From a virus, in the IMG/VR virus record IMGVR_UViG_3300006108_000026, positions 1 to 43,417 of that record: a DNA stretch of 43,417 nt, one strand, 5' to 3'. Shown here piece by piece: positions 1 through 43,417 of this stretch. Made by a program: the position numbers and the translations under genes. Under the pieces are notes generated by a model that made no database searches, was not told where the DNA came from, and saw only the letters and a list, made by a program, of their open reading frames with translations. Numbering within the stretch: position 1 is the first letter of the stretch; the number at the start of each line of letters is the position of its first letter.

Positions 1-43
1 AGGCTTTAGATAGAGCATCAATGTCGTTCTTGTCCAATGCCAT
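1..43 (-). CDS. N-terminal fragment of a leftward gene, cut by window edge
   Basis: An ATG at 43-41 on the minus strand opens a frame that runs off the left edge after 14 residues (begins MALDKNDIDALSKA). It lies about 50 bases downstream of a minus-strand GATAAATA octamer at 96-103, which suggests it is a late gene. No strong ribosome binding site is visible. Too little is present to assign a function. The competing reading is a plus-strand frame from base 3 to a stop at 86; the promoter arrangement favours the minus-strand gene, but only modestly. Confidence 0.4.
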   Translation of the reverse strand, partial: MALDKNDIDALSKA

Positions 44-77
44 AGAGGAAGCGCGTTTCCGGTTAGATTCTCAGGAG

Positions 78-85
78 CATAAATA
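78..85 (+). promoter_or_regulatory. T4-type late promoter CATAAATA
   Basis: CATAAATA matches the pattern of the T4 late promoter (TATAAATA) except at the first base. Transcription would start about a dozen bases downstream, near 97, leaving a leader of about 40 bases before the gp26-like start at 140. The same octamer pattern recurs upstream of several other genes here, and a gp55-like sigma factor is encoded in the window. Confidence 0.6.
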
Positions 86-95
86 ATCGTAGTGC

Positions 96-103
96 TATTT
101 ATC
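96..103 (-). promoter_or_regulatory. T4-type late promoter GATAAATA (leftward)
   Basis: Read on the minus strand the octamer is GATAAATA. It points at the leftward fragment starting at 43. It is only ten bases from the plus-strand octamer at 78-85, so the two promoters overlap face to face and each would fire through the other. Confidence 0.55.
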
Positions 104-139
104 GTGCTATCAGATACCCCAAAATCATAGGAGATCAGG

Positions 140-934
140 ATGTCTTCAACACAGAACCCTTTGCTTGAGGGTCTAAAGCTGCCAGGGCGGATCTTCCAGC
201 TTCCGTCTCGCGGTATTTTCTACCGCAATGGTGAGCTTGAGGACTCCATTCGCGAGGGTGAAGTTCACGTCCACCCAATGTCCGCGTTGGACGAGATCAA
301 CATGAAGAACCCAGACCAACTCTTCAGCGGCGCTGCGGTCAACACGGTGTTTCGCCGCTGCGTTCCTGGTGTTCTTAAGCCAGCCGAGCTTTTGTCCAAA
401 GACGTAGACGCGATCATGCTGTTCCTCAGAACGGTAACCTACGGTCCTTCCTACGAGTTCATCGCGAAGCACAACTGCGCTGACGGCAAGGGCAGAGACC
501 TAACCTACATAACCGACATTGACACCATGATCAATGCTATGAAGCTCATTGATCCAACCACGGTCGAGAACCTCTATACGCTTACGCTGCCAAACAATCA
601 GGTTGTGAAGCTTCGTCCTAACAAGTACCAGCAGGTTCTAGACTTGATCAGGATGAATGAGAACAAGGCTGAGATCACCGCAGAAGACCAGCAGAACAAC
701 CTCATGATGATGCTGACGGGAGTCATTGAGAGCGTTAATGACATCAACGATCCGGCAATGATCTCTGAATGGATCAAGGTTCTTCCGTCACCGATGGTCA
801 ATCGCATCGCTGAGAAGATTGAAAACATCAATGACTGGGGTTCTACACTTCAAACTACGTGCAAGTGCAAGGACTGTGGTGAAGAGTTCTCGGTTGAGAT
901 TCCAATCAACCCAGTGTCTTTTTTCACCGAGTAA
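140..934 (+). CDS. gp26-like baseplate hub/assembly protein
   Basis: A 264-residue protein resembling the T4 base-plate family typified by gp26 (Pfam T4_baseplate). The N-terminal third contains a typical SRGIFY stretch, and the C-terminus carries a probable zinc knuckle, CKCKDCGEEF, near residue 242. In T4 this family takes part in assembling the central baseplate hub. AGGAG sits 7-8 bases before the ATG, and a late promoter lies 55 bases upstream. The last codons read TCT TTT TTC and form a TTTTTTC slippery heptamer immediately before tandem stops (TAATAA). Some ribosomes may therefore shift -1 and add 76 residues from the next frame, giving a 338-residue product. The family call is by eye. 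Confidence 0.65.
   Translation: MSSTQNPLLEGLKLPGRIFQLPSRGIFYRNGELEDSIREGEVHVHPMSALDEINMKNPDQLFSGAAVNTVFRRCVPGVLKPAELLSKDVDAIMLFLRTVTYGPSYEFIAKHNCADGKGRDLTYITDIDTMINAMKLIDPTTVENLYTLTLPNNQVVKLRPNKYQQVLDLIRMNENKAEITAEDQQNNLMMMLTGVIESVNDINDPAMISEWIKVLPSPMVNRIAEKIENINDWGSTLQTTCKCKDCGEEFSVEIPINPVSFFTE
919..925 (+). promoter_or_regulatory. Probable -1 programmed ribosomal frameshift site TTTTTTC
   Basis: The heptamer lies in the phase T|TTT|TTC relative to the upstream gene, the X_XXY_YYZ form used for -1 slippage. The zero-frame stop TAA is two codons later (932-934). After a -1 shift at 925 the new frame (CAC CGA GTA ATA ...) is open straight into the frame of the 949 gene and ends at 1155. A GC-rich hairpin (GAGCCG 953-958 with CGGCTC 964-969, 5-base loop) lies 27 bases downstream, further than the usual 5-9 bases, so its role as stimulator is doubtful. 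Confidence 0.6.
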
Positions 935-948
935 TAAGCGCTGGTGAT

Positions 949-1155
949 ATGGGAGCCGTCCAGCGGCTCATCCTTCGACTTGGCTCTGAGATTAGATCGA
1001 TCGTCAAGTCGTCTTTGGAAATATCTTACTTCTCGAGAGGCGCTTGGGGTTACGAACAGGTGCTTCACATGACCCAAGCAGAACGAGAAATGGCGGTCGA
1101 GTTTATCAACGAGCGCCTCAAGATTGCTTCAAAGTCCATGTATCCGGTGTTTTAA
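949..1155 (+). CDS. Short partner frame of gp26-like gene; likely frameshift extension
   Basis: From its own ATG this would be a 68-residue protein; read from the slippery site at 925 it adds 76 residues to the upstream protein. The segment has a helical, charged character (MTQAEREMAVEFINERLK) typical of the short C-terminal part of tail or hub assembly chaperones; in T4 the neighbouring hub-assembly factor is gp51. The ATG at 949 has no convincing ribosome binding site and is in the -1 frame of the upstream gene. Both facts favour expression mainly as a fusion. The alternative is an independent small gene translated by coupling. The frame ends about 30 bases before a strong terminator. Confidence 0.6.
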   Translation: MGAVQRLILRLGSEIRSIVKSSLEISYFSRGAWGYEQVLHMTQAEREMAVEFINERLKIASKSMYPVF

Positions 1156-1187
1156 CCCCTGACCTCACACACTCAGACGGGGTAACA

Positions 1188-1218
1188 AAAAGGGAGCCTT
1201 TCGGCTCCCTTTTCTTTT
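1188..1218. terminator. Bidirectional rho-independent terminator
   Basis: GGGAGCC (1192-1198) pairs with GGCTCCC (1203-1209) around a TTTC loop. AAAA before and TTTT after extend the stem, so there is a T-tract on either strand. It lies between two convergent genes, exactly where a shared terminator is expected. Confidence 0.9.
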
Positions 1219-1234
1219 CACATTTTCCGGTAGT

Positions 1235-2521
1235 TTAAGCTGCGACGCGCTCTGTTCGTTTCTCTACGGATACCCGTATGGACGTTTGTTGAGCTATAAA
1301 GTCGGTGAGCTCGGTCTCACTCATGTCTGTCTGCACGCCATCGAGACCATCGTGGAGCATGAGACCTGTCTGACCACAAGCTTCATGGATCTTGTAGCGA
1401 GCGTCACGCTCCCAATCGAAGTACATGCGGAAGATCTTCTTCTGGTTCTCACGAGTTGGTCGAGCGTTGAGAATGAAGATACAAAGGTCACGCTTGGCCG
1501 CCATGAACTGCTTGCAGATCGCTGACAGACGAGAGCCAACCTTGATCAGTTCGGTAGGCGCAAGGTGAGGACACGCCTCATGGACAATGCGGACAGCTTC
1601 TGATCTTCCAGACCCGTTCGTCATGAGGGCTGGGGTAGCGTTCGATCCATTCGCAAGAGACATGATGAGTGTCTTGACGGTCTTTAGGTTCTCATCAGTA
1701 ACCGGCAGTCGAAGAATATCCCGACAGAGCTCTTCACGGAAGTTCTGCTTGTCTCTGTCAGCTCTTATCAGATCAGGGTACTTGAGCTCAAGTCTACGGA
1801 TGTTGTGCTCGTACTTCTTCTCTAGGTAGTACATGATGAACTGAACGAACGCATTCTCGATGTCTACCACCGTTCCAAATATCTCTCGCCTCAACCAACC
1901 TGGCCAGGTTTCGATTGCGCGGATAGGCCATACGGACTTATCGCGCGCCTGAAGACTGCCGCTTCTTTCAAAGTAGAAGGTGATTGGATTTGGTTGCTGT
2001 AGAAGCCAAGATACAGGAGCGATGAGGTCTTCACGACCCTTAGTCTCCAGCTCCTTGATTAGCCATTGACTATCAACGGGCTGGACGGTGACTTCACTCG
2101 TCGTATACTTCTTTCCCGTAGGAGGAAGGCCAGGGCTGAAGTGAACCTCATCGAAGATGCCAGCCACTGCTGCGCGCATCTTCTTACCGAGCTTGCGAGG
2201 AGAGATGATCGATGGAGCCTTGTTGTCACCACCAAAGTTGTAGCCAATCCTCTTCACGGTGAAGAAGTGGTCAAGGATGACACGAGCATCCTTGACCTGA
2301 CTTGTCAGGCTCGTGATGAGAACCTCTTCCTCGACGAAGCCTGGACTACCTGCCGATTTTCTAGACAGGCGGTACCAAGCCATCGCGATGGAAAGGATCA
2401 GACCCTGGCGCTGCTTGCGCTTCTTCCACCACATCCGCTCAAGCGAGAAGAAGTGTCCAACGAAGAGTGGATTGGAACGGTCTAGCTCTCGATCAATGTT
2501 GACTGGATGGAAGGTCAGCAT
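1235..2521 (-). CDS. Putative divergent family-A-like polymerase palm protein
   Basis: A 428-residue protein not identified by name. Three spaced motifs suggest a DNA polymerase I / T7-type palm. Motif A-like: VVDIENAFVQF with D220. Motif B-like: K283-x7-N291-G292, the spacing of the K-x7-YG helix. Motif C-like: LMLHDGLDGV with H390-D391, followed by a helix and a strand as in VHDE-type motif C. The D-to-K and K-to-D spacings (about 63 and 108) are near those of Klenow. No exonuclease motifs are apparent and the protein is far shorter than true family A enzymes. It is the last gene of the leftward block and overlaps the upstream gene by 29 bases, with GAAGGAGG twelve bases before the ATG. The polymerase assignment is inference from motifs; a polymerase-derived protein with another role is possible. 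Confidence 0.5.
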   Translation of the reverse strand: MLTFHPVNIDRELDRSNPLFVGHFFSLERMWWKKRKQRQGLILSIAMAWYRLSRKSAGSPGFVEEEVLITSLTSQVKDARVILDHFFTVKRIGYNFGGDNKAPSIISPRKLGKKMRAAVAGIFDEVHFSPGLPPTGKKYTTSEVTVQPVDSQWLIKELETKGREDLIAPVSWLLQQPNPITFYFERSGSLQARDKSVWPIRAIETWPGWLRREIFGTVVDIENAFVQFIMYYLEKKYEHNIRRLELKYPDLIRADRDKQNFREELCRDILRLPVTDENLKTVKTLIMSLANGSNATPALMTNGSGRSEAVRIVHEACPHLAPTELIKVGSRLSAICKQFMAAKRDLCIFILNARPTRENQKKIFRMYFDWERDARYKIHEACGQTGLMLHDGLDGVQTDMSETELTDFIAQQTSIRVSVEKRTERVAA

Positions 2522-2993
2522 GCGCTGCGACAGCCTCCTTCAAAGCAACCATCAGTTCGTCGTAGGAGTTGTAGACTGGTCGATTTGCACGTTCGCAAAC
2601 GATCTCGACATTGCCCTTGCGCCAGAAGCCGTCAGCGCAGCACACGAGGACGGTGTGCTGGATGCTGTTGACAAACATGCCAAGCTCTAGAAGGGTGATC
2701 GGGGATTGGGTCTTTGGATCAAAGAAGAAGACGATGATGTCAGCTTCCCAAAGGTGATCCATTTCCCAGTTGACTTGCTCGTTGAACTGTGGGTCATACG
2801 AGCGTTGAACCCAGCTGCTATCCCAGTCATCGCGACGTGGGTTGAAGAGGGCAACGGCTTCGCCTTCGAGATCACGCTTCACTCGATCCTGCCACTTCTC
2901 GGCGGTTCCCATTTCGATAGAACCGCCGAGGAAGATTTTGGTCAGTGAGTTGTAGTGTCCCGTAAGCCGCTTAGGGGCTTGGAGCTCGATCAT
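2493..2993 (-). CDS. Nucleoside 2-deoxyribosyltransferase-like protein
   Basis: A 166-residue protein that looks like the phage and bacterial branch of nucleoside 2-deoxyribosyltransferases. These move the deoxyribose of a nucleoside or nucleotide to another base, or hydrolyse it. Features: FLGGSIE at 21-27 (nucleotide-binding loop), NPRRDDW at 51-57, ADIIVFFFDP at 84-93, and LLELG at 101-105, where E103 is the expected catalytic glutamate. The fold resembles SLOG/TIR-like Rossmann domains. Its start overlaps the stop of the upstream gene (ATGA at 2990-2993), showing translational coupling. A role in nucleotide salvage or modified-base metabolism is likely; the substrate cannot be told. Confidence 0.75.
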   Translation of the reverse strand: MIELQAPKRLTGHYNSLTKIFLGGSIEMGTAEKWQDRVKRDLEGEAVALFNPRRDDWDSSWVQRSYDPQFNEQVNWEMDHLWEADIIVFFFDPKTQSPITLLELGMFVNSIQHTVLVCCADGFWRKGNVEIVCERANRPVYNSYDELMVALKEAVAAHADLPSSQH

Positions 2994-3253
2994 AGAGAGG
3001 CGAAGACGCGCTCAACACCTTCGCGCTTCAGGCGACGGTACATGCCCTTGGGGGACTTGGGATCGAGGATCACCTGGCCGACAGTGACCATCTTTTCGAC
3101 TTGAACGTCCTTGCCGTTCTCGTCCTTTTCGGTGACCATGATCAGCTTGTTGTGGGACTTGGTACGATACGCGGCCCACGGACCCTTGAGGCTTCCCTCG
3201 TTGATCATCATGCGCGTGAGCTGGCGGTAAGCCTTGGCCTTTTTGAGGTTCAT
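2990..3253 (-). CDS. Small basic phage protein of unknown function
   Basis: An 87-residue, lysine- and arginine-rich protein (MNLKKAKAYRQLTRMM at the start) that I do not recognise. It has no membrane segment or signal peptide. AAGGA lies about ten bases upstream of the ATG, and a sigma-70-type promoter (3315-3343) lies about 60 bases upstream. It would therefore lead an operon with the deoxyribosyltransferase-like gene (4-base overlap) and the polymerase-like gene. Confidence 0.7.
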   Translation of the reverse strand: MNLKKAKAYRQLTRMMINEGSLKGPWAAYRTKSHNKLIMVTEKDENGKDVQVEKMVTVGQVILDPKSPKGMYRRLKREGVERVFASL

Positions 3254-3314
3254 TTGGGAGTATTCCTTATGCAGCTGTGGAAGAAGTCATCGGTGCCAAC
3301 AGCGCTTATTCGCT

Positions 3315-3343
3315 ATTGTACAACATTTCTAGTCGAAAGTAAA
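3315..3343 (-). promoter_or_regulatory. Sigma-70-like promoter, TTTACT-17-TACAAT
   Basis: On the minus strand TTTACT (3343-3338) is followed after 17 bases by TACAAT (3320-3315). The -35 is embedded in GGTTTACTTTCG, nearly the same sequence as in the promoter before the gp55 gene. It would start transcription of the leftward 2990-1235 operon; its -35 overlaps the end of the GIY-YIG gene. Confidence 0.6.
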
Positions 3344-3829
3344 CCGTCTTTTGCCAGCTTCTGATCTGTTTTTAATCGCTGCTGGCGTATTCATTGAGCT
3401 AATCCTCTTTTGCTTGTTGGCTGGATCTGCCCAAAAGGCCTTCATTCTTTCTGAACGCTGGCGCTTTATCTCTTCGGTGTTGTATGAAGCCTTTGAGCTT
3501 TGCTTCATTCTCTGCCGAGTTTCTTCAGAGTGTTTTCTGCCGGTCATTCCTCTACCACCCACACCACCAAAAGCTAAGTTTAGGCAGTTAGAGTGCGATT
3601 TAACTTCAGCAATAACATGTTCTTCTTTTAGATATGCTTCCTGTGCCGTGTCAAATGTGTATAGCACTTCCACGATCCATGTAGACTTATCAAACTCAGG
3701 ATTTTTCCAAAAACGATTAAGCTTTATGCCTGAGCCCTTGTATCCTTTTTCAATCTTTGATGTCTGAGATTTCCCGACGTAAAATAACCCAGATGGGTGT
3801 CGAGAGATGTAGACGCAGTTTTTAGTCAT
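3329..3829 (-). CDS. GIY-YIG homing endonuclease (Seg-like)
   Basis: A 166-residue protein from ATG 3829. That start forms an ATGA overlap with the stop of the upstream gene; an upstream in-frame TTG at 3838 is possible but less likely. The N-terminus carries the GIY-YIG signature in the variant VYISRHPSG...FYVGKS. The C-terminal half holds NUMOD3-type DNA-binding segments (GRKHSEETRQRMKQSS and a second lysine/arginine-rich repeat). T4 Seg proteins of this kind are free-standing homing endonucleases that cut related phage DNA and spread their own gene. The gene looks visibly more A+T-rich than its neighbours, consistent with recent insertion. It contributes the -35 of the next operon's promoter at its 3' end. 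Confidence 0.85.
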   Translation of the reverse strand: MTKNCVYISRHPSGLFYVGKSQTSKIEKGYKGSGIKLNRFWKNPEFDKSTWIVEVLYTFDTAQEAYLKEEHVIAEVKSHSNCLNLAFGGVGGRGMTGRKHSEETRQRMKQSSKASYNTEEIKRQRSERMKAFWADPANKQKRISSMNTPAAIKNRSEAGKRRFTFD

Positions 3830-4371
3830 TTGACCCAAAAATCTCTAGAATTAAGAACATCGTCAAGATCAAAAACATCTATGGATCGACGCTTATTGAT
3901 GATGGTGAACCGTGGCGTTTTGGTGTGGGAGCCAGTCGGTACAGCCAAAAATATCGGTGTGTTGTTCCATTTGAAAATAAGACAAGGTTCACGCTCCACC
4001 TTTGAAGCGTCATCGCATGCCTCTTCATACCATTTGAAGAAGTTTGCATTTCCGGAAACTAAAGAAGTAAAATTATCCGGGGTCTTGTAGAATTTTGTCT
4101 CGACAGACCAGAGAAAGCTTTCTCCATTCGTTAACACCTGCTTCTCATTGACGCAGACAACATCGCCCACGAAAAGCTTCAGCGCGTCTTCACCGAACAT
4201 TTGTCCGATGGTCTCGAAGTTCTTTCCTCCGACGCGGGCACCAGAGCCCTGAGTGCGAATGAACTTGAGTGGATCGAGAGCGACTGAAAGCTTCTTAGCG
4301 ATCACGTTCTCAAACCCATTTCCCTTGCCCTTGGAGTTAACTCTCTTTTTCTTTGGTGGTTGCGTAGTCAT
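3826..4371 (-). CDS. Holliday-junction-resolvase-like PD-(D/E)XK nuclease
   Basis: A 181-residue protein with the arrangement of archaeal Hjc-type resolvases: a helix with E21 (GNGFENVIAKKL), GSGAR at 42-46, the acidic GDVVCV at 69-74 (D70) and a WSVETKFYK strand with E91-T-K93. These are the expected metal-binding and catalytic residues of the PD-(D/E)XK fold. T4 itself uses the unrelated endonuclease VII, so this may be its replacement for clearing branched DNA before packaging. The N-terminus is strongly basic (PPKKKRVNSKGKG). An ATTAAATA octamer lies 27 bases upstream. Specificity for junctions is inferred; another structure-specific nuclease is possible. Confidence 0.6.
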   Translation of the reverse strand: MTTQPPKKKRVNSKGKGNGFENVIAKKLSVALDPLKFIRTQGSGARVGGKNFETIGQMFGEDALKLFVGDVVCVNEKQVLTNGESFLWSVETKFYKTPDNFTSLVSGNANFFKWYEEACDDASKVEREPCLIFKWNNTPIFLAVPTGSHTKTPRFTIINKRRSIDVFDLDDVLNSRDFWVK

Positions 4372-4397
4372 TGGTTACCATGTGTAGCTTCACACGG

Positions 4398-4405
4398 TAT
4401 TTAAT
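4398..4405 (-). promoter_or_regulatory. Possible late promoter variant ATTAAATA
   Basis: The minus-strand octamer ATTAAATA differs from the NATAAATA pattern at one position. It sits 27 bases upstream of the resolvase-like start, a suitable distance. The mismatch makes this weaker than the other late-promoter calls. Confidence 0.3.
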
Positions 4406-4415
4406 CCTGACGGGA

Positions 4416-4778
4416 TCAGGCCGCAGTGTCCTTGTTGACGGCGGCAACACTGACCAGAACGAAGTCATGAACAACATCGTGCTCGTCTACCGTCCCGATT
4501 CCAGAAGTTCTAAACGCGACGTCGTCCTTGATATGGTCTAATACGATGCCCATGGGTGTGTTGAGAATCTTTACGGTGGCGTAAAGAGTGTCACCGACTA
4601 TTTCAAGCTTCTCTACCCTATGAGACACGCGATCAAGCGAGATGACGCCATTCTCTGAAAACTCCATCGTCCCCATCATTGGCATCTCTGCAACGTCAAT
4701 GGCCTTCTTGACAACCCAGTCTGGGTAAATCTTGCCTGTCCCTGTGGGCTGGTTAAGTTTAAGAATCGGAACCCTCAT
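4416..4778 (-). CDS. Small S80-peptidase-like (prohead-protease-fold) protein
   Basis: A 120-residue protein whose layout follows the T4 gp21 prohead-protease family (peptidase S80): TGTGKIYP at 12-19, VSHRVEKLEI around 51-60, NTPMGIVLDH in the middle, then RTSGIGTV and DFVLVSVAAVNKD at the end. In the protease the region before SH carries a GE-H motif and the later loop reads SSRG. Here those positions read GTMEF and TSGIG, so the catalytic triad is probably incomplete and the protein may be structural or regulatory. It is far shorter than a full prohead protease. Fold similarity is by eye. Confidence 0.5.
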   Translation of the reverse strand: MRVPILKLNQPTGTGKIYPDWVVKKAIDVAEMPMMGTMEFSENGVISLDRVSHRVEKLEIVGDTLYATVKILNTPMGIVLDHIKDDVAFRTSGIGTVDEHDVVHDFVLVSVAAVNKDTAA

Positions 4779-4841
4779 GATGCGTCTACCATTCTACTGA
4801 CCACCACATAGAGTCAAACGACCAGTAGGGCTTGCCCTGAC

Positions 4842-5081
4842 CTAGGCGCTTGCGTTGCGAACGATAAAGACCTTCTTCATGAATCCCTGCTTGACGTCAA
4901 AGGTGTTGGGATCAACATACTTTGCATACTTACGAAGGAAAGGCATTTCTATCTTGATGTAGAAACCGTTGGGCTCATAATAGGCATCACGCCTACTGTC
5001 AAACATCTGCCCAAAGGACACAAACGCGTCTTTTGGAAATGCTTCACCTTCACGCTTGTTTTGCTTTACGAATAGCTTCAT
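4842..5081 (-). CDS. Small unknown protein coupled to gp46
   Basis: A 79-residue protein, not recognised (starts MKLFVKQNKREGEAF). No membrane segment. Its ATG overlaps the gp46 stop (TCATG region 5078-5081, ATGA on the minus strand), so it is translated with the recombination genes and may assist them. Nothing more can be said from the sequence. Confidence 0.65.
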   Translation of the reverse strand: MKLFVKQNKREGEAFPKDAFVSFGQMFDSRRDAYYEPNGFYIKIEMPFLRKYAKYVDPNTFDVKQGFMKKVFIVRNASA

Positions 5082-6835
5082 GCTGCTTCCTCTACGTCTT
5101 CGTCACCTACGATGCGACTGAAGCCGTTTTGCTTTCTAACGGTCACCGTTCTGTCAAAGCGACCGATCGCTTCTGGACGGTGAGAGATGATCCAAAGTCC
5201 CAGACCTTCGTCACGAGACTTCTGCTTGAGCAAGCGGAAGACGCTCTCAACCCCAGAGCCATCAAGCGACGCGTCGATCTCGTCAATGAAGAGACAGTTG
5301 ACGCGAGCGTGAAGGTGGTGAAGAACATCGCGGAAGGCGAGGGACAGAGAAAGGTTGACCCGCTTCTTCTCACCGCTTGAAAGGTTTCCAAAGTCAAGCT
5401 CTCGACCATACTCAGAAACCGTGCAGCTCATGTCATCGTCAAACTTTACGATGTGAGGCAGCCCAAGGTCCTTCGTGTATTTGATAAGACACTTGTTGAG
5501 GAATGGAATGGTCTTGTTGATGATGCGGCGGCGGATGAAAGAGTTCTTGTCCGTCAGGAGCTTGAGCAGGAACTGTTGGTGCTCAAGGTCTCTGCGCAGC
5601 TCATCAACCTTCTCGTAAGAGACCTGCTTGATGGCAGACTTCTTGAGGTGCTCGTAAGCTTCAACGTGGGGATTTTCCGCACTGATGAGATCGTTGATTT
5701 TCTGCTGTGCGGTTGCTGCAGAAGTTTCAGCTCTAATGGCGTCCGCGAGAGTGTCAAACTTCATGTTTGCCTTGGCATCAACTACAGCCTGCTGAAGCTC
5801 TGCTTGCTCTGCAGTAAGAGATGCAACCTTGTCTTCGACCTCCTTAAGAGCGTCGCGCTTCTTTGAAAGAGCTTGTTCCTTCTCAGCGATCTTATCGACA
5901 GCGCCATCGTATTTCTGCAAGCAGTACGGGCACTTTTCATCAGTGAGATGCTCTAGTTCCCCAGCCAGACGGTTGATGTCATTTGACAGAGTGGAGCGAT
6001 CTCGACGAGCGAGAGTGAGCTTGCTGTTGATCGGACCAAGAAGCTTCTCAGCTTCGGTCACCATCCGGTGCAGCTCTTTTTCAGCGTCCATGTCCACGGT
6101 CTTGAGAAGCTCAAGGTTCGCGGTCAGTTGTTCTACTTGGCGAACGCGATCATCTTCCCAGCGGGTTACTCGTGCCTTGGCATCCACAAGCTGCTTCTCA
6201 TACAGAGCGAGCTGAGCTTCCTGCTCCTTGTTGATCGCCTCCTGAACCGCGATCGCACCATCGGTTGACTTGATGATCTCCTTTAGCTTCACTGCCTTCT
6301 CGGTGAGGAGCGTGATGTTAAAGAGCTCCTCGATCTGCTGGCGCTGATGCCCCTGCGGCATCATCAGGAATGGAGTGGAGTTACCAGAGAAGATGATGAT
6401 CTTGGTGAAAAGGTCGTAAGACATGCCGAGGATTTCCTCAACGAGCTTGTCGTTTTCACCGACGCTGTCAAGGGTGATGTCCTCACCGTTCATGAGAACG
6501 TTGATGTTGTAGGTCTCGCCGCGGCAGCGGTAGATTTCAAAAAGGTCATCACCCTTCTCGAAGACCAGCTTGATCTCCATGAGGGTGTTCTTGGTGTGAT
6601 TGGTAGAGTTGATCAGTCGCTGAAGCGAGATGTTGTCGAATGGCTTGTTGTAGAGGGCGTAGCAGATCGCGTTGATGATCGTGGTCTTGCCGGCACCGTT
6701 GTTCGACCCAGCGTCAACGTTCTCACCCACGATCAGGGTGGACATCTCATCACTTAGGTCGATCGTCGTCATGATGTTGCCGAACGACAGGAAGTTTCTC
6801 AGTTGCAGTTCTTTAAACTTCAGGGGTGTGCTCAT
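5078..6835 (-). CDS. 46: Recombination endonuclease subunit gp46 (Rad50/SbcC-like)
   Basis: A 585-residue SMC-type ATPase, close to the length of T4 gp46. It has a Walker A GSNNGAGKTT at 43-52, a long coiled coil broken near the middle by the zinc-hook CPYC (302-305), an ABC signature LSSGEKKR at 485-492, a Walker B CLFIDEID at 514-521 and the switch histidine in SHR at 551-553. With the gp47 nuclease it forms the Mre11-Rad50-like complex that resects DNA ends, driving recombination-dependent replication and host DNA degradation in T4. It overlaps the next upstream gene by 4 bases and its downstream gene likewise. Very secure. Confidence 0.95.
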   Translation of the reverse strand: MSTPLKFKELQLRNFLSFGNIMTTIDLSDEMSTLIVGENVDAGSNNGAGKTTIINAICYALYNKPFDNISLQRLINSTNHTKNTLMEIKLVFEKGDDLFEIYRCRGETYNINVLMNGEDITLDSVGENDKLVEEILGMSYDLFTKIIIFSGNSTPFLMMPQGHQRQQIEELFNITLLTEKAVKLKEIIKSTDGAIAVQEAINKEQEAQLALYEKQLVDAKARVTRWEDDRVRQVEQLTANLELLKTVDMDAEKELHRMVTEAEKLLGPINSKLTLARRDRSTLSNDINRLAGELEHLTDEKCPYCLQKYDGAVDKIAEKEQALSKKRDALKEVEDKVASLTAEQAELQQAVVDAKANMKFDTLADAIRAETSAATAQQKINDLISAENPHVEAYEHLKKSAIKQVSYEKVDELRRDLEHQQFLLKLLTDKNSFIRRRIINKTIPFLNKCLIKYTKDLGLPHIVKFDDDMSCTVSEYGRELDFGNLSSGEKKRVNLSLSLAFRDVLHHLHARVNCLFIDEIDASLDGSGVESVFRLLKQKSRDEGLGLWIISHRPEAIGRFDRTVTVRKQNGFSRIVGDEDVEEAA

Positions 6836-7308
6836 TCGAAATACACCAGATGGTTGTTGTCATTGTCGCGGTTGCTGTAGAGCATAGGGGCGAACCAGTC
6901 TTCAATCACTGTCAGATCATCTTTGTCGATGTCCGTCCAGATCAAGAGGTCTGAGATTGCGCGACCTTTCCCCGCCATGAGACTGTTGATGAGGTTGATG
7001 CGAGCGCCCGTGTCAAACGTAATCTGCCGCATTGCAGAGTTTGAAACGCAGTTGGCAAGGTCGGCTGGAAGGGTGAGGATCGCGCTGTTGAGCTCTGTCC
7101 AGAAGCGAATGACCGCGTCTCGACGAGTCAGATAAACAACGGCAGCGGTATTTGGATGCGTAAGCCCGCGCCAGATGCAGTAGGCGATTGCTCGATCCCA
7201 ATCCGTTGTTCTGGACCGTTCCTCAAGCGCATCAAAATCCGGTCCTAGAACTTCCTTCATCTTGCTGATGAAGCTTTCTGGGTCTGTGACTTGTGATAGG
7301 TCGATCAT
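6832..7308 (-). CDS. Terminase-ATPase-like protein lacking Walker A, between gp46 and gp47
   Basis: A 158-residue protein joined by 4-base overlaps to gp47 upstream and gp46 downstream. From residue 33 on it follows the order of motifs in the ATPase domain of large terminases such as T4 gp17: a helix after a missing P-loop, TAAVVYLTRRDAVIRFW (strand plus helix), LTLPADL at 79-84, TFDTGARINLI at 97-107, a GKGRAISD turn at 113-120 and a Walker-B-like DLLIWTDID at 120-128, where true terminases have ..IDE. There is no G-x4-GKT anywhere, so ATP hydrolysis is unlikely. It may be a relic or repurposed ATPase fold working with the gp46/gp47 nuclease. The relationship is inferred from motif order only. 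Confidence 0.5.
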   Translation of the reverse strand: MIDLSQVTDPESFISKMKEVLGPDFDALEERSRTTDWDRAIAYCIWRGLTHPNTAAVVYLTRRDAVIRFWTELNSAILTLPADLANCVSNSAMRQITFDTGARINLINSLMAGKGRAISDLLIWTDIDKDDLTVIEDWFAPMLYSNRDNDNNHLVYFE

Positions 7309-8339
7309 AGGCAGTTGTAAATCTCGATGAGGCGATCTGGATCGATCGTAGTTGTTCCGGTTATTCCCGTATGAAGCATCTTGACCACTGCATCGTTGAG
7401 AGAGCTAAGGTCGAAGTCATCGATGACGTCTTCGCCAGCGATTGCTTCTTTCTTTTCAGCGATGTTTTCTTCAAGAGAGAACTCACGAAGCCCGAGTTCC
7501 TTAGTAAAGTCTTCACGAAGGGCTTGTGCTTCTGAGTAGCTGATGTCGACGTCAATCAGACACCGTACGCGGCACTTAGGAGGGAAGTTGAGAGTCGAAT
7601 CGCCTAGAACGTCCGATAGCTTGACCTTCCTGTACTTTGGGCAGTCCTCCCAGTCGATGAACGTTACGTCATCGTCGGTAGTATTTAATATCGCCATGCC
7701 CCTGGCGTCGTCCCACGCATCCCCATAGTCCATTGGGAAGGTGTTGCCGATGTAGATGATGTTGTCGTTGGCTTGACGCTTGTGGAAGTGACCCGAGAAA
7801 ATGTAGGTCGGCCCGGTGAACTGCGTGTGGTCCGGTCCATGTTCCATCCGGCGGTCAGAGCCGGTGATGATGAAGTTTCTGAACTCGAAGTGCCCCATCC
7901 AGTACGGGATGTTGTTGTACTGCGCGAGCTTAGGGTACTCGTCCTTGAACAGGAACGGTGCGATAAGCATGTCCTCGACAACGAGGGGCTCGTTCACCAG
8001 CGTAATATTGGAGAACTCCTCGAACACCTTGGTTGAGAAGACCTTGCGGTTCTCACGGTGATAGAGGTCGTGGTTGCCGATGATGATGTAGATGGGGAGG
8101 CCGAGATCGTTGAGCATGCGAAGCGCATCGTGCGCGAACGTCATGGTCATCACGTTCACCGAGTTTCTGTTCTCGAACCAATCGCCGAGGAACATGACAT
8201 GCGTGATGTCACCTTGGGCACGAACGTTCTTGCAGAACCAAGCTACGAAGTCGAGACAGTCTTGGTTGTGCTGGACAGAGTTGTTCTTCTTGCCAAAGTG
8301 GATGTCGGTGAACATCGCCACTTTCTTAGGAGCAGCCAT
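7305..8339 (-). CDS. 47: Recombination endonuclease subunit gp47 (Mre11/SbcD-like)
   Basis: A 344-residue metallophosphoesterase, matching T4 gp47 in size. The five phosphoesterase motifs are present: TDIHFG (11-16), GDWFENR (52-58), GNHD (88-91), GHFEFR (149-154) and GHFHKR (183-188), supplying the aspartates and histidines that bind the two metals. It is the nuclease partner of gp46 in end resection. The gene lies 6 bases after the gp55 gene and overlaps the terminase-like gene by 4 bases, so sigma factor and recombination genes form one leftward unit. Confidence 0.95.
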   Translation of the reverse strand: MAAPKKVAMFTDIHFGKKNNSVQHNQDCLDFVAWFCKNVRAQGDITHVMFLGDWFENRNSVNVMTMTFAHDALRMLNDLGLPIYIIIGNHDLYHRENRKVFSTKVFEEFSNITLVNEPLVVEDMLIAPFLFKDEYPKLAQYNNIPYWMGHFEFRNFIITGSDRRMEHGPDHTQFTGPTYIFSGHFHKRQANDNIIYIGNTFPMDYGDAWDDARGMAILNTTDDDVTFIDWEDCPKYRKVKLSDVLGDSTLNFPPKCRVRCLIDVDISYSEAQALREDFTKELGLREFSLEENIAEKKEAIAGEDVIDDFDLSSLNDAVVKMLHTGITGTTTIDPDRLIEIYNCL

Positions 8340-8345
8340 AGGCGT

Positions 8346-9125
8346 TTACTCCGAAGCTGGAGGCGTAGGGTCGACGACCTTCTTTTTCTGGAATGGCCTC
8401 CTGTTGCCAACCGGCTTCTTCCTGATGACGTTCTTCTTCGGCTTCTTCCCTGCATGAGGGTCAACCGCAATGATGACGTCTGGGCGGTCCTTGTAGGTGA
8501 TGATGCCCGTCACCGGATCGTAGTTGATTCGGTCCTTGGAGATGCGGGTCACCGGACCAGGAGCACGTTGGTCGGCACGGATGATCGAGAGAGCCGAACG
8601 TTCAAACTGCTGAACGCCTGGCTTATCCGGCTGCGGGAGGAATGGAGCATCGGGATCGGCAAGCTGGAGAGAAGGCTCATAGGAACCATTGTCGCTCTCG
8701 AGCACGTTGTCGGAGCTGTCATCCTTTTCCTTCTCAAGGAAGTTGAAGGACGGGTTCGAGCCAGCTTCCATAAGCAGCGTGTCACGGATGTTTCGCTGCT
8801 TCTTCTCTTCCGACATGTATTGAAGGAAGGAGTTGTGAATCGCGGTGGTGTAGAAAGCGAAAGGATTTTTACCGCGATCGAGGTCAAACTTTAGAGCAGT
8901 GTTGCAGAGGTTAGCAACTGCGGCGGAGACCATGTCCTCTCTGAAAGAATAACCCACGAAGTTGTGCTTTCGTGAGTACCGTTCAGCGATCATTTGGATC
9001 ATGCGGATCAGTTCTGTCGTAACGTAACCAAGCTCCTTGGCACGGATTACTTCAGGAAGAAGCACTGCGTTCGTTACGTAGTGGCCCTTCGTACTGGTAG
9101 ACTTTTCTCTCTTAACTTGTTTCAA
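8346..9125 (-). CDS. 55: Late-transcription sigma factor, gp55-like, with C-terminal extension
   Basis: Read from TTG 9125 the protein has 259 residues (MKQVKREKSTSTKGHYVTN...). Residues 17-115 match the T4 gp55 pattern: YVTNAVLLPEVI, IAERYSRKHNFVGYSFREDM, KFDLDRGKNPFAFYTTAI. gp55 confers recognition of late promoters on host RNA polymerase. TTG is preferred over the in-frame ATG at 9284 because GGGAG lies eight bases before it, a good sigma-70 promoter (9168-9196) sits inside the longer reading, and the longer form would overlap the opposite gene. The motif PSFNFLEKE (125-133) resembles the C-terminal clamp-binding tail of T4 gp55 (SLDFL). Here about 125 more residues follow, ending in a lysine/arginine-rich tail. 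Confidence 0.85.
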   Translation of the reverse strand: MKQVKREKSTSTKGHYVTNAVLLPEVIRAKELGYVTTELIRMIQMIAERYSRKHNFVGYSFREDMVSAAVANLCNTALKFDLDRGKNPFAFYTTAIHNSFLQYMSEEKKQRNIRDTLLMEAGSNPSFNFLEKEKDDSSDNVLESDNGSYEPSLQLADPDAPFLPQPDKPGVQQFERSALSIIRADQRAPGPVTRISKDRINYDPVTGIITYKDRPDVIIAVDPHAGKKPKKNVIRKKPVGNRRPFQKKKVVDPTPPASE

Positions 9126-9167
9126 AATAAGGTCTCCCGTGACGTGGAACGTGTAGGAGATATTGTG

Positions 9168-9196
9168 ATTATACCCTAAGTAGCAACGAAAGTAAA
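9168..9196 (-). promoter_or_regulatory. Sigma-70-like promoter, TTTACT-17-TATAAT, for gp55
   Basis: On the minus strand TTTACT (9196-9191) is followed after 17 bases by a perfect TATAAT (9173-9168), about 43 bases before the TTG start at 9125. The -35 lies in GTTTACTTTCG, shared with the promoter at 3315-3343. It would let host polymerase make the late sigma factor and the downstream recombination genes before late transcription. Confidence 0.75.
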
Positions 9197-9242
9197 CAAC
9201 TATTTTCGTTCGGGACTCACTTTTTCCCAGAGTGACCTGGTC

Positions 9243-9250
9243 AATAAATA
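9243..9250 (+). promoter_or_regulatory. T4-type late promoter AATAAATA
   Basis: AATAAATA ends 33 bases before the ATG at 9283 and would start transcription near 9261. It fixes the start of the nucleotidyltransferase at 9283 rather than at the upstream in-frame GTG 9232, and may drive the gp48-gp53 block as well. Confidence 0.6.
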
Positions 9251-9282
9251 TCCAGTTCGCATCACGCCTATCAGGATCAGCC

Positions 9283-9996
9283 ATGAACGATATCCAGTCT
9301 CAGCTAGACGCTCTTCCCCTCTTCGAGGACCTCTCTCCTATGGCGAGCAAGAAGGTTGCTGTGGTTATCGGCCGCTTCAACCCTCCTACGAAGGGTCACT
9401 ATGCAGTCATCGACGCTGTAAAGAAGTTCATCCGCAAGAATAAGTCCTTGGGTCTTGAGGCTGCTCCAGCCGTTGTGATCATCGGAGGTAGCAAGTCCGA
9501 TGCCGATAAGAAGAAGAACCCTCTCTCCGCTGAGGAAAGAGAGACCTTCATGAAGGCGTCAGGCAAGACCAATGGCTGCACCTTCTTCATCGCGCCTAAC
9601 GCCTTCGCTGCCTTCGCGATGCTCCGCGAGAAGGGCTACGAGCCAATCGCAATCGCGGCTGGCACTGACCGCATCGAGGACTACAAGAAGATTCTCGACA
9701 AGTATTTCCTAACCCCAGACGACAAGCCAATTACCCACCACCCAATCCACCTTGAGCGCGATGAAGACGCGATCGAGACAGACAAGGAAAGCAAGGGCAA
9801 GGCTATGGACTCTACCCTTAAGTCGATGAAGAGCGGTTCTGATGTTGACACCGACATCGTTTCTGGATCGCTTGCTCGCCGCGCGGTTGAACTCGGTTAC
9901 GAACCAGAGTTCGCAAAGATCGTGGGTCTTGAAGATAAGCCAGCCCTAGCAAAGAAGATGTTCAACAAGATTGCTTCCGCGATTGGTGGGGAATAA
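9283..9996 (+). CDS. Nucleotidyltransferase (cytidylyltransferase / NMN adenylyltransferase-like)
   Basis: A 237-residue protein of the HxGH nucleotidyltransferase superfamily. It has GRFNPPTKGH at 30-39 (T/HxGH motif), a GTDR loop at 127-130 and SGSLARR at 194-200, which corresponds to the ISGTxxR motif that binds the triphosphate. Such enzymes couple a nucleotide to NMN, phosphopantetheine or a phospho-sugar; the substrate here is unknown. The 20 residues before the fold (MNDIQSQLDALPLFEDL) look like a short docking tail. AGGA lies seven bases before the ATG. The gene ends directly at the ATG of the tube-cap gene and is read from a late promoter, unusual for a small-molecule enzyme. Confidence 0.8.
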   Translation: MNDIQSQLDALPLFEDLSPMASKKVAVVIGRFNPPTKGHYAVIDAVKKFIRKNKSLGLEAAPAVVIIGGSKSDADKKKNPLSAEERETFMKASGKTNGCTFFIAPNAFAAFAMLREKGYEPIAIAAGTDRIEDYKKILDKYFLTPDDKPITHHPIHLERDEDAIETDKESKGKAMDSTLKSMKSGSDVDTDIVSGSLARRAVELGYEPEFAKIVGLEDKPALAKKMFNKIASAIGGE

Positions 9997-11559
9997 ATGG
10001 CCGATCTAACAGTCGCACAGGCACAGGCTGCCTATCTGGCGGCAGCTCAAAATGAAAACAACATTCGAGCTCAAGGTGCTGCAGTAAAAGCAGCCGCCGA
10101 TGCTGCATTTGCCAATGCGCAGGCGACCTACGGACTTGATCAGACAAAGTGGCCTGCCGACGCAAGAAACAATGTCAACGGTCTTTACACGACGTCTTAC
10201 ACGTTTGGTCCACAGATACACGAGGCGGGGCTTGCGACTGAAGCTGCACGGGCGGCCGTAGAAACCGCCCAAAAGCAGGCAGAACAAGCGGCGAACATTC
10301 CGGTTGCTGATCCACTTCCAGCACAGACCGTGACGTCAGAAACTCTGGCTCCTGATATCGTACCGTCAGAAGCAGTGTCATTGGATCTGCCACCTGTCCA
10401 GTTTGCTCCAGATAACGGGCAGACGATTACAGATTATGCCACGCCTACCGCAACCGATCTTCAGAGCGAGCTAGGGGCAAAGCTTCAAGAACAGGGAAAC
10501 GCGTACACCTTCTCAAGCATGTCATCGTCGATTGATCTGATGCCGGCCAATGGCGATGTTCTTGCGCTTCTTACGGGTAGCGGAACCGTTCTTGGTTCTG
10601 TTGGGTCAGTTCCTTCTGATTCAACTCCGGCAAATGCAGTCGCATCGGGAGATTCTGATAAGACTGGGGCGATGAAGGTTGTTATTTCGGCTGAGCCAAG
10701 ACTTGGTGATCCGGGCGATAGCGTTACCTTTGACGCCATGCCAACGATCGATGAAAGTCGTTCTGCAACCTACCGCGGCTTCACTCCTATCCAGCATCCA
10801 GGTGAAATTCTCAAGTATGAAGGAACGCAATCTCGCAGCTTCACCGTTACTGTAAAGCTGATCTCGCGCACGGTCGCAGAGGCAGATGCTAACCTCAAGA
10901 AGATAAACCTTATCCGCTCTTGGGTCATGCCATTCTACGGACAGGGAACTGCTGACAACCCAACGACGTCTTCATACCTAGGTGCTCCACCTCCTGTCCT
11001 TACGCTAAAGGCCTATGGTCCAAAAATGATCGGGCCAGTCAAGTGCGTCATGGAAAGCTATCAGTGGAACTGGCCAAATGATGTTGACTGGATCCATACC
11101 TCTGGACAGCAGGGCGATGTAGTTCCATTCCCTGTTATTCTTCAGATTACTATCTCGATGAAGGAGACTTGGTCTCCAAGCGAGTTTAGCAAGTTTGATC
11201 TTATGAAGTACCGCGTTGGTGATCTACCAGCTGCCTTTGGCGGTAGCGCTGCTAACGCAAGCGTGAGCGCCAATGGGGCAAATGCTCCAGGCGTCAGTCC
11301 TTCGTCAGTGGATCTATCGCAAATCAGCAGCATATCTGGGGCAGCTGGTGGTATCGTTAACGCTGGTAGGTCTCAGATTGCCGCGGCAGAAGCCGGAATT
11401 AACTCACAGGTCGCATCACTTCAATCTCAGGCCAACAACGCAATCGCTGGTGTTACGGGTTCCCTAGGCGGAGCAGGTAAGGCCGTGTCTAGCGCGATAA
11501 GCAGCTTCACATCCGGTGGTGGTTCCTTCGGTGGTGGCGGCTCTTCTGGCGGCTGGTAA
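9997..11559 (+). CDS. 48: Baseplate tail tube cap, gp48-like
   Basis: A 520-residue structural protein. Residues about 235-420 resemble gp48-type tube caps: SVTFDAMPTIDESRSATY, the SRSFTVTVKLISRT strand, GAPPPVLTLKAYG and the segment around DVDWIH and FPVILQITISMKETWSP. T4 gp48 sits on the baseplate hub and starts the tail tube. The first ~110 residues are an alanine/glutamine-rich helical region, and the last 30 are glycine/serine-rich, ending GGGGSSGGW. Both are additions relative to T4 gp48 (364 residues). It abuts the preceding gene with no spacer. Confidence 0.65.
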   Translation: MADLTVAQAQAAYLAAAQNENNIRAQGAAVKAAADAAFANAQATYGLDQTKWPADARNNVNGLYTTSYTFGPQIHEAGLATEAARAAVETAQKQAEQAANIPVADPLPAQTVTSETLAPDIVPSEAVSLDLPPVQFAPDNGQTITDYATPTATDLQSELGAKLQEQGNAYTFSSMSSSIDLMPANGDVLALLTGSGTVLGSVGSVPSDSTPANAVASGDSDKTGAMKVVISAEPRLGDPGDSVTFDAMPTIDESRSATYRGFTPIQHPGEILKYEGTQSRSFTVTVKLISRTVAEADANLKKINLIRSWVMPFYGQGTADNPTTSSYLGAPPPVLTLKAYGPKMIGPVKCVMESYQWNWPNDVDWIHTSGQQGDVVPFPVILQITISMKETWSPSEFSKFDLMKYRVGDLPAAFGGSAANASVSANGANAPGVSPSSVDLSQISSISGAAGGIVNAGRSQIAAAEAGINSQVASLQSQANNAIAGVTGSLGGAGKAVSSAISSFTSGGGSFGGGGSSGGW

Positions 11560-11577
11560 ACTATTCAAGGAACAATC

Positions 11578-11988
11578 ATGGCCAGTACAGTCAATACTTC
11601 CAAACCACTCAGCACTAACAATACCAACAGCTTGTTCAACAAGTATTCGCGGTATGTTGCGGGTGGCACTGCTGAAACTGCCAATGGTTACATTGAGTGG
11701 TGGGAGCGCTTTAACTTTCCCCGTGATCCTTCTGATCATGTCTATGTTGTCGAAAACTTCTATGAAAATCGCCTTGACTTGATTTCAGCAGTCTTCTACA
11801 GTGAACCAAGATATTGGTGGTTCCTGGCACAGTACAACAACATTCTTGATCCATCGGCTGAAGTAACCGCTGGTCGAGTACTTCTTATTCCTACAGCAAC
11901 TCGCCTTCCAACTCTGCTTGGTACTAAGAAGGGTGGCAATCCATCTACCCGTGAAGCAGTCAACCTCATTGCACCGATCATCACATAA
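11578..11988 (+). CDS. 53: Baseplate wedge subunit gp53-like (LysM-like)
   Basis: A 136-residue protein with the gp53 pattern: DHVYVVENFYENRLDLIS, then FYSEPRYWWFLAQYNNI and AGRVLLIP, a LysM-like core. T4 gp53 (196 residues) clamps neighbouring wedges of the baseplate together. AAGGAA lies eight bases upstream of the ATG; its stop shares TAATG with the next gene, so the two are translationally coupled. Confidence 0.8.
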   Translation: MASTVNTSKPLSTNNTNSLFNKYSRYVAGGTAETANGYIEWWERFNFPRDPSDHVYVVENFYENRLDLISAVFYSEPRYWWFLAQYNNILDPSAEVTAGRVLLIPTATRLPTLLGTKKGGNPSTREAVNLIAPIIT

Positions 11989-14168
11989 TGTCAGACATCA
12001 ACCCAGATCAAATCAAAAACAACTATCCAAATCCGCTCGATCACTACCGATCGTACTCCTACCAGTTCATCATGACGCTGGCCAGCACTACGCAGTCCTT
12101 CGCGAATATGATGGGTACTGGTGGGCAGGGCGCCCCGCTGTTTGACCTTGTAAACAAGGCGAAGTCCCCGGGAGATGAGATAGATGTAGGAGGTGGGCAA
12201 AAGGCCTACCTTGTTCTTGACACGCGCAGGTTCTCGCAGTACGCGATCACCGAGCTGAACATGGAACACATCTACGGAACAGGCACCGCGCAGAACCCAT
12301 CTGTGCCAGCAAACACCACCCACATGAAGTTGATCGATACGACTGGCATGTCGTTCTTCAATCTTCTACTGGATCTATTCCGTAACAAGCTTCAATCGAC
12401 GCGCGCATCATCGTTCTTCCTGCTTACGATTCTCTTCGTTGGTCACAAGGACGATGGAACAACTGAAGTCGTGTCCACGTGCTTCATTCCACTGATGCTT
12501 CTAACCATGGGCTTCTCACTGGACTTCCGCGGTTCAGAGTATGAGATCGACTTTATGGAAATGGAAGGGGCTCCAAAGCCAGGAGCGCCAATGGACAACC
12601 TCAACTACATGGGAAGCATCCAGTCCATTACTTCAAAGGATCAAGACAACACGATCGAAGGGATGATCGCTGCTCTTGAAAAGCAGCTGAACGTCCAATC
12701 ACTTGACTTCTACCAGAAGTACACGAATGATGCTCTTCAAAGAGCTGGCAACTCTACGCAGGATGACAACAAGAAGTTTGGTAAGCTCGTCCAGTACATG
12801 ATCACCGTGCCAGAGGAGTGGCGCAAGTACAAGTGCACCCTTGCTGGTCGATCAAAGAACGTAGAGCAGCAGTTTATCGCGGCCAAGAAAGACAGCGTTA
12901 ACACCCAAGAGGTGAAGCAGCAGGTTGATCTCGTAAAGCTTGAGACTGACAAGGCCTATGCGCAGATGTCTTTCGCTCCAACAACGACCGTTACAGATGC
13001 GGTCAAGGGCATTCTTGAGTGCTCTCTTGATATTCTCAAAGAGGCAAGTGAGGAGAAGAGAAAGGCCGGTCAAGCTCGTGCCTACAAGACGATCATGACG
13101 GTTACCAGTGATGAGACGACTTACGTCATCCACATTGACATCTTCCCTTACAGTCTGCCAAAGCTAGAAACCGAAAAGAAGGATGCGGGTGCAGCGAACA
13201 CTTCGACCGCTCAGCCAGGCGGCAACAACGTCATTGGTGACTCTAGCAAGATTCACAACTTGATGACGTACAACTACATCTTCACCGGTAAGAACAGCCA
13301 CATCATGAATCTGGAGATCAAGTATCTTCCAGAAAGTGCCGTTGCGCTTGACATGAACCTAGACATCGGTCGGTCCCGATTTGCATCTAACGCTGCGGCC
13401 GGACAGAAGAAGACCGGGGTTCAAGCTGTTGCTGATGGTGAGAAGAAGACATCGAGCTTCTCACCAGACATTCGCGGCGGCGATCCGATCTTTATTCCAA
13501 ACAAGTCTAAGGACCAGCAGAACAACACGATCAACATCAACACTGAGCAGGTCAGCAAAGACCAGTCAGTTGCTGCTTTCAAGGCGAAGCAGGAGTTTAC
13601 GCAGACCTACGCGTACATGCACTTCTTGAGCTCGATCAGCTTGGACATGACCATTCGTGGCAATCCAAATCTCATCAAGAAGTATGCTGACAGAAATGCA
13701 AGAGGTGGCATTCCTCCGCACAAGCAGATCATTTCAGCCGCAGAAGCTCAGACGCTTACGAAGAGCAAGAACAGCGCTGAAGACAACTACAACAAGATTT
13801 TGGCTAACTCGATTAAGTCTAGCAAAGATGAATACTACAGCGCGTATGTTGCTCCAAGAATAAAAGGATCAACTTCACCAGGTGGGCAGCAAGATGCTCT
13901 TCTTGATGGGCCAGATGTAAGCGTTGAGCCAGTATTCTGCAAGATCAACATGCTTGCACCAAATGTAGACTACAATGGTGACTACAGGCAGGGTGAGTCA
14001 ATGTTCACCGACAAGTTCTTCTTCAATGGTCCATACATGGTTCTCTTCGTGCAGACTAGTTTTTCGGCTGGAGAGTTTAGCCATACCCTATCGATGATCC
14101 CATACGACGTCTCTGGTATCGTTACACAGAACGATATCGCGGGCGCACCACCAGCAAAGGCCGGATAA
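11988..14168 (+). CDS. Large virion protein at the gp27 (baseplate hub) position
   Basis: A 726-residue protein not recognised with certainty. It begins at the TAATG overlap with gp53 and its stop codon abuts the spike gene, the place taken by the hub gp27 in T4-like clusters. The first ~190 residues (SYSYQFIMTLASTTQSF; PAYLVLDTRRFSQY-type strands) and the last ~100 (FFFNGPYMVLFVQTSFSAGEFSHTL) look beta-rich, as expected of a ring or hub protein. The middle is charged and helical with lysine-rich linkers. It has no transmembrane segment. It is nearly twice the length of T4 gp27, so extra domains must be present. Confidence 0.5.
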   Translation: MSDINPDQIKNNYPNPLDHYRSYSYQFIMTLASTTQSFANMMGTGGQGAPLFDLVNKAKSPGDEIDVGGGQKAYLVLDTRRFSQYAITELNMEHIYGTGTAQNPSVPANTTHMKLIDTTGMSFFNLLLDLFRNKLQSTRASSFFLLTILFVGHKDDGTTEVVSTCFIPLMLLTMGFSLDFRGSEYEIDFMEMEGAPKPGAPMDNLNYMGSIQSITSKDQDNTIEGMIAALEKQLNVQSLDFYQKYTNDALQRAGNSTQDDNKKFGKLVQYMITVPEEWRKYKCTLAGRSKNVEQQFIAAKKDSVNTQEVKQQVDLVKLETDKAYAQMSFAPTTTVTDAVKGILECSLDILKEASEEKRKAGQARAYKTIMTVTSDETTYVIHIDIFPYSLPKLETEKKDAGAANTSTAQPGGNNVIGDSSKIHNLMTYNYIFTGKNSHIMNLEIKYLPESAVALDMNLDIGRSRFASNAAAGQKKTGVQAVADGEKKTSSFSPDIRGGDPIFIPNKSKDQQNNTININTEQVSKDQSVAAFKAKQEFTQTYAYMHFLSSISLDMTIRGNPNLIKKYADRNARGGIPPHKQIISAAEAQTLTKSKNSAEDNYNKILANSIKSSKDEYYSAYVAPRIKGSTSPGGQQDALLDGPDVSVEPVFCKINMLAPNVDYNGDYRQGESMFTDKFFFNGPYMVLFVQTSFSAGEFSHTLSMIPYDVSGIVTQNDIAGAPPAKAG

Positions 14169-15461
14169 ATGGCTGAGGAACTCTACAATCCAAATCAGGG
14201 CGTCGCTGACTATTGGCGCGACAGCATTCCATTCATCTTGGAAGGTCAGGTTCTAGACACTGCCGACCCAGACCAGATGGGTCGTGTTCGCGCTTGGGTC
14301 CCAGCCCTTGACGGTGAAAACTACGACATCGACCAAATCCCATGGGCTGACTACGCGTCGCCCCTCATGGGCTTCACCGTAGAATATCCGGCCGGTGAAG
14401 GCAACTCGACCAACAACTCCCATGCTGCCTATGGCTTTTGGATGATCCCAAAGATTGGCGCGACGGTATTTGTGTTCTGCGTCAATGGCAGTCCACAGCA
14501 GCGCTGCTACTTTGCAAACTCAGTTCGCCTCCACCGCAATCGCTCCCTTCCAGCTGGACGAAATGCTGATGGCAATGGAAAGAGCGGACCTTGGGGTGAC
14601 GCTGGTGATGGTGCTGGGAATCTAAACCCAATCCAGCCCGCCTATGACAACCTTCGCACGCAGTTTCAGAACAAGATGACGGCGTCAGAGGCCATCACGC
14701 GCGGTCTCTACGAGCGGACGGTTGCCCAAGCCAAGGAAGACAAGGATGGATCTGAAGGCTACTCGGCCAACGCTGCTGACCCTTCGTACCTTGACCCGCA
14801 AACCTACTGCATCGTAACGCCAGGTCGACACGCGATCATTATGCAGGATGACCCTAAGTTCTCAAGGCTCAGGTTCAAGACCGCTGAAGGCCACCAGATC
14901 ATCTTCGACGATGCCAATGAGCGCATCTACGTTTCGACGTCTAAAGGTAACAACTGGATCGAGCTCGATCAAGACGGTCACGTTCATGTCTTTGGAGCAC
15001 AGAGTGTCAGCCTCAGGTCCGGAAAAGACATCAACCTATTCGCTGACGGCAACATCAACATGGAAGCCGGCAAATCAGTCAACATCAAAGCTGACGCTGG
15101 TGACATCCTGATGTCCGCTCAAGGTAACGTAGGCATCAAGGCAAATGGTAACATACAACAATCGGCATGTGGCATCTTCGACCTCGACTGCGAAACGTCT
15201 CTTAAGATGACAGCAGCTCAGGGTCTGGATGTCTACGCTGGTCAAGCTCTTCAAATGACGGGTGCAAGCGCAGTCAACCTGAAGGGTGGTGGCTCTGTCA
15301 ACCTGGGCGGCGGAGCTATCAACCTGAACTCTGGAGATGTTCCAACCGCGGCTAAGGCATCCTGCCCAACTGCTCCTGCTGGTCCTTCTGTTGTTCCTGG
15401 CCACGAGCCATGGACGAGACCTAAGTCTTCTACAGGCCGAGGCCCAAACTGGAAAGCTTAG
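14169..15461 (+). CDS. 5: Baseplate spike, gp5-like without lysozyme domain
   Basis: A 430-residue spike protein. An N-terminal OB-fold like VgrG/gp5 is seen in GQVLDTADPDQMGRVRAWVP (26-45) and in IPKIGATVFVFCVNGSPQQ. A linker follows, then a beta-strand region (RLRFKTAEGHQIIFDD) and, from about residue 270 to 400, short repeating strands (SGKDINL, DGNINM, AGKSVNI, AGDILM, QGNVGI, NGNIQQ) forming the trimeric beta-helix needle. No lysozyme insertion as in T4 gp5 (575 residues) is present. The C-terminus reads VPGHEPWTRP. The spike pierces the outer membrane. Confidence 0.85.
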   Translation: MAEELYNPNQGVADYWRDSIPFILEGQVLDTADPDQMGRVRAWVPALDGENYDIDQIPWADYASPLMGFTVEYPAGEGNSTNNSHAAYGFWMIPKIGATVFVFCVNGSPQQRCYFANSVRLHRNRSLPAGRNADGNGKSGPWGDAGDGAGNLNPIQPAYDNLRTQFQNKMTASEAITRGLYERTVAQAKEDKDGSEGYSANAADPSYLDPQTYCIVTPGRHAIIMQDDPKFSRLRFKTAEGHQIIFDDANERIYVSTSKGNNWIELDQDGHVHVFGAQSVSLRSGKDINLFADGNINMEAGKSVNIKADAGDILMSAQGNVGIKANGNIQQSACGIFDLDCETSLKMTAAQGLDVYAGQALQMTGASAVNLKGGGSVNLGGGAINLNSGDVPTAAKASCPTAPAGPSVVPGHEPWTRPKSSTGRGPNWKA

Positions 15462-15547
15462 GAATAAAACAGCACCATGCCATTTATAGCTATCGAAGAT
15501 TAAAAGCTTCTAGGCCCGTAGATGGCTTTCGGGCTATCCCACTCTAT

Positions 15548-15555
15548 GATAAATA
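15548..15555 (+). promoter_or_regulatory. T4-type late promoter GATAAATA
   Basis: GATAAATA lies 24 bases before the ATG of the gp25-like gene, in the longest gap of the rightward block (15462-15579). That gap otherwise holds only weak hairpins and no further gene. Confidence 0.65.
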
Positions 15556-15579
15556 CTCTAGACTTTTACGGACGAGCTC

Positions 15580-15954
15580 ATGAGCAACAAGGTTATCTAC
15601 AAGGGCTTCTCTACCGCCAACTGGATTAAGAACAAGACTTTTGCTCTTAACAACATTGAGCTGGTAAAGCAAGACCTTCTGAACCATATCTTCACCATCA
15701 AAGGTGAGCGCGTCATGATGCCTAACTTTGGCACCCGTATTCCTACCCTCGCCTTTGAACCGAATGATGAGAGAACCCGAAAGATCGTTGAAGATGATCT
15801 CACGACGGTCTTTGACTATGATCCTCGTGTCAAGCTGATAGCGCTGAACGTGCTGACGCTTCCAGACAACAACGCGATCATCGCCATGGCTGATCTGCTC
15901 TACCTAGAGTTCAATGTTACCGACGTTCTTCGCATCGAAGTAAAGACACAGTAA
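15580..15954 (+). CDS. 25: Baseplate wedge subunit gp25-like
   Basis: A 124-residue protein of the gp25/GpW family: a central IKGERVMMPNFGTRIPTLAFEP, then KIVEDDLTTVFDYDPRV and a final strand LYLEFNVTDVLRIEV. gp25 forms the core bundle of each wedge with gp6 and gp53 and starts sheath assembly. Length is close to T4 gp25 (132). It precedes gp6 by nine bases, the order seen in T4 relatives. Confidence 0.92.
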   Translation: MSNKVIYKGFSTANWIKNKTFALNNIELVKQDLLNHIFTIKGERVMMPNFGTRIPTLAFEPNDERTRKIVEDDLTTVFDYDPRVKLIALNVLTLPDNNAIIAMADLLYLEFNVTDVLRIEVKTQ

Positions 15955-15963
15955 GAGAACAGA

Positions 15964-18900
15964 ATGACGATCATAAACACTTACGCTGCTGAAAGTTGGG
16001 ACAAGGTCTACTCGGCCTTCCAACAGATCAACTTTACCTCGTACGACTTTGACACGGTAAAGGAAAGTCTGCTGCAATACCTGCAGATCTATCATGCCGA
16101 AGACTACAATGACTTCATTGAAAGCTCTGAACTTACGGCACTGCTCGAGCTGTTCGCCTACTCGGCTGAGCTTCTCGCATACCGTACTGACCAAGCTGCC
16201 CATGAAAACTTCATCTCGACAGCTCAGCGTAAGCAGTCGGTGCTGCGCCTTGCGAAGCTGATCTCTTACTCAGCATCTCGCAACATCCCAGCTCGCGGCC
16301 TCGTCAAGATCAACACGATCCGCACGGACGAAACCGTATACGACAGCCTTGGCAACAACCTGTCCGGTCAGACGATCACATGGAACGACCCAAACAACAC
16401 CAACTGGAAAGAGCAGTTCTTCCTCGTGATGAACCTTGTTCTAACTTCCAGCTTCGGTCAGCCTTCTAAGTCGTTCCAGATTTCTGACGTCTTGATGCAG
16501 CTCTACACGTTCAACAACTCGAAGAACGCTTTCCGCAACGGAGTCTTCTCGTTCACCGCATCTGGCACTACTGACACTGTCGCGATGGAAGCTGTTCCCA
16601 TCGACATCGATGCCAATGGACCATTTGAGCGCGCTCCAGATCTGAACTCTCAGTTTAACATCGTCTACGCGACTGACGGTCGCGGTGATGGCTCTGACTA
16701 CACTGGCTTCCTAATGTTCGTCAAGCAGGGTAACCTGATCCTTACGAACTACCAGATCCTCGAGCCTACTGCAAACCGCAGCATCGTCCTGAACCAGACG
16801 AATGTCAATGACACCGACGTTTGGCTCTATCAAGTCGACGACAACGGTTCTATTCTTCAGCCTTGGACCTCTGTTCCAACTCTCGCTGACCAGACCCTCG
16901 CGTTCAACAACGTCACGTCCCGTTACAAGTACGAGATCGAAACTCTCGAGAACGACCAGATCAGCCTTCTATTCGGCGATGGTAACTTCAGCGATGTTCC
17001 AGTCGGCCAGTTCCAGCTTTGGACACGCGTGTCTATTAACCAAGACATCACCATCCCAAAGAACAAAATCTCTGGGCAGGCGATGGGCTTCACGTATACC
17101 AACGCACAGAACGTCACCCACAACTTCAACCTCACGTTCTCGCTGACGTCCTCACTTCAGAACAACTCTGCTTCTGAAACAATCGAGCACGTTCGTCAAG
17201 CAGCTCCTTCGACCTACTACGCGCAGAACCGCATGGTCAATGGTCAAGACTACAACACCTACATGCTGCGTGACTCCACGATCCTAAAGCTGAACACCAT
17301 TAACCGTACGTTTGCTGGTCAGCCAAAGTATATCGAGTGGAACGACGCATCTGGTGCTTACCAAAACATCAAGCTGTTCGGCGATGATCTTACAATGCGC
17401 CTGTCAACTACCGTTGACATGGTGGAAACTACTTCTGCTTCCAAGGCGATTATTGATTCTTACATTGAGCCAGTCCTTTCTACGAACGCCATTCTGAACA
17501 CCCTAGTTCACCAAATGGCAACTGCTGAAGACAGTTATGGGATCATCAGCTATCCACGCCGTCAGTTCATCGAAGACAATCGCAAGATTTACTTCGACGT
17601 AGATGGCAATGCGGTCACGCCTTATGGTATTCAGCTAGATGGCAACCCACTTCAGACTGGTGATGGAAGTCTTCTTGAGAAGACAGTCATTCAAGGTGCT
17701 CTTGACGGTCACTGGTATGGTGAACCTCTTTCAACGGTTACTATCAACGGAACGCTTCACGGCGTAATCCCTGATCCTATTCTGTATCCAAAGAGCAACA
17801 GCAAGCTCTACATCTCTGATCTTCCAAGAACGATCGATGGCGTTAACACCTATCCACCTGGTGATACTGGCTCTGGCCTTCAGTCGATTCAGCGCCAGAA
17901 GTATTTTGGTCTGAAGTTCAATCGATTCCTCAAGGGATTCGGTGATGGCACTATCTCGCTCTACGATCCAGACAACCCACTTGCGTCTTCATCGGCTCAT
18001 GGCCCTTGCCCAGCTGACGGCCTTGATTCGTTCTACTACAAGGTCGAGACCATTACGATTGAGATGACCTCAGACGGTACAACCTTTACGGTCATCAGTA
18101 ATCTTCGTGGCAAGCTGCCTGACTATAGCCTCACGCTTGCGGCAACTACAGCAACGGGCAGATGGTCAGAGCAATATCCTGACACTGCTCTTCCAGTTGA
18201 CTTCGTGATTACCACGGGAACTGTAGCATACGATGCCGGTGATGCGTTTGTTATTGACATCATCAACACGAACACTGCATCGCCAATGACTCCTATTTGG
18301 CAGGCCGATGTTCGCATGTTCGGTACCGCCAACACGCTGGCATGTGTTAACCTCAGTGGCTGGTGGCAGCTTATTCCTTCTGACGTCGTAACAACTTCAG
18401 CTCTTGCCTCACCTCCTGGCTTTGGCATCTTTACTGGCGGCGCAGGCGATGGTCCAAATGCGGTTCAACAGCTAACCTTTGATCAAACACCAACGGGCAG
18501 CTCATGGGTGTTCTTGGTGGCTCGTACTGACGACGGTTCTGGTAACGTGTCCAGCTGGACGATCTACAACCGCGACATGAAGATCATCGCGTCAAGCCCA
18601 ACTACGAACTTCTGGTACAACCAAGACGCGCAGATTATTGACAGCTCCACGTTGAAGCCAGTGTATGACAAGATTCGCATCCTTCGTTCTAACATGGACC
18701 AGTATGGCCAGCCTCTGAAGAAGGCCGACATCTATGACTGCGTTGGCTTCGTGTATGACGCGAACGGCGAGATCATTACCAACGAGATCGAGATTCTTCC
18801 AACAGACACCATTGACTTTACCCAGTCTGGTGACGGAACTCCCGACAACATTCTACAGTTCGAATCGTTCTCGCTGAACTCTTACCAGTACACCATGCTC

Positions 18901-19818
18901 AATGTCAGTGACCCTAGCAATCCGGTCATCATTGAAACGCTTCCATGCGGATCCTACACTCTCGTAACAGGGTATGACACAAACCCGTATGACACGACTG
19001 GGTACGATCACAACGAAGTTACGGTAGTAACCGTCCCATCGTCCATCTCGGTTACGGGCTTCAGCGCTCCATTCATCTTCCAGCCTGGCAACTTTATGTC
19101 TGACGTGGTTGATGGAATCTATCAGCTTGCTCGTCAGAAGTTTGTTCCTGCACCAGCGGCTGAGAACCCAATCACTGAAGTCTACGGCTGTAACGTGATT
19201 ACGGGTCTTGACTTCATGTGGCAGCACTACACACCAGATGCTAACCTCATCGACCCGTCTGTCTCGAACATTCACGACACCTACATTCTGACTCAGGGTT
19301 ACTACACCAACATGATGGACTACGTCAATGGTCTCATCAGCGTAGAACCTTCGCCCCCAACGCCTCTTGATCTTCGCACGTCCTACGGGTACCTGCTTGA
19401 GAACAAGATGCTGTCAGACACCGTCGTTCTGCACCCTGGCAAGATCAAGCTTCTGTTTGGTTCACTTGCAGACCAAACGCTGCGTGCAAAGTTCCGCGTA
19501 GTCGTTGCTCCTACAGCAACGTTCTCGTCAGAGCGTATCAAGCAAGAAGTCATCAACACAATCAACACGTACTTTGAGATTGCGAACTGGGATTTCGGTA
19601 ACACCTTCTATGCTACCGAACTACTTGCGCTAATCCACCAAGCACTTCCAACCCAGATTTCTTCTGTGGTTATCGTACCAACGTACTCTGTCAACTCGTT
19701 TGGTTCGCTATTCACGATCAACTCTGGTCTTGATGAGGTGCTTCAGTCGTGTGCAACGATCAGTGATGTTGAGATTGTCTCTGCTCTGACACCAACGGTC
19801 CTTCGTCAGAACCTGTAA
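15964..19818 (+). CDS. 6: Baseplate wedge subunit gp6-like, enlarged
   Basis: A 1284-residue protein whose first ~480 residues match the gp6/baseplate-J pattern: helical DFIESSELTALLELFAYSAE, AYRTDQAAHENF, RLAKLISYSASRNIPARG and later EHVRQAAPSTYYAQNRMV. The last ~150 residues (LLFGSLADQTLRAKFRVVV through ISSVVIVP) give the usual C-terminal dimer domain. In T4 gp6 (660 residues) these two parts adjoin. Here roughly 600 residues of beta-rich sequence lie between them, including a pentapeptide series YDTNP-YDTTG-YDHNE at 1004-1015. gp6 dimers form the inner ring of the baseplate. It is translated right after gp25. Confidence 0.85.
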   Translation: MTIINTYAAESWDKVYSAFQQINFTSYDFDTVKESLLQYLQIYHAEDYNDFIESSELTALLELFAYSAELLAYRTDQAAHENFISTAQRKQSVLRLAKLISYSASRNIPARGLVKINTIRTDETVYDSLGNNLSGQTITWNDPNNTNWKEQFFLVMNLVLTSSFGQPSKSFQISDVLMQLYTFNNSKNAFRNGVFSFTASGTTDTVAMEAVPIDIDANGPFERAPDLNSQFNIVYATDGRGDGSDYTGFLMFVKQGNLILTNYQILEPTANRSIVLNQTNVNDTDVWLYQVDDNGSILQPWTSVPTLADQTLAFNNVTSRYKYEIETLENDQISLLFGDGNFSDVPVGQFQLWTRVSINQDITIPKNKISGQAMGFTYTNAQNVTHNFNLTFSLTSSLQNNSASETIEHVRQAAPSTYYAQNRMVNGQDYNTYMLRDSTILKLNTINRTFAGQPKYIEWNDASGAYQNIKLFGDDLTMRLSTTVDMVETTSASKAIIDSYIEPVLSTNAILNTLVHQMATAEDSYGIISYPRRQFIEDNRKIYFDVDGNAVTPYGIQLDGNPLQTGDGSLLEKTVIQGALDGHWYGEPLSTVTINGTLHGVIPDPILYPKSNSKLYISDLPRTIDGVNTYPPGDTGSGLQSIQRQKYFGLKFNRFLKGFGDGTISLYDPDNPLASSSAHGPCPADGLDSFYYKVETITIEMTSDGTTFTVISNLRGKLPDYSLTLAATTATGRWSEQYPDTALPVDFVITTGTVAYDAGDAFVIDIINTNTASPMTPIWQADVRMFGTANTLACVNLSGWWQLIPSDVVTTSALASPPGFGIFTGGAGDGPNAVQQLTFDQTPTGSSWVFLVARTDDGSGNVSSWTIYNRDMKIIASSPTTNFWYNQDAQIIDSSTLKPVYDKIRILRSNMDQYGQPLKKADIYDCVGFVYDANGEIITNEIEILPTDTIDFTQSGDGTPDNILQFESFSLNSYQYTMLNVSDPSNPVIIETLPCGSYTLVTGYDTNPYDTTGYDHNEVTVVTVPSSISVTGFSAPFIFQPGNFMSDVVDGIYQLARQKFVPAPAAENPITEVYGCNVITGLDFMWQHYTPDANLIDPSVSNIHDTYILTQGYYTNMMDYVNGLISVEPSPPTPLDLRTSYGYLLENKMLSDTVVLHPGKIKLLFGSLADQTLRAKFRVVVAPTATFSSERIKQEVINTINTYFEIANWDFGNTFYATELLALIHQALPTQISSVVIVPTYSVNSFGSLFTINSGLDEVLQSCATISDVEIVSALTPTVLRQNL

Positions 19819-19855
19819 ACCACAGGAAGCCTCATTCCGGGGTAATCATCTGGGA

Positions 19856-19863
19856 GATAAATA
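19856..19863 (+). promoter_or_regulatory. T4-type late promoter GATAAATA
   Basis: GATAAATA lies 43 bases before the start of the 2853-residue protein, in the 88-base gap after gp6. It would drive that gene and the overlapping propeller-bearing gene. Confidence 0.65.
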
Positions 19864-19906
19864 GTCTTCACAGAGTACTGACCTCTTACCCGGGCCCCAC
19901 GAGAAC

Positions 19907-22900
19907 ATGGCGCAAAACCTAGACTTCAATAAACTTATTCCTGGTTACATGCAGAATGAGACTCTCACGAGTCTTGTCAACAACCTGTTTAACCGCTTCG
20001 TCTCTCAAGAAAGCAGCATTTCTGTTTCGGGTACCGTCGGTGTTCCTGTTTCTGGCACCGCTGAGATCACTCAGCCAACGCTTGAGCGTCAGGAAAATGC
20101 TCTAATCCCAGGTCTGTACTTCAAGTCTGGCACTCAAGAATACCTTTACACTTTCGAAGACATGCTCAACAAGATGAGCACGCTTGACATCGATGTCACC
20201 AATCTTCGCACGTGGATCGCTGAGCAGACCTTCAACTACTCTCCACCGATTAACTACGACAAGTTCATCAACTACGCGAACTACTACTGGATCGGTTCTG
20301 TTCTTCCAAATAACTCTGGCCCAGCTTGGAACACTTCCAACAGCCCAGAGTACTACGTGATCCAGCAGCCACTGTCAACTTCTTTGACGAAGATGCCAGT
20401 GCGTCTAGCCACTACCCGCGACGTCTCTCGCTGGGTAAACGATCGTCCGACAGAAGTCTTCACGCTGACATTCACGTCAAGCACGACGTTCACGATTGAC
20501 AGCAGCCTTTCTCCAGGCCAAGTCTACACGGACATCTCAACCATTCCATCTGCACAGAACGCGGTTACCAAGATTGTTGTTCGTGCGCATGACTCTGCCA
20601 CATATCCAGGGCTGAGCGCGCCGTCTCTGGCTGACTACGATCTGTGCGAGTTCTACATCGTCAATGGTTCAACTCCGTTTGCCGCGGGCGACCAGATCGA
20701 GATCACGCTTACGTACTTCACGAGCGACATCTTCATCTCTGTTATTTCGCCAAACCTCATTGGCAAGGGCACTGTCAACGGTGTCTCTACCCTTTCCCCG
20801 TTCATGTACATCGATGGGATCCAAGTCAAGATCGGTGACCGCATCCTCGTAAAGGACCAAGTCGACACCACGCTGAACGGCATCTACGTCGTCACTGAGG
20901 GTGGAGTGTGGTCTAGAAGCTACGACGCGACCTACGACGATCAGTTCAATGTCGGCATGAAGGTCTATGTTGAAGAGGGTGCGACTCAGACGGGATACAC
21001 CTACGAGCTGACCTTCAAGGGAAACCTGAATCTGCCTGGTCCTGGGGTTCCTATCGACTCTAACCTGACCTTTACTTTGTACTCAACGACTGATCCATCT
21101 ACGATCAACGACTGGCAGAAGTACAACTACTGGGTTCACAAGGACGACCTTTGGCAGTTCTCTGCTCTGGGCGTCACACTGAATAATACGACCCAAGCAC
21201 AGCGCCCAATCATTGAGTACCTCGGCACCATCCAGCTCAATGGATATGTCGACTCTGTTACTGGTGAACCATGCGACGGCTCTAGCTCAACTGCAAGCCC
21301 GCTGTACCAAGCGAAGACTCGCTTTAACCAGATCCCGCAGTTTGATCTTTATCGCTATGACGGCACCCATGCTGGCATGACTTCGGGCATCTGGTTCTAT
21401 TCAGAGAGCCCACAGTATGTCACAGACAACATTCTTCTCCGTCGAGTTGAAACCACCGTCAACGGTGACTACGTTTTCTCAAGCGGTATCAAGGATGAAG
21501 CCGGTCGTCTTCTGTACTGGAAGAACGAAGGTGTGCTCAACTCTATCTGGAGACCGGGTGTCCAGACGGCATACCCTACTCTGCCTATCTTTACTGGTTC
21601 TTCTAACCACCGTCAGGGCGACCTTCACTTCCCAAGCGTAAATCCAGTCGCAGATGTTCAGGACTGGACGGTTACTCTGATCAATCCAACAACTGCTAAC
21701 ATCACTGGTACAAGAAGTGGATTTGTTGGCACCGCAACTGTAGATGTCAGAACGTCATTCGATGACTTTGATATCCGCATCGCGTCGAGAAGCATTCCGT
21801 ATGTCGCAGGCGATACGTTCACCTTCCACATGTGGGCACCAGCATCTCCTCGCTATGTCAAGGAGCTTGCGGATGGCAGCATCGTAAACTATCCGGGTGG
21901 TTATGCCGCAGACCAAGCTGCAGCCACTCAGACCGGTACGTGGCTGACTCCTCTGCGCATGTTCGAAAACCTCAACCGTGAATCTAGGACGACGATCTCG
22001 TTCCCAGACTTCATGAACCATGCGCGCTCGGTCATCAAGAACCAGGCGCAGTTCACTGGTGCTTCTTTCGGCAACAACAATGTCCGCACCCTTAACTTTT
22101 TCACGGGTGCAGGCGGTAAGATCCGCGAGTTCGAAAGCAACTTCCCACTGCTCGCGTCAATGCTCATTGAGCAAGACCTGTCACCAATCACCATCATTGA
22201 CTTTGCCGAACAGCAGTATAACATCGCGCTCGCAAGCATTGACCAGTTCTTGATCAATGAACTTGCTGGTTATCTTGCGGCTGGAAACACAGTTCAAACA
22301 ACCACCATAAATCCAAACGCGCAAGACATCATTAAGCTTGGAAATTACTTCCAGGCACTAAGAGCACAGAACACCAACCTTGCTGCCGTGTTTGGTGACA
22401 CGATCTCTGCTGTAAAGAACTGGCCAGCTACTCTTCCAATGATTGGCTTGGTAAGTCGTGTAACTCCGTCCATCACGATTGATCCCGAGCTTAACATTCC
22501 AGTTATCGTGCACCACGATGGTCATATCTCCCCACTGGCAACTGAAGATGCCACGTTCAACCGCAACCTCACGCAGACAGTTGTAACCCGTTCTGACGGC
22601 ACGAAGTCAGCCGGTGTCTTTTATGAAACTCTTCCAGCTAACTTCCGCCCTTACGCTCAACAGCTGTGGATGGTCCCATCTACGAGCGCGGTAAACATCT
22701 TCAGCGTCACCTACGACACCGAAGAAGCTCCAGCGACTGGTCTTGCAGGGCAGTATTGGTATCAGCGTTCAACGAATACTCTTCGCGCGTGGGATGCTGG
22801 CATTCTTTCTTGGATCCCAGCACCGGTTTCAGTCGCATCCCGTTGGATCCCATTCGCCGCCGAAAACGTTCGTAACAGCCTGGTGCTTTCAATCGAGCAG

Positions 22901-25900
22901 CAGCTCTATGACAGCGTCCACCCAGCCCAGCAGCTGAACATTGATCTGCTTCATAGCGATGCCGTGACAAACGCGGCATACAATGAACTAGAGCTTGCTC
23001 GCTTTGCAGCGAAGTACAACTACGACACCTACGCTCCTGACTACTCTGCCTCAAACCCATTCACCTGGAACTACAGCCAGGCGACTATGCCCGATGTTCC
23101 AGGCACGCCGGGGATTGCTCGTTGGTTTGATCTTTACAAGTCTTACTTCACGACTTATGGTGCTCCTGACCTAGACCGTCCAGACCTTTACCCATGGCGT
23201 CTCGGGACTGCGGCTTTCGGCGCCTCGTATGATAAGCCTGCTGGTTGGGATGCAGCGTATGCTGGAACAACCCGCCCTTGGTCAGATCAAATGTGGGCGG
23301 ACATCCAAGCGTTCCACCCAACCATCAAGCTGTGCGTGGATATTCACACCGACACTCTGCTTCCACCATACGTTGCTGCCTCTGATCCAAATGCTATCCG
23401 CGCATTGACGAACACCATTCCGCCAGGCATCAGCGCCGGCTACTCATACGGCCAAAATGGTCCAGTTGAACTCGTGTGGGAAAAGTCCCTTGAGTATCTG
23501 TATGGTCTTGCACGCACCTACTTCCGTCTGTACCCACTCGCCTTCCTCGACAAGAGCTGGGGCGAGACGTACATTCAGTCAGATGGTAACCTTCGCGTAG
23601 AGCGTAACCTTCAGGCATCCCTCCCAGCATCAAAGTTCCTGATGCACGGTGAGCGCCTTAACCTTGTCAACTCATACACCCCTGCCGAGGCCAAGGATCG
23701 CTTCCTAAATCTTGGTGGCGTCACGTGGACCCCTACGTTCTCTGGAACGGTCTCATTCACGGTAACCCACTGTGCCAACACTGGCGACGTGGGCATGCTT
23801 GGTCCTATGGGTCCATCATCTACAGTCTTCGGCGTGTATGTCAACGGAGAGCTGGTTACCCGTGTGTTCGAAGGGGTAGCGTTCTCGTTCTACTCACCGC
23901 AAGGCGTAAACTTCGCTAATGTAACGATTGAAGACCACGGCATCCCATTCGAGATCGGTGACACGCTCACCATGACGTTTGAAGCCGACACGATCACTAC
24001 CGAGCTACCAACCACCGGTCTTGACTTCATGTACGGTCTTCTTGGTTGTGAAGGTTGCGTGGCAGATGCAACTCCAGACCCTTCACTCGTCATCACTGAC
24101 ACTCCACACCTACCAACCTATTCATTCACCGCGGGCCAGACTAAGGTCCTCAAGGGTACGGGCCAGTGGTTCACCAACCTTCTGCGCTACAGCTACATTG
24201 ACACGGATTATTCGACAGCGTCTCTCGCATACCGTGGTTGGGCTGTAAACCTTGTGCACCGTCTCGGCGCGCTGGTCCGTCCAGACACGCTAACAATCAC
24301 CACGAACTCCGGTACTATCCCAACCACCGGCTACAGCGTGATGCTTAAGCGTTCAATGAACACGCAATCGCTGTGGATCTCCGGCATCCGCGTTCAGCTT
24401 GTTCAAATGGGTGCCAAGGTTCTAGAGCCAAGCGGGCTCTACATTCCAGCAAGTGACGGTTCTGACTGGATCTTCCGCGTTGAAGTCTACAACCCATCCC
24501 ACCCAGTTGCCGAGTACCGCGTGCTCGACACTGCAGGAGACTATACTGACTTCACCGCTCTCGGTGGGACCCACTCCAAGATTTCTTGGAAGCGTTACTC
24601 GAACTACACCTCGACGACTACGTCAACGATGCCACTGCAGATCACTGGCATTCAGAACGTTCTGAACTTCCTTTACGGCTATGTTGACTATCTCGAAGGT
24701 CAAGGCTTCAAGGCCAATAGCTCTGACGTTCCACTGACCGATGCTGCAACCGGCCGCAACGTTGACTGGCAGCTGGAGATTGAAAAGTTCATCGACACTG
24801 TCTATGCTGGAATGCAGGCCGGTGCTGGTGTAATCGTCAACCCATTCATGAGCAAGCTGTACCTTCAGACTCCAACTGGATTGATGGGCCGCTACACCGA
24901 CAGCAAGTTCCTCGACGCTTACTCATCTCAAGCAGCATACGACATCACCGGCTCTGCTATTAGCCCTCGCAACCTTAGCGTCATCCGCACTGATGCTCAG
25001 ACCGTAACCTACTCCAAGACGCCAATCTTCTCAGCGCACGTCTTCGTTGATGAGTTTGAGCACGCGATCATCATGAACAACCGTTTCTCAGATGATCCAA
25101 CGTCTTCGGTAATCTTCGATGAGTTCCTCGGAAGCTACACGCAGACCGCGTACTTGACCTACACTCGCCAGGCAGACATCAACAATAAGCCAACGTTCGA
25201 CGGATTCTTCCTGAACGGCAACGATGTCACGAGAAACATCGCGTCGACTATCGATTCTCTTCAGCACACCTACGATGCTGGTTCTACCTTCAACGAACCG
25301 AAGATGGCACAGCACGCGCTGTCGCTTATCGGCTTCAAGTCTAAGGACTACTTCAACACTCTCAACATCAGTCCTTCGGTTCAGCTGGACTTCTGGAGAG
25401 GTATGATCAGTGCCAAGGGTACGAACCTCGCCATCGATGCCTTCACCAACTACAAGGCGTTCTCTAACTCTTCAGTCGATGAGTTCTGGGCCTACAAGCT
25501 TGCGTCATACGGTGATGCAGGTGAGCGCACGTTCCCTGAGATTAAGATCCAGCCAAACGACTGCTCGCGTCAGTTTACGTCTCTGCAGTTCTACACGAAG
25601 ACCGATCCTACCTACACTGCGCTCCCACTGTTTATCCAAGTAGAAGCCAATGACGACACCCGTTGGTTCTCTATCGATGACCTTGGAACGGTTCTGCGCT
25701 TCGACGCGGACGCCGTGTCTGAAATGGTCAATGTCACAGAAGCTGGTTATGTTCAGCTCTCGAACATCTATCACAACGGTGATACGATGGGACCATCGAT
25801 CAGCCCATCTACTGGGGCCCGCATGGTCAATGCGAACACGATCTACGTAACTACCCCAGGGACCTACACGATCTCTGGCTACACGTGGAACAACCAAGCC

Positions 25901-28468
25901 AAGCTTTCCCCAGTGAAACTGTTTGACTATTCGACCGACACTCTCGATCTGCAAATCGGCCTGTGGCACCCAGCAATCGGCATCCACACCTACGCTCCTC
26001 TTGAGCTGGTAAACATGCAGACGCCTGTTGATCCAGCCCACTACAACTACACGACGCTGACGACCAACAATCCTAACTACATGGCCCTCAAGCCATGGGA
26101 CGACCGTGAAGTCGGCAGAGTTTGGTGGGACACCTCCACGCTCTCCTACATCCCATACTACGACGCTACGATCTTCCCTAACCGTGAAACTCGTAACTCT
26201 CGTTGGGGCTCCCTGGCCGAGCACGCGTCAGTTGATCTGTACCAGTGGACCGAGTCTGACTACCACCCATCAGAGTACGATGCCCAGGCAATCCTCCAGG
26301 AAGGTGACTCGTCGATCGATGCGTCAGTCCGTCTGTCGGGTAGAGTCGGCTTCAAGAACTACTACAAGGCGATCCGCGACGTAACGATCCAGCCAATCGC
26401 ATGGTCCCAGACAAGCTCTTCGAATGGTCTTGCTCACCCAGCGTTTGGTCCTGCGTCTGACGTCGTCATGTACAACTCGAACAACCAGCTCATCGCCAGC
26501 AAGGGTCGCCTAGCAGCGATCAACGTCGTCAGTGGCTACAACTTCAGCGCATGGAACATCCTGAGCAGCGTGCCTGTGGGTGAGGTTACCATTGGCACTA
26601 ATGTATCCTATGACATTGGCAGTTCAGCAGGACCTGGGACTCCCTCTCTGATCCCAGCGACTATCTCTAGTGGAACGATCAGCGCGATCTCCATGAGCGC
26701 GATCTCCAACAGCAGCATCTTCGGCACTCGCATTGGTCAGATGACAATCTCGACCTACAGCACCACGACAGATTATTACCTCCGCCTGATGGATGACACC
26801 GGCTTCTTCCAAGACGTTGTCCTGTCAGATTGGTCATCAAGCAACCTGACTTCTGGTGGCGAGACCATGTCGCTGGTGTTCGACCAGTTCGGTCTCCAAG
26901 TCAATGTTACAGCCACTTCCTCTGGCACGATCACCGCTGCTGATCTGGGCATCGCTCTTTCTAGCCCAGACAATGACGTCTTCATCCGCGAAGCAGTCAA
27001 CTACAGCGAGATCATCCCACTGCCGGATGTCATCTTCAGCAATGAGAGCGTCTTCGGTATCACGGACAATGTCGAATACGGTTGGAAGGTCTGGGTTGTT
27101 CCAACTCAAGCGCAGCTTTCTGCAGACCTGCCATACCCTTACAACAAGTGGCAGCCATATCTTGGTACTCCAACAGCAGTCACTGTTACGGCAGATGTTG
27201 TTGCAGCTATGTCGTCTTCTACAAACACGCTGACTCTCGTAAGTGGCATCAACATCCAGCGCTATACCTCGACATGGTCTCCATGGCAGCAGCTCGTGAA
27301 GACAGAGATGAAGCTTATCTCCGATGGCGTAACTCCTGCGTCCTTTACGCTTGCTAATGAAACTTCTATCGACACCAACCGTCTTTCGATCTACGCTAAC
27401 GGCATTCAAATCGCTCCTGCCCAGATTACGATTACGGGCAATGTCGCAACGGTAGTAAATATTGCACCAGAAGGAACTCTTGTTTACCTGCTGTACCGTC
27501 CATACCAGCCAACGGCTACTGAGCTTTCGTTCGACCCAACCGTCAGCGACAACTTCCAGAACCAAGTTTGGTACAAGGCAGACTACCAATACACCCAACT
27601 GTCCGTTCGCGACAGCTCAGGCAATGTGTCGGGAACGAAGTACTATTTCTGGGTAACTGGTAAGACGGTTGCACAACCAAATCAATCGATGTCTCTGGCT
27701 CAAGCAGCGGAGATGCTTCAATACGGCGACTCGACCTACATGATCTTCTCGCGACTCGTATCAGATGCTTCAGCAAAGAGCGGAGCCGGGTTTGATGCGT
27801 GTGCAATCTCTGGTCTTGGCACTACCGTAACGAAGAACGATTCCTACAAGCTTCGCTTCCTCCGTGACTTTACTCTGCGCGATGATCCAGAAGAACTGAA
27901 GCTGAAGAACGTCCACACTGAATGGACTCTTATTCGTCAGCATCAGTCATCGAAGATCCCATCGACGCTGTGGCTCGCTCTCACCAATGCAATCTGTGGA
28001 CAAGATGCTGCTGGTAACCCGCTGCCATCCCAGACCCGCATTAACTACGACAGCAAGTACAACACGTTCACACGCTTCGGGTTCGGTACGGGTCAAATCT
28101 TTGTTGACAGCTCTCTGGCACTAACCTCGCTGCTCAACACGGTGCTCAACACGTCCCTCACCATTGAGATTGGGACCACCTCGATCACCGACTACATCAC
28201 GATGCTCAACATCGATTCTAGCACGACCGCAGAATCGCTGCAGGCAACTTGGTTCTCCGATCCAACGACCTCGCGCAACACGATGAACCAAATCTACTCA
28301 AACGCTCGTGCCTCGCAAGTGAATGAGATTTTCTTCAGCATCCTCAACGATGCACTCGCAAACAACTACGAGTTTACGGATTTGTTCAAGACCTCTTTGA
28401 TCACGGTCAACTCTTCTACTGTCGTCGAACAGCAAGTGCAGACGGAGCAGATCGATGACCAATACTAA
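19907..28468 (+). CDS. Giant baseplate wedge protein at the gp7 position
   Basis: A 2853-residue protein, nearly three times T4 gp7 (1032). It is assigned as gp7-like mainly because it follows gp25 and gp6. The N-terminus (NKLIPGYMQNETLTSLVNN, then FNYSPPINYDKFINYANYYW) is of the type found at the start of large wedge or tail proteins in many T4-like phages. Most of the chain is threonine/serine-rich beta sequence with repeated short linkers, suggesting a string of small beta domains. A domain around 300-390 has an IKIGDRILVKDQ / NGIYVV strand pattern. No signal or membrane segment. The C-terminus is helical and overlaps the next gene by 14 bases. The gp7 identity is inference; it might combine gp7 with fibre-attachment domains. 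Confidence 0.55.
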   Translation: MAQNLDFNKLIPGYMQNETLTSLVNNLFNRFVSQESSISVSGTVGVPVSGTAEITQPTLERQENALIPGLYFKSGTQEYLYTFEDMLNKMSTLDIDVTNLRTWIAEQTFNYSPPINYDKFINYANYYWIGSVLPNNSGPAWNTSNSPEYYVIQQPLSTSLTKMPVRLATTRDVSRWVNDRPTEVFTLTFTSSTTFTIDSSLSPGQVYTDISTIPSAQNAVTKIVVRAHDSATYPGLSAPSLADYDLCEFYIVNGSTPFAAGDQIEITLTYFTSDIFISVISPNLIGKGTVNGVSTLSPFMYIDGIQVKIGDRILVKDQVDTTLNGIYVVTEGGVWSRSYDATYDDQFNVGMKVYVEEGATQTGYTYELTFKGNLNLPGPGVPIDSNLTFTLYSTTDPSTINDWQKYNYWVHKDDLWQFSALGVTLNNTTQAQRPIIEYLGTIQLNGYVDSVTGEPCDGSSSTASPLYQAKTRFNQIPQFDLYRYDGTHAGMTSGIWFYSESPQYVTDNILLRRVETTVNGDYVFSSGIKDEAGRLLYWKNEGVLNSIWRPGVQTAYPTLPIFTGSSNHRQGDLHFPSVNPVADVQDWTVTLINPTTANITGTRSGFVGTATVDVRTSFDDFDIRIASRSIPYVAGDTFTFHMWAPASPRYVKELADGSIVNYPGGYAADQAAATQTGTWLTPLRMFENLNRESRTTISFPDFMNHARSVIKNQAQFTGASFGNNNVRTLNFFTGAGGKIREFESNFPLLASMLIEQDLSPITIIDFAEQQYNIALASIDQFLINELAGYLAAGNTVQTTTINPNAQDIIKLGNYFQALRAQNTNLAAVFGDTISAVKNWPATLPMIGLVSRVTPSITIDPELNIPVIVHHDGHISPLATEDATFNRNLTQTVVTRSDGTKSAGVFYETLPANFRPYAQQLWMVPSTSAVNIFSVTYDTEEAPATGLAGQYWYQRSTNTLRAWDAGILSWIPAPVSVASRWIPFAAENVRNSLVLSIEQQLYDSVHPAQQLNIDLLHSDAVTNAAYNELELARFAAKYNYDTYAPDYSASNPFTWNYSQATMPDVPGTPGIARWFDLYKSYFTTYGAPDLDRPDLYPWRLGTAAFGASYDKPAGWDAAYAGTTRPWSDQMWADIQAFHPTIKLCVDIHTDTLLPPYVAASDPNAIRALTNTIPPGISAGYSYGQNGPVELVWEKSLEYLYGLARTYFRLYPLAFLDKSWGETYIQSDGNLRVERNLQASLPASKFLMHGERLNLVNSYTPAEAKDRFLNLGGVTWTPTFSGTVSFTVTHCANTGDVGMLGPMGPSSTVFGVYVNGELVTRVFEGVAFSFYSPQGVNFANVTIEDHGIPFEIGDTLTMTFEADTITTELPTTGLDFMYGLLGCEGCVADATPDPSLVITDTPHLPTYSFTAGQTKVLKGTGQWFTNLLRYSYIDTDYSTASLAYRGWAVNLVHRLGALVRPDTLTITTNSGTIPTTGYSVMLKRSMNTQSLWISGIRVQLVQMGAKVLEPSGLYIPASDGSDWIFRVEVYNPSHPVAEYRVLDTAGDYTDFTALGGTHSKISWKRYSNYTSTTTSTMPLQITGIQNVLNFLYGYVDYLEGQGFKANSSDVPLTDAATGRNVDWQLEIEKFIDTVYAGMQAGAGVIVNPFMSKLYLQTPTGLMGRYTDSKFLDAYSSQAAYDITGSAISPRNLSVIRTDAQTVTYSKTPIFSAHVFVDEFEHAIIMNNRFSDDPTSSVIFDEFLGSYTQTAYLTYTRQADINNKPTFDGFFLNGNDVTRNIASTIDSLQHTYDAGSTFNEPKMAQHALSLIGFKSKDYFNTLNISPSVQLDFWRGMISAKGTNLAIDAFTNYKAFSNSSVDEFWAYKLASYGDAGERTFPEIKIQPNDCSRQFTSLQFYTKTDPTYTALPLFIQVEANDDTRWFSIDDLGTVLRFDADAVSEMVNVTEAGYVQLSNIYHNGDTMGPSISPSTGARMVNANTIYVTTPGTYTISGYTWNNQAKLSPVKLFDYSTDTLDLQIGLWHPAIGIHTYAPLELVNMQTPVDPAHYNYTTLTTNNPNYMALKPWDDREVGRVWWDTSTLSYIPYYDATIFPNRETRNSRWGSLAEHASVDLYQWTESDYHPSEYDAQAILQEGDSSIDASVRLSGRVGFKNYYKAIRDVTIQPIAWSQTSSSNGLAHPAFGPASDVVMYNSNNQLIASKGRLAAINVVSGYNFSAWNILSSVPVGEVTIGTNVSYDIGSSAGPGTPSLIPATISSGTISAISMSAISNSSIFGTRIGQMTISTYSTTTDYYLRLMDDTGFFQDVVLSDWSSSNLTSGGETMSLVFDQFGLQVNVTATSSGTITAADLGIALSSPDNDVFIREAVNYSEIIPLPDVIFSNESVFGITDNVEYGWKVWVVPTQAQLSADLPYPYNKWQPYLGTPTAVTVTADVVAAMSSSTNTLTLVSGINIQRYTSTWSPWQQLVKTEMKLISDGVTPASFTLANETSIDTNRLSIYANGIQIAPAQITITGNVATVVNIAPEGTLVYLLYRPYQPTATELSFDPTVSDNFQNQVWYKADYQYTQLSVRDSSGNVSGTKYYFWVTGKTVAQPNQSMSLAQAAEMLQYGDSTYMIFSRLVSDASAKSGAGFDACAISGLGTTVTKNDSYKLRFLRDFTLRDDPEELKLKNVHTEWTLIRQHQSSKIPSTLWLALTNAICGQDAAGNPLPSQTRINYDSKYNTFTRFGFGTGQIFVDSSLALTSLLNTVLNTSLTIEIGTTSITDYITMLNIDSSTTAESLQATWFSDPTTSRNTMNQIYSNARASQVNEIFFSILNDALANNYEFTDLFKTSLITVNSSTVVEQQVQTEQIDDQY

Positions 28469-31400
28469 CAACAGCGTTGCTGTTCAGACGAGTACGTATC
28501 TAGAAAGTCTCGTCAACTACGTTCTTGATGTCAAGCCTTTCAGAACGAAGCTTGCTGTTAGCGGTGCTGTGTCTGAGCAGTATCTGTTCTCTGACAACCT
28601 CAACGTAAAGCTTACCGAGAAAGAAAGCCTGAAGGCTTTTCTTGGTGCTGATCTTCTTCCATCTTCCTTCACCGCGCTTGGTGTTCGCACCCGTGAGACG
28701 AACAGCTGGTACCAAGAGATCATCTCTGATGGCGTTCGTGTTAACTGGCCGATGCCAAACATCACGATCCCGAAGTTCTCAAGTTCTGCCCGACTTGAGA
28801 ACTTCACCATCGGCACCAATGACTACCAGGGTATTCCTGGTCTTATCTCTGGAGTGGTTGACCCAAAGCGTTGGGACGGTCCAGGCATTACCGACGTTCG
28901 AGTCAATGGCACCCATCAGCAAGATACGGTAGACTACTTCCTCAGCCACGGCGTGTTCTCATTCGACACCGTCGGTGTGCAGAATGGTGTTCCTTCTTGG
29001 ATCCAGCATGACCTCAACATGGCAGTCCCAACGATCGAAGCGATCGAAGGTGCCATGGTGACTGGTGAGATGCTGCCACTTCCACCACCATACTCTGAAA
29101 GCATCCCTGCTTCCACTCTTGCTGCATACGCAGCATTCAGTTCCCAGCCTGGTGATCTTTCCTATGCAGAGATTCAGCGCACTGGAGGAACGATCACTGC
29201 AATCACTGGTGAGACCTACGAAGAGTTCTATCTCAAGTGCACGAGCCTTTCACCAGCAACGCTTTCAGTATACGCGAACGGTGATCACTCGACGGTTCTC
29301 GGTACGGTAACCCTTGGCAATACGTTTACTCTTGTAGACCCAGTAACGACCAAGACCCGCATTCAGTTTACCTACACCTATGAAGTAGGCCAGACAGTTG
29401 AGACAGCAACTCTTGACGATGAGTATCTAATAACTCCAGAAAACAAGATCGTTGTTAGCCCAACCGCTCCACTGGAAACTTGGTCGCTCATCAAGTCAAA
29501 TCCAATCGGTCTTGCCTCTAAGCCGCAGTGGTTCCCAAATCCTACCTACACTCGCACTGCCGTTCCTGGCCTTGAGATTCATACTCGCTCAGTAGAATAC
29601 ACCCACGCATCTTCGTGGACGCTGACGTTCAACGGCGATGGCACCTACGTTCTGAACTCGACGCTAGCCGGATATCCGGTTACCGTAAGTCTAATCGATG
29701 GCTGTTCGTACCGCGATGACAATATTGCGTTCACGGTCATTCCAACCATAGATGGATGGAAGTCTGGCGATACCTTCAGCTGGGAGATTGCTGCACGCAA
29801 GGCGTCCTATAAGGTTTATGGCTCTGTTTCCGGCTGGCAGCCAGATGCCAGTGTCGGTTACTGGTACTGGAATGGTAAGATCGGCTTCAAGATTCCAGCT
29901 CTTGACATGTTTGCCGAGGTCTACAACTCTACGATCTCTTCCTCCACGTCCGGTAACATTCAGACGTGGAACACCAACGTAAGTGGGTTCCAGATTCTCA
30001 ACAGCGTCTCCTACAGCAATGGAGCATTCTTCGTTGCTGGCGTAGACTCAATCATCGGTGCGTCTGCAGACGGCGTCACCTGGACCAGTGACATCTCATC
30101 GCTGTTCCACCCAGCATCTGGATCACATGAACTTCTCATCGTCACCGGTGCGGGCGGTCTTATCGTTGTTTCAGCGGATGGCATCAACTGGCACCAGGAA
30201 AGATCGAACGTTACTGCAGACCTCCACGCGTCTGCGAACATCCCCAACTTCCTTGCGTCTGCAAGCTCGACAACGAATGACCTCAACTGCATCATCGTTG
30301 TTGGTGACAATGGAACTATTCTAACATCTATCGATGGGGCTGGTTGGGCTGTTCAAAACAGCGGGACGACTGAGAACCTAAACGACATCACGTGGTCAGA
30401 CGATGGCATCATCGTTGTTGGTGACAATGGAACCATTCTCAAGTCACTTGATCGTCTTACTTGGACGCCACTTACGTCCAACACTACCGCCAACCTTGAG
30501 TCCGTCATCTACGTTCCGCCTACGGCAATGTATACCCAAGGCGTCTTTACCGCTGTAGGAACTCAGGGTACGATCGTTCGTTCGACCGATGGTGGCACGA
30601 CTTGGAGCAACCTTGCTCAGTTCACCGACGGTACGTTCACGTCCATCGCGTACGGCGACGGTCAATACATTGCTGTGGGTCCAACTGGACACGTTGCGCA
30701 GTCAACAAATGGCGTTGTTTGGACCCGCTACTCTGGAAAGATTTACAACAGCGTCGCGTTCGGGAATGGAACCTTCGTCGCGGTTGGTGGCTCAAAGAAC
30801 TCCACGCCACAGTTCATTCCACTTAGCCCTGTATCCTCGATGGCAGTTCCATCGACTTACACGATCACGTTTACTTCCCCATCAAATGCTGCCCTTGGTG
30901 TTAAGGGTGAAGCAACCGTCTATCACAACATTGACGGCTTCAAGGCTAACCTAAAGTCAGACACTCCTTGGTCAGATGACGTCATCTCGTTCCAGTTGAA
31001 CACCATTCCTGGAACCTATGACTACTCTATCGGTGATGTGGTCAATGTCTATCTGTCTCCTGACTACCCTGGCAATATTACTCCGCCAGAACCAGGGCAA
31101 GACACGATTGACCTGCACATTCCATATCTCTACAACAACGAGCTCTTCCCGCTCTACCACAGCTATGGCGCTGTCATCTTCCCTAGCGTTGCTTCTGGCG
31201 ACAAGATCGTAGTCGACAAGGCAAACTACGACAAGATCAAGTTCAAGATTACCGGTGCGGGTAGTGCCTACCCAGAACTGGCAGCTCAAAATGATTGGCT
31301 GCCGCTGTTCTTCAAGTACTCCGACATGGTTGACTCGAGCATGAACTCGACTTCAGCAGCCGAGTTCTCTGATCTTGGCATGTTCGTTGAAGCATTCTCT

Positions 31401-32435
31401 GCTGCGACTGGTGAGCGAGTCTTCTACATTACGTCGCCGCGCTACATGAAGACGAACCGCTCGGCTGAGTCCGTGCTTACGATCGACAGCGCCTTCTTCG
31501 CGAAGTACCTGCCATTCAACACGAAGTACTCGATCGTTGTTCAGCCTGACCAAAGCTATGGTCAGACTATCCGCGTTAAGATTACAGACAACCTGAAGAT
31601 CTATGCTCGTATCCAGCTGGTTATCGCCGATCCAATCTTCATCACTATTACTGATGATGCGCCTGCTCACCTTGAGATCATCAGCGAAATCTTCTTCGGT
31701 GAAGGACCAATCACTGGCTTCTGGCGCTGGGAAGAAACAACTCCTCCTACGGTTGGACCACCAGCTCCGGGTTGGGTGCTCGTAACTCCATTCACTGATC
31801 CTACCGATCAGGCATGGTCTTACCCGTTCAACATCGCGGTTGCTGAAGGTGGTGCGGTTATCATTGACAGCTACGACATGGCGCCTTACGATGTCATCTC
31901 GTACGATGTTGATAGCACGGTACCGTTCATTCAGATCTATGAGTCTCCAACAAGTGAGGCCGGCGTAGAAGTACATTCATCGATCACCGATGGTCTCTCT
32001 ATCATGATGACTGTTGTTGGTGCGTACAACTTTGACGAATATGACGTAGCGGGATATGACACAGATGCGTATGACTTTGCTGAAGCTTCAGTTCCTCCAG
32101 AGGATGCGGGCGAAACTACTCTTAACCTCACCTTTGACTTCAATGTTCTCCAGCCAGGTGGGCCATCTACTGTCCCAGCAACAGCACCTGGACTCCTGAT
32201 CTCAGCTGCAGCAACGAACTACATCATTACTCTCGTAAATGCTCCTGGTCCATCGACGAACATCATCTACGCGCCAGAAAGCAATCACATGAACCTTGGT
32301 TCTGAACCTGCTGTCATGACCACGGGTGCATACTTGGACAGCAACGGTGATCTAATCACTGTCACGGACCCTAACTCGATTACCTTTGCTATGCCGGCTG
32401 GCATCACAGTGCCATTCAGGCTGTGGATCGTGTAA
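28455..32435 (+). CDS. Large baseplate/fibre protein with BNR-type beta-propeller
   Basis: A 1326-residue virion protein overlapping the preceding gene by 14 bases. Residues 1-60 contain VNYVLDVKPFRTKL, a motif common at the head of phage wedge or fibre proteins. Residues about 515-780 hold six BNR/YCF48-like repeats of the form GxxGTIxxSxDGxxW (for example GDNGTILTSIDGAGW, GDNGTILKSLDRLTW, GTQGTIVRSTDGGTTW), enough for a six-bladed propeller or part of a seven-bladed one; such propellers bind sugars. Two YDxxx triplets occur near residues 1140 and 1196. Position after the gp7-like gene suggests a gp8 or gp10 equivalent that holds or forms adhesion parts; that is inference. Confidence 0.6.
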   Translation: MTNTNNSVAVQTSTYLESLVNYVLDVKPFRTKLAVSGAVSEQYLFSDNLNVKLTEKESLKAFLGADLLPSSFTALGVRTRETNSWYQEIISDGVRVNWPMPNITIPKFSSSARLENFTIGTNDYQGIPGLISGVVDPKRWDGPGITDVRVNGTHQQDTVDYFLSHGVFSFDTVGVQNGVPSWIQHDLNMAVPTIEAIEGAMVTGEMLPLPPPYSESIPASTLAAYAAFSSQPGDLSYAEIQRTGGTITAITGETYEEFYLKCTSLSPATLSVYANGDHSTVLGTVTLGNTFTLVDPVTTKTRIQFTYTYEVGQTVETATLDDEYLITPENKIVVSPTAPLETWSLIKSNPIGLASKPQWFPNPTYTRTAVPGLEIHTRSVEYTHASSWTLTFNGDGTYVLNSTLAGYPVTVSLIDGCSYRDDNIAFTVIPTIDGWKSGDTFSWEIAARKASYKVYGSVSGWQPDASVGYWYWNGKIGFKIPALDMFAEVYNSTISSSTSGNIQTWNTNVSGFQILNSVSYSNGAFFVAGVDSIIGASADGVTWTSDISSLFHPASGSHELLIVTGAGGLIVVSADGINWHQERSNVTADLHASANIPNFLASASSTTNDLNCIIVVGDNGTILTSIDGAGWAVQNSGTTENLNDITWSDDGIIVVGDNGTILKSLDRLTWTPLTSNTTANLESVIYVPPTAMYTQGVFTAVGTQGTIVRSTDGGTTWSNLAQFTDGTFTSIAYGDGQYIAVGPTGHVAQSTNGVVWTRYSGKIYNSVAFGNGTFVAVGGSKNSTPQFIPLSPVSSMAVPSTYTITFTSPSNAALGVKGEATVYHNIDGFKANLKSDTPWSDDVISFQLNTIPGTYDYSIGDVVNVYLSPDYPGNITPPEPGQDTIDLHIPYLYNNELFPLYHSYGAVIFPSVASGDKIVVDKANYDKIKFKITGAGSAYPELAAQNDWLPLFFKYSDMVDSSMNSTSAAEFSDLGMFVEAFSAATGERVFYITSPRYMKTNRSAESVLTIDSAFFAKYLPFNTKYSIVVQPDQSYGQTIRVKITDNLKIYARIQLVIADPIFITITDDAPAHLEIISEIFFGEGPITGFWRWEETTPPTVGPPAPGWVLVTPFTDPTDQAWSYPFNIAVAEGGAVIIDSYDMAPYDVISYDVDSTVPFIQIYESPTSEAGVEVHSSITDGLSIMMTVVGAYNFDEYDVAGYDTDAYDFAEASVPPEDAGETTLNLTFDFNVLQPGGPSTVPATAPGLLISAAATNYIITLVNAPGPSTNIIYAPESNHMNLGSEPAVMTTGAYLDSNGDLITVTDPNSITFAMPAGITVPFRLWIV
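30289..30433 (+). repeat. 28-base direct repeat within the propeller coding region
   Basis: The same 28 bases (begin GCATCATCGTTG, end ACAATGGAAC) occur at 30289-30316 and 30406-30433. They are 117 bases apart, exactly 39 codons, one propeller blade. Neighbouring blades are less alike in DNA, so this looks like a recent blade duplication or gene conversion. Confidence 0.8.
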
Positions 32436-32446
32436 CCCAGAAGACC

Positions 32447-32454
32447 CATAAATA
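32447..32454 (+). promoter_or_regulatory. T4-type late promoter CATAAATA
   Basis: CATAAATA lies 45 bases before the ATG at 32500, between the propeller gene and the set of small appendage genes. Confidence 0.65.
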
Positions 32455-32499
32455 TCCTATGATTTCTAAGGTGACAACTACACCGATAACGGAGACAAC

Positions 32500-33129
32500 A
32501 TGACTGCAGCAACTCTTAAAACAACGGTAAAGGGCCACGTTCTTATCACTGACGGTAAGACCGGTGAAGTCCTCCTTGATAAGGACAATGCGGTTCACAA
32601 CCAGAACATGGCCGCAGCGATCGCTCGTGGCTTGTCTCACACTGACGCTAGCTCGGTTGGAACGCACCAAATCTACGCCCTCGCCCTTGGTAACGGTGGT
32701 TCTACTGTCGACAGCATGAACCAAATCACGTACCTTCCACCAAACATCACAGGCGCTGGTGCTCGTCTTTACAACCAGACCTACTTTGATGTCGTGGATG
32801 AGCAGCAGTCTGGAACTGCAGCCGCGAACTCTGTAACCTATCAGCAGTCAACTACTGACACGACTTCTATCGTGATCGTGACTATGACGATTGCTGCAGG
32901 CGAACCTTCAGGCCAAGACACGACCGACAGCCCACCAGATCCAAACTTCAACTCGCAGTATTCTTTCGATGAACTTGCGCTGATGACTTATGGAACTAGC
33001 GGCTCTTTCTCGTACACCACGGCCCCATCAGATTCCCTGCTTCTGACTCATATCATCTTCTCCCCTATCCTCAAGACTGCCAACAGAGAACTCGTTATCA
33101 CGTACACGCTGACCGTCAGCGTAAGCTAA
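32500..33129 (+). CDS. Putative tail appendage/fibre protein
   Basis: A 209-residue protein I do not recognise by name. It opens with VKGHVLITDGKTGEVLLDKDNAVHNQNMAAAIARGL, a segment often found in short phage tail-fibre or appendage proteins (a conserved strand, an N-x-V/I-H-N turn, then a helix). The rest is serine/threonine-rich beta sequence ending in paired strands (LLLTHIIFSPILKT; ELVITYTLTVSVS). It has its own late promoter and GGAG seven bases before the ATG. It probably builds a surface-exposed part with the two small proteins that follow. Confidence 0.55.
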   Translation: MTAATLKTTVKGHVLITDGKTGEVLLDKDNAVHNQNMAAAIARGLSHTDASSVGTHQIYALALGNGGSTVDSMNQITYLPPNITGAGARLYNQTYFDVVDEQQSGTAAANSVTYQQSTTDTTSIVIVTMTIAAGEPSGQDTTDSPPDPNFNSQYSFDELALMTYGTSGSFSYTTAPSDSLLLTHIIFSPILKTANRELVITYTLTVSVS

Positions 33130-33144
33130 GGGAAACTCTCCCTT
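33128..33144 (+). promoter_or_regulatory. Hairpin covering ribosome binding site and TTG start
   Basis: AAGGGA (33128-33133) pairs perfectly with TCCCTT (33139-33144) across a five-base loop. The left arm is the ribosome binding site of the next gene, and the right arm contains the first two bases of its TTG start (33143-33145). The stem also begins on the stop codon of the preceding gene. Ribosomes finishing that gene would melt it, so translation of the next gene is expected to depend on coupling. Confidence 0.5.
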
Positions 33145-33442
33145 GCAGGTATCGTTCCGCCAGGGCATCGTCAGATACGAGGTGCTTCAGTCACCGCCGC
33201 TCCTTTCGAGGACGTCGATGTCTGGTACCTCGGTGGACCTCAACATTGTTGACAGTCCGGCGATCATCAACTTCTGCCATTATGGCGCCAACGGTTCTGC
33301 AGGTATTCCTATTGTAGACGTATTCATCGACGTTGATGGCACAACCCAAAAGGTTATCGCCAACGTTACGATGAATGACAAGAACAACGTGACTGTCAGC
33401 TTTGCGCAACCGCAGACTGGCTACGCGATCGTAATCGTTTAA
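33143..33442 (+). CDS. Small beta-rich appendage protein, TTG start
   Basis: A 99-residue protein from a TTG codon; AGGGA precedes it by nine bases. It ends with a strand pattern (VTVSFAQPQTGYAIVIV) matched by the next protein (TEITWSSPRTGFVNFAAD), in the order: residue pair around an H-x2-G segment, an aspartate-rich strand, a K/Q turn, then the PxTG strand. This arrangement is common in C-terminal modules of phage fibres. A later ATG (33218) would lose only the first strand. Role in adhesion is inference. Confidence 0.55.
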   Translation: MQVSFRQGIVRYEVLQSPPLLSRTSMSGTSVDLNIVDSPAIINFCHYGANGSAGIPIVDVFIDVDGTTQKVIANVTMNDKNNVTVSFAQPQTGYAIVIV

Positions 33443-33453
33443 GGAGAAGCTCT

Positions 33454-33711
33454 ATGTCGTGGACAGTAACTCCAATCAAGAGTGGTATTTGTTTCTACCA
33501 GTACCAGCAGACAACGCCAGCTTCCGTATGGTCAATCTACCATGGTATGGGCGTTGAGCCAATGGTTGACATCAACGCTAATGACGATCATGGCGTTCTT
33601 CAAAAGGCATTCCCTCTCTCGGTCGTTCAGCTCGATGAGAACACTACCGAGATTACCTGGTCTTCGCCAAGAACTGGCTTTGTAAACTTCGCGGCAGACC
33701 GCGCATCTTAA
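33454..33711 (+). CDS. Small beta-rich appendage protein, paralogue of the previous one
   Basis: An 85-residue protein with WSIYHGMGVEPMVDINAND in the middle and the final TEITWSSPRTGFVNF strand pair. The H-x-M-G-x-x-P and PRTGF motifs are typical of short fibre or appendage modules. Compared with the previous gene product the second half aligns by pattern, so the two are probably diverged duplicates. AAGGAG lies eight bases upstream of the ATG, eleven bases after the preceding stop. Confidence 0.6.
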   Translation: MSWTVTPIKSGICFYQYQQTTPASVWSIYHGMGVEPMVDINANDDHGVLQKAFPLSVVQLDENTTEITWSSPRTGFVNFAADRAS

Positions 33712-33760
33712 CTCACCGTTGGACTACCCATCGTTGAGAACATTAAATAGGAGATAAGAT

Positions 33761-34201
33761 ATGGCGCTCATAGACCTAATTCCCGGCATGACCCAGGCAA
33801 AGGCCGCCATGGCAATCGGTGGAGCTGTAGTTGTACTCAGCTTCGGCGCTTGGATTTGGTGGGAAGTCCATGAAGTAGGAGTCCTCCATAAGGAGGTCGC
33901 CACGCTTCAGCAGAACAACAAGGTTCTCCAGCAGAACGCTGATGTTTATGCAGCAGACTTCAAGACCTGTCAGGCCGCGAACTCTACCAACAGCAAGACT
34001 ATTACGGATCTGATGAACGAACGTGCAGACGCTAAGACGTCTGTAAACATTCTGGCTGCCCAACAGCAGTCGAATGCACGCACGATCAACGATCTCAAGT
34101 CTCAACTGGATAGCATGAAGAAGGACCCGAAGAACAATGGAGTACTTGCTCCAACTCTTAGCGAGACCATTCGTGGTATCCAAGCTTCGGGGAGAAACTA
34201 A
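33761..34201 (+). CDS. Inner-membrane spanin (Rz-like)
   Basis: A 146-residue protein with one N-terminal transmembrane helix (about residues 16-34, AAMAIGGAVVVLSFGAWIWW) followed by a long, glutamine- and asparagine-rich coiled coil in the periplasm. This is the layout of an inner-membrane spanin subunit. It reaches across the periplasm to the outer-membrane lipoprotein encoded next and fuses the two membranes at the end of lysis. AGGAG is placed seven bases before the ATG. The lipoprotein gene starts one base after its stop. Confidence 0.8.
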   Translation: MALIDLIPGMTQAKAAMAIGGAVVVLSFGAWIWWEVHEVGVLHKEVATLQQNNKVLQQNADVYAADFKTCQAANSTNSKTITDLMNERADAKTSVNILAAQQQSNARTINDLKSQLDSMKKDPKNNGVLAPTLSETIRGIQASGRN

Positions 34202-34202
34202 G

Positions 34203-34619
34203 TTGAAGAAGCAGCTCGCTCTTATCGCCGTCCTACTAACCCTTGGTGGTTGCGCAACTGATAATGTTCAGCCTGCTCCAAGAGTCGTCGTAGAAACCCA
34301 TTACGTCGTTCGTCTTCCACCTAAGGAGCTGACAACTCTTCCTCCTAAGGTTCCAAACATCGACGTAGACAAGGCCGACCAAGCTCAAGTTTCCGGTTGG
34401 TTGCTCCAAAAGGAGCAATACACCCGCACTCTCGAGAACATGCTGGTCGGGATTGGTAAGTTCTTCGTTGACCAACAAGCAGCAGCCGATGCTCAAGCAG
34501 CAGTGGAAACAGCCAAGTCTAAGGCTGACGCTGAAAAGCAGCAGCAACAAGACGCTATTGACGCTTCCAAGAGGAAGGTTGACCTCAATCAGTTTCTCGG
34601 TAAGCCACCTCACCAGTGA
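34203..34619 (+). CDS. Outer-membrane spanin lipoprotein (Rz1-like), TTG start
   Basis: Read from TTG 34203 this is a 138-residue prolipoprotein: positive start (LKKQ), hydrophobic LALIAVLLTL and lipobox LGGC with the cysteine near residue 17. It then has a proline-rich segment (PAPRV, LPPKELTTLPPKVP) typical of Rz1 proteins and a C-terminal helical region. GGGAG lies about seven bases upstream of the TTG. An in-frame ATG at 34137 lies inside the upstream spanin gene and would place extra residues before the signal peptide, so it is rejected. It is longer than most Rz1 proteins, giving a stand-alone rather than nested pair. Confidence 0.8.
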   Translation: MKKQLALIAVLLTLGGCATDNVQPAPRVVVETHYVVRLPPKELTTLPPKVPNIDVDKADQAQVSGWLLQKEQYTRTLENMLVGIGKFFVDQQAAADAQAAVETAKSKADAEKQQQQDAIDASKRKVDLNQFLGKPPHQ

Positions 34620-34627
34620 GGAAATAA

Positions 34628-36253
34628 ATGTCCTGTGGATGCAGCATAGTTGAGAAGAGTCCTCTTTGGACTCCGGTTCCAGAGTACAGACAGCCTACCG
34701 ATATTCAACCAGGTGAGAACATCGACTGCTATATGAAGCGGGCGGGTTCTCAATCTGGTCTGAAGAACGATATTGGTCCAAAGATTCCAGACAGAATCGA
34801 CAACACCTCACTGACATCTGACCTTCACGGTGTTGTCAATGAGAAGCTGCAACTGACCCCAGGCTCTACTAGAACCGCGACTACATGGACTGCAACTGTT
34901 GACGGCACTTCTATTGGAACCGCGATCCCACATCTTGCTCTAGATGCTGCAACCGGTGCTCTTACAGGAACGGTTCAAGGCGATCACCTCAACAAAAACT
35001 ACAAGGTGCTGATAACAGCGGCTGATGGAACCGGCACGATCGACAGCCGTGAGTTCAACTTCTTTCCTAAAGATGCTGCTCACACCGACGTCATTAAGTT
35101 TGTTATCCCTCTTGCTGGAAACTCTCATGTCACGTGTGGTTTCGGTCCAAGAACTCCTCCGGCGCAAGGTGCATCATCTTTTCACCAAGGATATGACTTT
35201 GCAATGATTGATCACAGCCATGGCACGATCGTTGCAGCGGCAGACGGGGTTGTCCGCAAGACCGGTCCAGCATCTGGCTTTGGAAACTGGATCATCATCG
35301 ACCACAATGACAGCTCTGGTAAGCTGGTCTGCTCTACTGTCTACGCCCACATGAACGATGGTAACACTTTCGTCCGCGTTGGCGACAAGGTTGCGGCCGG
35401 ACAGAAGATTGCCATTGAGGGAAATGCGGGGATTGGTTCGGGTGCTCACCTTCACTTTGAGCTTCACAAGGGCGGCTACAAGAATCCAGTTGATCCAGGC
35501 CCATACCTTCACGGTGCGGTAACTGTTGCGAACAACAATGATCCAACCCAGCCGCAGCAAGATGGAACAACTGCTCCTTCCGGCGGGTTCACAACGCGAA
35601 ATAACACCGCTGTTGGAATGTCTGCCGCTGAAGCTCTGGCGGGCCATGACTGCCCAGACACCATTCCTAATCCAAGTCCAGACGGATCTGAGCCGGTTGT
35701 GGCAACTGGAAAAGCAACTCACACGTCAAGCTGCAAGCCTGCAGACTATCACGCAGACCCAGCCGGGGTCGAGCAGCAGATTCGTGCTGAATGCGCTGCA
35801 CAGGGTCTTGACAGCAGTGAGGCTGACTTTATTGTCAACGTTGCTAAGATTGAATCTGGTCTTGACCCATACGCAAAGTGCCCAACATCGTCAGCGACTG
35901 GACTGTTCCAGTTTCTGGACGCTCTCGCTATAAAGTACTATGGGAGATTGGGTGTTCCACCAACGTGCGCTAACCGCTGCAACGTCACATATGCGACCCG
36001 CGCGATGTGCGACTTCTACAAGACAGAGATGAGACCTGCGTGGAACAACTTTGTTTCATCTGGAAAGACTAGGATTGTCGGTAAGCAGATCAAGCCTACG
36101 AGCTGGTCTGGATCTTCAGCACCATACTACGCCTCCCTCACCAGGTCACAGTTCCTTTACGGGCTAATTCACCATGACGGTGTCGGGAGTGCCGTAAATG
36201 GAAAGGACCTTGGCGGGGTTCAGTACTGGCGTAAGAAGATCGGCAACGTCTAA
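34628..36253 (+). CDS. Bifunctional endolysin-type protein: Ig-like + M23 peptidase + lytic transglycosylase
   Basis: A 541-residue protein with three parts. Residues about 70-147 form an Ig-like beta domain (LALDAATGALTGTVQGDH). Residues about 155-295 are an M23 zinc endopeptidase with HQGYD (H186, D190), YAHM (H241) and HLHFE (H274, H276). Residues about 380-541 are an SLT-type transglycosylase with KIESGLDP (catalytic E409), TGLFQFLD and a Y/H-rich tail. No signal peptide is seen, so export would need a holin or the protein acts in the virion. It lies directly after the spanins, favouring a lysis role; a virion-associated cell-wall hydrolase used at infection is the alternative. It converges on the next gene with overlapping stops. 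Confidence 0.8.
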   Translation: MSCGCSIVEKSPLWTPVPEYRQPTDIQPGENIDCYMKRAGSQSGLKNDIGPKIPDRIDNTSLTSDLHGVVNEKLQLTPGSTRTATTWTATVDGTSIGTAIPHLALDAATGALTGTVQGDHLNKNYKVLITAADGTGTIDSREFNFFPKDAAHTDVIKFVIPLAGNSHVTCGFGPRTPPAQGASSFHQGYDFAMIDHSHGTIVAAADGVVRKTGPASGFGNWIIIDHNDSSGKLVCSTVYAHMNDGNTFVRVGDKVAAGQKIAIEGNAGIGSGAHLHFELHKGGYKNPVDPGPYLHGAVTVANNNDPTQPQQDGTTAPSGGFTTRNNTAVGMSAAEALAGHDCPDTIPNPSPDGSEPVVATGKATHTSSCKPADYHADPAGVEQQIRAECAAQGLDSSEADFIVNVAKIESGLDPYAKCPTSSATGLFQFLDALAIKYYGRLGVPPTCANRCNVTYATRAMCDFYKTEMRPAWNNFVSSGKTRIVGKQIKPTSWSGSSAPYYASLTRSQFLYGLIHHDGVGSAVNGKDLGGVQYWRKKIGNV

Positions 36254-36738
36254 GCGGTAATCTCGGCCAGACGGTCTATGAGAGGATAGGGTTCCTTGTT
36301 GCGGAACCGCTTCCAATATTGCGGATGATAGATCATCTCGCTTCCCTGCTTACAATCCTTGGCAAGCCAGCGCTGAGCATTCCCACCCAGTGAGATGATG
36401 TGCAGCCCAAGGAGGGACACGTTGTCTTTCAGAATCCTGGGGTCCGTTGGATTGCCAAGACGATCTGCAGCGTTCAGCCACAGAAGATCATTCTCAGAAA
36501 TACCCCGCTCCTGAAGCAGAGTGTTGAGCCAGCCCGAGCAGTGCTTGATTGAATAGAACGGCGTGTGATGGTAGTTTGGGTCGGTTGGTGCAGCCGGACC
36601 AGGGCGATCACCAACGATGATCACCTTTGCCTTTAAGGGCTCGCGGTTTAGCGCACTAATGTAGCGCCGCTTCCTCACCATCAGCCCATCTAGAATCGCC
36701 TTTCGCCGCTCCAAAGGGAGACGGTCGAAAGCACTCAT
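36250..36738 (-). CDS. Uracil-DNA-glycosylase-superfamily-like protein
   Basis: A 162-residue protein with the UDG-fold motif order: VIIVGDRPGP at 39-48 (position of GEAPG in family 4), DLLWLNAADR at 84-93 (the asparagine strand), HIISLGGNAQRWL at 113-125 and YHPQYW at 137-142 (the HP motif). Such enzymes excise uracil or other bases from DNA; this one is short and may act on a modified base or serve in DNA binding. Its ATG overlaps the stop of the small membrane-protein gene upstream (ATGA). Its stop overlaps the endolysin stop on the other strand, with no terminator between. Confidence 0.55.
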   Translation of the reverse strand: MSAFDRLPLERRKAILDGLMVRKRRYISALNREPLKAKVIIVGDRPGPAAPTDPNYHHTPFYSIKHCSGWLNTLLQERGISENDLLWLNAADRLGNPTDPRILKDNVSLLGLHIISLGGNAQRWLAKDCKQGSEMIYHPQYWKRFRNKEPYPLIDRLAEITA

Positions 36739-36863
36739 TCGTCTAAGACCAAATCCTTGGTCTTCTTCTCAACCACGGTGACGCGGCTCTTGGTCTTGAA
36801 CAGATCGTACCCGATGTAGAGCACGACAGCCGCCAGTAGAACATCGACGATAACGTTGACCAT
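36735..36863 (-). CDS. 42-residue single-pass membrane protein
   Basis: ATG at 36863 is preceded by AAGGAG seven bases upstream. The product has a hydrophobic helix at residues 3-18 (NVIVDVLLAAVVLYIG) and a basic/acidic cytoplasmic tail (KTKSRVTVVEKKTKD). It overlaps the UDG-like gene by 4 bases. It is too short for a typical gene-length cut-off but has an excellent start site. Function unknown; a small holin-like or membrane-anchoring role is possible. Confidence 0.7.
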   Translation of the reverse strand: MVNVIVDVLLAAVVLYIGYDLFKTKSRVTVVEKKTKDLVLDE

Positions 36864-36882
36864 GTCAACTCCTTCTCAAGAT

Positions 36883-36905
36883 TGGATATGGTTGATTGTA
36901 CACCA
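36883..36905 (-). promoter_or_regulatory. Weak possible -10 element for the small membrane-protein operon
   Basis: The 152-base gap 36864-37015 holds no gene. A TACAAT hexamer on the minus strand (end near 36896) lies about 30 bases upstream of ATG 36863. Seventeen bases further up the hexamer is TGTACG, a poor -35, so the call is tentative. Confidence 0.25.
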
Positions 36906-37015
36906 CAACCATCTGGGCGTACACAGTTCATTTCAGAAGTGAGGCTTATTTTGTCTGTAGTGCCCATAGGCTTTTACGCTGGGCTTTATCTGGGATCCTC
37001 TGGAAGGACCCAGGG

Positions 37016-37651
37016 TTACATGTGCTCAGAAAGCCACTCTTGCCATGTACCAGGGAACTTTGCTGGTTGGTAGAACCAGCGGCCACCGTTCTTTTCGTTA
37101 ATGCAGACGTTGAGCTTGATCTGATAGAGATCGCTCAGAAGAATCGGTGAGATGACGGTGATGAAGTGCGGACCAGCTGGGAAAAGAACCAGCGTTCCGC
37201 GCTGAGGAACGAGACTGAAGTTGTAGACCGGAAACTCTAGCTTGCCACCAAAAACTTCATGACGCGGATCAAGGGGAACGTTCTCGTTGTAGTCCTTGAG
37301 CCACACGAATCCAACCAGATCAACGTCCTTGTACATGACCCACTTCTTGCGGACGTACTTGGAGTTTTCGCAGCCCGGCTGTTCAGCCGGTGCCTTGGCA
37401 TATTCGGGATAGTACTGGAAAAGAGGCTGCTCAAGACCACGGTACGTCGCGTCATAGCGCTGTTCAATCTCAGGAACAACATCCCTGAAGCGCTCGGCAA
37501 TATCCTGTTCCCATCTAAGAGCGTGACGCTCTAGCTTCTTCGGATTGCCAGCCTTATCAGTGTCAGGCGCTTTTACGTTGATGTCGTCAACGATCTTCTC
37601 GCAAAGCTGTGGAGAAAGAAAGTCCTGAATGACGATGAATGGGCTTCTCAT
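37016..37651 (-). CDS. 2OG-Fe(II)-oxygenase-like protein, possibly inactive
   Basis: A 211-residue protein with the pattern of phage prolyl-4-hydroxylase-like oxygenases: FIVIQDFLSPQLCEKIV at the start, KDVDLVGFVWLKDYN at 108-122, FGGKLEFP at 134-141, PQRGTLVLFPAGPHFITVISP at 149-169 and a C-terminal W-rich end. H162 fits the distal iron ligand. The proximal HxD should fall near 107-109, where the sequence reads YKD, so the first histidine seems to be tyrosine. GATAAATA (37686-37693) lies 35 bases upstream, so this is a late gene. Substrate unknown; similar late-expressed proteins in T4-like phages are of unclear role. Confidence 0.6.
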   Translation of the reverse strand: MRSPFIVIQDFLSPQLCEKIVDDINVKAPDTDKAGNPKKLERHALRWEQDIAERFRDVVPEIEQRYDATYRGLEQPLFQYYPEYAKAPAEQPGCENSKYVRKKWVMYKDVDLVGFVWLKDYNENVPLDPRHEVFGGKLEFPVYNFSLVPQRGTLVLFPAGPHFITVISPILLSDLYQIKLNVCINEKNGGRWFYQPAKFPGTWQEWLSEHM

Positions 37652-37685
37652 GGTGCCTCTTGGATAGGGTGAGCTAGGTCTGAAC

Positions 37686-37693
37686 TATTTATC
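37686..37693 (-). promoter_or_regulatory. T4-type late promoter GATAAATA (leftward)
   Basis: The minus-strand GATAAATA is 35 bases before the ATG at 37651 and lies just upstream of the stop region of the next gene (37689), overlapping its last codon. Confidence 0.65.
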
Positions 37694-38360
37694 GAAGTCT
37701 GACCGCGTGTACGGAGCTGATTTGGGTTTGAATGCTGCGCTCAATAAGAGCAACATCACGGCTTAGATTAGAAAGGTCCTTAGTCAGATCACGGTGTGAC
37801 TGCTTGAACTCAGGAACTGCATTGCGAACGTACTCATCGATCTTCTCAACTTGGTTGTGGACCTTGTTGATCATGTCAAGAGTACTGTTGAGAGTAATCT
37901 TGCGGCTCTCATAGATTTGCTGCTCATGAAGATCGTGCATCGTGAACTGATGCTTAAGCTCATCGATCTGCTTGGTGAGATCAGCTTTGACCTCATCAAG
38001 ATAGTCATGAACCTCTTTCAGTTCTTCAAGAACCGTCATTAGGCTTTCAGTACGTTCTTCGGCTGCTTGACCTTCTCTTTCGAGTGCAGCAAGAATGCCA
38101 CTTATCTCTTCAGAGCGGGTCTTGTGGTGTGCCGCATTTTCAGCGGATAGAGCGTCAATCGCGGTCTTCAGATCCTTAAGCTCAACTGGCTCCTCATTGG
38201 CACCAAGGAAAGCCCAGATGCCCGATTTGTTACGCAGGTTCTTAACGATGAAGTAAACGATTGTCCAGCACGCAGCAGCGATCGTGCATAGCACCAATAC
38301 AAACTGGCTCGGTGACAGCGCTTTGGCCAGCTGTTGTAGCAGAGTGAAAAATATGTCCAT
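37689..38360 (-). CDS. Membrane-anchored coiled-coil protein of unknown function
   Basis: A 223-residue protein with one transmembrane helix at about residues 18-40 (PSQFVLVLCTIAAACWTIVYF) and then about 160 residues of heptad-like helical sequence rich in E, K, L and H. Likely topology: short N-terminus, single span, long coiled coil in the cytoplasm or periplasm. I do not recognise a family. The late promoter at 38394-38401 precedes it by 34 bases. A lysis-timing or membrane-scaffold role is conceivable but not shown. Confidence 0.7.
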   Translation of the reverse strand: MDIFFTLLQQLAKALSPSQFVLVLCTIAAACWTIVYFIVKNLRNKSGIWAFLGANEEPVELKDLKTAIDALSAENAAHHKTRSEEISGILAALEREGQAAEERTESLMTVLEELKEVHDYLDEVKADLTKQIDELKHQFTMHDLHEQQIYESRKITLNSTLDMINKVHNQVEKIDEYVRNAVPEFKQSHRDLTKDLSNLSRDVALIERSIQTQISSVHAVRLR

Positions 38361-38393
38361 GCACCTTACTCAAAAGTTCGAGGTATTTATCCC

Positions 38394-38401
38394 ACCGCGT
38401 A
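38394..38401 (-). promoter_or_regulatory. T4-type late promoter GATAAATA (leftward)
   Basis: Minus-strand GATAAATA, 34 bases before ATG 38360, in the short gap between the coiled-coil protein and the gene ending at 38411. Confidence 0.65.
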
Positions 38402-38410
38402 TGCAGGGGA

Positions 38411-39187
38411 CTATGCGTATGCGTAAGATGCTTCAGGATCTTTATCAGCTGCTTGAGCAACTTCCTCTGGCAGTTGCTCTGGGATGAGTTTAATGTCTGC
38501 AGATTTAAGAGCCTTAACCGCCTTATCGAACAGATCTTCTTGCGTTGAGTAGTTCTTAAAGACGTAGGTGTTGCCACATCCCATCTTCTTAAAGAACTGA
38601 ACGCGCTTAACGATAGGAAGGAAGCGGCGCTGCGCTTTCTTTATGCACATGCAAAAGTCATCAATGCAAACGAATGGTTCAGGAATGCGAAGGATACAGT
38701 TGCTGTTGTATTCGTGAAGGCAGATCAGAAGGTGTTGAAGATACTCAGACACTAGATCAGCCAGTGCCACGAAGGAGCGATCAATGGTATCGTCCATCAT
38801 GCACGCCATCTGATCTTCCATCAAGAAGAACGCATAGACATGAATGAGCTTGGCAAACTCAACAACCGGTGCATCAAACACCTCTGGGTGTGTCTCCAGA
38901 ACGGTTTCGATGACGTTTATCTCCTCCCGGAACGACTCCATTACAGCCGTACGTAGCTGTATTGGCATTTCACCTTCTCCCACAGATTGCAAGATTCTCT
39001 CGATGCGGTACAACCACTGCGAGATTCTGTCATACTCAAGGAGAACGACTTCACGGGCAGAGACGTCAAAGCTAAACTCAGGGCGCGCAAGTTGAACGAA
39101 CGCATGCGCCTGAGTGTGCTTAAACTTGCTGATCGCGTCTGATGACGCTATGCGAAAGATGATGTTATTGCGCTGATACTTGATCAT
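38411..39187 (-). CDS. Unknown protein, mostly helical
   Basis: A protein of 258 residues from ATG 39187. That start is preferred over the in-frame ATG at 39196 because GGAG lies ten bases before it but only one before the other. Not recognised. The centre is helical and cysteine/histidine-containing (EDQMACMMDD; CIDDFCMCIKKA), the latter with CxxxxxCMC-like spacing that could bind metal. The C-terminus is an acidic, alanine-rich tail. The gene overlaps the one upstream by about 20 bases, implying shared expression. Confidence 0.65.
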   Translation of the reverse strand: MIKYQRNNIIFRIASSDAISKFKHTQAHAFVQLARPEFSFDVSAREVVLLEYDRISQWLYRIERILQSVGEGEMPIQLRTAVMESFREEINVIETVLETHPEVFDAPVVEFAKLIHVYAFFLMEDQMACMMDDTIDRSFVALADLVSEYLQHLLICLHEYNSNCILRIPEPFVCIDDFCMCIKKAQRRFLPIVKRVQFFKKMGCGNTYVFKNYSTQEDLFDKAVKALKSADIKLIPEQLPEEVAQAADKDPEASYAYA

Positions 39188-39929
39188 GCGAACCATTCTC
39201 CAATGCAGCGGTAATAACGGCCATCATGTCTTGACCAAATACAACGCCACACTCGTCTCCATCGACGAGCTTTAGGAGAACAGGAACATCAACCTCAGTG
39301 CCAACTGGGTTGAGGACTGCTCTGATGGACGTGTTAGTGTACTGTGGCTCAGTGTTAGCAACGATGCCGCCAGCTTCTGGCTTTTCTACCGGGAACTTAA
39401 ACGAGATTGAGCAATACTCAAAAGAAACGTAGTCCCCCATTGGAGTGAGCCCCTTAACTTTAAGCTCGCTACATGGCAGAGAAGGATCAAAACAGAAAGA
39501 AACGTTGCAAACAGAAGACAAACTTTTCACAGTCACCAGTCCGGTCAGACCAGATGATGCTTGAACCAAAGGAGATTCTGGGGATAGTTCTGTAGATGGG
39601 ACAGTCGCTGGGATGTCAGCAGCCGCAGCAACCGCCGATGCAGGATCGATGGCCACGGTAAGCTCTGCAGTTGGCTCTTCAGAAGCCGCGACTGGTTCAG
39701 AATGATCAACCGCTGGAACTTCTACAGGAGCAGTGTTGATTTCGGCAGCCGGCACTTCAGATGGATCATCGTTCTTTGCAGCATCCATTTCAGTAGCCAC
39801 AACGATCTGATGGCCATCAGCGTCATGCTCATGATCGATGTTGAAGCCATGAGACTTCAGCAGATCAACCATGTGCTTCTTGATTTCGCCATGAGCCTTA
39901 GGATGAACATGAAGAGTGATAGGTGTCAT
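39165..39929 (-). CDS. Unknown protein with histidine-rich head and alanine/proline/glutamate linker
   Basis: A 254-residue protein. It opens with histidine-rich HVHPKAHGEIKKHM and IDHEHDADGHQ. A low-complexity A/E/P/V linker follows (about residues 55-125), then a beta-rich C-terminal domain (CSELKVKGLTPMGDYVSFEY; SISFKFPVEKPE). I do not recognise a family. The layout, a small domain plus flexible linker plus beta domain, suits a virion or head-decoration protein, but that is guesswork. Its start overlaps the upstream stop (ATGA at 39926-39929). Confidence 0.6.
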   Translation of the reverse strand: MTPITLHVHPKAHGEIKKHMVDLLKSHGFNIDHEHDADGHQIVVATEMDAAKNDDPSEVPAAEINTAPVEVPAVDHSEPVAASEEPTAELTVAIDPASAVAAAADIPATVPSTELSPESPLVQASSGLTGLVTVKSLSSVCNVSFCFDPSLPCSELKVKGLTPMGDYVSFEYCSISFKFPVEKPEAGGIVANTEPQYTNTSIRAVLNPVGTEVDVPVLLKLVDGDECGVVFGQDMMAVITAALENGSHDQVSAQ

Positions 39930-40183
39930 ACGAAGTTGTCCTTATGAGGTATGCCGGCAAGCTCTCTCATTCTACGAGCCACACCGTTGCTTGTGAAGCT
40001 AGAGTCAGTCTGTGCAACTTCCTCTTTGACTTCCTTATGTTTTTGACCAGCCTTGAAAGCATCTTCAAGAGCCTTCTTGATTTGCTCTACGTTGACTTCC
40101 TTGAAGTCAAGCTCATCGCTCTTTTGCGATTCAAGCGAATCAAAACCAAGGTTCTTGGCGATTGCTGTTATGATCTCTTCCAT
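39926..40183 (-). CDS. Small charged protein, capsid-associated-like
   Basis: An 85-residue, strongly charged helical protein (DFKEVNVEQIKKALEDAF; KHKEVKEEVAQ) ending in VARRMRELAGIPH. The RELAGI turn is common near the ends of scaffold or head-associated proteins in T4-like phages, but this is a weak clue. Linked to the downstream gene by a 4-base overlap. Confidence 0.6.
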   Translation of the reverse strand: MEEIITAIAKNLGFDSLESQKSDELDFKEVNVEQIKKALEDAFKAGQKHKEVKEEVAQTDSSFTSNGVARRMRELAGIPHKDNFV

Positions 40184-40188
40184 GTGTC

Positions 40189-40857
40189 TTACACCATCGT
40201 TGAAAGTTTAGCGTAGAACTCGTCTACTCGATTAGCCAACTTCGCAACGTAGTCACGAAGATCAACATTGAACTCCTGTGGGAAGCCACCCGCCGAAGTG
40301 ATGAGGATCACTCCATGCTCGATGTCAGTACCAAAAAGCTCGTTGTGCATAACAGCATATGCCGTCAGCTGAAGTCTGTAGTCATCGACATCATGACTGT
40401 TTTTGATGCGCGTAGATGTCTTAAAGTCGATGATGCTTGGAATGCCCTTGTAGACTCCGATCAGATCGGCTCTACCTGCCATCTCAAGGAGATCGGTGTA
40501 CAGAGCAACTTCCTGACCCCAAATCTCTTCAACCTTGTTTAGCTTCAGCTTGAGCGCATTGAATGAGGCAATGTGCTCTGCCGAAAAGTTCTCACCTTGG
40601 TTAAGCGGTTCCTTTTTAAGGTAGCGCTCGGCCATTAGGTGAACAGCCGTTCCACGATCTGCAGCTTCTTGCGTCTTCTTCTGCGCTAGGTCAACACCAA
40701 GGGACATCTGCCACTTTTTCAGCGACTGAGCTTTTTCCTCTGGCATCGTACCACCCAAGACAGTCGTAACCGATGGGTAGAACTTTCCTTCAGGCGTTTC
40801 GTAGAAGCGCATACCCTTGAAAGGGGTAGCTGTAAGATCAGGATAGTTGAACTTCAT
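40189..40857 (-). CDS. RecB/Cas4-type PD-(D/E)XK exonuclease
   Basis: A 222-residue nuclease of the RecB family (similar in order to mitochondrial MGME1-type exonucleases). It has SVTTVLGG at 29-36, DRGTAVHLMAERYL at 67-80 (H73, E77), AGRADLIG at 127-134 (D131), SIIDFKTS at 141-148 (D144, K146) and the RLQLTAYAVM helix at 161-170 (Q163, Y167). It would digest DNA ends; in a T4-like phage it may serve recombination or repair. It follows the large modular protein with only one base between stop and ATG. Confidence 0.85.
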   Translation of the reverse strand: MKFNYPDLTATPFKGMRFYETPEGKFYPSVTTVLGGTMPEEKAQSLKKWQMSLGVDLAQKKTQEAADRGTAVHLMAERYLKKEPLNQGENFSAEHIASFNALKLKLNKVEEIWGQEVALYTDLLEMAGRADLIGVYKGIPSIIDFKTSTRIKNSHDVDDYRLQLTAYAVMHNELFGTDIEHGVILITSAGGFPQEFNVDLRDYVAKLANRVDEFYAKLSTMV

Positions 40858-40858
40858 T

Positions 40859-43417
40859 TTATCCCAGTTCTTTGATGAGCTTATCGACTTCCGGAGAAGT
40901 CATTGTCTTCTTGCTAGCAGGCTGGTCCTTTTGGACTACAGCGTAACCGCCATCTTCCTCAGGGGTAAAGACGTATGTATTGCCATTGGTCGACATGACG
41001 CTCAGTGGCTTACCAGCCTTAAGAGCGGAACGAAGACTTGCTGTTTCTTTATCGCTAATCTTAATCAGCATTCCACGGGTTGAAACCTGGAAGCCAAGGC
41101 TGCCAAGATCAGCAACCATCCATCCGGCGTCAGCTTCAGAAATGATTGAGCCGATCAGTGAGAAGCTTTGGTTCTGCTGGGTTCCTGCAGTTGCTGGAGC
41201 AGCAGCATGAGCTGTGGCGGACTGAGTGGAAGCAACAGCATTTTCAAGAGCATCACGCGCGATCTTGATCTTCTGCGCGACTGCCGAGTTCTTCGCCGTC
41301 ATCATACCAGGAGTGTTCTTGGCTTGAAGGATCTTTGCTTGGTACGAGAATGAACGGTTAGCATTGACATCGAAGCCCATCGCGATGAGCATGTCACTTA
41401 CCGCCTGAACAGTTGGGTTAGAGAAGGTAGGATTGGCTGCTTCTAACACTGCCATTTCCTTCAGAAGATTACCAACCGCCTTCAGATTTTCTTCAGTGGT
41501 CTCAGCCTTCTTCTTTTTCTTCTTGATGATCTGCCCGAACTCGTCGCGCTCTTCACCGCCTTCTTCCTCTTCGCCTTCAGACTCTTCTTCGCCTTCACCT
41601 TCGGTCTCTTCACCACCTTCTTCTTCCTGACCTTCAGGAGGAGTCTCAGTGTCAACGTCAGTTTCGGTTTCTTCAGGCTCGCCTTCATCTTCGTCGTTGT
41701 AGATGGTCATGTCGATATCTGGATTTTCATCCTCAACATCTTCGCTCTCATCACCAGTAGCACCTGGCTCTTCACCAGTGTTAACACCTTCTGGCCATTC
41801 AACGTCTACGATGTCGAACTTGTCGGCTAGATCGTTAACGACGTTTTCAATGTTGTCTTCTTTGCCGAGCATATCAGCCAGAGCCTTTTCAAAGGCATCG
41901 GCCTGGGCAGCGTTGACATAGACCTTGACAACAGAACCGTCATCCATCTCCATACCAAAGACGACAGAGTCAACTTCATCGTTGATCTCATGGGCCTTGT
42001 CGAGATAGCGGTTGACGTCCATGGTCGTGACGTTGTCACCCATGTTTACGTTGTTGCGAAGCTGCTTGAACTCAACGTCGGTCTGGCCGTGAGCCGTATT
42101 GTCAACGTCAGTTGCAAACTTCATGTCCTTAAGGTGTGCCCAATCTTCGCTTATCTTGAGGAGAGAGAACTTGCTCTCAGGAACACCCATCTTAGCGCCC
42201 TTAGGCTCCATGCTTGGGATAGGGAACTTCTTAGGACGCGTGAAGTTGCGCGAGCGCTTCATCACGACCTTGTTCTTGAAGAGCTTGAATGGATATGGCG
42301 CGATGTTACCAACGCGAGTAGTGCCGGCCTTGGATGCGTCAGCCGCACCAGCGCCAGTAAATCCTGGGCCAAGAGAACCAGTCTGAGCTGGTACCGAACC
42401 GCTAGTCGCCCCGGCGCCAGTTGCCGCACCAGCGCCCGCTGCAGGAGCTCCACCAGCTGCGGCTCCACCGCCAGCAGCTGCACCATCTTCATTGATGGAC
42501 TTGATTAGATTGAATGATTCTTTCACTTCGCCTTCTTCGCCGTCAGAGACTGCTTCAATGGTCTTACCGTACAGTGCCATGACCAAGTCTGCTGCTGTTC
42601 TAGATTGAAGAACTTGGGCTCTGACTTCATTGATGTCTTTCTTGGTCTCAGCAAACGCGGTAAGAGTGCGCTTCATAACTTCAGGAGAAATACCAATCTC
42701 CTTACCGGTCTTAAGAGTGAGCTTGAACTCACCGGCTTCTTCCTTGAACTGCTGAAGGATGCCGTTGACTTCCTTCAGAGCGTTCTCAAGGATCGCAGCG
42801 ATCTTGGTTCTAGTAGAGGCTACGCTGTTGATGTTGAGGCTGTTCGCTACTGCCTGCGCGGTAGCCATTGGCTCAGACTTCTTGAACTTGCTGATAAAGC
42901 GCTTCGTTCCAGATGCCAGTGCAAGTTCCTTGGCGCCCATCAGCTCAGCGATGCGGATACGAGCTTCACCAAAGGCGCCGCCTCTCATCTCAACAGGCTT
43001 GTCTTGATCAGTCGTCCTAACCAGACCCGCGATGTTGGCGCGTACCGCAGAGTTGAAGGTGTTGATCGCAGTGAAGACGTCCTTGTCGACGATCTTCGTC
43101 TGGCTTCCAGTAACTGGGTCACGAACGACAACGCCTTCAACGCCGATGTCTTCGGACGGATGAAGGTTGTCATCTTGAAGGAATGGCTTCACCTTGCGAA
43201 CGAAGTTGTTCAGCAGCATCTCCTTGATAGGAGCCTTGTAGGTGTCCATGATGTAGGCGTTGACGCGCTCGCGTTCTGCCTTGGCCTCTGCTCTCTTGTC
43301 CTTTGAAACTTGAGTGAGGCTGAGCTCTGCAACCTGACCATTCGTTAGGTCAGGGAACTCTTTGTTCTTTTCAGCTACGAACTTCTCCATCTGACCGAGA
43401 AGGTTTGTGGCTGCCTT
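40859..43417 (-). CDS. Large modular virion-type protein, 5' end cut by window edge
   Basis: At least 852 residues; the frame is open through the right edge, so the true start is outside. From the visible N-terminus: a helical, lysine/arginine-rich region with a VKPFLQDDNL segment and a long alanine-rich helix. Next comes a glycine/alanine linker (GAAAGGGAAAGGAPAAGAG), then a basic KRSRNFTRPKKFP segment and a compact domain (NRYLDKAHEINDEVDSVVFG; VYVNAAQADAFEKALADML). A long acidic Glu/Asp/Thr stretch follows (about 550-635), then a run of six lysines, and a C-terminal domain with strands (GFQVSTRGMLIKIS). The family is unrecognised. The order suggests an internal head, scaffold or structural protein; similar modules occur as uncharacterised proteins in T4-like phages. 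Confidence 0.7.
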   Translation of the reverse strand, partial: KAATNLLGQMEKFVAEKNKEFPDLTNGQVAELSLTQVSKDKRAEAKAERERVNAYIMDTYKAPIKEMLLNNFVRKVKPFLQDDNLHPSEDIGVEGVVVRDPVTGSQTKIVDKDVFTAINTFNSAVRANIAGLVRTTDQDKPVEMRGGAFGEARIRIAELMGAKELALASGTKRFISKFKKSEPMATAQAVANSLNINSVASTRTKIAAILENALKEVNGILQQFKEEAGEFKLTLKTGKEIGISPEVMKRTLTAFAETKKDINEVRAQVLQSRTAADLVMALYGKTIEAVSDGEEGEVKESFNLIKSINEDGAAAGGGAAAGGAPAAGAGAATGAGATSGSVPAQTGSLGPGFTGAGAADASKAGTTRVGNIAPYPFKLFKNKVVMKRSRNFTRPKKFPIPSMEPKGAKMGVPESKFSLLKISEDWAHLKDMKFATDVDNTAHGQTDVEFKQLRNNVNMGDNVTTMDVNRYLDKAHEINDEVDSVVFGMEMDDGSVVKVYVNAAQADAFEKALADMLGKEDNIENVVNDLADKFDIVDVEWPEGVNTGEEPGATGDESEDVEDENPDIDMTIYNDEDEGEPEETETDVDTETPPEGQEEEGGEETEGEGEEESEGEEEEGGEERDEFGQIIKKKKKKAETTEENLKAVGNLLKEMAVLEAANPTFSNPTVQAVSDMLIAMGFDVNANRSFSYQAKILQAKNTPGMMTAKNSAVAQKIKIARDALENAVASTQSATAHAAAPATAGTQQNQSFSLIGSIISEADAGWMVADLGSLGFQVSTRGMLIKISDKETASLRSALKAGKPLSVMSTNGNTYVFTPEEDGGYAVVQKDQPASKKTMTSPEVDKLIKELG

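Follow-up and report, generated by a model that had tools for sequence, protein, structure and literature searches.

The short open reading frame that follows a gp26-like gene in a giant-phage contig raises the question of whether the two encode separate proteins or whether ribosomes enter the second by shifting frame within the first. The contig, an IMG/VR virus fragment of 43,417 bp (GC 51%) that was analysed at its full length and is referred to as the window, carries T4-type genes identified by Pfam and PHROG matches, among them SbcC- and SbcD-like proteins (gp46/gp47), a T4-type late sigma factor and baseplate wedge proteins, and its source is a giant T4-related phage. The gp26-like gene lies at the left edge, with its upstream neighbours cut off and a convergent gene downstream. 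Elsewhere in the window, a 541-aa protein encoded at 34628-36253, downstream of the baseplate genes, combines an M23 peptidase domain with a weak SLT-like region and is possibly a tail-associated or lysis endopeptidase, and two large open reading frames at 40859-43390 and 28455-32435 (843 and 1326 aa) have no Pfam and/or PHROG match. The features of the locus are listed below, with TAC denoting tail assembly chaperone.

140-934, + strand: TAC-N, putative gp26-like short tail assembly chaperone, 264 aa by standard decoding (open reading frame, PF12322, phrog_150, 18 close relatives, AlphaFold model)
919-925, + strand: predicted slippery heptamer T_TTT_TTC for -1 frameshifting (phase read directly, conserved in relatives)
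925-1155, + strand: TAC-C, -1 frame extension of 76 codons plus stop, predicted helical domain (open frame, selection on the -1-frame protein, 47-member alignment, helical model)
949-951, + strand: internal ATG in the -1 frame, not conserved as a start (relatives carry CTG, ATT, GGA or other codons at this position)
1188-1213, + strand: terminator-like hairpin AAAAAGGGAGCC-TTTC-GGCTCCCTTTTC after the -1 open reading frame (fold -18.6 kcal/mol, z -4.5)

The first reading frame extends from an ATG at 140 to a TAA at 932-934 and ends in TCT TTT TTC ACC GAG TAA, with TTTTTTC (919-925) in X_XXY_YYZ phase two codons ahead of the stop, exactly as proposed in a first-pass annotation of this DNA. The translation also confirms its claim that the -1 frame is open from the slip site through 1155: this frame, which is open from just 5' of the heptamer and reads FHRVISAGDMGAVQRLILRLGSEIRS...MYPVF* from 922, closes at 1153-1155. 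The predicted fusion TAC-NC would join 262 aa of the zero frame (140-925) to 76 aa of the -1 frame (925-1152), giving a protein of 338 aa. A scan of both strands found TTTTTTC once, with neither a second copy nor its reverse complement elsewhere in the 43,417 bp window. In light of the comparative data described below, we consider it very probable that a conserved -1 frameshift at TTTTTTC makes the long form of a chaperone, and that one gene would thus encode the two products TAC-N and TAC-NC.

For the comparison, a set of 106 homologous loci was built from 18 near relatives, 12 loci of distant phage records and subsequent wider scans, with identities of 44-76% in the clade of the window and down to about 22% in jumbo phages; RaK2 is counted twice in this set and some sequences are closely related to one another. 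The heptamer is TTTTTTC in 84, TTTTTTT in 19 and TTTCTTC in three of these loci, which amounts to T_TTT_TTY in 103 of 106, and a -1 extension of 71-81 codons is kept in all 102 loci with enough sequence. Among the 18 near relatives (44-75% identity), where one contig ends early, all complete sequences keep an open -1 frame that terminates 221 or 224 nt beyond the zero-frame stop, and the +1 frame closes at varying positions. Ten of the 12 distant loci (about 23-33% identity to the query) display an in-phase T_TTT_TTC or T_TTT_TTT followed by a -1 extension of 72-81 codons, these being from Stenotrophomonas RAS14, Xanthomonas XacN1, Agrobacterium Atu_ph07, Sinorhizobium Phosso, Pseudomonas Paride and PAC2, Salicola SCTP-2, Klebsiella RaK2, Vibrio 2.275.O and Serratia BF. 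Across loci the zero-frame stop is found 1-25 codons past the slip, with a constant -1 relation. The comparison of homologous gene pairs that the first-pass annotation had suggested thus finds both heptamer and frame conserved; slip site, frame and conserved C-domain are established at the level of sequence, and the proposed programmed -1 frameshift gains strong comparative support. The unrelated spacing, or zero or +1 frame, that had been named as contrary evidence is absent from the family except in a few distant loci of cyanophage type, where the partner is in the +1 frame. In Microcystis phage Mel-JY01 (L026, 2737-2973) and Synechococcus phage S-SCSM1 (L174, about 1880-2074), the partner domain is located in the +1 (or -2) frame. 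S-CAM8 (L173) shows the -1 form with T_TTT_TTC and an extension without an annotated gene.

Constraint is also manifested at the codon level. The codon preceding Phe-Phe has T as its third base in each of the 60 loci of the first set that were informative, although the encoded residue may be S, T, A, N, H, D, R, Y or V. Under each gene's own codon usage this bias corresponds to a log10 P of about -28, a figure that is inflated by the relatedness of the sequences, although the effect is still plain. The first Phe is encoded by TTT in 57 of 60 loci compared to 30 expected. Within the extension, 29 gapless sequences show variabilities of 0.33, 0.24 and 0.61 at codon positions 1, 2 and 3 and no stops in the -1 frame, against about five in each of the other frames. 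The alignment indicates that the extension evolves as a selected protein in the -1 frame only. The corresponding TAC-C domain, represented by an alignment of 47 members, is predicted to be helical (pLDDT 89).

Among the alternatives, termination-reinitiation, where just-terminated ribosomes would produce a second, separate protein from an ATGA overlap or from ATG 949, appears improbable. In its favour, several phages have the second open reading frame annotated as a gene of its own, and many phages of the window's clade carry an ATGA stop/start overlap and, ten codons inside the -1 reading frame, an ATG in phase with it; this overlap, which we count against the frameshift, would also permit separate translation of the C-domain, and some of it may be made in such phages. 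In the window itself, GAGTAATA provides an overlap without ATG, and the codon at the position of 949 is not conserved. The sequence preceding this ATG, ...GCGCTGGTGAT-ATG, contains no AGGAG-type Shine-Dalgarno motif, and the first-pass statement that it lacks a good ribosome binding site holds in this respect but not absolutely, since GGTGAT could pair with an extended anti-Shine-Dalgarno sequence, albeit at poor spacing. Within 60 nt after the slip, the -1 frame is devoid of ATG in 43 of 106 loci and of ATG, GTG and TTG in 22, and in the latter reinitiation can therefore not yield the same product. Reinitiation would furthermore leave the conservation of T_TTT_TTY unexplained and offers no reason for a -1 frame that is open 5' of the stop in cases where this stop is 25 codons away. 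We thus favour frameshifting over two genes because of the bias for T-ending codons, the stop at 1-25 codons with the -1 relation kept, and the loci without a start.

Even less probable is transcriptional slippage, in which RNA polymerase would add or drop a U in the T run, such that part of the mRNA would encode the fusion in one frame. A run of six or seven T is present in almost all loci, but this process generally requires longer runs of about 8-9, the run is interrupted in the T_TTC_TTC members, and its position relative to the codons is invariant, which is not needed for slippage. A sequencing or assembly error, by which a T lost or gained in an error-prone homopolymer would split one continuous gene, is refuted by the locus comparison, which finds the same frame break in about 100 contigs originating from many different projects as well as in complete genomes of isolates, with variable stop codons and positions and also in TTTCTTC loci.

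What counts against the frameshift itself are the three loci with T_TTC_TTC and one with T_TTT_TCC, where tandem slippage pairs poorly. The T_TTT_TCC locus (L104) was set aside from the count of 106, and its -1 domain still matches the family. T_TTC_TTC sites with an intact -1 extension are found at L006 3770-3776, L016 3785-3791 and L019 3785-3791. Since tandem slippage at such sites would lead to mispairing in the A site, P-site slippage alone or another mechanism could operate there.

In a search for RNA signals, no downstream stimulator was identified, a result that also weighs against the frameshift, as the region 3' of the slip shows no unusual stability and the 18 relatives contain no covarying helix. 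On the 5' side, a hairpin at 892-911 (GGTTGA-N8-TCAACC) ends 7 nt before the slip and is a possible upstream modulator; its pairs are mostly kept in relatives, with a conservation hardly above that of shuffles and no covariation beyond the coding constraint on the same bases. The hairpin at 1188-1213, which sits between the -1 open reading frame and the convergent gene at 1235-2521, resembles a strong intrinsic terminator, and due to its location right 3' of this frame, transcription plausibly stops there, ending the unit.

The nature of the two products is suggested by their relationship to T4 proteins. The 264-aa protein, which contains a Cys motif, matches the T4_baseplate family PF12322 (E 3e-8, 34 bits compared to a family cut-off of 24.5) and the baseplate hub family phrog_150 (E 4e-11). 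Its AlphaFold model (pLDDT 85.5) matches T4-like baseplate hub assembly proteins in BFVD with E-values down to 2e-19. The -1 domain has no annotated function in Pfam and PHROGs, where 4 of its 26 members match solely the unnamed phrog_18291, and neither a PDB sequence search with both domains nor a PDB fold search with the -1 domain gave a meaningful match.

T4 gp26 (208 aa) and gp51 (249 aa) both match PF12322 and are paralogous proteins encoded by divergently transcribed genes, with gp51 containing an extra C-terminus compared to gp26. In cyanophages and other T4-like phages, a short downstream partner is annotated as 'hub assembly catalyst' in some cases and missing in others. Profile comparisons relate this partner to the C-terminus of gp51 (probability 94%, E 1e-7) and the jumbo-phage -1 domain to the cyanophage and T4-like partners (probability 70%, E 4e-5). 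When compared directly, the similarity between the -1 domain and gp51 is only suggestive, an HMM of the -1 domain gave no significant match to T4 gp51, and a profile comparison of the jumbo-phage N-domain with gp51 aligned only the Cys-rich stretch, weakly. Because the partner connects the -1 domain to the gp51 C-terminus through such intermediates, the profiles identify gp26 as the probable counterpart of the unshifted and gp51 as that of the shifted product. The idea of the first-pass annotation that hub chaperones of the gp26/gp51 type and frameshifted tail chaperones are of one kind is thus supported, and the best reading of TAC-N and TAC-NC is that of a short and a long tail assembly chaperone. 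In Mel-JY01 and cyanophages, the genes are ordered tube - gp26-like - partner - large gene, in agreement with a module of tube, chaperone and tape measure, and the divergent neighbour in RaK2 carries an annotation of similarity to a tape-measure protein; against the chaperone reading we count that the gene is not clearly adjacent to a tape-measure gene in the window and in jumbo phages.

From these features we infer a frameshift product, a ratio of TAC-N to TAC-NC and interactions with tape measure and tube as follows. The majority of ribosomes would translate 140-934 to produce the short chaperone TAC-N, whereas a minority would slip back by one base on U_UUU_UUC, with the two Phe tRNAs re-pairing with UUU. 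The slipped ribosomes would bypass the UAA codon (932) and translate the -1 frame as far as 1155, adding the 76-residue helical domain to yield TAC-NC of 338 aa. By analogy with lambda gpG, many copies of TAC-N may coat the tape-measure or hub protein, and the C-domain of few copies of TAC-NC may, like that of gpGT, recruit tube or hub subunits. As in the case of gpG/gpGT, both forms would be absent from the finished virion.

The tail assembly chaperones of T4-like phages were reportedly assigned by Vladimirov, Gautam and Davidson in 2022 (in Virology 566:9-15), whose abstract is said to describe frameshifting as conserved in several T4-like groups and T4 as using genes 26 and 51. Both proteins were listed as hub assembly chaperones already in a 2010 review (PMC3004832). 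According to the passages of later papers that refer to the 2022 work, some T4-like phages contain a short gene accompanied by a longer fusion gene in place of frameshifting (PMC10885494), and TAC-N genes of T4-like phages carry polyT -1 slippery signals (PMC12846349). The first-pass annotation did not know frameshifting as a described feature of gp26/gp51-type genes; in view of this assignment and the cited polyT sites, an undescribed status is not supported. Our literature search found nothing relevant that would link jumbo phages to this frameshift. The locus is thus a well-supported, unannotated case of a known frameshifted-chaperone logic and a possible extension of the T4-like frameshift to jumbo phages. 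It corrects how this gene is annotated in a large number of jumbo phages; in RaK2, Paride and S-CAM8 no gene is called on the second half, and in other phages it appears as a separate 'hypothetical' gene. The comparison of about 100 loci agrees with the proposed role of T4 gp26 and gp51, traditionally described as baseplate hub proteins, as tail assembly chaperones. As a tentative possibility, the single-gene arrangement with a frameshift, in which T_TTT_TTY marks the Phe-Phe end of the PF12322 protein, might be ancestral in the T4 superfamily and span jumbo phages beyond the 2022 work, with T4 genes 26 and 51 as a derived split in which duplication replaced the frameshift. The set of loci allows one to ask when the T4 lineage made this exchange.

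Among known systems, the HK97 tail assembly chaperone 2OB9 is the PDB fold match of highest probability for the TAC-N model (0.47, E 1.3-1.9), with a TM-score over the target of 0.49-0.55; this match is partial, covering about 90-95 alignment columns of the 264-residue query, is not significant alone, and points weakly to the family expected for TAC-N. Compared to the lambda gpG/gpGT and Mu/P2-type chaperones (Xu, Hendrix and Duda, 2004, as summarised in a passage of PMC5009743), the window proteins show no detectable sequence similarity, TAC-N exceeds them in size with its 264 aa and contains a Cys motif, and the slippery heptamer T_TTT_TTC is unlike the GGGAAAG of lambda. The Vandenendeviridae locus of phage Adele (PMC12846349) belongs to another virus family and has the motif GTTTTT; it provides a comparative case for a -1 shift at polyT with a stop-free -1 frame, whose open reading frame was likewise misannotated as a hypothetical gene. 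T4 itself employs two divergent genes where the window phage has one frameshifted gene, and its sequence identity to the window protein is below direct detection. The chaperones of T4-like phages nevertheless belong to the same PF12322 family, with an N-domain shared by short and long forms, a C-domain related to the gp51 C-terminus and, as reported in the cited passages for some T4-like groups, a polyT -1 slippery site.

Follow-up and report, generated by a model that had tools for sequence, protein, structure and literature searches.

The polymerase gene and its neighbourhood

The window, by which we mean the whole stretch of DNA analysed, is a 43,417-nt viral fragment from IMG/VR, and it carries on its minus strand an ORF for a putative extra polymerase of family A, 428 aa long. 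The ORF begins with ATG and has a GGAGG element upstream. It belongs to a co-directional block with the order gp55, gp47, an ORF, gp46, a small ORF, a gp21-like fragment, a PDDEXK nuclease and a GIY-YIG endonuclease, followed by a small protein, a deoxyribosyltransferase-like protein, the polymerase and finally the convergent gp26. The principal genes are given below together with their occurrence across 30 related loci, where some of the gaps are due to loci that end early.

140..934 (+), gp26 baseplate hub, convergent, closes the block (PF12322, E 3.1e-08; 29 of 30 loci)
1235..2521 (-), gene of a putative 428-aa extra A-family (TV-Pol/divPolA-like) polymerase (ORF, 58 IMG/VR loci, predicted structure, fold matches, dN/dS)
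2493..2993 (-), nucleoside 2-deoxyribosyltransferase-like gene, facultative neighbour (PF15891, E 1.1e-32; 9 of 30 loci)
2990..3253 (-), small 87-aa neighbour, a conserved upstream gene (about 83-87 aa; 14 of 30 loci)
3826..4371 (-), PDDEXK nuclease with a RusA-like Holliday-junction-resolvase PHROG (PF24608, E 1.4e-17; phrog_244, E 2.6e-14; 25 of 30 loci)
5078..6835 (-), gp46/SbcC-type recombination nuclease subunit (phrog_77, E 2.2e-97; 25 of 30 loci)
7305..8339 (-), gp47/SbcD-type recombination nuclease subunit (phrog_100, E 1.6e-58; 22 of 30 loci)
8346..9284 (-), gp55-type late sigma factor, opens the co-directional block (phrog_234, E 3.3e-26; 20 of 30 loci)

The linkage of the polymerase gene to gp46, gp47 and gp55 is conserved. 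The jumbo phage RaK2 has the same backbone, with gp55-gp47-gp46 followed by ORF085 and gp49 endonuclease VII and then by gp26, the tape measure and the portal, which puts the polymerase into a gp46-gp26 slot that RaK2 fills with gp49 endonuclease VII and another ORF. Conservation of the neighbourhood can reflect gene order alone. The first-pass annotation had considered the polymerase to be co-transcribed with the deoxyribosyltransferase-like gene; this neighbour is real, sharing 29 nt with the start of the polymerase gene, but the linkage is not a conserved one.

At 22 of 30 loci (e.g. at 8214-8870 of locus L001) the PDDEXK nuclease is separated from the polymerase by a conserved 214-aa protein without a PHROG match, which is absent from the window. 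The PDDEXK gene of the window is adjoined by the GIY-YIG/NUMOD3 homing-endonuclease-like gene (3329-3838, minus strand, phrog_314, E 1.3e-23), while the fragment of 120 aa between gp46 and the PDDEXK nuclease resembles the gp21 prohead protease (4416-4778, minus strand, phrog_207, E 1.6e-10). Stray gp21-like pieces also directly follow the polymerase gene at two other loci, L005 and L017, and the fragment looks like a wandering partial paralogue. Divergent from gp55 is a cytidylyltransferase/NMN-adenylyltransferase-like gene (9232-9993, plus strand, phrog_3041, E 1.7e-17). Farther along the window, an ORF of 2853 aa (19907-28468) has matches to families of virion structural proteins and tail fibres; ORFs of 1326 aa (28455-32435, plus strand) and 843 aa (40859-43390, minus strand) gave no significant PHROG match.

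Conserved motifs and predicted fold

All three motifs of a family A palm that had been read from the sequence at first pass are present in the proposed order within the 428-residue protein: motif A (VVDIENAFVQF, aspartate D220), motif B (VKTLIMSLANGS, lysine K283) and motif C (LHDGLDGV, aspartate D391). The spacing, then called Klenow-like, holds as an order of magnitude only, with A-B and B-C distances of 63 and 108 against 47 and 132 in T7 DNA polymerase; the corresponding values are 94 and 181 in T7 RNA polymerase and 63 and 204 in N4 RNAP2. The residues and predicted domains discussed below are located as follows, with their conservation among 47 relatives.

1250..2131 (-), residues 131-424, predicted short thumb, palm and fingers of A-family fold (structural matches)
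1349..1354 (-), H390-D391, motif C, turn of the 387-389/392-394 hairpin (47/47)
1649..1651 (-), N291 (K+8; Y766 in Pol I, Y639 in T7 RNAP; 47/47)
1661..1663 (-), M287 (K+4; F762 in Pol I, M635 in T7 RNAP; 47/47)
1673..1675 (-), K283, motif B lysine, helix 276-290 (47/47)
1736..1738 (-), R262, arginine in fingers helix 258-269 (47/47)
1847..1849 (-), F225, at D+5 in the place of the steric gate, E710 of Pol I (F or Y in 47/47)
1862..1864 (-), D220, putative metal-binding aspartate of motif A, end of strand 218-221 (47/47)
1943..1945 (-), R193, arginine of GxLxxRDxS that follows strand 180-186, candidate for the template-strand arginine of the Pol I TGR motif (47/47)
2105..2521 (-), residues 1-139, N-terminal domain, probably winged-helix-like and DNA-binding (model pLDDT 87.5, weak fold matches)

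Iterative searches of IMG/VR enlarged the number of loci with relatives of the polymerase from 2 to 8, 17, 34 and finally 58, with identities to the window protein from 69% down to 30%, and 47 distinct full-length proteins drawn from the 58 loci made up the conservation set. Among these proteins 34 of the 428 positions are invariant, including R193, D220, R262, K283, M287, N291, G292, H390 and D391, and Q227 is kept in 46. For a set of 29 sequences, the chance of finding the three named residues all among 40 invariant ones was 8e-4. Close pairs of relatives gave dN/dS values of 0.09-0.11. Invariance across the 47 proteins and low dN/dS together indicate that the motifs are real and constrained, and judged from these comparisons the gene is under strong purifying selection.

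The family was found only in metagenomes. The window protein has no match in Pfam, PHROG or NCBIfam and no convincing one among PDB sequences, and tblastn against 50,697 phage records gave no hit at E 0.01 (for two divergent relatives not even at E 1). Likewise, no relative was found among the 84,980 bacterial and archaeal species genomes scanned. Weak matches of the window protein to yeast Rtt102 (E 0.02) and ribosomal eS17, as well as tblastn matches to Streptomyces plasmids (E 0.09) that fall on the start of a CRISPR-linked helicase gene, were judged to be chance. Profile comparison by hhalign with T7 RNAP, T7 DNAP, N4 RNAP2, divPolA1 (sequence MW353176) and divPolA2 gave no significant score, but the positive controls, T7 DNAP against immuto PolA and T7 DNAP against T7 RNAP, both failed as well, so that non-significance is no argument against relatedness here.

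An AlphaFold2 model built with 15 family sequences reached a pLDDT of 85.8 and a pTM of 0.77. D220 ends strand 218-221 in this model, K283 lies in helix 276-290 and D391 is found at the 387-389/392-394 hairpin; two short helices (151-175) precede the palm hairpin, and the predicted topology is that of an A-family palm with fingers. Foldseek against the PDB placed KlenTaq first, weakly (E 0.019, probability 0.96). When the Foldseek candidates were aligned with VIA-align, Pol theta (Z 12.5), KlenTaq (Z 11.8) and T7 DNA polymerase (Z 10.8) matched residues 131-424, and the A-family matches as a whole extended over about 250 residues with Z 10.3-12.5 and rmsd 4.2-5.0. A-family DNA polymerases formed the sole coherent high-Z family, and the 50 VIA-align matches listed were all A-family polymerases. 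The palm and fingers arrangement, whose absence had been set beforehand as refuting, was thus found in the predicted structure, with A-family polymerases as its top fold matches.

Two proteins of uncultured Caudovirales headed the matches in a library of viral protein models (E 4e-9 and 5e-6). Below them came the replication proteins of the Zamilon and Qinghai Lake virophages (E 1e-4 and 8e-4), which carry TV-Pol domains. In Sputnik, a virophage replication protein of this kind has been shown to have such a domain (PMC2579912). R193 adjoins strands 180-186/194-198 in the model, and hhalign put its segment on the TGR segment of T7 DNAP, at a non-significant score. Neither the Pfam search nor the model revealed a nuclease domain in the 428-aa protein.

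The N-terminal 139 residues were also modelled alone (pLDDT 87.5). Their fold matches are weak, none exceeding Z 5 and none falling below E 0.2 in the viral library, and many are winged-helix proteins (ORC, Orc1, BusR, HlyU, SqrR, CtsR), with PUB domains also among them; the domain is probably winged-helix-like, which we take as a lead only. The first-pass view that the protein contains no other recognised domain has to be relaxed for this probable domain, weak as its matches are. Taken together, sequence and model provide good support for the identity as a polymerase, its role being a matter of inference, and we are highly confident that the modelled protein has an A-family polymerase fold with an intact catalytic site.

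Active-site signature and similar enzymes

The position five residues after D220 is F or Y in the window family, compared with E710 in Pol I and glycine in the T7 and N4 RNA polymerases. An aromatic residue at the sugar-gate position also occurs in reverse transcriptases and family B enzymes. Q227 at D+7 and M287 at K+4 agree with the T7 and N4 RNA polymerases, M287 standing where Pol I has F762, and N291 at K+8 takes the place of the tyrosine of Pol I and T7 RNAP. In the fingers, K-4 is mostly I or L (L279 in the window protein) and R in 8 of the 47 relatives, so the TV-Pol RxxxK arginine is not conserved among them; D257 is common, and R262 is invariant elsewhere in the fingers. Because E710 and F762 are both replaced while Q227 and M287 match RNA polymerases, the choice of sugar is uncertain; the signature is a mixed one, whose aromatic gate makes a preference for deoxynucleotides somewhat more likely. 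A degenerate, catalytically dead polymerase retained for DNA binding might account for the loss of the motif B tyrosine and the RxxxK arginine, but none of the 47 proteins, which are under strong purifying selection, departs from HD, the lysine of motif B or the two metal aspartates, and we consider this reading very improbable. That the enzyme is an active templated polymerase appears likely.

The RNA-polymerase-like residues raise the alternative of a single-subunit RNA polymerase of T7/N4 type that transcribes a class of phage genes or makes RNA primers. T7 RNAP and N4 RNAP2, but not T7 DNAP, have in common with the window family a Q at D+7, an M at K+4 with (Y/N)GS after it, and an HD that precedes a small residue (G/S); motif C of one relative reads VHDSIEG. 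N4 RNAP2 is similarly short (404 aa), and divPolA2 has also been suggested to be an RNA polymerase (PMC11348598). The gate, however, is aromatic in 47/47 where the T7 and N4 enzymes have glycine, motif B carries N instead of Y, the fingers-palm region is much shorter than in T7 RNAP, and the fold matches are led by DNA polymerases.

Transcription signals also speak against this alternative. The phages encode the gp55 late sigma factor, and in the pooled loci T4-type NATAAATA elements occur upstream of genes far more often than expected (17 observed against 0.7 expected for TATAAATA), among them gp26 and the tape-measure gene, so that late transcription looks host-RNAP based. The T4 late promoter TATAAATA does not occur in the window alone, NATAAATA variants emerging on pooling of the loci. 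No repeated promoter of phage-RNAP type stood out in the window, and PF00940 (T7-type RNAP) had no match over the cut-off in 12 records. Upstream of gp55 in several relatives, TTTACA followed by TATAAT about 17 nt later was noticed by eye, which suggests that the recombination block starts from a host sigma-70 promoter. The region from which gp26 and the tape-measure gene diverge contains T4-type late-promoter-like CATAAATA/GATAAATA elements, in the window at about 78-85 (+) and also in relatives. On balance we regard a T7/N4-type RNA polymerase as unlikely.

At first pass a second, small enzyme of this kind had been called unusual; it is not unprecedented, since TV-Pol (PMC2579912) and divPolA1/divPolA2 (PMC11348598) were already described. 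TV-Pol, reported in 2008 by Iyer, Abhiman and Aravind, comprises compact A-family enzymes of mobile elements and occurs in Sputnik, bacterial mobile elements and phage Ma-LMM01 (PMC2579912). Like these viral enzymes of 400-600 aa, the 428-aa window polymerase appears to be a compact A-family enzyme without exonuclease, with a two-aspartate palm, fingers with the motif B lysine and a candidate for the beta-hairpin arginine (R193), and its model structurally matches the Zamilon and Qinghai Lake virophage proteins. It differs in its N-terminal domain, in the absence of a conserved RxxxK and in having no D5-like helicase fused to it; neither such a helicase nor a mobile-element recombinase was found among the neighbours identified (gp55, gp47, gp46, PDDEXK, gp26). 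The likeness to TV-Pol is seen at the level of structure.

The divPolA enzymes, reported in 2024, are additional A-family polymerases of phages that have a different replicase, and divPolA2 is that of Rheinheimera barbaviruses and Vibrio phages (PMC11348598); by tblastn we found divPolA2 relatives in ICP1. Members of divPolA2 resemble the window polymerase in length (about 430 aa), in being extra beside a PolB replicase, in lacking an exonuclease and in having an N-terminal globular domain in place of the classical thumb, and several appear to carry N at the position of the motif B tyrosine. They differ in keeping R at K-4, in E at the gate (AUR84708) and in their variable neighbourhoods as opposed to the conserved gp46 block. 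Between the window family and divPolA2 hhalign gave E 0.13-0.25, a depth at which control pairs of known relatives failed too. The divPolA1 polymerase of the Flavobacterium phage immuto group (PMC11348598), 441 aa in immuto_3-5A, is likewise a small A-family enzyme beside a regular DNA polymerase, but its motif B (KQINFHAIYG) retains YG as in Pol I, its exonuclease domain is inactivated, and it lies in a replication block with SSB, RecA and DnaB.

CCPol, assigned to the TV-Pol group by Iyer et al., has been biochemically tested (PMC7581432). The CCPol-MP primase of SCCmec is also built on a small A-family polymerase with a shortened thumb and shows that such an enzyme is able to prime DNA de novo (PMC7581432, PMC10061031). 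CCPol shares both ribonucleotide discriminators, E710 and F762, with Pol I (PMC7581432), where the window polymerase has F225 and M287; furthermore it needs the OB-fold partner MP and works with an operon helicase, neither of which is among the window neighbours identified. In kind, the window family resembles TV-Pol and divPolA1/divPolA2, with a different signature, and by prediction it would work in the way they do. We do not call it a member of TV-Pol or divPolA2, as RxxxK is not conserved, no D5-like helicase was identified nearby and the profile scores are non-significant, like those of the positive controls.

A predicted second polymerase beside the T4-type replisome

The window is a 43-kb fragment without the replisome genes, and evidence on the replisome comes from relatives, namely 12 records of 104-368 kb. 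Of these, 11 encode PolB, 11 a primase of gp61 type and 11 a helicase of gp41 type, and Pfam DNA_pol_A was absent from all 20 records searched, in agreement with the first-pass statement that the replicase of T4-like phages belongs to family B. Every one of the 12 long records has exactly one copy of the polymerase gene; in the four whose gene positions were compared, some 50 kb separate it from the PolB-gp61-gp41 cluster. Several long records also contain a full-length match to phrog_97, which, judged from controls, behaves as a RecA/RadA family. The presence of PolB, gp61 and gp41 together with the single copy shows the polymerase to be additional to a complete T4-type replisome, and the lineage that carries it is one of jumbo T4-like phages that keep it in single copy beside recombination genes. 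A single-copy gene present in every related record searched could be taken for the main replicase or sole primase of these phages; the whole-record searches led us to reject both ideas, since a full T4-type replisome is encoded, and we give them hardly any credence.

A specialised repair polymerase, acting in translesion synthesis or Pol theta-like end joining and extending primers without priming, would fit the adjoining gp46/gp47 and resolvase-like nuclease genes and the lack of an exonuclease domain. Pol theta also heads the structural list, but its rank lies within the range of a tie with KlenTaq (Z 12.5 and 11.8), no helicase partner is present, and the winged-helix-like N-terminal domain suggests binding to a site or to ssDNA instead. 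We consider such a repair enzyme possible, if somewhat unlikely.

The reading that we favour, at a probability of roughly 0.5, is an extra compact A-family polymerase with a primase or gap-filling function in recombination-linked replication or repair. Its palm and fingers are predicted to be intact, with D220 and D391 for metal binding, K283 of motif B and R193 as candidate template arginine, and nucleotides would be added on a DNA template by the usual two-metal mechanism. Without a proofreading domain and with a minimal thumb the enzyme would be distributive and of low fidelity. It may be guided to recombination intermediates by the probable winged-helix-like domain at its N-terminus and by its gp46/gp47/resolvase neighbours, and there it would prime or fill gaps in recombination-dependent replication or break repair, PolB, gp61 and gp41 meanwhile copying the bulk of the genome. 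We infer the recombination role from gene context and the N-terminal domain, and as a separate claim the primase or gap-filling role is tentative, at a little under even odds. De novo primer synthesis has a precedent in the A-family CCPol with its partner MP (PMC7581432), but priming by the window polymerase would be redundant as a gp61-type primase is already encoded.

A bolder version sees a recombination-dedicated primase-polymerase, a third functional type of phage A-family enzyme that starts at intermediates processed by gp46/gp47 and has a mosaic site, with RNA-polymerase-like motifs A, B and C around an RT/family-B-like aromatic gate and the motif B asparagine. This version is quite unlikely; if true, it would in part free these jumbo T4-like phages from the need for priming by gp61.

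The replisome of the textbooks is that of T4, whose jumbo relatives are assumed to depend on PolB, gp61 and gp41. Here an uncultivated lineage maintains, as it appears under strong selection, a second polymerase whose gene shares a conserved block with those of the gp46/gp47 recombination nuclease, and this polymerase is not recognised by the protein-family libraries searched. If active, it would offer a compact enzyme for studying how the Pol I-type fold changes its substrate between DNA and RNA and its activity between extending and priming, and it would be a new player in recombination-dependent replication.
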